From: a virus | IMG/VR virus record: IMGVR_UViG_3300025174_000046 | Location: 1-42,869 of that record | Reading direction: 5' to 3' (one strand) | Length of the DNA: 42,869 bases | Shown here: in pieces, positions 1 to 42,869 of the stretch | Numbering within the stretch: the first letter of the stretch is position 1 | Layout of the letters: every line of letters starts with the position of its first letter | Translations under genes and position numbers: made by a program | Notes under the pieces: model-generated | The model's input: only the letters and a program-made list of their open reading frames with translations | What the model was told of the DNA's origin: nothing | Database searches by the model: none

Positions 1-255
1 ACTCGCCGCAGAAGCGGCCCCGACGGTTACGGTTTTGCCCCCGGTGGTGACTGCCTTACTTGCAGCCAGGACCCCTCCAGCACCGCCGCCGCCGCCGCCC
101 GAATCCGCCCCAAGATCTCCGCCGCCGCCGCCGCCCGCAACGACAAGATAGTCCACATCGCCTGGACTGAGAACGGTAAGCGTATCACTCGCCGTGAAAG
201 TGTGGATGCGCTTGGTCGCTGTCTCGACAACCGTTCCGCCAGTGCAGTAGGTCAT
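1..255 (-). CDS. Glycine-rich tail tip/fibre protein, N-terminal part (cut by window edge)
   Basis: The reading frame starts at an ATG at 255 and stays open for 85 codons to the window edge, so the C-terminus is missing. Residues 1-40 are ordinary beta-rich sequence. VDYLVVAGGGGGG then opens a glycine-rich domain with long Gly runs, encoded by the GCC-repeat stretches at about 83-135. The hydrophobic-strand-then-polyglycine pattern is typical of glycine-rich domains in phage fibre or adhesin proteins, which fold as packed polyglycine helices. It is the last gene of the tail-tip group seen here, so a role in the fibre or adsorption apparatus is inferred. The gene at 26693-27601 has the same kind of domain. 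Confidence 0.7.
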   Translation of the reverse strand, partial: MTYCTGGTVVETATKRIHTFTASDTLTVLSPGDVDYLVVAGGGGGGDLGADSGGGGGGAGGVLAASKAVTTGGKTVTVGAASAAS

Positions 256-259
256 CTAA

Positions 260-910
260 CTAGCTCCGGGTGTATGAAAGCTGGACGCCAATCAACCGAG
301 CATCGATTGCCAGCGTGTCCGACCCATCAGCGGCCTTCCGGTACACCGTCAGGTTGATCAGTTGTCCACCAGCAGGAGTCCCGGCCCAAGTGATCGCGGC
401 CGTCGCATCAGAGATGTACAAGTCCTCGGTGGTGCCACCTGTATCCGCAGTGGTCTGCGCCGTACCGACGGCCTGATCCAGTGCATCGTCGTTGGCGTAG
501 CAGCGTCCCTCTATGCCCCAGACTACGCCAAAGTTGGTTGTCGTAGCCGCGTGCATCCAGAAGAACTTGGCCGTCATCGTGCCGCCGTTGTAGTCAGAGG
601 GCAGCGCGAACGTGTAGTCGGCGTGCTCCTCCGTGTCCTTATCGAAGTCGAGCACCTTGAGGTTTTGCTTGTTGGTGGTCAACTCAACCGGGGTAGCGGC
701 AGCACAACCGGCCGTCACTTTGGGTTGACCGCTGGCGGCAGACAAAAATACCTGGGCCGAGATAACTCCACCCGCGACGTTTCCCAACTGCGTCTCAACC
801 CCGGCGTCGTCTTTGCTATAGACCTGGCCGTCTGCCTTGGCATAGACCGCGACTTTCGCGGCCGCTGGGGTCGATGGGGCTGCTCCTTCGTTCAATAAGA
901 GTCTGCTCAT
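260..910 (-). CDS. Tail tip/virion surface protein, 216 aa
   Basis: This 216-residue protein starts at ATG with a TAGGA-type ribosome site. The N-terminus (about 1-45) contains AVYAKADGQVYSKDDAGVETQL, a short pattern I associate with phage fibre and tail-tip proteins in which a small beta unit reads out a 'GQVYSKDDAG' loop. The remainder (about 75-216) looks like one beta-sandwich module (YTFALPSDYNGG, NLTVYRKAADGSDTLAIDARLIGVQLSY). No enzyme motif is seen. It is 5 bp downstream of the 99-aa gene and upstream of the glycine-rich protein, so it belongs to the tail-tip set. The exact role is unknown. Confidence 0.65.
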   Translation of the reverse strand: MSRLLLNEGAAPSTPAAAKVAVYAKADGQVYSKDDAGVETQLGNVAGGVISAQVFLSAASGQPKVTAGCAAATPVELTTNKQNLKVLDFDKDTEEHADYTFALPSDYNGGTMTAKFFWMHAATTTNFGVVWGIEGRCYANDDALDQAVGTAQTTADTGGTTEDLYISDATAAITWAGTPAGGQLINLTVYRKAADGSDTLAIDARLIGVQLSYTRS

Positions 911-914
911 GGTC

Positions 915-1214
915 CTATCCTATCTCCATTATGGCATTGGATGCCAGCTCAAGAACGCCAGCGGCCCCGATCTCGAAGTCGTCCGCGATGTATCTGGACA
1001 TTCCGGCCAGGACAGTGCTTGAGCCGGCGGCCGCGACTGATCTCAATAGATCACCCGTTGCGGTGGAAGAGATGACAACCGTTGAACCCGCTCCATTGTC
1101 CTGAATACCAATGCCGGCGCCTGCCGTCAGCACCCGCTCTAGTGCCAACTGGTCTGTGGCGAGCAGGGTCACGAACCGTACTGCATTCTGATCGAACCTA
1201 GTGTATGTCGTCAT
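915..1214 (-). CDS. Small tail-tip protein, 99 aa, unknown
   Basis: The ATG at 1214 (MTTYTRFDQNAV) is preferred over the longer frame because GGGAGA lies just upstream and the extra N-terminus would lie entirely inside the previous gene. The protein contains LERVLTAGAGIGIQDNGAGSTVVISS, a 'G-x-GI-x-DNG-x-x-x-V-I' pattern common in short beta-repeat modules of phage fibre proteins. It has no transmembrane segment and no catalytic motif. Its start lies just past the stop of the 233-residue protein at 1223. It is probably a linker or trimerising tip component. Confidence 0.55.
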   Translation of the reverse strand: MTTYTRFDQNAVRFVTLLATDQLALERVLTAGAGIGIQDNGAGSTVVISSTATGDLLRSVAAAGSSTVLAGMSRYIADDFEIGAAGVLELASNAIMEIG

Positions 1215-1222
1215 CGCTCTCC

Positions 1223-1924
1223 CTATGGTATCGGGCACACACCCAGCAGGCTGAACAGGCTTCCGGGGGCGAAGTCGGCAACACCGCCTCCAGAAGTTAT
1301 GGTCAGAGAAGTGATCGGGTCGGTTTGATTGACCCACTGACCCCCACCCTGTTCGGCGGTAACGAAACTCAGGGTGGCAAACTCCGTCACATTGGGGTTG
1401 TATTCAAAGCTCTTCCAGGCCGCGGCCCGCTTCGCCTCCAGCCCCAGGTATAACGCATAGTTGGGGATGTTCACCTCGCACATGCCGAAGTTCTTTTCGT
1501 TAGGCGAGTCCTCGCCTGGCAGGCGGGCCAGCCGGATTGCGTTGGCCGCGGTGATACCTCCTTGAATGTCATCGATATCGACTGGTCCGGTGAGGCGGGC
1601 ATGGGCGATAGCATAGGTGAGATAGTTGGCTCCGGCGTCTGCGTTGAACGTCATCAGCATTGGGGGCAAGCCGAGCAGTTGATCCAATGTGGTGCCCGCA
1701 TTGATCCACAACCACAGGTGCAGGAAGTCCTGATTGATGGCACTGAATGTAACCGAGGGGACATCTGAGGTGACCTGGATGGTTTCGAGGCAGGCGATCC
1801 CACCGCCCGAAGGAAAGGCCGCGCTGGAGAACTCCAGCGTCTCTAGGCGATCTACCCGCTTGGTGACCTTTTCGATCCTGGCCGCGTAGTCCTGCAACAG
1901 ACGGTTCAGGTCACCCGGTGGCAA
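1223..1924 (-). CDS. Tail-tip protein with N-terminal coiled coil, about 233 aa
   Basis: There is no ATG at the head of this frame. The TTG at 1924 is chosen because GGAGG ends about 6 bases before it; another TTG at 1930 is too close to that site. Residues 5-30 (LLQDYAARIEKVTKRVDRLETLE) form a heptad coiled coil suited to trimerisation, followed by a beta-rich body of about 190 residues with no catalytic motif. The gene overlaps the 3' end of the hub-type gene (stop at 1911), so the two are probably translationally coupled. A role as a trimeric baseplate or tip attachment protein is inferred from the coiled coil and the position. Confidence 0.6.
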   Translation of the reverse strand: MPPGDLNRLLQDYAARIEKVTKRVDRLETLEFSSAAFPSGGGIACLETIQVTSDVPSVTFSAINQDFLHLWLWINAGTTLDQLLGLPPMLMTFNADAGANYLTYAIAHARLTGPVDIDDIQGGITAANAIRLARLPGEDSPNEKNFGMCEVNIPNYALYLGLEAKRAAAWKSFEYNPNVTEFATLSFVTAEQGGGQWVNQTDPITSLTITSGGGVADFAPGSLFSLLGVCPIP

Positions 1925-3035
1925 GGTCAACCTCCAGCCGAGCCCTCAGGTCTTCCCGCCCGCTATCGTCCACGGTGATCTGGATGGTCCTCACGATGCC
2001 GTCGAATTCCAGACTTCGATATCGAGCCGTTACCTTGTCCCCGAAACCCCAGTCCACCCCGTAGCGGCTCTGCGGCGTGTCCAAGAGGTCTCCGGAGAAG
2101 AACAGCCGCGGTCGCCCGGCCTGCATCCGTTCAAAGGCCCGGTTGGCCACGCCCAGGACCGTGACCTCTTCACGCGCATCCTGGAAAATGTCCCGCCGGT
2201 TCCAGATGGACCGGCCCATCCGAGGTAGGTCATTCTCAGTGTCTATGACCCGAGATAGCCCCTCGCCCTGGCCACCGCCCCAGACGTAGTTGATCTCCTG
2301 GGTCCAGTCCTCAATGAGCGATGGGGCACCCAGGTTCCCGGCCTCTTTGGAGAAGATGACCGGCGGGAGACCGCCAGAGAGCGTCCGGTCAGTTCCGCGC
2401 ACGTTCACCCAGGTCCTGAATTGGAACTGTGCCCGCCCTGCTGGAACACAGTCGAAGTAGACCGGCGTCCCCTGATGCCGGCTGGCCTCGGCGATCTCCT
2501 GGATGACTGGGAGGACCTGGCGCCAGGAGAAGCGCCGCTCAATGGTCTCTCCCTGGCCGACATCGGGGTCCACTGCGAAGTTGGCAGCCGGGAACCGTTT
2601 GGGCCTACCCTCAGCATCATTTCCAGCCAGCGCGCCGCGAGCCTCCCGCACGATGGCCTTGATGACATCATCGGCGAAGCCGGTCTTATCGGCCTCCGCC
2701 TCACCGGCCTCATAGGCGATGGTGGCCGGGTCCAGCAGCCGGAGCTGGTCCGGACCGCTCAGGGTCAGGAGTTCGGTCCCGTCCGGGGCAGAGTCCCAAT
2801 TCCACTTGCGCAGGAACCCGACCATCTGGAACTGCGGTTCTGCGCCTTCCGGCTCGCGCCAGATCTCGAACAGGTTGTCAGGCGCCAGCAGGTTTTCGGG
2901 GTAGTCTTCCGGGAGTACGAGGGTGAACCAGCCGAGGTCGTTCAGGACCCGGACGTACTCAAGCCGGGTGAACTGCTGGATCGTGCGGAGTGGTTCGCCA
3001 TCGTGGGTGAGAAGATCGATACGATGTTGGGCCAT
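1911..3035 (-). CDS. Siphovirus Gp37-like tail hub/baseplate protein, 374 aa
   Basis: The N-terminus IDLLTHDGEPLRTIQQFTRLEYVRVLNDLGWFTLVLP is characteristic of the ReqiPepy6 Gp37-like family. These proteins follow the distal tail protein in many siphophages and have a gp27-like hub fold. Its later part (FGDKVTARYRSLEFDGIVRTIQITVD and a DLRARLEV ending) matches the usual C-terminal beta barrel. The length of 374 aa is normal for the family. It lies two small genes downstream of the distal tail gene and directly before the tip proteins. The expected role is a structural hub that links the tail tube end to the adsorption proteins. Confidence 0.75.
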   Translation of the reverse strand: MAQHRIDLLTHDGEPLRTIQQFTRLEYVRVLNDLGWFTLVLPEDYPENLLAPDNLFEIWREPEGAEPQFQMVGFLRKWNWDSAPDGTELLTLSGPDQLRLLDPATIAYEAGEAEADKTGFADDVIKAIVREARGALAGNDAEGRPKRFPAANFAVDPDVGQGETIERRFSWRQVLPVIQEIAEASRHQGTPVYFDCVPAGRAQFQFRTWVNVRGTDRTLSGGLPPVIFSKEAGNLGAPSLIEDWTQEINYVWGGGQGEGLSRVIDTENDLPRMGRSIWNRRDIFQDAREEVTVLGVANRAFERMQAGRPRLFFSGDLLDTPQSRYGVDWGFGDKVTARYRSLEFDGIVRTIQITVDDSGREDLRARLEVDLATG

Positions 3036-3051
3036 TCATTCCGCGTCTCTG

Positions 3052-3192
3052 TTACAGGTTAGACGGGCGGGCCGGGCGCCAGTCCGGCTGTGGCCCGTTC
3101 GCCGGGACCATGCGGGGGCGGAAGACTTCTCCGGGCCTCCAGGTCGTTCTCGACAAGCGAGCGTGTCTGCGACTTTCCACGCCGCCGCCCAT
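3052..3192 (-). CDS. Putative 46-aa basic protein between tail genes
   Basis: A short frame starts at ATG 3192 with AGGAG about 12 bases upstream and ends at TAA 3052, filling most of the otherwise empty 173-bp gap between two tail genes. The product is basic and Pro/Arg/Trp-rich (TTWRPGEVFRPRM, PDWRPARP). Phage genomes often carry similar short 'WRPGD-P' proteins near the tail hub, but this is recall and not shown by the sequence. It may be a real microprotein or simply leader sequence for the hub gene. Confidence 0.4.
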   Translation of the reverse strand: MGGGVESRRHARLSRTTWRPGEVFRPRMVPANGPQPDWRPARPSNL

Positions 3193-3208
3193 CTTGACTT
3201 CGGCTCTC

Positions 3209-3442
3209 CTAGCCCGGGGTCTCTTCGCCAGTGAATGTCCGGGGATGCGAAGTCCCGAATTCAGTGGCGAAGCTCAACCCATCGCCGCCCTCATCGCGGA
3301 TGCCCAAAGCGACCCGGCCATCCGCATTGATGAACAGCGCCCACTTTGGGAAGGGGGTACCCTCTTCCCTCTCCGGGTTGATCCACCCGGCCCAGCCGTG
3401 GCTCTCTGGGTATTTGTAGCGTCCGACCTCGATGCGCTCCAT
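3209..3442 (-). CDS. Hypothetical protein, 77 aa
   Basis: The ATG at 3442 has an excellent ribosome site (GAGGAGGT, 5 bases upstream). The product begins MERIEVGRYKYPESHGWAGW and continues with KWALFINADGRVALGIR, a compact soluble beta-rich protein with several Trp residues and no membrane segment. It sits between the distal tail protein and the hub protein, where small accessory tail components are common. I do not recognise the family. Confidence 0.65.
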   Translation of the reverse strand: MERIEVGRYKYPESHGWAGWINPEREEGTPFPKWALFINADGRVALGIRDEGGDGLSFATEFGTSHPRTFTGEETPG

Positions 3443-3547
3443 TGCGCACCTCCTCGTTGAAGTCGGCCACCTGCCGCTCTAGTATTGCCCGCTCGGTGGG
3501 TTTCGCCGTCTTATACACCGATAGTTTACGGACACGGGTTATCCTAC

Positions 3548-6061
3548 TCAGTCGTCGAAACTCCAATGAGTGACCTGCCATCGCAGGCTGATTTCCGTAG
3601 GCGTATCCGTATCCTCGGCCATGAAGGCAATGCGGTTTGATCCAGGCAGCAGCTCAAGCAGGTCGCTTCCAGGCAGCACCCCGGCGATGACGTTGCCGCG
3701 GAAGTCCGAGGTCGCCCGCTGCAACCCCTGGCGCAGGTCCACCAGGACGGTCTCTCCGTCCAGGATCTCCAGGTCAAATAGCACCCGCTGGCCGGTCGTC
3801 TGGTTCTCCAGCCAGCGCAGGTGGGCCGGCCCCAGGACCTCCAGGATCGGACTAGCCTTGGCCCGCCCATTGTTCTCAGCCGTCTGGATCTCCGATGCCT
3901 CCGCCGAGCCGTTGAAGTCTCCGCCGACCCACAGATCGTCACCGTTGAATGCTAGCGAATGAACCGTGGGTGTTCCGGGCAGCACCACGTCCAGATGACC
4001 GAACCGAGTTCCATCCCAGGAGGCCAGGGCAGCCGCCAGGCCCGCTCTGGTGGCACTCGTGAAGTCGCCCCCAAAGACGGCCAGTCCCTTGGGAGAAAAG
4101 CCGATCCAGCGTGCAACAGTCCCACCTAACAAGCCATCGCCCTCTACGCCGAGCGGGAACCATTCCTGGCGGTTGAAGACGGCGACCTTCTGGACCGTGA
4201 CGAATCCGATGTCGGTCAAACCCTCGCCGACGGCGTACAGGTTGCCATTGGGAGCCAGTTCGATATGTCGGACCCGCTGATCGGCCCCCTCTTCCCCCAA
4301 CTGGGTAAATGCCGCACCGTCCCACTTGGCCACCCGTTTGAGAGTGTTGGCCCCGGCGCCGGTCTCCTGCGTGAAGTTGCCGCAGAAGAAAACCGTTTCC
4401 CCATCCAGGTCCATCGTGATCTCGTGCACTGTGTCATTGACGCCGACGCCGAATGCACCCGTAAGAGCCGAAAAGGCATTCGTTGCAGGATCCCAGGAGG
4501 CTATTTTGTTCAGGGTCGTCAGGGTATCAGCGGTCTGGACCAATGCACCGCCCAGAAAAAGAATTCCATTGCGATCAACTGCTAGACCTTGCACATCATC
4601 GTCGAACCCAACTGGCGCGCCGGTCCCCATCGTAGCCCAGGTATCTGTACCGGGGTCATAGCGGGCGATGCGGTTCATCGTCACACCGCCGATGGCCAGG
4701 AAAGTGCCTCCGACATAAACCATGCCGTCGGGGCCGAAGGCTATCGCAAAGACGACATTATCATCTACCCCAGTCGCCAATGGCGTGATGGTCTGCCCAT
4801 CCCGGCTGATGCGGCAGATGCGGGCACAGTTCGCATCGCCATCGAAGCTGGTGAAGCTCCCGCCGACATAGACATCGCCGGTCCGAGGATCAACTTCGAT
4901 CACTCGTACCTGGTTATTGGCTCCCGTCCCTATCGCTTGCCACTCGCCATTGATCCGAGCAACGATCCGGTTGGCATTCGCCACCGTCTGTCCGGGATCG
5001 AGCTCCAGTACATCCTGGCTGTCCACCCGCCAGAATGGATCGGGGCAGAACAGGCGCACGGCGAAGCTGTTATTGAATGGGAAACGGAGATCGCCCGACC
5101 ACTCCAGCCCGCCCTCGTAGACTGCTTCCAGATCGCGCGGCGCTCCGGCATTCAAGTAGCGCAGGAGCAGGCTCTGGGTCTCCTGAACGAGGTCCGGCTT
5201 GACGATCTCCTCCAGCGCCCGGCGAGCCTTGTGTAATGGACCGAGGTCGGCCGGGGAACCGACCCTCTCATCGGGGTCCTTGGAGGCCCAGAACGTGAGA
5301 CCCAGGGCACGGGGCAATGGCCGCACTCGTTGAACGAGCGCCCGGTCCACGTCGGCGAAGTTCTGGACATTGAGCTGCACCGGAGGCATTCCGAGGCCGG
5401 ACGACTGCGTAGGCCACAACAGGAAGTCCAGGCCCTGGCTCAGTTCCCGTAGCCGGCCGCCACGGCGGAAGCGCCCACTGCGGACTGAGGTCGAAGCCTG
5501 CCGCGCTCCGGTCCAGCGGAAAAAGGCATCGCCGGCATGGGGCGGCAACTCGCGCTCCATGTCCCCGTCGGCATAGCTCGTAGGCCAGCCGGTGGCCTCC
5601 ACCTGAAAAGCATCGACCCAGAATGTCACCGACTGAATGCGCTCGGCGGTCTCCACAAAGAGCCGCAAGTCCGTCACCGCCAGCGCACCCAGGAACCCGA
5701 CGACGCTGGCCCGGGTCCAGTATTCGTTCAGCAGCGCGAAAGGCTTGCCGGTGAAGGTCAGGCCGTTGGTGTTGTCCACCAGCCGCAGGCGCACCCACCC
5801 GTCTCCGCGCAGGTAGCAGCTGGCCGTGACCGGCTGAGCAGAGATGCCGGGCGCGCTGTCTTTGCGGATGCCCTCGCCGACCGCCACGCCATCCGTGACG
5901 ATCTGGACGGATGCTCGGCCGAAGCGGGCCTGCGTAAGCTCCCGAGTCTCGGTTGAACCGACCGCCGTGATGTCTGCCAGGCCGTTGGTGGGATCCTCAA
6001 TGCTCGGGTTCGTGTCGAGGTTCTCGGCCTCGGCCGGTTCAATGACCAGAAGCTTACTCAT
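3548..6061 (-). CDS. Distal tail (Dit-like) protein with an inserted seven-repeat beta-propeller, 837 aa
   Basis: Residues about 20-160 form a carbohydrate-binding-module-like beta-sandwich (FWVDAFQVEATGWPTSYADGD ends it). Residues about 200-350 are the first part of a siphovirus distal tail domain, ending FPFNNSFAVRLFCPDPFWR, and residues about 728-837 are its C-terminal half (ENQTTGQRVLFDLEILDGE, LLPGSNRIAF), the usual Dit ending. Between them, residues about 355-725 hold seven repeats of about 50 residues with VGGSF-like cores at 399, 450, 503, 559, 610, 663 and 712. This is the pattern of a seven-bladed beta-propeller. It lies downstream of the tape measure gene (three accessory genes intervene), where Dit belongs. 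A plain Dit is about 250-300 aa, so the propeller and the N-terminal sandwich are extra. They probably bind host-surface sugars, which is inference. Confidence 0.8.
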   Translation of the reverse strand: MSKLLVIEPAEAENLDTNPSIEDPTNGLADITAVGSTETRELTQARFGRASVQIVTDGVAVGEGIRKDSAPGISAQPVTASCYLRGDGWVRLRLVDNTNGLTFTGKPFALLNEYWTRASVVGFLGALAVTDLRLFVETAERIQSVTFWVDAFQVEATGWPTSYADGDMERELPPHAGDAFFRWTGARQASTSVRSGRFRRGGRLRELSQGLDFLLWPTQSSGLGMPPVQLNVQNFADVDRALVQRVRPLPRALGLTFWASKDPDERVGSPADLGPLHKARRALEEIVKPDLVQETQSLLLRYLNAGAPRDLEAVYEGGLEWSGDLRFPFNNSFAVRLFCPDPFWRVDSQDVLELDPGQTVANANRIVARINGEWQAIGTGANNQVRVIEVDPRTGDVYVGGSFTSFDGDANCARICRISRDGQTITPLATGVDDNVVFAIAFGPDGMVYVGGTFLAIGGVTMNRIARYDPGTDTWATMGTGAPVGFDDDVQGLAVDRNGILFLGGALVQTADTLTTLNKIASWDPATNAFSALTGAFGVGVNDTVHEITMDLDGETVFFCGNFTQETGAGANTLKRVAKWDGAAFTQLGEEGADQRVRHIELAPNGNLYAVGEGLTDIGFVTVQKVAVFNRQEWFPLGVEGDGLLGGTVARWIGFSPKGLAVFGGDFTSATRAGLAAALASWDGTRFGHLDVVLPGTPTVHSLAFNGDDLWVGGDFNGSAEASEIQTAENNGRAKASPILEVLGPAHLRWLENQTTGQRVLFDLEILDGETVLVDLRQGLQRATSDFRGNVIAGVLPGSDLLELLPGSNRIAFMAEDTDTPTEISLRWQVTHWSFDD

Positions 6062-6414
6062 CGTTTCTTCAAGTCCTCAGGGATGGAAGAGACCGCATCA
6101 TTCCACTTGCGGCGATAGGGACAGGAGAAGTCATGGGTAGCCGGGCTGTGGGGATTCAATTGCACATCGTCGGCCGCCCGCGGAGAACAGTCGCACAGCT
6201 CATCCTGTAAGAGTTGCTCTATGGCTTTAAGTCTGGCCTTGGCCTGGGCGAGATCGGTTGCAAGGGCATCCGCGCGGTTTCCTTCATCTGCGCTCCGTGC
6301 AGAACAATGCAAGTGCATTGGCCCGATGCCATTCTCATAGACGCGGACGCTAGGGAGGTCTATCGGAAACAAGCACCTTACGCATCTTTCCATAACCGCG
6401 GTCGTGTCATTCAT
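6058..6414 (-). CDS. Small zinc-binding-type protein, 118 aa
   Basis: The ATG at 6414 has AAGGAG 8 bases upstream. It overlaps the previous gene by 8 bases and the distal tail gene by 4. The N-terminus carries ERCVRCLFP and, after 17 residues, HLHCSARS, an arrangement (CxxC...HxHC) typical of a small treble-clef or zinc-ribbon. A helical stretch (ALATDLAQAKARLKAIEQLL) follows, with a C-terminal CDCSP and CPYRRKW that may bind a second metal. It is one of three genes inserted between tape measure and distal tail. The function is unknown. The translational coupling suggests it is made with the PP-loop protein upstream. Confidence 0.65.
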   Translation of the reverse strand: MNDTTAVMERCVRCLFPIDLPSVRVYENGIGPMHLHCSARSADEGNRADALATDLAQAKARLKAIEQLLQDELCDCSPRAADDVQLNPHSPATHDFSCPYRRKWNDAVSSIPEDLKKR

Positions 6415-6637
6415 CTTCTTGCTCCTTCAACTCAAGGCGACGAAACAGGCGGTTCTCCCCGCTGTCGATCTCGTATAGAGCGCTGATGCCTATGCCCCAG
6501 TTCTTCCCGAAGCATCGGACGATGTGCCCCTGAGTACCGACAGGCGTGCCGAGATACGGACTCTTCACGACAACCACGGGCATGTCAACTGCAAGATCGC
6601 TCTGTTCTCTCGCCTGCTCGCTTCTTTGCTTGTTCAT
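6407..6637 (-). CDS. Hypothetical SH3-like small protein, 76 aa
   Basis: The ATG at 6637 overlaps the stop of the PP-loop gene (ATGA), so translation is coupled. The product has a charged N-terminal helix (MNKQRSEQAREQ) and then short strands (MPVVVVKSPYLGTPVGTQGHIVRCFGKNWGIGISALYEI) that read like a small SH3/KOW-type barrel with a conserved 'G-T-x-G-x-I-V' turn. No catalytic residue is evident. It may help the neighbouring enzyme or be an accessory tail protein. I do not recognise it further. Confidence 0.6.
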   Translation of the reverse strand: MNKQRSEQAREQSDLAVDMPVVVVKSPYLGTPVGTQGHIVRCFGKNWGIGISALYEIDSGENRLFRRLELKEQEDE

Positions 6638-7434
6638 GTTAGGCAGAACCCCCCTTCGCAGCCTTCAAGTTCATCGAAGTCCATCTGCGATTGCACGGCC
6701 AGATCAAGAGGAGCCAATGAAGGATGCAACCAGACCTTATCTTTCTTCAGCAAAGCAACTCGTTTATGATTGATATGCTCCTCTATCTGTACCGCGCGCG
6801 CAAACAGATCCGGCCTCTGTTTATCCAGCCGACGCCACTCCATCGGGCTATGAAACGGGCAGAAGTAGCAGGCAGAACGTGGCGCTGGCGGTAGGCTCGC
6901 GTCCCGAATGACGGCGAGGCAGTCGGCCCGGCTCATGTCCAGATCAATCAATGGATATTCGAGTTGCTTCCAGAAGCGATTGCGTTCGATCCATTGCCTA
7001 CCATTCCGCCGTGCCCGCTGGATCTCGTCTGTACTGATGCCAAGACCGACCGTTACAATATCGGCATCCCGTCCCCCATTGGTGGCGATCCATCTGTCTA
7101 TTTGGCGGATCTTGTAATCGACGGTGCAGGCCCTATTGCCGGGCGCTCCATTGCTCATCCGTGCCGGAATAGGAACTGAACGATTGGTACTCATCAAGCT
7201 CTGGTATAGGGTCCTGCCGCCCTTGGCGATCTCGACAAACTGGATGCCATGCGTGATCGCGTAGGGCTGACTGACATTCCGGACGTAGGCCAGCACATCT
7301 GGATGCTCGCTATCGTCGCCTGTATTGGCGAAGACGTGGACGCGGTAAGGCAGATCCCCACGGGCTGATAACACCAGTACTGCGGTGCTCTGCACACCGC
7401 CACCCGAACTGAATAAGCGCATCTCCTTGCTCAT
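6634..7434 (-). CDS. PP-loop ATPase of the PAPS reductase-like family, 266 aa
   Basis: SSGGGVQST at residues 8-16 is the pyrophosphatase PP-loop of N-type ATP pyrophosphatases related to PAPS reductase. VFANTGDDSEHPDVLAYV is the usual second motif, and ACYFCPFHSPMEW near residue 190 is a CxxC that could hold a metal or a cluster. Members activate a substrate by adenylation or use PAPS. Phage members are usually annotated as PAPS reductase-like, with unknown substrates such as nucleic-acid sulfuration or nucleotide change. It overlaps the tape measure stop (ATGA). An enzyme is out of place inside a tail module, so it looks like an inserted accessory gene. A link with the sulfotransferase fusion at 16847-17980 is only a possibility. 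Confidence 0.8.
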   Translation of the reverse strand: MSKEMRLFSSGGGVQSTAVLVLSARGDLPYRVHVFANTGDDSEHPDVLAYVRNVSQPYAITHGIQFVEIAKGGRTLYQSLMSTNRSVPIPARMSNGAPGNRACTVDYKIRQIDRWIATNGGRDADIVTVGLGISTDEIQRARRNGRQWIERNRFWKQLEYPLIDLDMSRADCLAVIRDASLPPAPRSACYFCPFHSPMEWRRLDKQRPDLFARAVQIEEHINHKRVALLKKDKVWLHPSLAPLDLAVQSQMDFDELEGCEGGFCLT

Positions 7435-9617
7435 ATCTTCTCCGCCATGGCCTGCATCATCTGGAAGTCGCCTATGATCGGCTCGGATCGGGAGGCGCTG
7501 TTCACCGTTAGGTTTAAATTGGTAGTGGAGCTCGGCCCGGCGCCGACGACCTGAGCAGCCGCAGTCTGGAGCGCAATGGCCGGCATGGGCGTCGATCCAC
7601 GGATGCCAGCCGCCAGCCCCTCCATCATCTGCTGGCCGATGCCCATCATGAGCTTAGAGGGTGAGCCGAGACCGAGGAAGTCTGCTACGGCATCAATGGC
7701 CCCTTCCAGCCCACCGACGATGGAGTCGGAGACGCCCTGAACCCAGGTGGCGATGCCATCGGAAATGCCTTGCAGTGCAGCTGAGATGATGATGGACAGG
7801 TTGTCCAAAATGCCAGACCACATATCCAGGAAGTCATCCAGCTTCACGCCGACAACGTTGGTCGCGGCTTCCAAGAGACCCTCAAGGCCATTGGTGATGG
7901 CCTGGACCGCGCCCTCAAAGTCTCCAGTCAGAAGCGCCGCTAGTCCGGCGATGATGCCGGTAACCAATGTGGCGAAGCCTTCAAAGGTCGCCAGCACGGT
8001 TCGGACCAGGAAGCCGACGACATCGATCACCTCATCGCCGTGCTCCCGCCAGAAAGTAGCAAGAGCCTGTAGGAAGATGCCGATGTTCTCCACGATGCGC
8101 TGGACGGTCGGCCCCAGCGTCTCGCTGAAGAAGGAGGCGAACCGCTGGCCCTCCTCCACGAGTGATGGAACATGAAGCATGAAAGCATCGACGAGTTCCT
8201 TGACGCCATCAATGATCGGCTGCAGGAACCCACCAGCTTCGCCGAGTGCCGGCGCGAACTCGCCACTGAATAGATCGGATACAGTCTGGATGGCGCGGGG
8301 CAGGTTGTCCTGAAGCCATGTGACCAGCGTGTCGAAGATCGGCTTTCCAGTTGTTTCCCAGAAATTGGTAAGCGTGTCCCGCATCCCCATGAAGTTCGTG
8401 TCCCAGCCCGCTTTGAGCAGTCCGATCAAGGTAAGCAGCAGCCCGATGGGCGAGGTCAAGCGGCCCAGAATGCCGGCGATCTGGGCGATGGTTGCTACGA
8501 CTGCGGCGGCAGCCAGCGCGGCTCCGATCCCTTCGATGGCTCCAATGATGGCATCCTTGTTTTCGGTGATGAAGTCGCGTACCTGGGTGAAGACACCTAC
8601 CACCTTATCGCCAAACTCCCGGATGCGATCTTGGAGGTCCTGCGGAAGCATGGAGAGCAGGGCTTCCCGGAACTCTATGGACAGCGGCCCGGCATCCACC
8701 AGCGCCTGGGCAAGCCGCAAGATAAAGCCCACTGCCCGGTCAATGGCCGGCCCGATCCGGCTGCGGAACAGCTCGACCATCAGCGGCAGGACTTGCTCAA
8801 CCAGCGGCGTCAGACCTTGCAGGAGCTTGCCCAAAGACGGGATCAGTACGAAGCCGATGCTCTCGGCCTGCTCCCGGATGTGGCCGATCAGGATCGTAAA
8901 CTGTCCAGAGAGTGTCTTTGAAGCCGCGACCGCTCTTCCACCAATTGAGGTTGATAGCGCATCCATCAGAAAGGTCTGAGCTTCGGCAATGCGGCCAGTT
9001 TCAACCATTCCATCGATGAGCTTCTGCTGCTCATCGGTGAGGATGATGCCAGCTAGGCGAAGAGCCCGCAAACCCTCGCCCGGTAGTTCCAGAGCGCGGC
9101 CAAGCTGGCCGGCCGCCGAGGCCGCGTCTGTGCCCAGTGCAGCGGCAAGATCAAGCGTCAGGCGCAGCGCCGGTTCAAAGGCATCCCCACGGATATTCTT
9201 GAAGCGTAGCAGGACTGCTTCGGCGGCGATCACGGCATCATCGCTGCCGCCCGCCAGATCTCGCAAGGACATCGCCAAGTCCAGCGCCCGCTGCTCAGTA
9301 ATACCGGCTACTCCGCCGGTCGCGGCCAGTACGGACTGGAGCGCGGCGACATTCTTCTCCGCGTCAACCGCCTCCCGGATGCCGATGGCCGCAACCGCGG
9401 CTAGTGCTCCGGTCGCAGCGGTTGCCGCGCCAACCAGCGCGGTCCCCAGGATGCCGCCGACCTTGATGACTGTGTTGCCCAGGCCGACGAATTGTCTGCC
9501 GAGGCTATCGCCAGCGGAACCTACCCGGCCGATGGCCTTGTCCATAGACCCAAGGTCCCGAACGAAGTTGGGGACACCGGCGGCCAATGCCTGGATGCCG
9601 AGCGGTTCCAGTGCCAC
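7431..9617 (-). CDS. Tail tape measure protein, 728 aa
   Basis: This is the longest uniform helical protein of the tail block. It begins at a GTG that shares one base with the previous stop and has GGGG/GGA upstream. Early residues form a helical segment (SLGRQFVGLGNTVIKVGGIL) followed by a hydrophobic Ala/Gly stretch (VGAATAATGALAAVAAIG). The middle has further hydrophobic helices (IGAALAAAAVVATIAQIAGI, LLLTLIGLL). The C-terminus has the LGLGSPSKLMMGIGQQMMEGLAAGI motif found at the end of many tape measure proteins. At the usual 0.15 nm per residue the tail would be roughly 110 nm. It follows the tail chaperone pair as expected. Confidence 0.92.
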   Translation of the reverse strand: MALEPLGIQALAAGVPNFVRDLGSMDKAIGRVGSAGDSLGRQFVGLGNTVIKVGGILGTALVGAATAATGALAAVAAIGIREAVDAEKNVAALQSVLAATGGVAGITEQRALDLAMSLRDLAGGSDDAVIAAEAVLLRFKNIRGDAFEPALRLTLDLAAALGTDAASAAGQLGRALELPGEGLRALRLAGIILTDEQQKLIDGMVETGRIAEAQTFLMDALSTSIGGRAVAASKTLSGQFTILIGHIREQAESIGFVLIPSLGKLLQGLTPLVEQVLPLMVELFRSRIGPAIDRAVGFILRLAQALVDAGPLSIEFREALLSMLPQDLQDRIREFGDKVVGVFTQVRDFITENKDAIIGAIEGIGAALAAAAVVATIAQIAGILGRLTSPIGLLLTLIGLLKAGWDTNFMGMRDTLTNFWETTGKPIFDTLVTWLQDNLPRAIQTVSDLFSGEFAPALGEAGGFLQPIIDGVKELVDAFMLHVPSLVEEGQRFASFFSETLGPTVQRIVENIGIFLQALATFWREHGDEVIDVVGFLVRTVLATFEGFATLVTGIIAGLAALLTGDFEGAVQAITNGLEGLLEAATNVVGVKLDDFLDMWSGILDNLSIIISAALQGISDGIATWVQGVSDSIVGGLEGAIDAVADFLGLGSPSKLMMGIGQQMMEGLAAGIRGSTPMPAIALQTAAAQVVGAGPSSTTNLNLTVNSASRSEPIIGDFQMMQAMAEKI

Positions 9618-9877
9618 TACTTCCGTCCCCTCATGCTCTTGCTCACCTGAGCATCCTGTACGTGCGCGCCGATCTGGTCATGCAGTTGCTTCCAGGCGAT
9701 AACGGTCGCCTTGAACTCGGCCGGGTAAGGTTCCGGTTCTGCCAGCCACCAGCGGGCCAGGTCCAGCCCGGCCGCCACGCAGGCCTCGACCTCCAGGAAT
9801 GCCATACTATAGGCGATGCCCGGGTTGATCGCGTGGCGCAGACCGACCGACTCAATACGCTCACCGTGCCTCGTCAC
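9617..9877 (-). CDS. Tail assembly chaperone second frame (T-like), 86 aa
   Basis: This frame lies between the first chaperone gene and the tape measure gene and overlaps the former by 17 bases in the +1 frame. It can start at its own GTG (9877) or be reached by +1 frameshifting near the end of the first gene. One candidate shift site is CGG followed by the UGA stop, because skipping the U leads straight into GAGCGT in this frame. The product (FLEVEACVAAGLDLARWWL, EFKATVIAWKQLHDQI) is helical and fits the second domain of G/GT-type chaperones that guide tape measure assembly. The frameshift is unproven. Confidence 0.65.
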   Translation of the reverse strand: MTRHGERIESVGLRHAINPGIAYSMAFLEVEACVAAGLDLARWWLAEPEPYPAEFKATVIAWKQLHDQIGAHVQDAQVSKSMRGRK

Positions 9878-10412
9878 CCGGAAAGGACTTCGCCGCTAGG
9901 GCTATGGCCTCCTGGGTCACGCCTGAGCGGCTCATGATCTCCTGCAGGTCGTTGGCCGCGACGGCCACATAGCGCTTGAACAGGAACTCCGTATCCAGTG
10001 GGTCTTCCAGGTTGAAGCCATCCAGGTCAAGATGGCCTAGCTTGACCATCTTCTGGATCTTCGGCATCCACTCTTCCCGATCCGGCAGATCGCCCTCGAT
10101 CACCACGCCGAACAGCAGCATGGCATCGATGACGGCCTCCGCCCGATGGCGCTCGGCCGCGGCCAGGGCGCGTAGGTAACCCGGATCGCTCGGGTTCGAC
10201 TCCTCCCGGCCCTCCTTCTCCGGGTTGGCCCACATCGGGACCTCGGGATCCTGGATGCGGCTGGCGACCTCGGTCAGCAGAAAACCAGCCACGGGCACAA
10301 GGCGAGCCCTGTAGCCCGTGGACAGTTCGATGACCGAGGTCGCCTTGCTGCGCTCCCTAGCTACAGAGAGCGCCGCGTCGGCAGAGTGCGGAGATGCTCG
10401 TTTCTTGGTCAT
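9861..10412 (-). CDS. Tail assembly chaperone (G-like), 183 aa
   Basis: The ATG at 10412 has GGAGGT upstream. The product has the pattern of siphovirus tail chaperones: a basic N-terminus, then VIELSTGYRARLVPVAGFLLTEVASRI (strand then helix), a conserved AEAVIDAMLLFGVVI helix, and a C-terminal helical region ending FPGDEAR. The length, the place between the major tail gene and the tape measure gene, and the overlap with a second frame all fit gpG. It is expected to coat the tape measure protein during tail assembly and is not in the mature virion. Confidence 0.78.
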   Translation of the reverse strand: MTKKRASPHSADAALSVARERSKATSVIELSTGYRARLVPVAGFLLTEVASRIQDPEVPMWANPEKEGREESNPSDPGYLRALAAAERHRAEAVIDAMLLFGVVIEGDLPDREEWMPKIQKMVKLGHLDLDGFNLEDPLDTEFLFKRYVAVAANDLQEIMSRSGVTQEAIALAAKSFPGDEAR

Positions 10413-10449
10413 GGTTACCTCCAGTGGGAAGGTCTAGGTTGCGTGGTTA

Positions 10450-11955
10450 TCAGTCAGACCCGACGATGATGATGCCGTCCATGGCATCATCGGCCAGGCC
10501 GGCGCCGAACACCAGGTTCGGGTCGAACTCGCAGGCGGCAATGGCGTTGATCTTGTCATTGGCCGGGATCAGGGTTGAGCCTTCCGGCACCACGACCCAG
10601 GAGAACCCGCCGTCGTAACTCCGCAGGATGCGGCCCTTGGTCGCGGCTGTCTGGTGCGCCATGTAACCGACGCTGCCGGTGGCGAAGGCGATGTCGAAGA
10701 CCACGCCCGAGCCGGAGCCTGGGAAGGCCTTCTCGGCCCAGGTCTTGCCTTTGTTCAGGGTGTAGAACAGGCGCCCGTTGCTGGTTCCGACAAGCCACTC
10801 GTTCTCACTCTTGATCCAGACGCAGTTCAGGTTGACGCCGACCCCGACCGGGTTGGTCGTTGTGGCCTGCCACAGCGTGCCGTTCTCGGTGTAGACCACC
10901 GTACCGCTGTTGCCGACCGCCACCGCGAACTCCTCACTGATGGCATGGACCGCCAGCAGGTCGGCCACGGTCGCCACGCCGGCATCGATCACACTCACCC
11001 CGCCGGTCGGGTCCTGCAGGCTATAGATGTACCCGCCCTCCCCGACGATGAAGGCGAAGTTGCCGAGGCTCCAGATGTCGTTCGGGCATCCGGAGCCGAT
11101 GTAGCCGGTGGTGACTTCGGTGAAGGCCGGATCGGTCACGCCGTCAAAGTCGTCCTTATCAGCGTAGTGATGGCTGCAGCTCTCCTGCGAGATGACCACC
11201 ACATAGCCAGAGACGCAGGCGATGCCGCTCGGGTCTTCCCCGGTTGCCAGGGTGTCCACGTCGTGGGCATAGAAGTTGACCCCGCTGTCGATGCTGAACA
11301 CCACATCCGCCGGCGTGCCGGGCGAGCCACCCGCGCCCAGGGTCACGGTGAACATCTTCTTGCAGCCGTCGGACAGCTCTTCGCACTCGCCGCAGCTGAT
11401 GGCATCGCAGATTACCGCGTCGATGGCCTCGTTGGTCAGGACATTGCCGCCTCGCTCGGCGATAGTGATGGGCAGCACTTCGTACAGCCGGACTGCGGAG
11501 ATCTCGGCGGTCTCGTTGACCACGGCCTTCTCATCGGGTTGGAGCGCCCCCAACGCGTCCGAGGACCAGCTGGGGATGTTGGCCAGCTCCATGATGAGCT
11601 TCTTCTGAAACTCGTTGAACAGGCTCGGATCGGTGCAGGCGCCCATGTTCAGCTGCAGGTCGTTGGCACAGCCGCGTTTCGCCAGTTCCAAGAGCAGCGA
11701 TCGCAGGTCCTGGGCATAGCGCCCGACCAGCGAGGTAGTCGGCCGCTCTTCCTCGCCACGGATCGTTCCCAACACATCGAACTTCCCGAAGGTCCTCGGG
11801 CTGGGACTGTAGACGTTCTCTACATCCCCGAAGCTCTGCTCCGTTTCCATCTGCTTGAGCTGGTGCTCATAGCTAGGGCGATGGTCAACCCGGGCGCCTC
11901 CCTCAGTGAGAAAGACTCGGGAGTTACCCGTCTGCAGGGGAGTGAATGTTCCCAT
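10450..11955 (-). CDS. Major tail protein fused to a C-terminal Asp-box/Ycf48-like beta-propeller, 501 aa
   Basis: The ATG at 11955 is chosen because AGGAGG lies 7 bases upstream. Residues 1-205 are the tail-tube part, inferred from the place between the connectors and the tail chaperones. A Cys-rich link (CDAISCGECEELSDGC) follows at about 183-198. Residues 215-501 form about six repeats of 45-50 residues with VGEGGYIYSL, VGNSGTVVYTENGTLWQ, VGTSNGRLFYTLNKGKTW and GRILRSYDGGFSW, the alternating strand and Asp-box (S/T-x-D/N-x-G-x-T/S-W) pattern of BNR/Ycf48-like propellers. Usual major tail proteins are 150-350 aa. If it forms the tube, each ring would carry six propellers outside. The alternative is a separate decoration protein. 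Confidence 0.7.
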   Translation of the reverse strand: MGTFTPLQTGNSRVFLTEGGARVDHRPSYEHQLKQMETEQSFGDVENVYSPSPRTFGKFDVLGTIRGEEERPTTSLVGRYAQDLRSLLLELAKRGCANDLQLNMGACTDPSLFNEFQKKLIMELANIPSWSSDALGALQPDEKAVVNETAEISAVRLYEVLPITIAERGGNVLTNEAIDAVICDAISCGECEELSDGCKKMFTVTLGAGGSPGTPADVVFSIDSGVNFYAHDVDTLATGEDPSGIACVSGYVVVISQESCSHHYADKDDFDGVTDPAFTEVTTGYIGSGCPNDIWSLGNFAFIVGEGGYIYSLQDPTGGVSVIDAGVATVADLLAVHAISEEFAVAVGNSGTVVYTENGTLWQATTTNPVGVGVNLNCVWIKSENEWLVGTSNGRLFYTLNKGKTWAEKAFPGSGSGVVFDIAFATGSVGYMAHQTAATKGRILRSYDGGFSWVVVPEGSTLIPANDKINAIAACEFDPNLVFGAGLADDAMDGIIIVGSD

Positions 11956-12244
11956 GTTGAACCTCCTGGTCGTCCGTGCGATACAGTTGGACAAGATGCC
12001 GCTTCAGAGCGCGACAGGCGATGGCTTGCAGGTTTGCGTTCGTTCGCTGTAGGTCCTCCCAGTTCAGAATGCCAGCCTCCGCCAGAGCGTTGTGGATGTC
12101 CCGGCGCAGTCCTTCCCAGTCAAGCCGCTCCAGATCGGGCGGGTCCTGCGGGATGCCGGCCTCGGCCATCAAGTCGGGATCCTCGTCCCGCACCAGCGAG
12201 GCATGCCGATAACCGTTGCGGTCGGTCCATTCTACTCGTCTCAC
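11924..12244 (-). CDS. Head-tail connector region small protein, 106 aa
   Basis: The ATG at 12244 overlaps the connector stop (ATGA), and its 3' end carries the ribosome site of the major tail gene. The N-terminus VEWTDRNGYRHASLVRDEDPDLMAEAGIPQDPPDLERLDW is followed by two helices (GLRRDIHNALAEAGILNWEDL, NANLQAIACRALKRHLVQLY). Similar proteins that begin VEWTDRNG are found between connector and tail genes in several siphophages, from recall. A tail-terminator or stopper role is possible but not shown. Confidence 0.6.
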   Translation of the reverse strand: MRRVEWTDRNGYRHASLVRDEDPDLMAEAGIPQDPPDLERLDWEGLRRDIHNALAEAGILNWEDLQRTNANLQAIACRALKRHLVQLYRTDDQEVQHGNIHSPADG

Positions 12245-13521
12245 ACCACTGCCACCGATGCCCGGGCCCCGACGAACCGGCGCACCCTCCGCCAGGCCTT
12301 GATCTCACCGACCAGCGTCCCGAAGGGGTTGGCTCCGTCTCTCGGATCTAGTGTATAGGCTGGTTCATCCGCTCCTGTGCGGGAGGTGTCCCAGCGGAGA
12401 TCGTTGACCAGCTTCTCTACGGTTCCACAGGAGCAGAACGGCCGGGAGAGCCGGGCAGTCGCCAGCCAGGCGATGGCCTGCGCCCAGTACAGGCTGAGAG
12501 GCTCGCAGGCACGGCCGGACAGGAACTTCCGGTCCAGGTCACCGGCGTAGTAATTCACCTTCACCAGATCCGGCTCCCGGCAGTCCACCCAGTCGGCGGC
12601 AGCCCATTGGCCTGCAACAGCGTCATAGTTGGCTGGCTGTGGGACCAATAAACCACCATGCACGTCGCGGACGTGGGCGCATCCATCCTGGACTTGCAAC
12701 GTGCAGGATGGACAACCGTTGCCTCCGCAAGAGGCACAGATACCGCTCACGGTTGAGACAGGATCCGGCTCCCAGAAGAAGCGGGCGCTCGGCTGGGTGA
12801 AGTCAACGAACTCCCTGTAGACATCAACCAGCGTTTCATAGATCGCGGCATCGGTCAGGTCCAGCGCGTGCGCCCCGTCGCTGGTCGGGAAGGCTTCCCA
12901 CAGTTCAGGATGAATGGCCTGCCAGATCCAGAATGTGGCGGTGAACACGCCGCCTGAGATGGACTTGGTACGCAGTGGCCGTATCTCCCACTCGGGATCG
13001 CCATCGTATCCCTCAAAGTAGACCTTGACTTCGCAGGCGTCGGTGAGCGCGGTGGCGATGGAGACAGTAACGGTCTCGTCGAAGCCATCCCCATCCGCGT
13101 CACTGCGGATGATGGCGGGTGTCCCGACAAAAGTTGTCCCTCGCTGGCCGGCGGAGATGAACTTGGCATAGTCGGCTCGGATGGAGCGCAACTGCCCGCG
13201 GTTGGTCAGGCCTTGGGTGATGAGTTCGGGCCGGTAGTGCCGCGGATAGGGATGGATCTCATTCGTGATGAACATGGGCGCCGGCCAGAAGCCGAGCACG
13301 CGGGCGATTTCCTCTTCGGCGGTGGCGATGGCCTGGGCCAGTTCTTCGCGGCTGACGCGGTCGCTGCTCTGCCACTGGAATTGATGCCAGATGGCGTCGC
13401 ACTGGCCACCAGCCGGGAAGATCGATGCTCCGGCCGCACCCGAAAAGTGAGGAGGGGCAATACCCAGGATGTAACTGTAGGCGTCCAAACTCAGGAGCGT
13501 GTAAGTGTCAGCGCGCGCCAT
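12241..13521 (-). CDS. Head-tail adaptor-like virion protein, 426 aa
   Basis: The start overlaps the DUF1360 gene by 14 bases and has GGGTGG upstream. The N-terminus LLSLDAYSYILGIAPPHF, then SREELAQAIATAEEEIARVLGFWPAP and a following helix-strand region, matches the helical bundle seen in phage head-tail adaptors, which start with 'L-D-x-Y-A-x-I-L-G-I'. The middle is beta-rich (EVKVYFEGYDGD). A DnaJ-like zinc motif, CASCGGNGCPSC, is at about residue 270, and CSCG comes later, so the protein may bind zinc. At 426 aa it is much longer than simple adaptors (100-200 aa). The place between capsid and tail genes supports a connector role. Confidence 0.65.
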   Translation of the reverse strand: MARADTYTLLSLDAYSYILGIAPPHFSGAAGASIFPAGGQCDAIWHQFQWQSSDRVSREELAQAIATAEEEIARVLGFWPAPMFITNEIHPYPRHYRPELITQGLTNRGQLRSIRADYAKFISAGQRGTTFVGTPAIIRSDADGDGFDETVTVSIATALTDACEVKVYFEGYDGDPEWEIRPLRTKSISGGVFTATFWIWQAIHPELWEAFPTSDGAHALDLTDAAIYETLVDVYREFVDFTQPSARFFWEPDPVSTVSGICASCGGNGCPSCTLQVQDGCAHVRDVHGGLLVPQPANYDAVAGQWAAADWVDCREPDLVKVNYYAGDLDRKFLSGRACEPLSLYWAQAIAWLATARLSRPFCSCGTVEKLVNDLRWDTSRTGADEPAYTLDPRDGANPFGTLVGEIKAWRRVRRFVGARASVAVV

Positions 13522-13819
13522 TAGCCACCCTGTCTACTATGACCGCCATCGCGGATAAGGCGAAGGGCAACGAGATCAGGATCGCAACGTTCGGCCAGAA
13601 CCAATAGGCTAACGTCAGGGTCGCCGCTAGGTAGGGTGAGACGCACCAGGTACACATCATCAATTTGGAGAGTACGGTCGTTGAGTAGGCATTCGAATGC
13701 TCGTCGTACCGCACGCCCGCTAGGTGCCTTAGCTTCGGGAAGATATCCCACGGCCCATCCTCGTTCACCAGCAGGTTCGAGATCCGCCATGTCGCCAAGC
13801 CCAGGATCAGGTAGTCCAT
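13508..13819 (-). CDS. DUF1360 family membrane protein, 103 aa
   Basis: The sequence YLILGLATWRISNLLVNEDGPWDIFPKLRHL and then LMMCTWCVSPYLAATLTLAYWF has the order of the DUF1360 family: a first hydrophobic helix ending in WR, a short acidic loop with GP-DIF, then a CxWC motif and one or two further membrane helices. A final hydrophobic stretch follows (VAILISLPFALSAMAVIV). The protein is predicted to cross the membrane two or three times. Family function is unknown. It sits between the glycosyltransferase fusion and the connector gene, so it may anchor an enzyme complex or act in lysis, but neither is supported directly. Its ribosome site is weak. Confidence 0.75.
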   Translation of the reverse strand: MDYLILGLATWRISNLLVNEDGPWDIFPKLRHLAGVRYDEHSNAYSTTVLSKLMMCTWCVSPYLAATLTLAYWFWPNVAILISLPFALSAMAVIVDRVANGAR

Positions 13820-13835
13820 GGTAAATGGACCGGCG

Positions 13836-16800
13836 CTATCCGGCCGCCGCAGCCATCGCCTGCAGCTCTCTTACCGACTGGATGATGATCTCGGCCTTGG
13901 ACTTCGCCGCGCCCAGCTCGATCAACCCGTCTGGGCCGAGCGCCAGGATGTCGTCGGCCGTCTGGATGCCTTTCGACTTCAGCTTCTTGGCGAGGGTTTT
14001 GCTGACCCCAGGGAGCGCCTGCAGATCCAGGCCGGCCGCGGTCTCGGTTTCGGCTGCGCCCGGCTCCGGCGGCTCAAAGGAGGGCGGGGCTTCCTCCGGC
14101 AGTTCCGGCGCTGCACCCAGCACAGATGGCGCAGGCGGCACCGGCATGGGCATCGACGGCACGGACATCCGCACCTGCTCCACCGGCCGGAAGATGTGCG
14201 GCTGGGTTCGCAGGTCCAGCTGCTTGACCAGGAACTTCTCGCCGCTCTTGCGCTGGCCGTAGTCGGTGCGGGTGGCCGTCCCGATGACCCGGTGCCGGCC
14301 ACGGTTGGGGTGCGTGTAGAGGATCATAACCAGATCAGAGTCGCCCATCTTAGAACCTCCGTTGGATCGGGCAACGACAGAGAGCACGCCAGTGTTGGAT
14401 TTTTTCTTGCTCGCCGATCCCTGGCCGTTGCCTCCGCAGTTGCATGACACGATGTCGATGCTCCTATACTTGGCTCGTAGGTATTCTACAAGCCTTGTGT
14501 GTTCCTGTAAACCAAGTTGCCGGCGCTGTCCGGTGTGGAAACGGTAGACCACCAGCTCTTCCGGGACCCGGTAGTAGCACCGGCCGGCCATCGCCATCCG
14601 CCAGTGATAGTCTACATCCTCCCAGGTCTTCATGCCCTCGTCAAAGCCGCCGATCTGGTCATGCCAGGCCTTCGGGATAAGGCAGGTGACGAGCGACCAG
14701 TGATAGGGCTGACCATCCTCCGGTTGTCGCTGGGCCCGCTCCGGCTCGAAGTTGGCCGATCGATAGCCGATGATGGCCTGCTGGCTCTTCTGGTCCCAGG
14801 AGTAGAGCCGCTCTTGGAGGTTGGGGGCCAGTCTGCGCGGGTCGTCTACAGTGGCCTTGCCCACGTAGTCCGTAAAGATGATCTCCCCATGTTCCTCCCA
14901 GACCTGCATCATCCGTTCCAGCGCCTTCGGGTAGAGCCAGTCGTCGGCATCCAGGAAAACCAGGAAGGGAGCGCGGGCGATGGCAGCCCCGCGGTTCCTG
15001 GCCTCTCCGGCGCCGAGCTTCGGAGCATTCAGCAGCCGGACATAGGGATACGCGGCCATGTGTGGGTACGGTTCGGTGGAAGTCCAGACAACGATGACTT
15101 CCCACTTGCGGAAGGTCTGAGCCTCCAGGCTGTCCAGTGCATCGATGACGGTCTGCTCATGGCCTGGCCCGACCGGGATGACCACAGAGATGGCTGGCTC
15201 ATCGTACTGCCGTACCGGATGGGAAAAGCGGCGCGGGGTCGCAAGGCTGGCGAATGGGTGCTGCTTGTCCTCAACCCACGGATGCCAGCCGAGCCAGTCG
15301 GTCTCATGATAGTTAGGGTCGCCGCTGACCCGCCCGCTCTTCCAGGAGTAGACGAACAGTGGCCGGGCATCAGCCCTGACCGCGCCCCAGCCATAAGCTC
15401 CTGCCCGCAGCCAGAGCTCGGCGTCCTCTGAGCCCGCACCACCTGGAGCATACCGCTGCCGGTAGCCTCCAAGCCGGGCCCACATCTCACGCCGGAACAC
15501 GCAGCAGGTCGGGATCTGGTTCTGCCGCTGAAGCTGCTGGTCGTAGTTGAAGTCACCGGGCCATGGCGAGATACCTTGACTGTTGTCCGGCTTGATCCAA
15601 TGCAGACCAGTGTAGGCCACGCCGAGCTTGCGGTCAGCCTCCAATGGTTTGATGCAGGCCGAGAGGAAAGTGGGCTCAATGGCATCATCGGCATCGAGGC
15701 AGGCAATGTATCTGGAATTGACGCTGGCGATCCCCGCGTTGCGGGCATGGGCCACCCCACGGTTGTCCTGCCGGATATAGTGGACCCTTGGATCGACTGC
15801 GGCGAACTGCCGGACCACCCGCTCGGTCATTCCTTGATCCTGCGAGCCGTCGTCAACAACGACCACGGCCTCCAGCTGTTTGTAGTCCTGCGCCAGAGCT
15901 GACTGGATCGCTCTGGCCACCTTGTCCGCATAGTTGTATGTCGGGATGATGACGGCCGCCGTCGCCGGTTCCGGCTGCATGGCCTTTTCATAGACGCTGG
16001 CGACAAGCTGACAGGCCGCCTCCCAGGTCCAGCGCCGGGCAGACTCGCGGGCATTCTCGCTGAGCTGCTTGCGGTGTTCCAGACACCAGGCCAACCCCTG
16101 CGCCAGGTCGTCGATATTCCCGACCTGGGCAAGATAGCCGGTGACACCGTGCTGGACCAGATCCAGGTTCCCGCCGTGGGCGAAACCCAGGACCGGGACA
16201 CCGCAAGCCATGGCTTCGAGAACACCAAGGCAAAAAGTTTCCTTGATGACCGATAGATATACTGCCGCGCCAGCGACGATCCGTTTCATCGCTGAGTGCG
16301 GCTTGAGACCGATCACCCTCACATTCGGCGGGGCAAGATCAGGCGCAAAGGTGGTCAGAAAAGGAAGCTCGGGGAACCGCGCCGCAAGAGCGCCCATGGG
16401 AGTGGGGTCGACAATATCGGCGGAGCGATTCTTGTTGTACAAGACATAGCCTCCGCCCGCCGGTTCGACATCCTGCCAGTCCTCCCAGTCAATTCCGTGG
16501 GGGATGACGTGGGGCGTGAACCGCATGTCGCGCTGAAAGATCTCGGCCACCCACTTTGAGGGCACTGTGACTTCACTAGCAGTCCGGGCCGTTTCGATCA
16601 CGCTTTGGTTCGCTTTCCATTCCCAAGAAGCGGCGCTGTACTCACCCGTGAAGTAGATGCCATGGCTGTGACAAATGTTGGCATCAGGAGCAGTCCCGGC
16701 GTGAACTGCCTTCAGGTCATAGGCATCTGTGGGGCCAACAAGCTCAACGCCGAAAGCCGGAAGATGTCTGAAGTAGCCCTCTACCACTCGCCGGATACCA

Positions 16801-16850
16801 CTCTCGCCCTTTCCGAGCTGTGTGAGGTGAGGCACCATAAAGACCTTCAT
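13836..16850 (-). CDS. Triple glycosyltransferase fused to a virion-like/HhH tail, 1004 aa
   Basis: The ATG at 16850 overlaps the previous stop (ATGA), with GGGAAG upstream; a GTG at 16865 is less likely. Residues 1-295 are a GT-B (GT4-like) domain with the E-x7-E pair at E204/E212 and GVPVLGFAHGGNLDLV. Residues 298-545 are a GT-A (GT2) domain (VVDDGS at 331, DADD at 386, ED at 475). Residues 554-800 are a second GT-A domain (DADD at 634, WEDVDYHW at 743). Residues 803-895 differ (CNCGG, then GDSDLVMILYTHPNRGRHRVIG, like a small phage structural domain). After a Pro-rich linker, 944-995 is a helix-hairpin-helix (LPGVSKTLAKKLKSKGI). Three transfer domains suggest assembly of a short sugar chain; the tail may hold the enzyme at the capsid. 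Confidence 0.85.
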   Translation of the reverse strand: MKVFMVPHLTQLGKGESGIRRVVEGYFRHLPAFGVELVGPTDAYDLKAVHAGTAPDANICHSHGIYFTGEYSAASWEWKANQSVIETARTASEVTVPSKWVAEIFQRDMRFTPHVIPHGIDWEDWQDVEPAGGGYVLYNKNRSADIVDPTPMGALAARFPELPFLTTFAPDLAPPNVRVIGLKPHSAMKRIVAGAAVYLSVIKETFCLGVLEAMACGVPVLGFAHGGNLDLVQHGVTGYLAQVGNIDDLAQGLAWCLEHRKQLSENARESARRWTWEAACQLVASVYEKAMQPEPATAAVIIPTYNYADKVARAIQSALAQDYKQLEAVVVVDDGSQDQGMTERVVRQFAAVDPRVHYIRQDNRGVAHARNAGIASVNSRYIACLDADDAIEPTFLSACIKPLEADRKLGVAYTGLHWIKPDNSQGISPWPGDFNYDQQLQRQNQIPTCCVFRREMWARLGGYRQRYAPGGAGSEDAELWLRAGAYGWGAVRADARPLFVYSWKSGRVSGDPNYHETDWLGWHPWVEDKQHPFASLATPRRFSHPVRQYDEPAISVVIPVGPGHEQTVIDALDSLEAQTFRKWEVIVVWTSTEPYPHMAAYPYVRLLNAPKLGAGEARNRGAAIARAPFLVFLDADDWLYPKALERMMQVWEEHGEIIFTDYVGKATVDDPRRLAPNLQERLYSWDQKSQQAIIGYRSANFEPERAQRQPEDGQPYHWSLVTCLIPKAWHDQIGGFDEGMKTWEDVDYHWRMAMAGRCYYRVPEELVVYRFHTGQRRQLGLQEHTRLVEYLRAKYRSIDIVSCNCGGNGQGSASKKKSNTGVLSVVARSNGGSKMGDSDLVMILYTHPNRGRHRVIGTATRTDYGQRKSGEKFLVKQLDLRTQPHIFRPVEQVRMSVPSMPMPVPPAPSVLGAAPELPEEAPPSFEPPEPGAAETETAAGLDLQALPGVSKTLAKKLKSKGIQTADDILALGPDGLIELGAAKSKAEIIIQSVRELQAMAAAAG

Positions 16851-17980
16851 GGCAGTTCTTCCCACCAGCCCTCGTCCGCGTAGCCCTCAGCCCTCAGATA
16901 CGCGCCGAAGACCTCATCGAACTGCTGGGCTTGCCGCCGGGTCAGTTCCCGTTTCCAGCTTCCGACCTTGCCCTGCCACATGGCACCCTTGCGCTCGGGG
17001 AAACGCTGCAGCGTCGTGTCGAAACTGCTCCATGCAACCGCATCAGCGATAGTTCGGGAACGAGATGGGGAGATCTGGAGATCTCCAAGCGCCGCCGATA
17101 ATGTCACTTCAGGGCCGTGGGACAAGTCCTCATAGTTGACCGTGGACGCGCCATCCCAAGAGGCCTCAATGGTCAGATAGGGCATACCGTCCGCACCCTG
17201 TAGCCTAGCGAATGCCCTGTCAAATGGAAGGCCGCGGTAGTGCATGATCGAGATCAGAACATCTCGAGGATCGCGGCGAATGTGCAGAACGAGATCGTTG
17301 GGTTCGGGTGTGAACTCATCCCGTCGCTGGTGGCTCTTGCGGACCCTGAACTGGTCGCCGACAGCCTGCCTGAATAGGGTAATGGCCCAGGTGTTGCCTG
17401 AGCGTGGGTAGCCAGTGATGTGCAGCGTTCTCTCCGGCACGCGGAAAGCTCCCAGCCCATCAATATGCAGGATGACCTCATAGCCACGCATCTCCTGGTC
17501 AACGACCTGTCGGACCTCCGGCCAGTGGCCATCCGACCGATAGTCATGGAATGCGATGATGGAACCGGGGGCCATGTGGTCGATCCAGCCGTAGATGTCG
17601 CGGAAGACGCTTTGCTTTGAGTGGTCCGCATCCACGAACAGCAGGTGGATGTCGCCGCCCAGCCAGTTCTGACCGGCATGGGCGCTGTCGTCGTGGATCT
17701 GCTTGTGACGCGGGTCGCCCCAGAAGCCGGCTGATCGAAATACCGTCTCCTCCCCAACGAGGCAGCCAAGCGGGCTGGCATCCTTTTGCTTGTCCACGGT
17801 AGTCACGCGCAGCTTGTTGGGAGACTCCATGAGGGCCAGACCGGATGTTCCCGCACCAGCTCCTAGGTTGATGACCTGCGAGCTTTCGGGCAGGCTGGCC
17901 GCCAGTTCCTTCAGTGCCTTCAGCTCCGGCACGTGCAGATAGCCGAGCCAGGCCTGGACGGTTTCCGATGTGTGTTTCAT
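16847..17980 (-). CDS. Methyltransferase-sulfotransferase fusion, 377 aa
   Basis: Residues 1-180 are a class I SAM methyltransferase domain: INLGAGAGTSGLAL (37-50) is the SAM loop, VDADHSK is at 116-122 and FHDYRSDG at 144-151, as in the small O-methyltransferases made in sugar and antibiotic pathways. Residues 186-377 are a PAPS-dependent sulfotransferase: YPRSGNTW (191-198) is the 5'-phosphosulfate loop, KSH (215-217) matches the catalytic K-[ST]-H, RDPRDVLIS is at 236-244, and RKGAMWQGKVGSWK at 330-343 matches RKGxxGxWK. All key motifs appear intact. It lies between the DNA methyltransferase and the glycosyltransferase fusion, with ATGA overlap to the latter. Methylation and sulfation of a glycan is the simplest reading. 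Confidence 0.85.
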   Translation of the reverse strand: MKHTSETVQAWLGYLHVPELKALKELAASLPESSQVINLGAGAGTSGLALMESPNKLRVTTVDKQKDASPLGCLVGEETVFRSAGFWGDPRHKQIHDDSAHAGQNWLGGDIHLLFVDADHSKQSVFRDIYGWIDHMAPGSIIAFHDYRSDGHWPEVRQVVDQEMRGYEVILHIDGLGAFRVPERTLHITGYPRSGNTWAITLFRQAVGDQFRVRKSHQRRDEFTPEPNDLVLHIRRDPRDVLISIMHYRGLPFDRAFARLQGADGMPYLTIEASWDGASTVNYEDLSHGPEVTLSAALGDLQISPSRSRTIADAVAWSSFDTTLQRFPERKGAMWQGKVGSWKRELTRRQAQQFDEVFGAYLRAEGYADEGWWEELP

Positions 17981-17983
17981 CGC

Positions 17984-19204
17984 CTATGCATACTCCAAGA
18001 TGCGCCGCCCAAGCCATTCAACGACCGGGACGCAGACAGCGTTTCCGAGGACGCGATAGCGGGCCGAGTCCGAGAGTTGTGAGGTCCAACCATCTGGCAG
18101 GCCCTGTAGGCGCTCACATTCGGTCGGGGTGAGGCGGCGGACGCCCGATGTTCCTGGCAGAACATGCCCCGCGTCTACGCCCTGATTCGAGTGGAAGTTG
18201 CCCGCATCGTGGCTCCTCGGCCCGGCATTCGGTGCTATCGGGCCGACCACCAAGTTCTCATCATCCTCTCCACCGCGTCCCGGCATATTGGAATTGGGGT
18301 GCTGGCGGGAGCGAAGTGGGGCAGCGATGACTAGGTTCTCAGCTATCGGATTGCTATTTCCGTTGTGTGCCTCTGCTCCCGCGACGGTCCCGGCGACAAC
18401 GAAAGTATCCTGGTTGTGCCTGCCCGATCCATGTTTGCTGCCGCCCTGCCCGGCAGAGACCGCATAGGATGGATCGGGATAGGCGACAAGGTTCGGATCG
18501 TCCTCAGTCCTCCGACCGCTGCCATACGCGCCGCCGCCGACCGGACCAAAGATCAAGGCTGCTCCCTTGTTTGCTCCGGGATCGTCTCCCCCTCCGACGC
18601 GGCTGAGAGAGCGCGATAGAGTGCCATCGGCAATTGACGGCCCCTCTTCGCCGCCCTCCGCAATATCCCCGCGCAGGCTTTCGGGCTCAAATAATACTTG
18701 CGCGGCACGGTAGTCTCCAAGATGGCCGACAATGAAGAGGCGACGGCGCCGCTGGGGGACTCCGAAGTGCTGAGCGTCCAGTATCCGCCAGGCAGGGCCA
18801 TACCCGAGTTCGACCAGCCCTCGAAGGATGACGGCAAAGTCCCGCCCTCCGTTCGAGGATAGCAGGCCGGGGACGTTCTCAACGACAGCCCAAGCCGGGC
18901 GATGCTCCGCAAGAATGCGATGGAACTCGAACCAAAGCCCCGACCGCTCTCCAGCAAGGCCCGCACGTCGGCCGGCCACTGAGAGATCTTGACATGGAAA
19001 GCCCCCGCAAATAAGGTCGGCTGCTTCCAGTTCCCGTCCATCAATTCCGGTGATGTCATGGTATCTCCTGACTTCGGGCCAGTGTGACCCGAGGACATCA
19101 TTGCAGTTACCATCAATTTCTACCTGCCAGACGGTCTCCATCCCGACCCGTTCGAAGGCCAGATCGAAGCCGCCCACTCCCGAGAATAGACTGCCTACCT
19201 TCAT
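17984..19204 (-). CDS. C5 cytosine DNA methyltransferase, 406 aa
   Basis: All ordered motifs are visible: I (KVGSLFSGVGGFDLAFE), IV (GGFPCQDLS, catalytic C71), VI (ENVPGLL, 109-115), VIII (QRRRRLFIVG), a target-recognition region of about 150 residues rich in Gly/Asn/Ser (for example GGSKHGSGRHNQDTFVV), then IX (RRLTPTECERLQGLPDGWT) and X (GNAVCVPVVEWLGRR). The ATG at 19204 is in ATGA overlap with the preceding glycosyltransferase stop, so the two are co-translated; a GTG at 19219 is the less likely start. It methylates cytosine at C5 in a specific site. No paired restriction enzyme is visible, so self-protection against host restriction is likely. It is unusual inside the capsid/tail block. 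Confidence 0.93.
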   Translation of the reverse strand: MKVGSLFSGVGGFDLAFERVGMETVWQVEIDGNCNDVLGSHWPEVRRYHDITGIDGRELEAADLICGGFPCQDLSVAGRRAGLAGERSGLWFEFHRILAEHRPAWAVVENVPGLLSSNGGRDFAVILRGLVELGYGPAWRILDAQHFGVPQRRRRLFIVGHLGDYRAAQVLFEPESLRGDIAEGGEEGPSIADGTLSRSLSRVGGGDDPGANKGAALIFGPVGGGAYGSGRRTEDDPNLVAYPDPSYAVSAGQGGSKHGSGRHNQDTFVVAGTVAGAEAHNGNSNPIAENLVIAAPLRSRQHPNSNMPGRGGEDDENLVVGPIAPNAGPRSHDAGNFHSNQGVDAGHVLPGTSGVRRLTPTECERLQGLPDGWTSQLSDSARYRVLGNAVCVPVVEWLGRRILEYA

Positions 19205-19911
19205 CCGCCCCTCAACCACCCGAGCCGCCGAAGCTCATCCACATGCTCCGCCGGCACCCGGTCCAGGTTCTGCAGTTCGAAGCCCTTGCCGCTCTTGAAG
19301 ACATTGGCGTAGCGTACACACGGTTGCCGAGAACCGATCACGCGCAGGTCTGATCTCCCATGCAGCGAAGGTCCCAAGTGTAATTCCACCTCCCACGGCG
19401 ACATGCCCGGCCGCAGGACCGACTTCATCAGATCTCGGTTCCAGATGCCGGCCTGCAACGACATCTGGTATTCGCTGTCGCCGGGAGTCTCCACCAGATC
19501 GTAGTGCCCCCAGGCCCCGATGTCCTTGGCCCTCCCGTTGTACTGCCGGTCATCCGTCAGGTCAACCCTCAAAACGTCGCCATGCGATCGGGCATAGTCT
19601 GACAAGGTTTCGATGCCGCGGTGGTCCACGGTGCGGGTCAGCCAGTAGTCCTCCAGCATCAGGATGAAGTGCGACTGCGGCAGCTGATCCAGGTAGGCCA
19701 GCAAGGCATCCGACCACTGGTTGGCAGGTAAGGGTTTACCGCCGCCAACCTTGAACACCGTGAAGCTGGGGGGCAACGCGAACTCCAGCCGGGCGTCCGT
19801 AATGACAGTCACCGGCTGGAGCTGCGACCAGTAGCGCTCAAAAAGGTACCCGAACGGCCTCAGCGCCCACTGGTATCTGGAGGACGTGACGACGCAGACT
19901 GGAGTCGGCAC
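19201..19911 (-). CDS. Glycosyltransferase-like protein, 236 aa
   Basis: The GTG at 19911 has GGGGG upstream. The sequence begins MPTPVCVVTSSRYQWALRPFGYLFERYW, continues with VTVITDARLE and SHFILMLEDYWLTRTVD (an acidic L-x-x-ED motif in the place of a GT-A DXD), and ends with QAGIWNRDLMKSVLRPGMSPWEVEL. This layout occurs in small glycosyltransferase-like proteins of phages and glycan clusters. Two strands feed the ED motif, and the QAGIWNRD region would be the acceptor loop. It is the first gene after the capsid gene and a strong hairpin, and it overlaps the C5 methyltransferase. The sugar and acceptor are unknown. Confidence 0.6.
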   Translation of the reverse strand: MPTPVCVVTSSRYQWALRPFGYLFERYWSQLQPVTVITDARLEFALPPSFTVFKVGGGKPLPANQWSDALLAYLDQLPQSHFILMLEDYWLTRTVDHRGIETLSDYARSHGDVLRVDLTDDRQYNGRAKDIGAWGHYDLVETPGDSEYQMSLQAGIWNRDLMKSVLRPGMSPWEVELHLGPSLHGRSDLRVIGSRQPCVRYANVFKSGKGFELQNLDRVPAEHVDELRRLGWLRGG

Positions 19912-19946
19912 GCCCCCATGCTATTCGGTTTTGACTGGTTAGGCAA

Positions 19947-19977
19947 GGAGGAGAGGCGGACATTCCGCCTCCCCTCC
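19947..19977 (-). terminator. Strong hairpin downstream of the capsid gene
   Basis: On the minus strand, GGGAGGGGAGGCGGA pairs across a three-base loop (ATG) with TCCGCCTCTCCTCC, giving a 14-bp stem with a single A:C mismatch (arms 19947-19960 and 19964-19977). It starts 11 bp after the capsid stop codon and precedes the glycosyltransferase gene. No U-tract follows, so it is more likely a partial terminator or an mRNA-stability element than a full stop. It could lower expression of the modification enzymes relative to capsid protein, which is inference. Confidence 0.6.
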
Positions 19978-19987
19978 CTGATTTAGC

Positions 19988-21421
19988 TTAGCTCAGCCAT
20001 ACCGCGTGCTGCGGCTGCGGGTTGCCCCTCAGTGAGACTCCGCCATCCTTGAAGTACGGATCATCCGGGAACGCGGATCTTATGTGCTGTAGCGGCTCGT
20101 AGAGCACGTCGTCGATGCGCCCCGCCAGCTGCGGGGTGCGGAGCACGATCCGCATCTCGGTCTTGGCGGCCAGCGTGTAGCACCACTTGTTGAACTCCGA
20201 AACCCAGGAGTACATACCGCGGTCGGTCCAGAAGTTCTCGGTGTTCCGCAGTAGTGCTGAGTCTCGCGCTCCGGCCCGGTAGTCCACGTGCTCAACGTAG
20301 GTCACCGGATAGGCACCGGTGATCGTCAGCGGGACCATGTAGATGGACGAGGCGTACTGGCCGGGCAGTAGGTTGCCGTTGTTGATATTGGACTGCTCGG
20401 CGATGCCGTCGTCCGTGATCACCCGGTAGCGGTTGCCATTGACGTCGATGTACTTCTGGTTCCGCATGGCATCCCGCTCGGCCACGTTCTCGCGCCCGTC
20501 CAGGAAGACCGAGCTGGCCGCCCCGATGACCGAGGAAGCGCACTTGTTCGTGTTGTACTGGCATGGCCAGCAGGACGACAGCTCGAACCAGAGTTCCGGC
20601 CGCATGACCCAGGCCCAGGTTGCAGGCATCAGGCCCATGCGCTCGGCGTTGTGGCGCAGATAGAACTCCAGCATGGACATGTACTCCACGATGCTGGGGC
20701 TTGTGCCACAGACCGGGTTCAGGTTGAAGTCCTTCACGTCCGAGTCCAGCGCCGGACAGGCCTGGTCGGTGTCGGCGTCCACCTGGCCGGTTGCGATCTG
20801 TAGATCCAGTCCGGGGAACTCCCTGTAGCCGCCGCCGGCGGTGTTGTTCGCCGGGGTGCCCTGCCAGGAGGTGCGGGTCAGCACCCGTTCCAGCTGCACA
20901 CCGACCCCAACCATTTCGGCCATGGTGACGATGTTGATCGCCTGTGCTTCTGACAGACCCGCCGGGTCGATGTCGCCGAGACCCAAGAGCCTCCCACGCA
21001 GGGTGAGCTCGGTGGTGACGCCACGGTGCAGCTGCGTCATCACCTTGTCCCACTCGATGGTCTGGGTCTGCCGACTGACCCGCCCGAAGGCCGCGGTCAG
21101 GTTGCAGCCCTTCATGTAGGCCGAGGGCTCGTCATCGCACGGATTCACCGCTTCGGCACCAGTCACATCGGTGAACCCGGTGATGGTGGCGAACCGCGGC
21201 TGCTCGAACACGCTGGGGAACCTCGGCAGCTCGGTGAGGATCCCCATGGGCCGGACGTGCGCGGTGATGACATCCGGCTCGATCCCCGGTGTGGAGAAGA
21301 TGCCGCCCTGTCCGAACAGCAGCGTTGCGGTGTTGGTCGCGGCCTGCTTCTGGCCAGAGACTTTCTTGCCGGTGACCTCCAGCAGCGCCTCGGCCAGCTG
21401 TTCCAGAACTTGTGTATCCAT
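19988..21421 (-). CDS. Major capsid protein (HK97-fold, inferred), 477 aa
   Basis: The protein follows the protease/scaffold gene by 26 bp and is the expected size. It opens with a helical N-arm (LEQLAEALLEVTGKKVSGQ), then FGQGGIFSTPGIEPDVITAHVRPMG. A long central region with YMSMLEFYLRHNAERMGLMPATWAWVMRPELWFEL is typical of the helices of the HK97 P-domain, and the late VYVLQ-like segment (TEMRIVLRTPQLAGRIDDV) is a matching C-terminal strand. HK97-fold capsid proteins are identified mainly by order and structure, so motif support here is moderate. It is about 150 residues longer than minimal capsid proteins. It is expected to form the icosahedral shell. Confidence 0.78.
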   Translation of the reverse strand: MDTQVLEQLAEALLEVTGKKVSGQKQAATNTATLLFGQGGIFSTPGIEPDVITAHVRPMGILTELPRFPSVFEQPRFATITGFTDVTGAEAVNPCDDEPSAYMKGCNLTAAFGRVSRQTQTIEWDKVMTQLHRGVTTELTLRGRLLGLGDIDPAGLSEAQAINIVTMAEMVGVGVQLERVLTRTSWQGTPANNTAGGGYREFPGLDLQIATGQVDADTDQACPALDSDVKDFNLNPVCGTSPSIVEYMSMLEFYLRHNAERMGLMPATWAWVMRPELWFELSSCWPCQYNTNKCASSVIGAASSVFLDGRENVAERDAMRNQKYIDVNGNRYRVITDDGIAEQSNINNGNLLPGQYASSIYMVPLTITGAYPVTYVEHVDYRAGARDSALLRNTENFWTDRGMYSWVSEFNKWCYTLAAKTEMRIVLRTPQLAGRIDDVLYEPLQHIRSAFPDDPYFKDGGVSLRGNPQPQHAVWLS

Positions 21422-21447
21422 CGTTTCGTCTCCTACCTGGTCTCAGC

Positions 21448-23940
21448 CTACTGCGGCTGGCGCTGCCCGGCCGCCTTGAGCGCGTCGAGCAGTGGGATTC
21501 CGAACATCCGACCCTCGGGCAGCTGACTCGGGTCGGTCTCCTTCGGGCCGTCCTTGGCGAGTTCCTTCCGCCCATCGACCCGGGTCTCTTCCTTGCCGAT
21601 CACCGACTTGGCGGCCAATTCGATCAGGCTGATGCGCGGGGTCTCCTCCAGCTTCTCTTTGACCTCGCGCCTGACCTCCTGGCCCATGGACTGGCTGAGC
21701 GCCTTGACCTCGGCGGCCAGGTTGGCGATGCCGGCGCCGAGGACCTGCACGACGCCTTCCATCTCGGCCCGGGTGATCGGCTCATCCGCGGCCTTGGTCG
21801 CGGCGGGCTCCGCCGCAGGCTGCATGGCCGCCAGAACGCCCTCCAGCCCGGTCTTGACTTCGCCCTCGGTCTTGCTGGCGATGGCCTGCAAGGGTGCGAC
21901 GAACTCGCCTAGGCCTGAAGGGATGTCGGCGGCGGTGGGCTCGGTCTCCTCCGCTGGCTCTTCTTTCTTGCCCTTGCTCACGGCCTTGGCGATCTTCCCG
22001 GCCAGCTTGCGAAGTTCCTTGGCCATGTCTTCATCCTCCATCTCGGCCGCAATGGCCTCCAGCTGCGAGGGCAGGTCGCCTGCCTTCTTGGCCTTGTAGG
22101 CCACACCGGCGCGCTCGAGTTCCTCAGTGCGCTTCTCGCCGGTCTCAGTGACCAGATCGACGATCTTGTCTCCGCCGATCTCCCGCAGCGCTTCGATCTG
22201 CTTTTTGCTGAGCATCTGGATCACCTCCAACTCTGGGTTGTACGGATTGGCTGCCACCGAGCCCGGCAGTACGCTCGTCTCTTCCTTCTCGAACCAACGA
22301 TAGACTCCTCCTTTGCGGTCATCTGCCCGATATCTGAAGCCGTGCGAGGTGCCCCAGCCTTCGGGAGCGATGACCGGGTGGCCATCGGGGAACTCCATCA
22401 AGAATGCCTTGAAGGTCTGCCCCACCACGGTATCGTCAAACGGCCCGGCCTCTGCCAGAAACCGTCCGCTGACTCCCTGCCATCGGATCGTTCCGAACTT
22501 CGATCCGGGAATATGCCAGAACTCGAATGCGCCTTTGTCCTTCTGATCTTCATGCCGACCGACGTACTCTTCGATGGCCTTGGTCTGGAAGATCTCGCCG
22601 TCCCGATCCTCGAAGGCATTGGTAGTCCAGGTCAGCAGCCAGTCTTCGCCATCCTTCGTCCGGATGACTTTGAAACCCTTGGAGAGCTTCTGTGGCTTCC
22701 GGTCTTCGTATTCGGCCCAGCCCAGGATCTCGCCCAGGCCCTTGAACAGATCGTCCAGCTTGGTCTTGAGCTCGCGCAGAATGCTGATCTTGTCCGACCG
22801 CACCCGGCGTCCGGCCTTGGCCTCGGCCCGCATCTCTTTGACTTTGCGGAGCCACTCCTCGCGCTTCTCCACCTCAACCCAGTCTTCCTGGGCGGCGAAG
22901 GCGATCTCGTCGCCGATCCGCATGAATGGGACCTCGTAGTACTTGCCAGCCCACTCACAGATGACCGAGCTGCTGTAGGTGTCGACGATCCACGGTCGGG
23001 ATGTGTAGCCCACCGCGACCGCTGGCTGCTGCATGGGTTCCAGGGCTGCTTCGAAGGCCCGCCGCACCCCGATCTCCTGCTGCTCCCGGCTGATCTCGCC
23101 CTCCAGCGTGGACTTCTCCTGCACGTCATCCTTGAAAGGCTTGTCGTCCTGCTTGGTCTCTATGGGTTCTCCGGCAAACGCAATTGAATGGCGCTCGTCA
23201 CCCCAGGTCAGGACGACATCCTTGAAGACCACTGACACCGGATCCGGCTGATAGTCCGGCGTAGGAACATCCTTTGGTAGATAGGCCAGAGTGACGTGTG
23301 GCGTAAACCCATGTTCCTTGACGACCGGGACACCAGCTGCCTCCAGCATATCGACTACCCGCTGCCGGAAGGCCGGCAAGTCGGGACTGTCGAAACTCGC
23401 ATAGAAAGGACACTCATCGCCTTCTTCTGGGAGAAACCGTCCCATCCCGGAAACCTCTCCCTCGATCGGCGCTTGATCGGCGGCCAGTCGGGAAAGCATC
23501 TCAACGACCTGCTCCTTTGAGACCGGCAATTGACTCGCGTCCGATCCCAGGTAGGCCAGGGTGATATGGCGATGGTCGGCCGGTTCCGGCTTGCTTCCCC
23601 TCGGCAGACCGATAGGAACCGGAGGCACACCCGCTGGCAGGAAGAGGGCCACCATTGCGCCTTCCATGTTCGCTTTGAGGCCGACGGTCTTTTCCTCGCC
23701 AATCGCCTCTTCAAAGAGTTGGACGGTCACGTCATGCTCCTTGAGCCAGTCCCGAGCTTCCCGGGCTGTGAAGGCTTCTCGGTCAAAGCGATAGGACTGT
23801 GCAACCGCCGATCCATCTCCATCCTTCAGCCGTCCGACAATGAGATCAATGCCCTCGGTGATCGGTTTCCGGCGAAAGCTGCCTTCGATAAATGCGTCTG
23901 GCGACTTCACTCTTCCGGCATGCTCATTTGCGAAAGGCAC
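21448..23940 (-). CDS. 2H phosphoesterase + prohead protease + scaffold fusion, 830 aa
   Basis: A GTG start at 23940 follows GGGAGG. Residues 1-75 resemble the XkdF N-domain (SFRRKPITEGIDLIVGRLKDG). Residues 80-265 are a 2H phosphoesterase, shown by two H-x-T/S-L motifs, HITL (H125) and HVTL (H215), about 90 apart; the family cleaves cyclic or 2',5' phosphodiesters. Residues 290-360 are an insertion with WIVDTYSSSVICEWAGKYYEV. Residues 420-565 look like a capsid maturation protease (DRDGEIFQTKAIEEYV, H476 in FEFWHIPG, TSHGFRYR, S556 in SVLPGS). Residues 580-800 are charged helices typical of scaffold. The cluster order is protease/scaffold then capsid. The 2H domain is the odd part; it might remove host cyclic-nucleotide signals or simply be structural. 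Confidence 0.8.
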   Translation of the reverse strand: MPFANEHAGRVKSPDAFIEGSFRRKPITEGIDLIVGRLKDGDGSAVAQSYRFDREAFTAREARDWLKEHDVTVQLFEEAIGEEKTVGLKANMEGAMVALFLPAGVPPVPIGLPRGSKPEPADHRHITLAYLGSDASQLPVSKEQVVEMLSRLAADQAPIEGEVSGMGRFLPEEGDECPFYASFDSPDLPAFRQRVVDMLEAAGVPVVKEHGFTPHVTLAYLPKDVPTPDYQPDPVSVVFKDVVLTWGDERHSIAFAGEPIETKQDDKPFKDDVQEKSTLEGEISREQQEIGVRRAFEAALEPMQQPAVAVGYTSRPWIVDTYSSSVICEWAGKYYEVPFMRIGDEIAFAAQEDWVEVEKREEWLRKVKEMRAEAKAGRRVRSDKISILRELKTKLDDLFKGLGEILGWAEYEDRKPQKLSKGFKVIRTKDGEDWLLTWTTNAFEDRDGEIFQTKAIEEYVGRHEDQKDKGAFEFWHIPGSKFGTIRWQGVSGRFLAEAGPFDDTVVGQTFKAFLMEFPDGHPVIAPEGWGTSHGFRYRADDRKGGVYRWFEKEETSVLPGSVAANPYNPELEVIQMLSKKQIEALREIGGDKIVDLVTETGEKRTEELERAGVAYKAKKAGDLPSQLEAIAAEMEDEDMAKELRKLAGKIAKAVSKGKKEEPAEETEPTAADIPSGLGEFVAPLQAIASKTEGEVKTGLEGVLAAMQPAAEPAATKAADEPITRAEMEGVVQVLGAGIANLAAEVKALSQSMGQEVRREVKEKLEETPRISLIELAAKSVIGKEETRVDGRKELAKDGPKETDPSQLPEGRMFGIPLLDALKAAGQRQPQ

Positions 23941-23951
23941 TTGCTGCCTCC

Positions 23952-23985
23952 CTAAACAAACGGCGCGGCCATGTCCAGCCGCGCC
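23952..23985 (-). terminator. Intrinsic-terminator-like hairpin before the protease/scaffold gene
   Basis: Minus-strand GGCGCGGC (23985-23978) pairs perfectly with GCCGCGCC (23969-23962) around an 8-base loop, then GTTTGTTTAG follows. This is a GC-rich stem with a U-rich tail pointing in the direction of the late genes. It lies upstream of the protease/scaffold start and downstream of a promoter-like sequence, so it could act as an attenuator for the capsid genes rather than a plain terminator. Confidence 0.5.
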
Positions 23986-24023
23986 CAGTACGAGCGAATG
24001 CTGCTATTCAGTTGTTCGCCGAC

Positions 24024-24053
24024 ATTCTACGTCCTAGTATGTCAGCCTGTCAA
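24024..24053 (-). promoter_or_regulatory. Sigma-70-like promoter candidate for capsid genes
   Basis: On the minus strand TTGACA (24053-24048) and TAGAAT (24029-24024) are separated by 18 bases. The -35 hexamer is perfect and the -10 matches TATAAT at five of six positions. The -35 lies within the last codons and stop region of the 77-aa gene, which is common in dense phage genomes. Transcription from here would run through the hairpin at 23952-23985 before the protease/scaffold gene. Confidence 0.45.
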
Positions 24054-24275
24054 CAACTCCAACAGCGCCTGCTGCTGTGACTTCGGCTCCAAAAGCCTCA
24101 TCTCCGGCTCGCACCAGTTGACCGGCTTCCCCTCAGCATCGACCAGAATGGCGATGCGAACCACAGCCAGACCCTGGTTGTGGGAGCGCGCTACTTCCGC
24201 CTGCAGGCGCCGGGCGACGTTCAACCATTCGGGGCGCAGGTCCTGATGTTCGGCTTTCGGTGTTCTCTCAGCCAC
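24042..24275 (-). CDS. Hypothetical protein, 77 aa
   Basis: A GTG at 24275 is preceded by GGAGAG and opens a 77-codon frame that overlaps the previous gene by 8 bases. The product is AERTPKAEHQDLRPEWLNVA, then RRLQAEVARSHNQGLAVVRI, and then AILVDAEGKPVNWCEPEMRLLEPKS. It reads as an N-terminal helix followed by a small beta hairpin 'AVVRIAILVDAEGKPVNW', suggesting a compact alpha-beta domain. No motif gives a function. Position between a gp10-like protein and the protease suggests a small morphogenesis or regulatory protein. Confidence 0.65.
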   Translation of the reverse strand: MAERTPKAEHQDLRPEWLNVARRLQAEVARSHNQGLAVVRIAILVDAEGKPVNWCEPEMRLLEPKSQQQALLELLTG

Positions 24276-24798
24276 GCTGCGCTCTCCTGATCCCACGAAG
24301 GTTGGCCTCCCGCATCGCCTTGAAGAATGGTGCACGCCGGCGCTTCTGGATCTCCCGGGTGAACTCCCGGGCCTTAGTTCCCGGATGATGGATGACCTCG
24401 GCCGAACGCCAGCTGCGGCCAGCGCGGCCTCTTCCCGAACCAATGGTCCGCCGCCGGGTCTTCGGCTGATACCCTCCGACCTTGAAACGCAGGAGCCGTC
24501 CCCGCTTGGACCGGATGATGTGCGGCCGGGTCCCCTGATCGGTCCAGATGAACCGCTCGTCGGTCGTCTCCACCGAAGCGATGGCCTGCTGGGTGGCCAC
24601 TCCACCCCGTGGGCCCGGCGGTCCCTTGATGGCGGCAGTCACCTTGAAGACCGGCTTGGGAGACTTCCAAGTGCGGACAGTCTTGAGATACATGCGTCTC
24701 ATGATCTGCGCCTGATCGTTGAGTTCCTTGACGATCTCCAGTCGATAGGCATTCGGGTTCATGCGCCGCGGCTTGATGGATTTGACCTGGAAGGCCAT
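24268..24798 (-). CDS. HK97 gp10-like tail completion/neck protein, 176 aa
   Basis: The sequence ERFIWTDQGTRPHIIRSKRGRLLRFKVG and then AEVIHHPGTKAREFTREIQKRR matches the HK97-gp10 pattern: an acidic strand, 'GT-x-PHII-x-P/S-K', a short strand, a loop, and 'V-x-HPG-x-KA-x-x-F'. This family is a tail-completion or neck protein that sits at the head-tail junction in siphophages. It carries a basic N-terminus and a very basic C-tail. It is placed before the protease here and not after the connector genes, so the gene order is shuffled relative to classical lambda-like phages. Confidence 0.72.
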   Translation of the reverse strand: MAFQVKSIKPRRMNPNAYRLEIVKELNDQAQIMRRMYLKTVRTWKSPKPVFKVTAAIKGPPGPRGGVATQQAIASVETTDERFIWTDQGTRPHIIRSKRGRLLRFKVGGYQPKTRRRTIGSGRGRAGRSWRSAEVIHHPGTKAREFTREIQKRRRAPFFKAMREANLRGIRRAQRG

Positions 24799-24799
24799 G

Positions 24800-25414
24800 T
24801 CAGAGTCCTCGGGCCAGGATCGGCGGCCGGCCGCGGGTGGCGGGTTTGTCAGTCACTACGAACCTGCAACCACAAGAAAAACCGCGGCAGACTAAATACC
24901 GGGACTGAGGTTGGATATTGAAGCTCTCCCACACACTCGCTCGATGAACTCGACCGTTTAGCATCTCACAGGAAATACAGTGTTCCTTCACAGGATCCCA
25001 GACCCATTCCAGCTTCTGGTCTCCGCAAGCCATCTGCTGCGCCTTGGATCTCACCCTATTGTAGCCGTTGACCCACAGTTCTGCTCGCGTCAGGAAGGGT
25101 CCGAGCTTCCCGCCCTCCTCCCGATCAGTCGTTTCAATGTCGCCGGCAAAGCCCGGAGCAAAAGACAGGTCGGTCTCGATCATCCTGACCAGCTCGAGCT
25201 GCTCCGCATCGGTTCGGTCCGCCGGCATCACTCCGCAGAGCGCCGCGCCCTCGTTCCAGGCCTGGGTGTAGCCGCGCAGGAGCGTTGAATACATCCCATC
25301 CACGAACTCGCCGTCGTCATAAACGCCCTTCCACAGCCCGCGCACATTGGCCCGAACGGAAGCCCCAAAGGACTCCAGCGACTTGAGCGCAAGTTCATCG
25401 GCCGCGACGACCAC
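24800..25414 (-). CDS. Mu F-like minor head protein, 204 aa
   Basis: The C-terminal half WVWDPVKEHCISCEMLNGRVHRASVWESFNIQPQSRYLVCRGFSCGCRFVVTD is the usual Mu gpF/head-morphogenesis motif: W-x(6)-H/CxxC, a L-x-G loop, a PQSxxLxC strand and a final CxCxxxxT. Its cysteines could bind zinc. The N-terminal 110 residues are helical. It starts at a GTG that follows the TGA stop of the preceding gene directly. Such proteins are minor virion proteins linked to the portal. Typical length is 250-350 aa, so this is a short version. Confidence 0.75.
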   Translation of the reverse strand: MVVAADELALKSLESFGASVRANVRGLWKGVYDDGEFVDGMYSTLLRGYTQAWNEGAALCGVMPADRTDAEQLELVRMIETDLSFAPGFAGDIETTDREEGGKLGPFLTRAELWVNGYNRVRSKAQQMACGDQKLEWVWDPVKEHCISCEMLNGRVHRASVWESFNIQPQSRYLVCRGFSCGCRFVVTDKPATRGRPPILARGL

Positions 25415-26692
25415 TCAGCGCAGCTCCCGCCAGCGCATGGATGCCACTATGTTGGACGAACCGCTGGCATCTCGGAAGCAAAGCGCCATTGGCATCTGGG
25501 TGGTGGCATCCCGCACCCACGGATACTTCAAGTGCTCCTCTTCCACATTGATCGGGATGCGGGTCCCGGCCGCTGCCCAGACGAAGCCACTGTCAATGAC
25601 GATGCCGCCGACGATGGCTGTCCCGGTGATGTTCCGTTCGGCGATGCTCTCTGCGTTGACCGCCGCCCACGTGCCGCCGGTCACCACCGGGTTGTAAACC
25701 AGCTGCCAGTGAACCTCATCCGCGCCGGAGGAGGCCAGAAAGTCAACGCCTTCCAGAACCATCTGACCGCGGTTGGTCAGTCCTTTGAAGCTCGCCGCTG
25801 GTCTGACAGCGATGACCGGCAGAATTGTTGCACCGACCGATCGGGGAGTCAGGCCGGTGTCCACGGCAAACTCGAAGCCGCGCTCCTCCGGCGGCGCGCC
25901 CTCCGCTACCACCGAGACGCAGATCTCATGCAGTTCGGCACCGGAGGCGGCCGCGCCGGTTGCAGCGATCTCATAGCGAACCGGCAGGCAAGCCGTGCGG
26001 ATGTAGACGGTAGAGAGGACATTGGCACCCAGGAATTGGTGGACGTAGAACAGCCTGCCGCCGATGTAGAAGCCAATTCGGACCCGGCCGACCCCAAGCC
26101 ACTGCAGATCAATGAGCATGTTCTGGGCCAGGGTCCAGTTCAGGGCCGCGCCGCTAGGACCGTTGCCATCCATGGGATCGATGTTCCACGCAGCCTGGGC
26201 AACCGCGTTGTCCACCGGAACCCCGCTGACGGACGTGCGCCGGACAAGACTCATCGCTCCCGATCCGGCCTGTTGCAGGAAGATGCCGTCGTTGGCGTCG
26301 AAATAGCCGACGCGCTTGGTCACATTGCCAACTGCCGGTCTAAGGTTGAAGGTCTGGATGATCTTCAGGGAGTGGCCGGGGCGATAGCGGTGGTAGGCCT
26401 TGGTCTGACGAGCGGCGGCCGCGTTCGGGGTTGTGTTGACCGCCAGGATGTTGGCGGCCATCTGCGCGCTGTAGGTATTGGAGCCTCCAGCGGTGACGAT
26501 GCCGTCCCACAGTAGCGGCTGGTTGTCCATCATCAGCTGGCTGTCGAAGAGAACCGCCGGGCTGGCGACCCGAAGTCGACCGAAGGCATCCAGGTTCGGG
26601 CCATCCGCTACGAGAATTTCAGTAGCCGCCAAGATCGCCTCCTCTTCCGAGAGTAATGGGTCGTACCAGGGACTGGGATCGCATTCGGCCAC
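25415..26692 (-). CDS. Virion surface protein with DAFGRLRV motif, 425 aa
   Basis: The sequence has DAFGRLRVASPAVLFDSQL near residue 36, a strong signature (DAFGRLRV-x(5)-LFDSQ) that I associate with virion surface and tail proteins of many marine and environmental phages. The rest is a beta-rich body of about 380 residues with no enzyme motif. The first 31 residues (C-x-PSPW-x-D then EEEA and a DG) resemble the N-terminus of the next gene (26693-27601), so the two may share an attachment tag. It starts at GTG with stop/start adjacency. It is probably a capsid- or portal-attached spike or decoration. Confidence 0.65.
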   Translation of the reverse strand: MAECDPSPWYDPLLSEEEAILAATEILVADGPNLDAFGRLRVASPAVLFDSQLMMDNQPLLWDGIVTAGGSNTYSAQMAANILAVNTTPNAAAARQTKAYHRYRPGHSLKIIQTFNLRPAVGNVTKRVGYFDANDGIFLQQAGSGAMSLVRRTSVSGVPVDNAVAQAAWNIDPMDGNGPSGAALNWTLAQNMLIDLQWLGVGRVRIGFYIGGRLFYVHQFLGANVLSTVYIRTACLPVRYEIAATGAAASGAELHEICVSVVAEGAPPEERGFEFAVDTGLTPRSVGATILPVIAVRPAASFKGLTNRGQMVLEGVDFLASSGADEVHWQLVYNPVVTGGTWAAVNAESIAERNITGTAIVGGIVIDSGFVWAAAGTRIPINVEEEHLKYPWVRDATTQMPMALCFRDASGSSNIVASMRWRELR

Positions 26693-27601
26693 TCAGAGGG
26701 TCACCACGACCACGATGCCGTCGCCGCCGTCTCCGCCAGCGCCGGAGTTGAAGCCGTTGTTGGATGCTCCGCCGCCGCCGCCGCCGCCAGCATAGTCACC
26801 GGCTCTGCCGCCCGCGCCGCCAGCCGCGGCAGCGCCACCGGAGGAACCGCCACCGCCACCACCGCCACCTCCTGGATATCCAACTGCTATATCCTGACCC
26901 GGATTCCCCGGAGCGCCGTTATCACCTCCTACCCCCCCACCCGGAGCAACGGTCAGCAAGGCAGGACAACCCTGGTACCCATTGCCGCCCTCATTCTGGG
27001 GACTTGATCCAGCCGGCATTCCGCCCGCACCGCCGCCGCCACCGGCAGAGTGGGCGAAAGCCGCACCGAGACCGCCTGGTGCATTGTCACCATCGCCAGA
27101 AGACTGGCCGTCGCCTCCAGGCAACCCTTGATAGTCGCCAGCCAGAAGTCCAGTTGCAAGCCCACCAAGTCCAGCACCCTGTGTTCCGCCATCGCCATTG
27201 TTACCGCCTCTGGCGGCGGCCCAGAGACCGAATGTCGAATTGCCTCCACTAAGCCCAGGGTTCCCTTCGGTGTCATTTACTGCGACAGCTGGTCCACCTG
27301 GGCCGCCCGGACCTACCACCACAGCCTCAGTCACGCCCAGCAGGCTGGCTGGAAGCCAGGCCACAACCCCGCTTCCGCTCGCGCCGCCGCCACCGCCGAA
27401 CCTGTTGACTGCGCTGGACCAACGACCACCTGAACCTCCCCCGCCACCCCCGCCGAATGCAATGACCTGTACCCATCGGGCATTGGATGGCTTAGTCCAC
27501 AGACCGTCGGAAGTGAACACTTGAAGGTCGATCACGGCTTCCTCCTCTTCGGCTGCGACTCCGTCAAGCCAGGGAGATGGGCTGCAGATGGGGTCGGTCA
27601 T
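26693..27601 (-). CDS. Glycine-rich surface protein, 302 aa
   Basis: The N-terminus (MTDPICSPSPWLDGVAAEEE) resembles the preceding gene's N-terminus. A small beta part follows (VFTSDGLWTKPSNARWVQVIAFG), then about 240 residues dominated by Gly, Ala and Ser with runs of 6-9 Gly, ending GGDGGDGIVVVVTL. The 'strand-then-polyGly... DGIVVV' layout is that of glycine-rich phage adhesin or fibre domains, which pack polyglycine helices in layers. It overlaps the lectin-like gene by four bases. Location in the head block, away from the tail-tip group, is unusual for a receptor protein. A matching glycine-rich domain begins at 255. Confidence 0.7.
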   Translation of the reverse strand: MTDPICSPSPWLDGVAAEEEEAVIDLQVFTSDGLWTKPSNARWVQVIAFGGGGGGGSGGRWSSAVNRFGGGGGASGSGVVAWLPASLLGVTEAVVVGPGGPGGPAVAVNDTEGNPGLSGGNSTFGLWAAARGGNNGDGGTQGAGLGGLATGLLAGDYQGLPGGDGQSSGDGDNAPGGLGAAFAHSAGGGGGAGGMPAGSSPQNEGGNGYQGCPALLTVAPGGGVGGDNGAPGNPGQDIAVGYPGGGGGGGGGSSGGAAAAGGAGGRAGDYAGGGGGGGASNNGFNSGAGGDGGDGIVVVVTL

Positions 27602-28239
27602 GGAAACGGACAGACGGAGAAGTCATCAGCATCATAGTTGCCGAGAAAACCCCAGAGTCCTTGATGCATCTCAGCGAGTTCGTCAGCAGTTACGGTAGAA
27701 ACCACGAAGACATCATTGAGATAAACCGATATCAGCGTTCCAGATGCCTCTACCCTTATCGTCCCGGTACCCCCAGCTGGCCAAGCAACGGGCTGAACCA
27801 CATAGTCGGTATTGTCGGGGCCGTGAACAATACGCATATCATTGAAACCCAGGAAAATGTAGCGGACATATACAAAAGCAGTGCTCAGCGCGTTTGAGCG
27901 AATGATAAGGCCGATTTGCTGGCTCACGCCACCAGCGTCTTTGGTCAATGTGGCCTCAAGCACCATGTCGCTCATGCCGGAGTCAATTAGAGATATACTG
28001 GGCGCACCCACACCGATCCGTGCCTTGTCACCAGTAATGATCCCTCCACCATCCCAGCCCCCTCCGAGGATGTCCACGTCCGGCGTATGCGCGAGCAGGA
28101 GCGTACCATCAACGTCGGTGAATGTATCCACCACCGGGCAGACAACCCCAGCCGCGTCTCCCCCTCCGCCTCTCCATCCCCACGGTTGGCCCCCGATCCC
28201 GATCCTGCCAAAGCTGTTCAGCGTCCGAAGGCGGCGCAT
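27598..28239 (-). CDS. Lectin/LamG-like carbohydrate-binding protein, 213 aa
   Basis: After a Gly/Arg-rich start of about 35 residues (MRRLRTLNSFGRIGIGGQ), DTFTDVDGTLLLAHTPD and GGGWDGGG open a concanavalin/LamG-type jelly-roll. IGLIIRSNALSTAFVYVRY and GTIRVEASGTLISVYLNDVFVV are its typical strands, in which the second carries the ligand-facing loop. These folds bind glycans or host surface polymers. It overlaps the DUF4031 gene by 22 bases and the next gene by four. It is one of three consecutive surface-type genes between the portal and the head proteins. Binding to host surface glycans is inference. Confidence 0.6.
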   Translation of the reverse strand: MRRLRTLNSFGRIGIGGQPWGWRGGGGDAAGVVCPVVDTFTDVDGTLLLAHTPDVDILGGGWDGGGIITGDKARIGVGAPSISLIDSGMSDMVLEATLTKDAGGVSQQIGLIIRSNALSTAFVYVRYIFLGFNDMRIVHGPDNTDYVVQPVAWPAGGTGTIRVEASGTLISVYLNDVFVVSTVTADELAEMHQGLWGFLGNYDADDFSVCPFP

Positions 28240-28478
28240 CGTCTTGTGGCCTCCAAGATCACCCGCTCATCAGTTTCAATGGCACCAGCCGCGAGAGCCA
28301 GCCTCCGCTTTGAAAGCGAGATGTCGTAATGTGGCCGGTTGTTGCCCTGCTGGAAGTGCCGTCTTGAAAGTGTGATCGTATCTGCCATCGCATGTAGCTC
28401 GTTGGGTGTGTCAGCCGCCATGTGTGACATCCGCATCCGGCCAAGACGCCAGATCGCCGGCCCGATGTAGACGCTCAT
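28218..28478 (-). CDS. DUF4031 family protein, 86 aa
   Basis: The ATG at 28478 is chosen over an upstream TTG because the family begins near M-x-VYI. MSVYIGPAIWRLGRMRMSHMAADTPNELHAMADTITLSRRHFQ and then PHYDISLSKRRLALAAGAIETD match DUF4031: an ADT-x-ELH motif, a HF-Q segment, 'HYD-x-S-x-SKR', and an 'A-x-x-x-GA'. The family is common in actinobacterial and environmental phages and is probably a small soluble enzyme or nucleic-acid binder of unknown activity. It is two bases after the stop of the preceding gene, with only a weak ribosome site, so coupling is likely. Confidence 0.72.
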   Translation of the reverse strand: MSVYIGPAIWRLGRMRMSHMAADTPNELHAMADTITLSRRHFQQGNNRPHYDISLSKRRLALAAGAIETDERVILEATRRCAAFGR

Positions 28479-28479
28479 G

Positions 28480-28812
28480 TCACTGCGCAAACTGGTACTC
28501 AAGGATGGCCCCGGCGGTCTCCTCGATAGCCTTGAACTGAAAGTCCTCGCCCTCCGTCGGGATGATCAGCGGGTCATTGCCCGCGGTCAGCACGAAGCCC
28601 GAAGTCGCGCTCGGCGCCGACAGCCGGTGGATCGTGAAGCGGATGTTCTCCGCGGTGGCCTGGACGATCAAAAGGCGTGCTTCAACCGGCGCGGTCAACA
28701 CCTCCACCCCCGACAGCACCACCTGTGCATGGTCCCGCACCGGGTTGATGGTCTGCAGGAACACCCGCTCTGCAGGACCATTGACGACTGAGACCTTCTG
28801 ATAGAGACCCAT
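28480..28812 (-). CDS. Putative virion protein next to portal, 110 aa
   Basis: The ATG at 28812 follows a GAGGAGG region. The product is mostly beta (VFLQTINPVRDHAQVVLSGVEVL, EARLLIVQATAENIRFTI, SATSGFVLTAGNDPLIIPTEG), ending in AGAILEYQFAQ. The 'SGFVLTAGNDPLIIP' phrase is typical of small beta-barrel phage proteins that decorate or complete heads. It has no signal peptide and no catalytic motif. Its place just after the portal gene fits a small head or decoration protein. Specific function unknown. Confidence 0.6.
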   Translation of the reverse strand: MGLYQKVSVVNGPAERVFLQTINPVRDHAQVVLSGVEVLTAPVEARLLIVQATAENIRFTIHRLSAPSATSGFVLTAGNDPLIIPTEGEDFQFKAIEETAGAILEYQFAQ

Positions 28813-28827
28813 TGCGTCCTCCTCTGG

Positions 28828-30576
28828 TTACTCTGGTTCTCGTCCGTTTCCGGTAAGTGCTTCCACAACCTGGCGGATGGCCTTGCCCTTGCGGGCATTG
28901 CGCAGCAGCCGATCCCGCCAGCCGTTGGTTCCCATCTTCAGCTCCAAGTCCTCCGAGGTAAACGGCGGCATGATGCCGGTGTCGCTCTCCAGGAGCGCCT
29001 GGCCTTCCTCGGTCCTGCGTTGAGTGGCCGCCTGTGGTGCGCTCGCCTGCGCCGATCTCCCACCGTAGAGCATCTTCAGCCGGTCCAGCGCCGCCAATGC
29101 CTGCCGGATGCGCTGCGCCTCGCCGGGGTTGGCTCCCGAGAGCTGCGCGGTCAACATCCGCTGCTGGTCCTGGATGGCCGCCAGCATCACCGCTGCTTCG
29201 TTCACTTCAATGTCGGTCGGGTTATCGACCCCAATGTCAAGCATCTCCTCAAGTTCTGGGTTGGCGAACAGGGTCAGCACGTCCGATCCGTCCACTAGGC
29301 GACCCTCTTCCAACTCCAGCCGTTCAAACTGCGCCTGGCTCAAGTCTCCCTCGTCCAGCATCTGCTCTCGCATGGTCCGAGGATCGAGGAGCCCAGCCAC
29401 CGACAGGTTCACGTAGCGGGTCGCCCGCAGATTCTTGATCTCCGCCCGCTGCCGATCCTGCTCGTCGTCCTGGAAGTCGAAGACCAGTTCCAGGTGGCGT
29501 GGCAGAAATTTGGCGTTGATCAGCCGTTCGGTGGTCTCCAGGATGTCTCCTGGGCCTTTGCCACGCTGTTTGATGTGGGCGATGAGCGCTTCGGCGCGGG
29601 TTGCGCCAGCCTCAAGGCCCGGGAAGAGTTCACGGGCATCCAGGCCAAACGCCAGAGAGATCACCGCCATAGAGAGCGTGGTATCCGATTTCCAGTCGAA
29701 GCCATCAGGCAACGAAACCATGTCGATAATTTCCAGCTTGGCTTCGGTCAAGTCCGGGCTACCAACGAATGGGATCTTCGAATAGCGCCGTAGTGCCTGG
29801 TTGTTCATGTCATCATCGGCAAGGACCAGAGCATCATACACGTCTTGTGGGCCAATGCCACCGCTCGTGACACCTATGGCCCGCTTCGGCCTTGAGCCGA
29901 GCTTCTCCTGCTTGTAGACCAGCTGGTCGAGCAGGGTCTGCGCGATGTTGATACAGCGCGAAACCGCACTGAAGCCGACTCCCAGCATCTCCTCCGCTGG
30001 CGATGGCTGTTGAGCCGCGAACAGGACGCGGGTGTAGTGGAGCTTGTAGATCTTCCCCTTCTGGCTCTGATAGAGAACAGGGAATTCGGGATCGGAGGTA
30101 CGTTGACATCGCCAGCCGTCCAGCGCAGCGATGCCGTAGGGTCGGCCGATGATCGGCCCGTCGGGCTTCCCGTCGCCGAGGATCTCGGCGAAACTTCCGT
30201 TGTCCATGACGATCAGGTCTTCCACGAACTTGGAATAGAAGTCGCCCCAGCCGTTGCCGAAGTCCGACTCGTTCATCAGGATCTCGGTGTACTCTTCGGC
30301 CTGGCGTTGGTGGGACTTGACCGCGAAGTCCCGCGGCTGGACGTGGAAGGGGATGGTCTTCAGCCGAGATTCCATGGTGTAGACCGCGCCGGCCAGATGG
30401 TCCACGGTCTTCCAGAAGGAACGCAGCTGCGCGTCGCGGGTCCGACTCCACCAGGGAGCGATGAGGTCCGAGCCGCCGGCATGTGCCCACAGCATGAGCG
30501 AGAGGCCAAGACCCTCGCCAGTAGCCCGGGCCTGAACGGAAGCATCCTGCGCTTGCTCAGCTCTACTCTTTGCCAT
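28828..30576 (-). CDS. Portal protein, 582 aa
   Basis: The gene follows the large terminase. LRSFWKTVDHLAGAVYTMESRLKTIPFHV is the usual start of portal cores (helix then 'K-x-IPF'). GWGDFYSKFVEDLIVMDNGSFAEIL matches the conserved 'D-x-x-x-x-D-x-LV-x-x-G-x-x-xE' segment. GVGFSAVSRCINIAQTLLDQLVYKQEKLG is the wing/stem region, and SLAFGLDARELFPG with IKQRGKGPGDILETTERLINAKFL is typical of the HK97/SPP1 portal family. The C-terminal 130 residues are helical and basic (clip/tail). Twelve copies are expected to form the DNA channel at the head vertex. Confidence 0.85.
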   Translation of the reverse strand: MAKSRAEQAQDASVQARATGEGLGLSLMLWAHAGGSDLIAPWWSRTRDAQLRSFWKTVDHLAGAVYTMESRLKTIPFHVQPRDFAVKSHQRQAEEYTEILMNESDFGNGWGDFYSKFVEDLIVMDNGSFAEILGDGKPDGPIIGRPYGIAALDGWRCQRTSDPEFPVLYQSQKGKIYKLHYTRVLFAAQQPSPAEEMLGVGFSAVSRCINIAQTLLDQLVYKQEKLGSRPKRAIGVTSGGIGPQDVYDALVLADDDMNNQALRRYSKIPFVGSPDLTEAKLEIIDMVSLPDGFDWKSDTTLSMAVISLAFGLDARELFPGLEAGATRAEALIAHIKQRGKGPGDILETTERLINAKFLPRHLELVFDFQDDEQDRQRAEIKNLRATRYVNLSVAGLLDPRTMREQMLDEGDLSQAQFERLELEEGRLVDGSDVLTLFANPELEEMLDIGVDNPTDIEVNEAAVMLAAIQDQQRMLTAQLSGANPGEAQRIRQALAALDRLKMLYGGRSAQASAPQAATQRRTEEGQALLESDTGIMPPFTSEDLELKMGTNGWRDRLLRNARKGKAIRQVVEALTGNGREPE

Positions 30577-30622
30577 GGGCGTCTCCTACGAGAATACTCC
30601 CAAGTGGGTGCTACGGCAATGT

Positions 30623-32203
30623 TCAGCCAACATCCAGCATCATCACAGTTGCCTTCGGCTTCTTTACCAGCACCGGACCGGCCAGCGCCATCATCACCGC
30701 GTCCGCCCGATCGGTCGAACGGCCCAGCCGCTTCTCAATATCTTTCTTCGCCTCAACCTGGATCTGGCCCTTGCTGGTCATGGACCAGATGGGTGAAGTC
30801 AGCTCGCCGAGCAGGTCATCATCGGGAGGCAGACAGACCTCGCTGTTCTGCTCCGGATCCAGGAGCTCGCGCACGATCCACCAGCCCGCGGACCGCTTAT
30901 TCACGAACCGCAGCTCGCCAGTGCGGTCCTTGTAGGTCGTCCCTTCGCCGGCGCTGAATCCCATGGCCTTCTCCAGCCCTTGCTCCCGGAGCCGATGGAC
31001 CACGCCGGCCCCGATGCCCACGATGTCGATGAATGCCTTGGCATCGGTCGCCGCCCGCAAGAGCGTCACGACCTCGCCAGCCACCTCCATGGTCGCCTTG
31101 TTCGGATCGGCCCTGGTCTTCACCCGCAGCGACTTCACTTTGAACTGGTCGAACACCAGCGCGTGGACGGTCGGGTTGCCGGTCGGTTGGCCGCCGCCGA
31201 CATCCGTGCCAACGGTCGTCGGTGTACCTGGGAACTCGGCATCCTGCCACTCCAGCCAGCGCTGGTTCGCACTCTCCACCCAGGCCAGCGGGATCACACT
31301 GTCCTCGTCAGAGGCCGCGAACTCGCCTTCCACCCGGTTCTGGAACAGGGCCGACTTCTCGCCCCACTGTCGGCGGCGGGACTCCACCCACTCGGCTGAC
31401 ATGCGGCCGGCCTTGATGGCTTCCTCTTTGCGAATATGCCGCACATCCCAGTCCTCATAGCCAGGTTTGCGGGCATGAATGTCGTAGAACCGACCGAGTG
31501 GTGGACCCGGAGTAGAGATCGCCAGCGCCAGCGCCTCACCGGTACCAGCGAATGCGCCTTCGGTCGCGTCCCAGGTATCGTCAGGCACGACTTTGGCTTC
31601 ATCGTATACGTACATCAAATGGTCGGCGTGCGCACCTTCCATGTTTGCGGCTTCGTCGGAGGCCAGCGCGAACGCCTCGCCAGTCGCCAGCCGGAGGTTG
31701 AGTGTGAGCAATTCGGTGCGCGGATCGAATGGCGGCCGGCCGATGGCGGACCAATGCAGGCGCCGAGCCCACTTGTGTATCTCTGGCCACAGATACTTGG
31801 AGAGCTGCCGCCAGGCTGAAGCAGTACAAGGGATCTTCCAGTCATCGCCGTCGCGGGTGAGAGCGAACCATAAGATCACGATAGCAGCTGTCGTGGTTTT
31901 GCCGACCGCATGTGACGCCCGCACAGCCACCCGCCTCTTGCTGATCAGCCGCTCGGCGATGTCGGTCTGGTAGTCAGCCGGCGATCCGCCTTCCCAGTCC
32001 ACGCAGTCATGAATGAACGCGGCCGGGTCATCGCGGTAGGTGTGCTGGAAATGGTCGTATCGGGACCCGATGGAAGGGCGGAGCGCAGCTACCTGGCGCT
32101 GGCTCTCGGCACTGAAGTCATCCGGGCTCAACCCGTTGTAGATGATCAATGCCAATGATTCGCCCAAACTCGGCCTGGATCCGTAGTAACTTCGCTGGGT
32201 CAT
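30623..32203 (-). CDS. terL: Terminase large subunit, 526 aa
   Basis: The ATPase domain has Walker A RASHAVGKTTTAA (K102) and Walker B HLMYVYDEA (D201/E202). The C-terminal nuclease domain has TVGTDVGGGQ (first acidic residue) and STDRADAVMMAL (last acidic residue) as in RNase H-fold terminases. It cuts and pumps DNA into the prohead through the portal. The length is normal. The ATG at 32203 lies inside the 3' end of the preceding gene by 86 bases and has AGAGG adjacent with no spacer, so the real start might be further in. Neighbours, small terminase-like and portal genes, support the call. Confidence 0.93.
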   Translation of the reverse strand: MTQRSYYGSRPSLGESLALIIYNGLSPDDFSAESQRQVAALRPSIGSRYDHFQHTYRDDPAAFIHDCVDWEGGSPADYQTDIAERLISKRRVAVRASHAVGKTTTAAIVILWFALTRDGDDWKIPCTASAWRQLSKYLWPEIHKWARRLHWSAIGRPPFDPRTELLTLNLRLATGEAFALASDEAANMEGAHADHLMYVYDEAKVVPDDTWDATEGAFAGTGEALALAISTPGPPLGRFYDIHARKPGYEDWDVRHIRKEEAIKAGRMSAEWVESRRRQWGEKSALFQNRVEGEFAASDEDSVIPLAWVESANQRWLEWQDAEFPGTPTTVGTDVGGGQPTGNPTVHALVFDQFKVKSLRVKTRADPNKATMEVAGEVVTLLRAATDAKAFIDIVGIGAGVVHRLREQGLEKAMGFSAGEGTTYKDRTGELRFVNKRSAGWWIVRELLDPEQNSEVCLPPDDDLLGELTSPIWSMTSKGQIQVEAKKDIEKRLGRSTDRADAVMMALAGPVLVKKPKATVMMLDVG

Positions 32204-32861
32204 CCTCTACTGCTTTCACGGCCAGGACCAACGCTCGATAGTCTCTAGCCACCCGCTCGGCTTCCACCAATTCGGACATCTTCTCCCGCCGACGCGCCTC
32301 GGTCTCGGAGAGCTTGCGCTTCTGCTCGGTCAGATCCAGGAACTTGGACAAGGCCTGCAGCTGTGATGCACCCTGATCGATGAGCGCAGACATCTCCACC
32401 CGGATGGACTCGGCGCTCTTCGCATCCTCACGCCGAATGGCGGTCCACAGCTGCGCCCACATCTCCTTGATCTTGCCGATGGTTTCCGCCAGGTCGCCAG
32501 CCGCGAACTGCTCCATCGTCTCATTGATCAGGGTCTCGACCGTGGCGATGTCGGTGGTCAGCGATAAGAGCTCCGGATCGGCCAGCGCACGTTCGAAGGC
32601 CACCGCGAGCCCGGGAGGCATGTAGCGGGAGTAGCGGCCGTCTTTGAAGCTGGGAGAGGCTAAGCCCCTGGGGCTGGCACCGCCATCCTTCCTACAGACA
32701 TCCAGATCTGGTACTGAACGACTAAGACATTGACGACCGTGTTTCGGGTTCCATGCTTTGCAGCGGCCCTTGAGTCCATGCCAGCGGTGACCTTCCGGCC
32801 AGGTTGGAGATGCCCGATAGTTCCTGGGCTTCGGAAAGCGTTGGCGAACATTCTCGCTCAT
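32118..32861 (-). CDS. Small terminase-like protein with N-terminal zinc motif, 247 aa
   Basis: The N-terminal part KGRCKAWNPKHGRQCLSRSVPDLDVCRKDGGASPRGLASPSFKDGRYSRYMP has the 'C-x-A...GRQC...C-x-x-x-GG-x-SP-G-x-x-x-x-FK-x-GRYS-x-Y-x-P' pattern found just upstream of large terminases in many phages. Three or four Cys residues probably bind zinc. The central and C-terminal parts are long helices (EALSLTTDIATVETLIN, LDLTEQKRKLSETEARRREKMSELVEAERVARDYRALVLAV). It does not show a classical small-terminase HTH, so the call rests on gene order and on this motif. Confidence 0.65.
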   Translation of the reverse strand: MSENVRQRFPKPRNYRASPTWPEGHRWHGLKGRCKAWNPKHGRQCLSRSVPDLDVCRKDGGASPRGLASPSFKDGRYSRYMPPGLAVAFERALADPELLSLTTDIATVETLINETMEQFAAGDLAETIGKIKEMWAQLWTAIRREDAKSAESIRVEMSALIDQGASQLQALSKFLDLTEQKRKLSETEARRREKMSELVEAERVARDYRALVLAVKAVEDDPAKLLRIQAEFGRIIGIDHLQRVEPG

Positions 32862-32881
32862 GCTAGTAGCTCAGTAGCATG

Positions 32882-34207
32882 TCAGTGGGTTCTCTTGACC
32901 AGCTGAGGTTCAAGCCCGAGAGCCGACAGGCGCTCAAGGCTGACCGCTACATAGCCGGGATCGATCTCAATGCCGCGGCCCTTGCGGCCCGTTTGTTCGC
33001 AGGCGATCAGGGTCGTCCCCGATCCCAGGAAGTTGTCGCACACTACATCGCCCGGAACGGTATGGTTAGCGATGGCATTGGCTGGGAGCTCGACTGGCTT
33101 GGTTGTGGAATGTTCAGGACTGGCCCGCGGCTTATCCACTCGCCAGATGGAGGAAAGGAACATTCCAGACTTGCGGCGTTTATGTGTCTTCTTCCAGCCA
33201 AACAGGATCGGCTCATGCTGATATTCGTAGTCCAATCGGCCTAGCGAGAATGTCGGGGCGTTCTTCACCCAGATCAAGACGTGCCTGACCGGAAGGCCAG
33301 CATCCCGCATCATCATCATCATCATCAAGCCAAGGGAACCGCCCTGTGGAGCGCAGACGAAATAGGAGCAGTTGTCGGCCATGATCTGTTCGCGGGCCAG
33401 GATGTAGGCACGCAGCAGAAGATCCCTCAAGTCTGATTCCCCAAGAACATCGCCGCTCAAATCTTCCAAACGCAGTCCAGCCTTCTGGACGGCGTTGAGC
33501 ATACGGTTCTTCTCGCCAATATCTACGCCATAGGGAGGGTCGCTGAACAAGAGCGTTGCTCGTTCGCCTTGCATCATGGAAGCTATGGCGTCGGCATCTG
33601 TGCAGTCTCCGCAGATGATCCGATGCTCACCGATCTCCCAGAGCTGTCCCAAGGCAGTCTTCCACTTCGCCTTCAGCTCTTCAATACGGTCGGATGGATC
33701 GGGTGGCTCTTCCAGCCCGAGCAGCTCTGGCCGATGCAGCCGGATCAGCCGGTCCACATCGTCCCCATCAAAGCCAGTGCCGCCGAGCATGTTCTCCTGA
33801 GCCAGCGCGATCAAGTTGTCCACCAGCCGGGGTTCGTCCCAGCCGCCCGCGACCGTGTGTGCGTTGTCCGCGATGACGTATGCTTTCGCCTTCTTAGGAT
33901 CAAGCGAAAGACCACGAGTAGTAGGGACCAGCCATTCGCCATTCCGCGGCCGGACACGTTCCGGGACCGACATGCCGCCAGCCTTCATCTGCGCCAGCGC
34001 CGAAGTCGCCCCGTGGCCATAGAGCAGCAAGCCGTCCTCTTCGTTCAGCATCACGTTACGGACGAAGCCGAACTGCTGGATGGATTCAATGATGCCGCCT
34101 ATATCGTGGTCCTTGGGGTTGTCGGGATGATGCCGTTTGAGCAGCTCAGAGAGTGCGACGTACTCAGTCCGAAGCGATCCGTTAGATGCTGGCTTTCCCT
34201 TGGGCAT
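32882..34207 (-). CDS. ParB-like domain fused to DNA N-methyltransferase, 441 aa
   Basis: The ATG at 34207 (MPKGK) lies 7 bp after the microprotein stop. Residues about 14-140 are a ParB/sulfiredoxin-like domain (HPDNPKDHDIGGIIESIQQFGF, then YGHGATSALAQM). Residues about 190-441 are a class beta amino-methyltransferase: DPPYGVDIG (223-230) is motif IV and DNFLGSGTTLIACEQTGRKGRGIEID (391-) is motif I, in the order IV then I. This fusion occurs in phages and mobile elements and adds a methyl group to adenine N6 or cytosine N4. No restriction enzyme is seen, so protection against host restriction is the likely role. A run of six Met codons (ATG)6 lies at residues 295-300. Confidence 0.9.
   Translation of the reverse strand: MPKGKPASNGSLRTEYVALSELLKRHHPDNPKDHDIGGIIESIQQFGFVRNVMLNEEDGLLLYGHGATSALAQMKAGGMSVPERVRPRNGEWLVPTTRGLSLDPKKAKAYVIADNAHTVAGGWDEPRLVDNLIALAQENMLGGTGFDGDDVDRLIRLHRPELLGLEEPPDPSDRIEELKAKWKTALGQLWEIGEHRIICGDCTDADAIASMMQGERATLLFSDPPYGVDIGEKNRMLNAVQKAGLRLEDLSGDVLGESDLRDLLLRAYILAREQIMADNCSYFVCAPQGGSLGLMMMMMMRDAGLPVRHVLIWVKNAPTFSLGRLDYEYQHEPILFGWKKTHKRRKSGMFLSSIWRVDKPRASPEHSTTKPVELPANAIANHTVPGDVVCDNFLGSGTTLIACEQTGRKGRGIEIDPGYVAVSLERLSALGLEPQLVKRTH
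33308..33325 (-). repeat. Trinucleotide microsatellite (CAT)6 inside the methyltransferase gene
   Basis: Six perfect CAT units on the plus strand encode six consecutive methionines in the methyltransferase on the minus strand. Slippage in units of three would keep the frame, so length variation would change only the Met count. The run lies between the DPPY motif and the FLGSGT motif, in a loop-like part. Confidence 0.85.
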
Positions 34208-34214
34208 CGCGTTT

Positions 34215-34316
34215 CTATGCCCCCGAACCGAGCGAAAGCGCCGCAACAACCATCGCCAATCCGGTCAGTATCGCCAGGGTAACCCAGATCGCCGCTTGCT
34301 GGAGCTTTGCTTTCAT
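34215..34316 (-). CDS. 33-aa single-pass membrane microprotein
   Basis: From ATG 34316 the frame encodes MKAKLQQAAIWVTLAILTGL followed by AMVVAALSLGSGA and ends at TAG 34215. Residues 9-29 are one strongly hydrophobic segment after a basic start, so it inserts into the membrane. AGGA lies 7 bases before this ATG; an upstream ATG at 34322 is too close to that site. It is the first coding frame of the leftward late block and the TAG is 7 bp before the methyltransferase ATG, so the two are likely expressed together. It may be a small regulatory, holin-like or immunity peptide. Function is not known. Confidence 0.55.
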   Translation of the reverse strand: MKAKLQQAAIWVTLAILTGLAMVVAALSLGSGA

Positions 34317-34322
34317 GCTCAT

Positions 34323-34351
34323 ATCCTAAGCGCCAGCGGCTGGAAGGTCAA
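34323..34351 (-). promoter_or_regulatory. Candidate leftward promoter with dyad operator in the spacer
   Basis: On the minus strand TTGACC (34351-34346) and TAGGAT (34328-34323) are 17 bases apart, a good sigma-70-type arrangement, just before the microprotein gene. The spacer contains CCAGC-C-GCTGG (34343-34333), an 11-bp perfect dyad that could bind a repressor between the -35 and -10. It would drive the microprotein, the methyltransferase, the terminase and the rest of the late genes. The -10 is only 6 bases from the ATG at 34316, so that transcript would be almost leaderless. Confidence 0.5.
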
Positions 34352-34379
34352 GCAGCACCGGAGCAATAGGAACTCGGTA

Positions 34380-34402
34380 CTATGGCACGGCTGTGACACC
34401 TG
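34380..34402 (+). promoter_or_regulatory. Repeated 23-bp element, copy 1
   Basis: The sequence is C + TATGGCACGG + CT + GTGACACCTG. A second copy lies at 42680-42702 with only the two middle bases different (GC). This copy ends 32 bases before the ATG at 34435 and the other ends 30 bases before its ATG. Conservation of both sequence and distance to start codon points to a phage-specific promoter or operator for rightward genes. GTGACA is near the TTGACA consensus but no clear -10 follows 17 bases later. It lies in the divergent control region. Confidence 0.65.
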
Positions 34403-34434
34403 CTGTACTCTGGATGCAGGAAGGAAGGCCGAGA

Positions 34435-34719
34435 ATGAGACCCGAAGTGGACGAGCGAAGCGTGACGGTCGGACTGGTGGCCCAGGACAGGATGAAGGTC
34501 TACGCCATGTTCTGGTGCTTTGGCGGGAACAAGATCATCCGATCCAGCGAGTATTACCATCCGACACAGACTTCGCTTCGACGGCTGCTGCGGCTCTGTG
34601 GAGTTCACATCCCCACAGTCCGGCCCGACAACGTAGAGATCACGGCCGGGTCCGGTGGACTAGACCATCTGTCGGTAGACATCATCGTCCGCGGGCGGCT
34701 GGACGGAGGGCTGAGCTGA
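34435..34719 (+). CDS. Hypothetical early protein, 94 aa
   Basis: The ATG at 34435 has GGAAGGAAGG upstream and lies 33 bases after the repeated element, so this is the first gene of the rightward block. The product begins MRPEVDERSVTVGLVAQDRM and goes on with VYAMFWCFGGNKIIRSSEYYHPTQTSLRRLL and VRPDNVEITAGSGGLDHLSVDIIV. It is small, mixed alpha/beta and without membrane or metal motifs. Its stop shares a base with the next start. Function unknown; an early host-directed or regulatory role is only a guess from position. Confidence 0.65.
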   Translation: MRPEVDERSVTVGLVAQDRMKVYAMFWCFGGNKIIRSSEYYHPTQTSLRRLLRLCGVHIPTVRPDNVEITAGSGGLDHLSVDIIVRGRLDGGLS

Positions 34720-34982
34720 TGGGCTACTATGTGAGACCCCCGCAAGCCATGACGGACTTCGAAGAGGTTTCGCTGGAGAATGCCAACGACCACATCGCCC
34801 AGGCCAAGGCGGCGTTGGATGAGGCCGTTGGCCACATGATCCAGGCCGGGACCTACATGATGGCGATGGCCAAGCAGCCAGCCCCGCTCCTGGGCGTGGC
34901 CGCTCAGGCCAAGTACGTGAGCTTCCTGCGCGAGGTGACCGAGGAGATCGTCCAGGTTCTGAAACCGGTGGAGGTGAGGTGA
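34719..34982 (+). CDS. Helical hypothetical protein, 87 aa
   Basis: The start (ATG at 34719) shares one base with the previous stop (TGATG), and the stop shares one base with the next start. The product is almost wholly helical: MTDFEEVSLENANDHIAQAK, AALDEAVGHMIQAGTYMMAMAK, and KYVSFLREVTEEIVQVLKPV. No DNA-binding or metal motif is seen. Coupled translation with two flanking genes suggests a shared operon function. Confidence 0.65.
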   Translation: MGYYVRPPQAMTDFEEVSLENANDHIAQAKAALDEAVGHMIQAGTYMMAMAKQPAPLLGVAAQAKYVSFLREVTEEIVQVLKPVEVR

Positions 34983-35122
34983 TGGCCATATTACTTTTGG
35001 GTGTCGGTCTTATTATCTTCGTTGGCTTGCTGGCCGTGGCTGACGCGGTCCAGAAGCTCGGCGAGAAGCTCGACGACATCACCAATGCTCTCACCACGCG
35101 AGATACCGATGATGGACACTAG
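34982..35122 (+). CDS. Membrane microprotein, 46 aa
   Basis: The ATG at 34982 overlaps the previous stop by one base. Residues 2-20 (AILLLGVGLIIFVGLLAVA) are one transmembrane helix, followed by an amphipathic charged helix (DAVQKLGEKLDDITNALTTR) facing the cytoplasm or periplasm. The stop (TAG at 35120-35122) overlaps the next gene. Membrane anchor plus helix is the build of small phage proteins such as spanin-like, exclusion or holin-modulating proteins. No function can be assigned. Confidence 0.65.
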   Translation: MAILLLGVGLIIFVGLLAVADAVQKLGEKLDDITNALTTRDTDDGH

Positions 35123-35435
35123 AGCACGAACCGTTGCCCTCATAGCAATGCTCCTGGCCCTGGCCGCGGCGATGTATCTGCTCTTCACTGGCGGCGAGCT
35201 GCTGAAGCGCATCCCCGGAAATGCCCAGCCGACTGATTTCATCAAACCGACCACCGGCATTCTGGGATCGATGCGCGGCACCGCCACCGCTGAGGCCAAG
35301 AAGGCCACGCCGGAGCCGTCCGCCGAGCAGGATGCCCTTGAGATTCCGCAGCCCGGCACGAAGGCCGAACCGCGCCAGAGCCTGTGGGACTGGTGGGAGG
35401 AGCAGCGGTTGCCAGATAACTGGACGAGTGCGTGA
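35109..35435 (+). CDS. Membrane-anchored Pro/Ala-rich protein, 108 aa
   Basis: Two ATGs occur (35109 and 35112). A hydrophobic N-terminus (TVALIAMLLALAAAMYLLF, residues about 8-26) follows a short basic stretch, so the protein probably has a single membrane anchor or an uncleaved signal. The body is polar, with Pro, Glu and Ala (KKATPEPSAEQDALEIPQPG) and a Trp-rich end (SLWDWWEEQRLPDNW). It overlaps the 46-aa frame. A spanin, superinfection exclusion or surface-exposed protein are the options; none is supported by a motif. The gene is followed by the inverted-repeat region at 35442-35509. Confidence 0.6.
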   Translation: MMDTRARTVALIAMLLALAAAMYLLFTGGELLKRIPGNAQPTDFIKPTTGILGSMRGTATAEAKKATPEPSAEQDALEIPQPGTKAEPRQSLWDWWEEQRLPDNWTSA

Positions 35436-35441
35436 GTGGAC

Positions 35442-35509
35442 AGGCGCCTCGCCGGCGCCTGGGTGCCGGTATCCGGTTCGCCCCCCTCGGATCGGATCCC
35501 GGTACCCAG
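35442..35509 (+). terminator. Two adjacent GC-rich inverted repeats
   Basis: AGGCGCC (35442-35448) pairs with GGCGCCT (35454-35460) around five bases. Overlapping its end, CTGGGTGCCGGTATCCG (35459-35475) pairs at 15 of 17 bases with CGGATCCCGGTACCCAG (35493-35509), loop 17 bases. There is no U-tract, so it could be a weak terminator, a transcript-processing site or an mRNA stabiliser. It fills the 101-bp gap between two genes in an otherwise tightly packed block, where no frame is open. Confidence 0.5.
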
Positions 35510-35536
35510 ATGCCAGCGAACCGGAAAGGGACTGAC

Positions 35537-35752
35537 ATGCACAACTACATCGGACACAGTTACGGCTTCACCAGCAGACCGATCACCGACGAGGACCATC
35601 AGAGGATCATTGATGTGCTCTCGGTTCTGGTGGCACGCGGCAGGTTCGATGCGATGGGCGAGGCTGCGGCCCGCGAAGCAATTGCCAGGCGGGACAAGCG
35701 GGCCATGCTGCGCTTGATCCGCACGGCGACCACCACCAAAGAATTGCGATGA
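35537..35752 (+). CDS. Hypothetical protein, 71 aa
   Basis: The ATG at 35537 follows AAAGGGA. The product MHNYIGHSYGFTSRPITDED then HQRIIDVLSVLVARGRFDAM continues with GEAAAREAIARRDKRAMLRLIRTA. It is helical with a basic C-terminus and no membrane segment. The stop overlaps the next start (ATGA). It may be a small DNA- or RNA-binding protein, but nothing specific is seen. Confidence 0.6.
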   Translation: MHNYIGHSYGFTSRPITDEDHQRIIDVLSVLVARGRFDAMGEAAAREAIARRDKRAMLRLIRTATTTKELR

Positions 35753-36003
35753 CCCTCAACCGCCGCCTCACCCTGGACCTGCGACCGAAAGGACAGCCAC
35801 CGGAGATGGAATACCGCGATCATCAGCGACTGGCCGATGGCCTGCTGGACTTCGTGATGCACAACGAGCTGTCGGCCAAAGACAGCCGGATGATCCTGGA
35901 ACACATCCGGGAAAGGCTGCCGGGCCAGAATGAGGTGGATGAGGCGCTGCTGGAGCAGGTGCGCATCGTCTACAAGATCGGAGAGCGAGGACGAAGCGGA
36001 TGA
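35749..36003 (+). CDS. Hypothetical protein, 84 aa
   Basis: The ATG at 35749 overlaps the previous stop and its own stop overlaps the HNH gene (ATGA). The product begins MTLNRRLTLDLRPKGQPPEM and is then helical (LADGLLDFVMHNELSAKDSRMILEHIRERLPGQNEVDEALLEQVRIVYKI). The helical, acidic-basic pattern fits a small helper protein. I do not recognise it. Confidence 0.6.
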   Translation: MTLNRRLTLDLRPKGQPPEMEYRDHQRLADGLLDFVMHNELSAKDSRMILEHIRERLPGQNEVDEALLEQVRIVYKIGERGRSG

Positions 36004-36449
36004 ATAGATTTTGGTCAAAGGCCAAAATAGGAACTCCAGAAATGTGCTGGCTGTGGACTCATGGCGTAACCAATAAAGGCTATGGGAGGTTCAAGCTCAA
36101 TGGCACCATGCAATTGGCCCATCGTATCGCGTATCAATTGTCTATCGGAACAATACCTGATGGGCTGTGTGTACTCCATCGGTGCGACCAGCGACTGTGT
36201 ATCAACCCTTCACATCTGTTCCTCGGCACGCCCGCGGACAACTCTGCTGACATGATTAGCAAGGGCAGATTTGTTGACCGCCGCGGGCCCGGAAACCCAC
36301 GGGCAAGGCTGGAGTGGAATGATGTCCGCGAAATCCGTCGTCTTCATCAGATCGGCGAGCTGACAAACTCAGAGATCAGTCAGATGTTCGGTGTCTGCAA
36401 AAGCCAAGTAAGCCAAATTGTCAATCATAAGAGGTGGGCAGATGAGTGA
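36000..36449 (+). CDS. HNH endonuclease with C-terminal DNA-binding tail, 149 aa
   Basis: CWLWTHGVTNKGYGRFKLNG and HRIAYQLSIGTIPDGLCVLHRCDQRLCINPSHLFLGTPADN form an HNH_3-type domain: His41, then H60-x-C62, C67, N69 and H72 bind the metal and do catalysis. Residues about 103-146 (LEWNDVREIRRLHQIGELTNSEISQMFGVCKSQVSQIVNH) form a helix-turn-helix that gives DNA recognition. This is the common build of free-standing phage homing endonucleases. The gene looks clearly more AT-rich than its neighbours (MNRFWSKAKIG is AATAGATTTTGGTCAAAG...), which suggests later acquisition, although its ends are in-frame overlapped with both flanking genes. Confidence 0.88.
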   Translation: MNRFWSKAKIGTPEMCWLWTHGVTNKGYGRFKLNGTMQLAHRIAYQLSIGTIPDGLCVLHRCDQRLCINPSHLFLGTPADNSADMISKGRFVDRRGPGNPRARLEWNDVREIRRLHQIGELTNSEISQMFGVCKSQVSQIVNHKRWADE

Positions 36450-36663
36450 CCAGACATTGAGTGAGCGCATTGATGCGTTGGCCGATGTCCTTGGGAATGC
36501 CGGATACGGTTCGGACGCGTTACGGCTTGAGGCGGCGGCTCATGAAGTTGCCGCCCTCCAAGCCGAACTTATTCAGGCCAAGGCTGAGCTGGACGGGTTT
36601 CGTGCCTGGAAGCGCAGCGTAGACGAGGCCCTGAACAGCGGCGATGGAGCATATCGTCCATGA
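36442..36663 (+). CDS. Helical hypothetical protein, 73 aa
   Basis: The ATG at 36442 overlaps the HNH stop by 8 bases. The product begins MSDQTLSERIDALADVLGNA and has a coiled-coil segment (LRLEAAAHEVAALQAELIQAKAELDGFRAWKRSVDEAL) of about 38 residues. The start of the next gene overlaps its stop. Short coiled-coil proteins of this type are common in phage early blocks as dimeric regulators or scaffolds. Function unknown. Confidence 0.6.
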   Translation: MSDQTLSERIDALADVLGNAGYGSDALRLEAAAHEVAALQAELIQAKAELDGFRAWKRSVDEALNSGDGAYRP

Positions 36664-36860
36664 GCAGCGCCGGCCTGCACCAGAACAGCCGGATGCTGCG
36701 CCGGATCGCCCAGCCGGTTCAGCCAAAGAACCGTCGCAACTGGTGTCCGAGCTGCGAGAAGACCATAGAGCCGGCGGTGGATAGCCGTGGACTTTTTTGC
36801 CCGTGGTGCCACAAAGACGTTCCGAGTCCGATGGAACGAGGTGCCATAGGAGGCGAATGA
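36660..36860 (+). CDS. Zinc-ribbon protein, 66 aa
   Basis: RRNWCPSCEKTIEPAVDSRGLFCPWCHKDV has two CxxC pairs (CPSC and CPWC) 17 residues apart, the metal knuckles of a small zinc ribbon. The N-terminal 25 residues are basic. It overlaps the previous stop by 4 and the next start by 4. Zinc ribbons of this size often bind nucleic acid or act as partners of replication or recombination enzymes. Here it sits close to the recombination genes. Confidence 0.65.
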   Translation: MSSAGLHQNSRMLRRIAQPVQPKNRRNWCPSCEKTIEPAVDSRGLFCPWCHKDVPSPMERGAIGGE

Positions 36861-37639
36861 ACGACGACTACGATGAGAACTTTGCACGCGCAGGCTTACC
36901 CGATCCGCGTTCCCAGAAGGAGACCAAAGTGAGCGAGCAGACAGACCTCGTGGCATTAACGATCAAACGACCCGACGAAGCGCTATTCAAGAGCAGCGAG
37001 GCCATGCTGGAGACCGCCCGCTCCTACAAGATCACCACGGCGGACGCGGCGCTGGCGGCCGGCGAAGACCTGAAGGCCATCAAGACCCTGGCCAAGCAGG
37101 TGGAGGACAAGCGCACGGCTATCACCGGCCCGATCAATGACGCGCTCCGGGAAGTCAACGCCCTGTTCAAGCCGGCAAAGGACTGGTTGGTGCAGGCTGA
37201 GAAGCTGCTCAAGAGCAAGATCCTGGACTACCAGTCCGAACAGACTCGGATCGCCCGCGAACTCCAGGCCAAGGCCGACGAGGAGGCCCGCAAGCAGCGC
37301 GAGAAGCTCGAGCAACAGGCGGCGAAGGCCGAAGCCAAGGGTAAGGCCGAGAAGGCCGTGGAACTGCGGGAACAGGCCGAACTGCGAGAGGCTCCGGTTG
37401 TGATATCGGCCGCGCCGAAGATCGGCGGGGTCTCCACTCGGGAGATCTGGAAGGCTGAGGTCACCGACAAGATGGCTTTCCTGAAGTACGTCGTGGAGAA
37501 GCGCCCGGACCTGGCCGCGCTGGTGCAGCTGGATCAGGGTGGCCTGAACGCCCAGGCGCGCTCTTTGAAGGATGCGCTGGACCTGCCGGGTATCAAGGCC
37601 GTGAAGGAGTCCATCATCGCGGCTAGGAGTGGTTCATGA
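36857..37639 (+). CDS. Coiled-coil protein of the recombination block, 260 aa
   Basis: The ATG at 36857 has AGGAGG 4 bases upstream. A second in-frame start, GTG at 36929, has AAGGAG 6 bases upstream, so a shorter form (236 aa) may also be made. The sequence is long helix: SSEAMLETARSYKITTADAALAAGEDLKAIKTLAKQVEDKRTAITGPINDALREVN, then a charged coiled coil (YQSEQTRIARELQAKADEEARKQREKLEQQ), then a compact end domain (VSTREIWKAEVTDKMAFLKYVVEKRPDL). Proteins with this layout accompany YqaJ or RecT-type genes in many phages, but the role is not known. Confidence 0.72.
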   Translation: MNDDYDENFARAGLPDPRSQKETKVSEQTDLVALTIKRPDEALFKSSEAMLETARSYKITTADAALAAGEDLKAIKTLAKQVEDKRTAITGPINDALREVNALFKPAKDWLVQAEKLLKSKILDYQSEQTRIARELQAKADEEARKQREKLEQQAAKAEAKGKAEKAVELREQAELREAPVVISAAPKIGGVSTREIWKAEVTDKMAFLKYVVEKRPDLAALVQLDQGGLNAQARSLKDALDLPGIKAVKESIIAARSGS

Positions 37640-38256
37640 AGCTGGAAGACTACCGGGCCACAATTGAGCGGGGTGATATCCCGAAGACCGCGCCGCATGG
37701 CACTTCGCCCAATGGCTACGACTACCCACTCAAGGACCTTATGCAAGGAGTTGAAGCGCGTTCGATGTTTGCGAAGTATGGTCTCTGGATGGTGATAGAC
37801 CAACAGTGGACGGGCGAGCTTGCCAGATGGATAGGTAGCCGACGCTGCCTAGAGATCATGGCTGGCGGTGGCTGGCTCGCCAAGGCGCTCACCGATCATG
37901 GATGTAGCGTAGTCGCCACTGACGACTATAGCTGGAAGGATCGCCATGACCGGATGAAACCGGTCTATGAAGTCCAGCCGATGTCGGCACTACAGGCCAT
38001 CCAGACGTTTTTGGAGGCCGAGATATTGCTGGTCAGCTGGCCTCCTTACGGAGATACAACCATGGTCAAGGCGGCCGATGCCTGGGGACCAGAACGACCC
38101 CTCGTATACATCGGCGAGGGCGATGGCGGATGCAATGCGCCCGCTGAATTTTGGGTCGGCTTTGAACCGTTGGAAGACGAACCACTTATTCCGATGATGA
38201 GCTGGCCTGGAATACATGACTTCGTTACGATCGGCTATTGGAGGCCCGATGCCTAA
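37636..38256 (+). CDS. SAM methyltransferase-like protein, 206 aa
   Basis: CLEIMAGGGWLAKALTDHGC is a SAM-binding GxGxG-like loop (AGGG) and VVATDDYSW the following acidic strand. ILLVSWPPYGDTTM has the (S/N/D)PPY motif (SWPPY) of amino-methyltransferases in the IV position, so it may be an adenine or related amino-methyltransferase. PLVYIGEGDGGCNAPAEFW continues the fold. The ATG overlaps the previous stop (ATGA). There is no target-recognition region, and it is short for a stand-alone DNA methyltransferase. It may modify DNA or a small molecule. It is a third methyltransferase in this window. Confidence 0.7.
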   Translation: MKLEDYRATIERGDIPKTAPHGTSPNGYDYPLKDLMQGVEARSMFAKYGLWMVIDQQWTGELARWIGSRRCLEIMAGGGWLAKALTDHGCSVVATDDYSWKDRHDRMKPVYEVQPMSALQAIQTFLEAEILLVSWPPYGDTTMVKAADAWGPERPLVYIGEGDGGCNAPAEFWVGFEPLEDEPLIPMMSWPGIHDFVTIGYWRPDA

Positions 38257-38455
38257 GTCTGAGACCCGCTACTGTCCTGAATGCCGGCGCCACACCGAGC
38301 ACCTGATCGGCCCGGGCGGGAACTTTGGGTGCATGGATCCGGGGCATCCGCGGAAAGCAGGACTAACGACATGCTTCCTGTGTGGCAGGCAGATCGGGCA
38401 TGATGGCTACTGCAAACGATGCGATGTGTTCACCCACGAGGAGAACAAGCAATGA
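38249..38455 (+). CDS. Zinc-finger protein, 68 aa
   Basis: RYCPECRRHTEHL, GCMDPGHP, TCFLCGRQIGHDGYCKRCDVF hold several Cys/His pairs (CPEC, CFLC, CKRC) that fit two zinc sites. Its ATG is 8 bases inside the methyltransferase stop and its stop overlaps the YqaJ start (ATGA). Small zinc proteins before the exonuclease are frequent. It may bind DNA or proteins. No more can be said. Confidence 0.65.
   Translation: MPKSETRYCPECRRHTEHLIGPGGNFGCMDPGHPRKAGLTTCFLCGRQIGHDGYCKRCDVFTHEENKQ

Positions 38456-42869: not shown

Follow-up and report, generated by a model that had tools for sequence, protein, structure and literature searches.

A capsid-adjacent gene slot with a methyltransferase-sulfotransferase fusion in an uncultured phage: a candidate pathway for a sulfated virion glycan

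We analysed a window of 42,869 nt, positions 1 to 42,869 of the IMG/VR record IMGVR_UViG_3300025174_000046, which derives from an uncultured phage. Between the major capsid gene and the head genes lies a cassette of four genes, all of them open on the minus strand, as are all features of the window described below. They encode, in order, a GT-A-fold glycosyltransferase (ORF 19911-19201, 236 aa), a C5 DNA methyltransferase (19219-17984, 411 aa, with the ATG at 19204 in use), a fusion of a Methyltransf_24 domain with a sulfotransferase (17980-16847, 377 aa), and a GT-B+GT-A+GT-A protein (16865-13836, 1009 aa, with the ATG at 16850 in use). ATGA overlaps join the first pair and the last pair at 19204-19201 and 16850-16847. 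A previous reading of the sequence alone had placed four genes from 19911 to 13836 behind the capsid gene and its hairpin, coupled in this way; the ORFs, coordinates, strand, protein classes and both joins agree with it. The conserved 3' boundary of the module is a DUF1360 protein (13508..13819; PF07098, 1.4e-8), found at the same place in most relatives. In these relatives it adjoins a conserved head-region protein, here simply labelled ADAPT (12241..13521), which has no family match in Pfam or PHROG.

The gene upstream of the cassette (19988..21421, 477 aa) is, on the evidence of its predicted structure, an HK97-fold major capsid protein. It had no match in Pfam or PHROG. Its AF2 model (pLDDT 74.8) was compared by Foldseek with the PDB, where the best matches were the capsids of P23-45, SU10 and HK97 (E about 1e-8), and with BFVD, where the matches were major capsid proteins. 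The terminator-like or attenuator hairpin that had been noticed 3' of the capsid stop (19980-19944) is strong: its folding energy is -36.3 kcal/mol (z -4.4), and none of 200 shuffles did as well. Nearly all relatives have a strong hairpin directly 3' of the capsid stop, often with a U-tract.

The cassette encodes several glycosyltransferases with intact catalytic motifs, i.e., a GT-B domain, two GT-A domains with LDADD motifs, and the GT-A-fold protein of 236 aa. The latter (19201..19911), which had been called glycosyltransferase-like, belongs to an unnamed family that we term GT236 (12 sequences aligned, with a conserved LMLEDYW motif). It matched no family in the profile search, and its AF2 model (pLDDT 88.7, pTM 0.88) matched the GT-A glycosyltransferases POMGNT1, B4GALNT1 and GnTI in the PDB. 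The three-domain glycosyltransferase (13836..16850) matched the Pfam profiles Glycos_transf_1 (8.4e-18) and, in two stretches, Glycos_transf_2 (6.6e-48). It consists of a GT4-like GT-B domain (15966..16850; PF00534 and profile match) followed by two GT2-like GT-A domains, one with the motif CLDADD (15192..15959; PF00535 and profile match) and one with FLDADD (14421..15188; second stretch of PF00535 and profile match). The two LDADD motifs were present in all 17 rows of this protein that we scanned. Its closest sequence match in the PDB is the K4 chondroitin synthase, in two stretches (1e-25). The sequence-only reading was right about the three glycosyltransferase domains; its domain list lacked a fourth, C-terminal domain (residues about 838-1009; 13839..14348), with a Pro-rich linker and an HHH motif (HHH_5, 4.3e-4). 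An internal ATG at 14348 is preceded by a Shine-Dalgarno-like GGAGGT (14360-14355), and most relatives conserve the methionine and such a sequence. It is thus possible that the C-terminal domain is also made as a separate product.

The fusion gene encodes in its N-terminal half a SAM methyltransferase domain (Methyltransf_24, 17438..17980; PF13578, 7.3e-13) and in its C-terminal half a PAPS sulfotransferase domain (16847..17437; Sulfotransfer_1, PF00685, 1.7e-8, with 34.6 bits against a curated cut-off of 22). We checked a set of motifs in an alignment of 18 sulfotransferases: PxSGxxW (5'-PSB), the catalytic His, RDPRDxxxS (3'-PB) and GxxGxW. The fusion has YPRSGNTW, the His in RKSHQ, RRDPRDVLIS and GKVGSWK, respectively. 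Loss of catalytic residues in homologues had been feared. Yet, all 16 cassette sulfotransferases keep the PAPS-binding and catalytic residues, except for one substituted 3'-loop (RHPCD at the 3'-PB of record L053); the motifs are partly lost in a sulfotransferase encoded outside the cassette (L058). These motifs suggest that the fusion is a PAPS-dependent sulfotransferase joined to a methyltransferase, whose product would carry sulfate. The methyltransferase is a separate gene in six records (L002, L005, L010, L027, L028, L049), and it directly adjoins the sulfotransferase gene in about nine of 15 cassettes, mostly with an overlap. An apparent sulfotransferase-methyltransferase fusion, in the reverse order, in L045 (7229-8551) is not counted as firm independent support, its C-terminal half being matched through motif I only.

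The fusion protein as a query retrieved no relatives from IMG/VR or from 50,697 phage records, and we therefore searched with capsid and domain profiles. The order of capsid, variable slot, three-domain glycosyltransferase, DUF1360 and head gene is shared by about 25 different virus records and persists where capsid identity has fallen to about 33%, which ties the cassette to virion structural genes well beyond the window. All relatives are metagenomic records. Every virus record of at least 19 kb found by capsid or glycosyltransferase encoded the three-domain protein. The slots contain GT-A proteins, DegT sugar aminotransferases, GT10-like proteins, FkbM or Methyltransf_24 methyltransferases, epimerases and HddA-like sugar kinases, as well as a GT8-like protein. 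The GT10 label goes back to a single Pfam match in L003 (1.2e-7), extended by a custom profile, and we do not claim a fucosyltransferase. Among 27 records, all 15 DegT matches and all eight sulfotransferase genes were inside the slot. A scan with the sulfotransferase profile only gave 15 loci, of which 13 were in this cassette, among them seven new records. Overall, the slots of 15 records encode sulfotransferases. The slot genes of L050 and L053 are upstream of the scaffold gene and not behind the capsid gene. Judged by gene content and order, the slot holds an exchangeable set of glycan genes. The sulfotransferase of the window did not group with those of the nearest capsid relatives, in a poorly supported tree, and the capsid tree requires that the sulfotransferase was gained or lost at least five times, a count in which truncated records were in some cases scored as lacking it.

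Named phages encode no match to the capsid or to the C-terminal domain. The 50,697 phage records contain no close relative of the capsid of the window and only partial, domain-level matches to the three-domain glycosyltransferase, none to the whole protein. A first, shallower scan of genome contigs with the capsid gave no matches. A deeper one retrieved four MAG contigs (Altiarchaeales, Nitrosotalea, Anaerolineae, Ardenticatenales), whose taxonomic spread does not allow a host to be named, since viral contigs are prone to misbinning.

The C5-cytosine DNA methyltransferase (17984..19204) is a clear member of its family (PF00145, 7.6e-69 and 233 bits, above the cut-off; dcm TIGR00675, 1.2e-65), in which motifs I, IV, VI, VIII and IX are visible (we read, e.g., GGFPCQDLS, ENVP and QRRRRLF). 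The sequence-only reading counted it as part of the cassette. Its distribution speaks against this: among the 27 records it is in the slot of the window record only, where it is probably an unrelated insertion. This distribution also bears on whether the enzymes act on DNA, i.e., whether 5-methylcytosine, made by the C5 methyltransferase, is hydroxylated by an unseen oxygenase and then receives a glycan from the glycosyltransferases, methyltransferase and sulfotransferase. The ATGA overlap ties the C5 methyltransferase to the cassette, in silico work has suggested systems in which glycosyltransferases and sulfotransferases modify the bases of phage DNA (Iyer et al. 2013, cited in PMC10829341), and L005 has a weak match to TAGT, the TET-associated glycosyltransferase. 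However, the latter is under the cut-off, the slot is linked to the capsid gene, and the hydroxylation step that had been found wanting in the window is not apparent elsewhere. Tet_JBP was found in none of the 27 records, in a search where no positive control was detected and the window record is possibly incomplete, and a T4-like, thymidylate-synthase-type hydroxymethylase was found in none either, with nine of 14 control genomes positive. One of these records, of 87.7 kb and with a 127-base terminal overlap, looks complete and likewise lacks both. Hypermodification of DNA is disfavoured, and we consider it unlikely.

The enzymes might instead alter the lipopolysaccharide, capsule or S-layer glycan of the host, thereby blocking superinfection or favouring release. 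Surface-polysaccharide loci typically hold sulfotransferases, DegT aminotransferases and glycosyltransferases, and the PHROG matches on the first GT-A domain are GtrB-like. Yet, the slot genes scanned included no membrane gene for a flippase, polymerase or acetyltransferase, the three-domain glycosyltransferase has no typical membrane segment (hydrophobicity peaks in the conserved GT-B core), and the position is late and capsid-coupled in nearly all lineages, all of which make a role at the host surface quite improbable. A glycan on the tail or on other virion proteins, with capsid adjacency reflecting late co-expression only, would accord with the glycosylation of both capsid and tail tube in mycobacteriophages (Freeman et al. 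2023, cited in PMC12363180). No acceptor site is readable in the sequence, and a position beside the capsid gene is no proof that the capsid is the acceptor. The slot and the three-domain glycosyltransferase nevertheless remain beside the capsid gene across very divergent phages, and we give this option very little weight.

We favour the reading that the cassette decorates the virion, probably its capsid, with a glycan that is methylated and sulfated, and give it a probability of about two in three (0.68). The aminotransferases, epimerases, sugar kinases, glycosyltransferases, methyltransferases and sulfotransferases of the slots accord with glycan synthesis. Gene order, domains, conserved motifs, the predicted folds of the capsid and of the 236-aa protein, and the recurrence of the slot are direct results of the analysis; a glycan rather than DNA as the substrate, the capsid as acceptor, sulfate as product, and attenuation at the hairpin are inferred. 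The module would act late: the constant three-domain glycosyltransferase, usually with a second GT-A protein, would draw on nucleotide sugars of the host to build a short glycan; the virion protein that receives it is most likely the neighbouring major capsid protein. Variable tailoring enzymes, encoded between the capsid gene and the three-domain gene, would modify this glycan. In the phage of the window, a methyltransferase and a PAPS-dependent sulfotransferase in one chain would methylate and sulfate the glycan; in its relatives aminotransferases, epimerases, GT10-like glycosyltransferases and other methyltransferases would add to the tailoring. The hairpin probably keeps enzyme levels under those of the capsid, and the C5 DNA methyltransferase would be a separate insertion. 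The earlier proposal of a sulfated, methylated glycan is supported as regards a capsid-linked pathway with methyl- and sulfotransferase steps, given the slot genes and the conserved motifs, and is not supported as regards the C5 methyltransferase. A bolder and rather doubtful version is a glycosaminoglycan-like capsid polysaccharide, polymerised by the chondroitin-synthase-related tandem GT-A domains and patterned by exchangeable sulfotransferases and methyltransferases. If true, this negatively charged, lineage-specific coat would be the first case of a virus of prokaryotes encoding a sulfated glycan for its own virion.

Phage genomes are known to contain sulfotransferases, whose function remains unclear (PMC10580990). 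For many of them the slot offers a setting, a putative glycan pathway linked to the capsid, in which the core is constant and the tailoring genes are exchangeable. If the favoured reading holds, phages in environmental samples have charged virion coats of diverse chemistry, which would affect adsorption, the stability of the particles and their recognition. We found no published description of such a glycan-sulfation cassette in phages in the open-access literature, in line with the earlier suggestion that it was undescribed.

Several known systems share parts of this arrangement. The mycobacteriophages Che8 (gp110), Corndog (gp38) and Myrna glycosylate their virions, which shields them from antibodies (Freeman et al. 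2023, via PMC12363180). These systems also use phage-encoded glycosyltransferases, acting on capsid and tail proteins, whereas the accessible text of PMC12363180 describes no sulfotransferase, DegT, epimerase or methyltransferase-sulfotransferase fusion for them. In the chlorovirus PBCV-1, multi-domain glycosyltransferases and O-methyltransferases build the glycan of the major capsid protein (the three-glycosyltransferase protein A111/114R, PMC7826918; the glycosyltransferase-glycosyltransferase-methyltransferase A064R, PMC9614988). The likeness is one of described functions, and PBCV-1 infects eukaryotic algae, with no sulfotransferase mentioned in PMC9614988. The glycogene clusters of Moumouvirus australiensis and Cotonvirus include sulfate-metabolism enzymes, aminosugar genes and multidomain glycosyltransferases, and sulfation of fibril sugars has been suggested (PMC9614988); these are giant eukaryotic viruses with other genes, whose glycans are on fibrils and not on an HK97 capsid. 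The K4 chondroitin synthase of Escherichia coli (PDB 2z86, 2z87) has tandem GT-A domains as well, but is a capsule polymerase without the GT-B and C-terminal domains of the phage protein. The PAPS sulfotransferases of the Sulfotransfer_1 family (e.g., SULT2B1, PDB 1q1z; 7v1o) share the motif set of the phage domain, which is shorter (about 195 aa) and fused behind a methyltransferase. Glycosylation of phage virions is already known; a sulfated, methylated variant made by a capsid-linked cassette would, to our knowledge, be new.

The 42,869-base virus record from IMG/VR encodes, at 13836-19911, the four minus-strand ORFs placed there by the sequence-only reading, and both ATGA overlaps that it claimed were found in the sequence. 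Pfam likewise agreed on a C5 DNA methyltransferase, a 377-aa fusion of Methyltransf_24 and Sulfotransfer_1 domains, and a 1009-aa glycosyltransferase (GT) with one GT4-like and two GT2-like domains (the three-domain GT). The 236-aa product of the first gene had no match in Pfam, PHROG or NCBIfam; its AlphaFold2 model, built from 12 relatives (pLDDT 88.7, pTM 0.88), matched the GT-A enzymes POMGNT1, B4GALNT1 and GnTI in the PDB, in line with its earlier description as GT-like. Family searches with the preceding gene gave no match either; its predicted model matched the HK97-fold capsids of P23-45, SU10 and HK97, and the cassette was therefore rightly called capsid-adjacent. The hairpin noticed 3' of the capsid stop (19944-19980) is statistically significant. 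Within 80 bases past the stop, nearly all loci of about 30 relatives have a strong hairpin directly after the capsid gene, several with U-tracts that resemble intrinsic terminators. Upstream of the capsid gene, an 830-aa protein (21448-23940, minus strand) has a 2'-5' RNA ligase/LigT-like domain and PHROG matches both to RNA ligase and to head maturation protease. The plus strand carries recombination genes at 36797-41130 (exonuclease, RecE-like, RecT-like).

We collected relatives by capsid, by three-domain GT and by sulfotransferase alone, which gave overlapping locus sets, and mapped their architecture with purpose-built profiles. A shared architecture beside the capsid, where the sequence-only reading had proposed to look for the same gene order, recurs in about 25 distinct records: scaffold or protease region, capsid, a slot of variable genes, three-domain GT, usually DUF1360, and a conserved gene of the head region. 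The lowest capsid identity to the window is 33%. Every virus record of at least 19 kb recovered by capsid or GT has the three-domain GT; the five records lacking it are all fragmentary, with lengths of 11.7 to 16.5 kb. In the minimal form (loci L024, L026 and near-copies) the slot is empty and the capsid gene directly adjoins the GT. MAG contigs with capsid relatives (L033-L036) are labelled Nitrosotalea, Altiarchaeales and Chloroflexota; the 82-kb Nitrosotalea contig (L034/L039) shows the order capsid, three-domain GT, head gene.

Relatives' slots encode GTs (the 236-aa GT-A family, GT10-like proteins, one GT8-like protein), FkbM and Methyltransf_24 methyltransferases, NAD-dependent epimerase/dehydratases, HddA-like GHMP kinases, and DegT/DnrJ/EryC1 aminotransferases whose closest NCBIfam models (PseC, RfbH, LegC-like) were all below cut-off. 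Across 27 records, all eight sulfotransferase genes and all 15 DegT matches lie inside the slot; the slots of records G009 and G023 run over contig ends, and the G009 join presumes a circular record. The C5 methyltransferase, initially counted as a cassette member, occurs in the slot of the window record only, and would fit an inserted anti-restriction gene. A second DNA methyltransferase of the phage is a ParB-like and N6/N4 methyltransferase fusion (32882-34249, minus strand).

In the scan by sulfotransferase alone, 13 of 15 loci belong to the capsid-GT cassette, seven of these records being new; since the profile was built from slot members, the scan represents recruitment among relatives and not a census of phage sulfotransferases. 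The sulfotransferases of L057 and L058 occur in other genomic contexts, outside the cassette. One slot (L055, 6473-8699) has two sulfotransferase genes, one with a C-terminal half of about 260 aa of no assigned family. In L050, whose slot lies upstream of the scaffold gene, a papain-like match (Peptidase_C1, 7306-8004) adjoins the sulfotransferase; papain is also mentioned for two genes in the glycogene cluster of a Moumouvirus (PMC9614988). A weak PAPS_reduct match lies in the L027 slot (2637-3425), and in the window a PAPS-reductase-like protein (6634-7434, minus strand; PHROG_424, 1.1e-35) adjoins the tape-measure gene.

Relatives encode the methyltransferase and sulfotransferase domains as separate genes. 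In G009 and L049 these two genes overlap and precede the three-domain GT, which is the window's order minus the fusion, and a methyltransferase gene is directly beside the sulfotransferase in about nine of 15 sulfotransferase cassettes (the window, L003, L004, L010, L021, L027, L047, L049 and, tentatively, L045). Judged from this gene order and adjacency, methylation-sulfation coupling is recurrent across cassettes. Loss of catalytic residues, which would have spoken against the first interpretation, was almost absent: the 5'-PSB loop, catalytic His and GxxGxW element are kept in all 16 cassette sulfotransferases, and the 3'-PB loop in all but L053.

In the three-domain GT, LDADD is kept in both GT-A domains (17 of 17 rows examined). 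Its closest PDB sequence match, in two stretches, is K4 chondroitin synthase, which allows for a polymerase activity. Most copies have a C-terminal domain whose first residue is a conserved Met. Of ten distinct loci, about seven have a Shine-Dalgarno-like sequence 4 to 7 bases upstream of this codon; among the other ATGs in these genes the share is roughly 5 to 21%. The window's internal ATG (14348, minus strand) follows GGAGGT (14360-14355) and is conserved in most relatives. The C-terminal domain may be translated as a separate protein.

Most likely, the GTs would use host nucleotide sugars to assemble a glycan that is attached to a virion protein. The capsid is its probable carrier, with the tail as a possible alternative. 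The fusion would next methylate and sulfate this glycan with host SAM and PAPS, and the post-capsid hairpin would keep enzyme synthesis below capsid synthesis. Cassette enzymes might instead hypermodify DNA, a function with precedent in silico (Iyer et al. 2013, cited by PMC10829341), but no oxidation or hydroxymethylation step was found in 27 records by searches of which that for oxidation ran without a positive control; the sequence-only reading had also seen no hydroxylation step. If the enzymes modified the host surface, membrane components would be expected, and the slot genes that were scanned showed none.

PMC12363180 refers to virion glycosylation as known in mycobacteriophages. The function of phage sulfotransferases has been termed unclear (PMC10580990). 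As first supposed, we found no report of a capsid-linked sulfotransferase cassette in phages, which is weak evidence of absence because only open-licence papers were covered. Some mimivirus glycogene clusters contain sulfate-metabolism enzymes (PMC9614988). For their capsid glycan, chloroviruses encode GT-GT-methyltransferase proteins as well as three-domain GTs (PMC7826918, PMC9614988).
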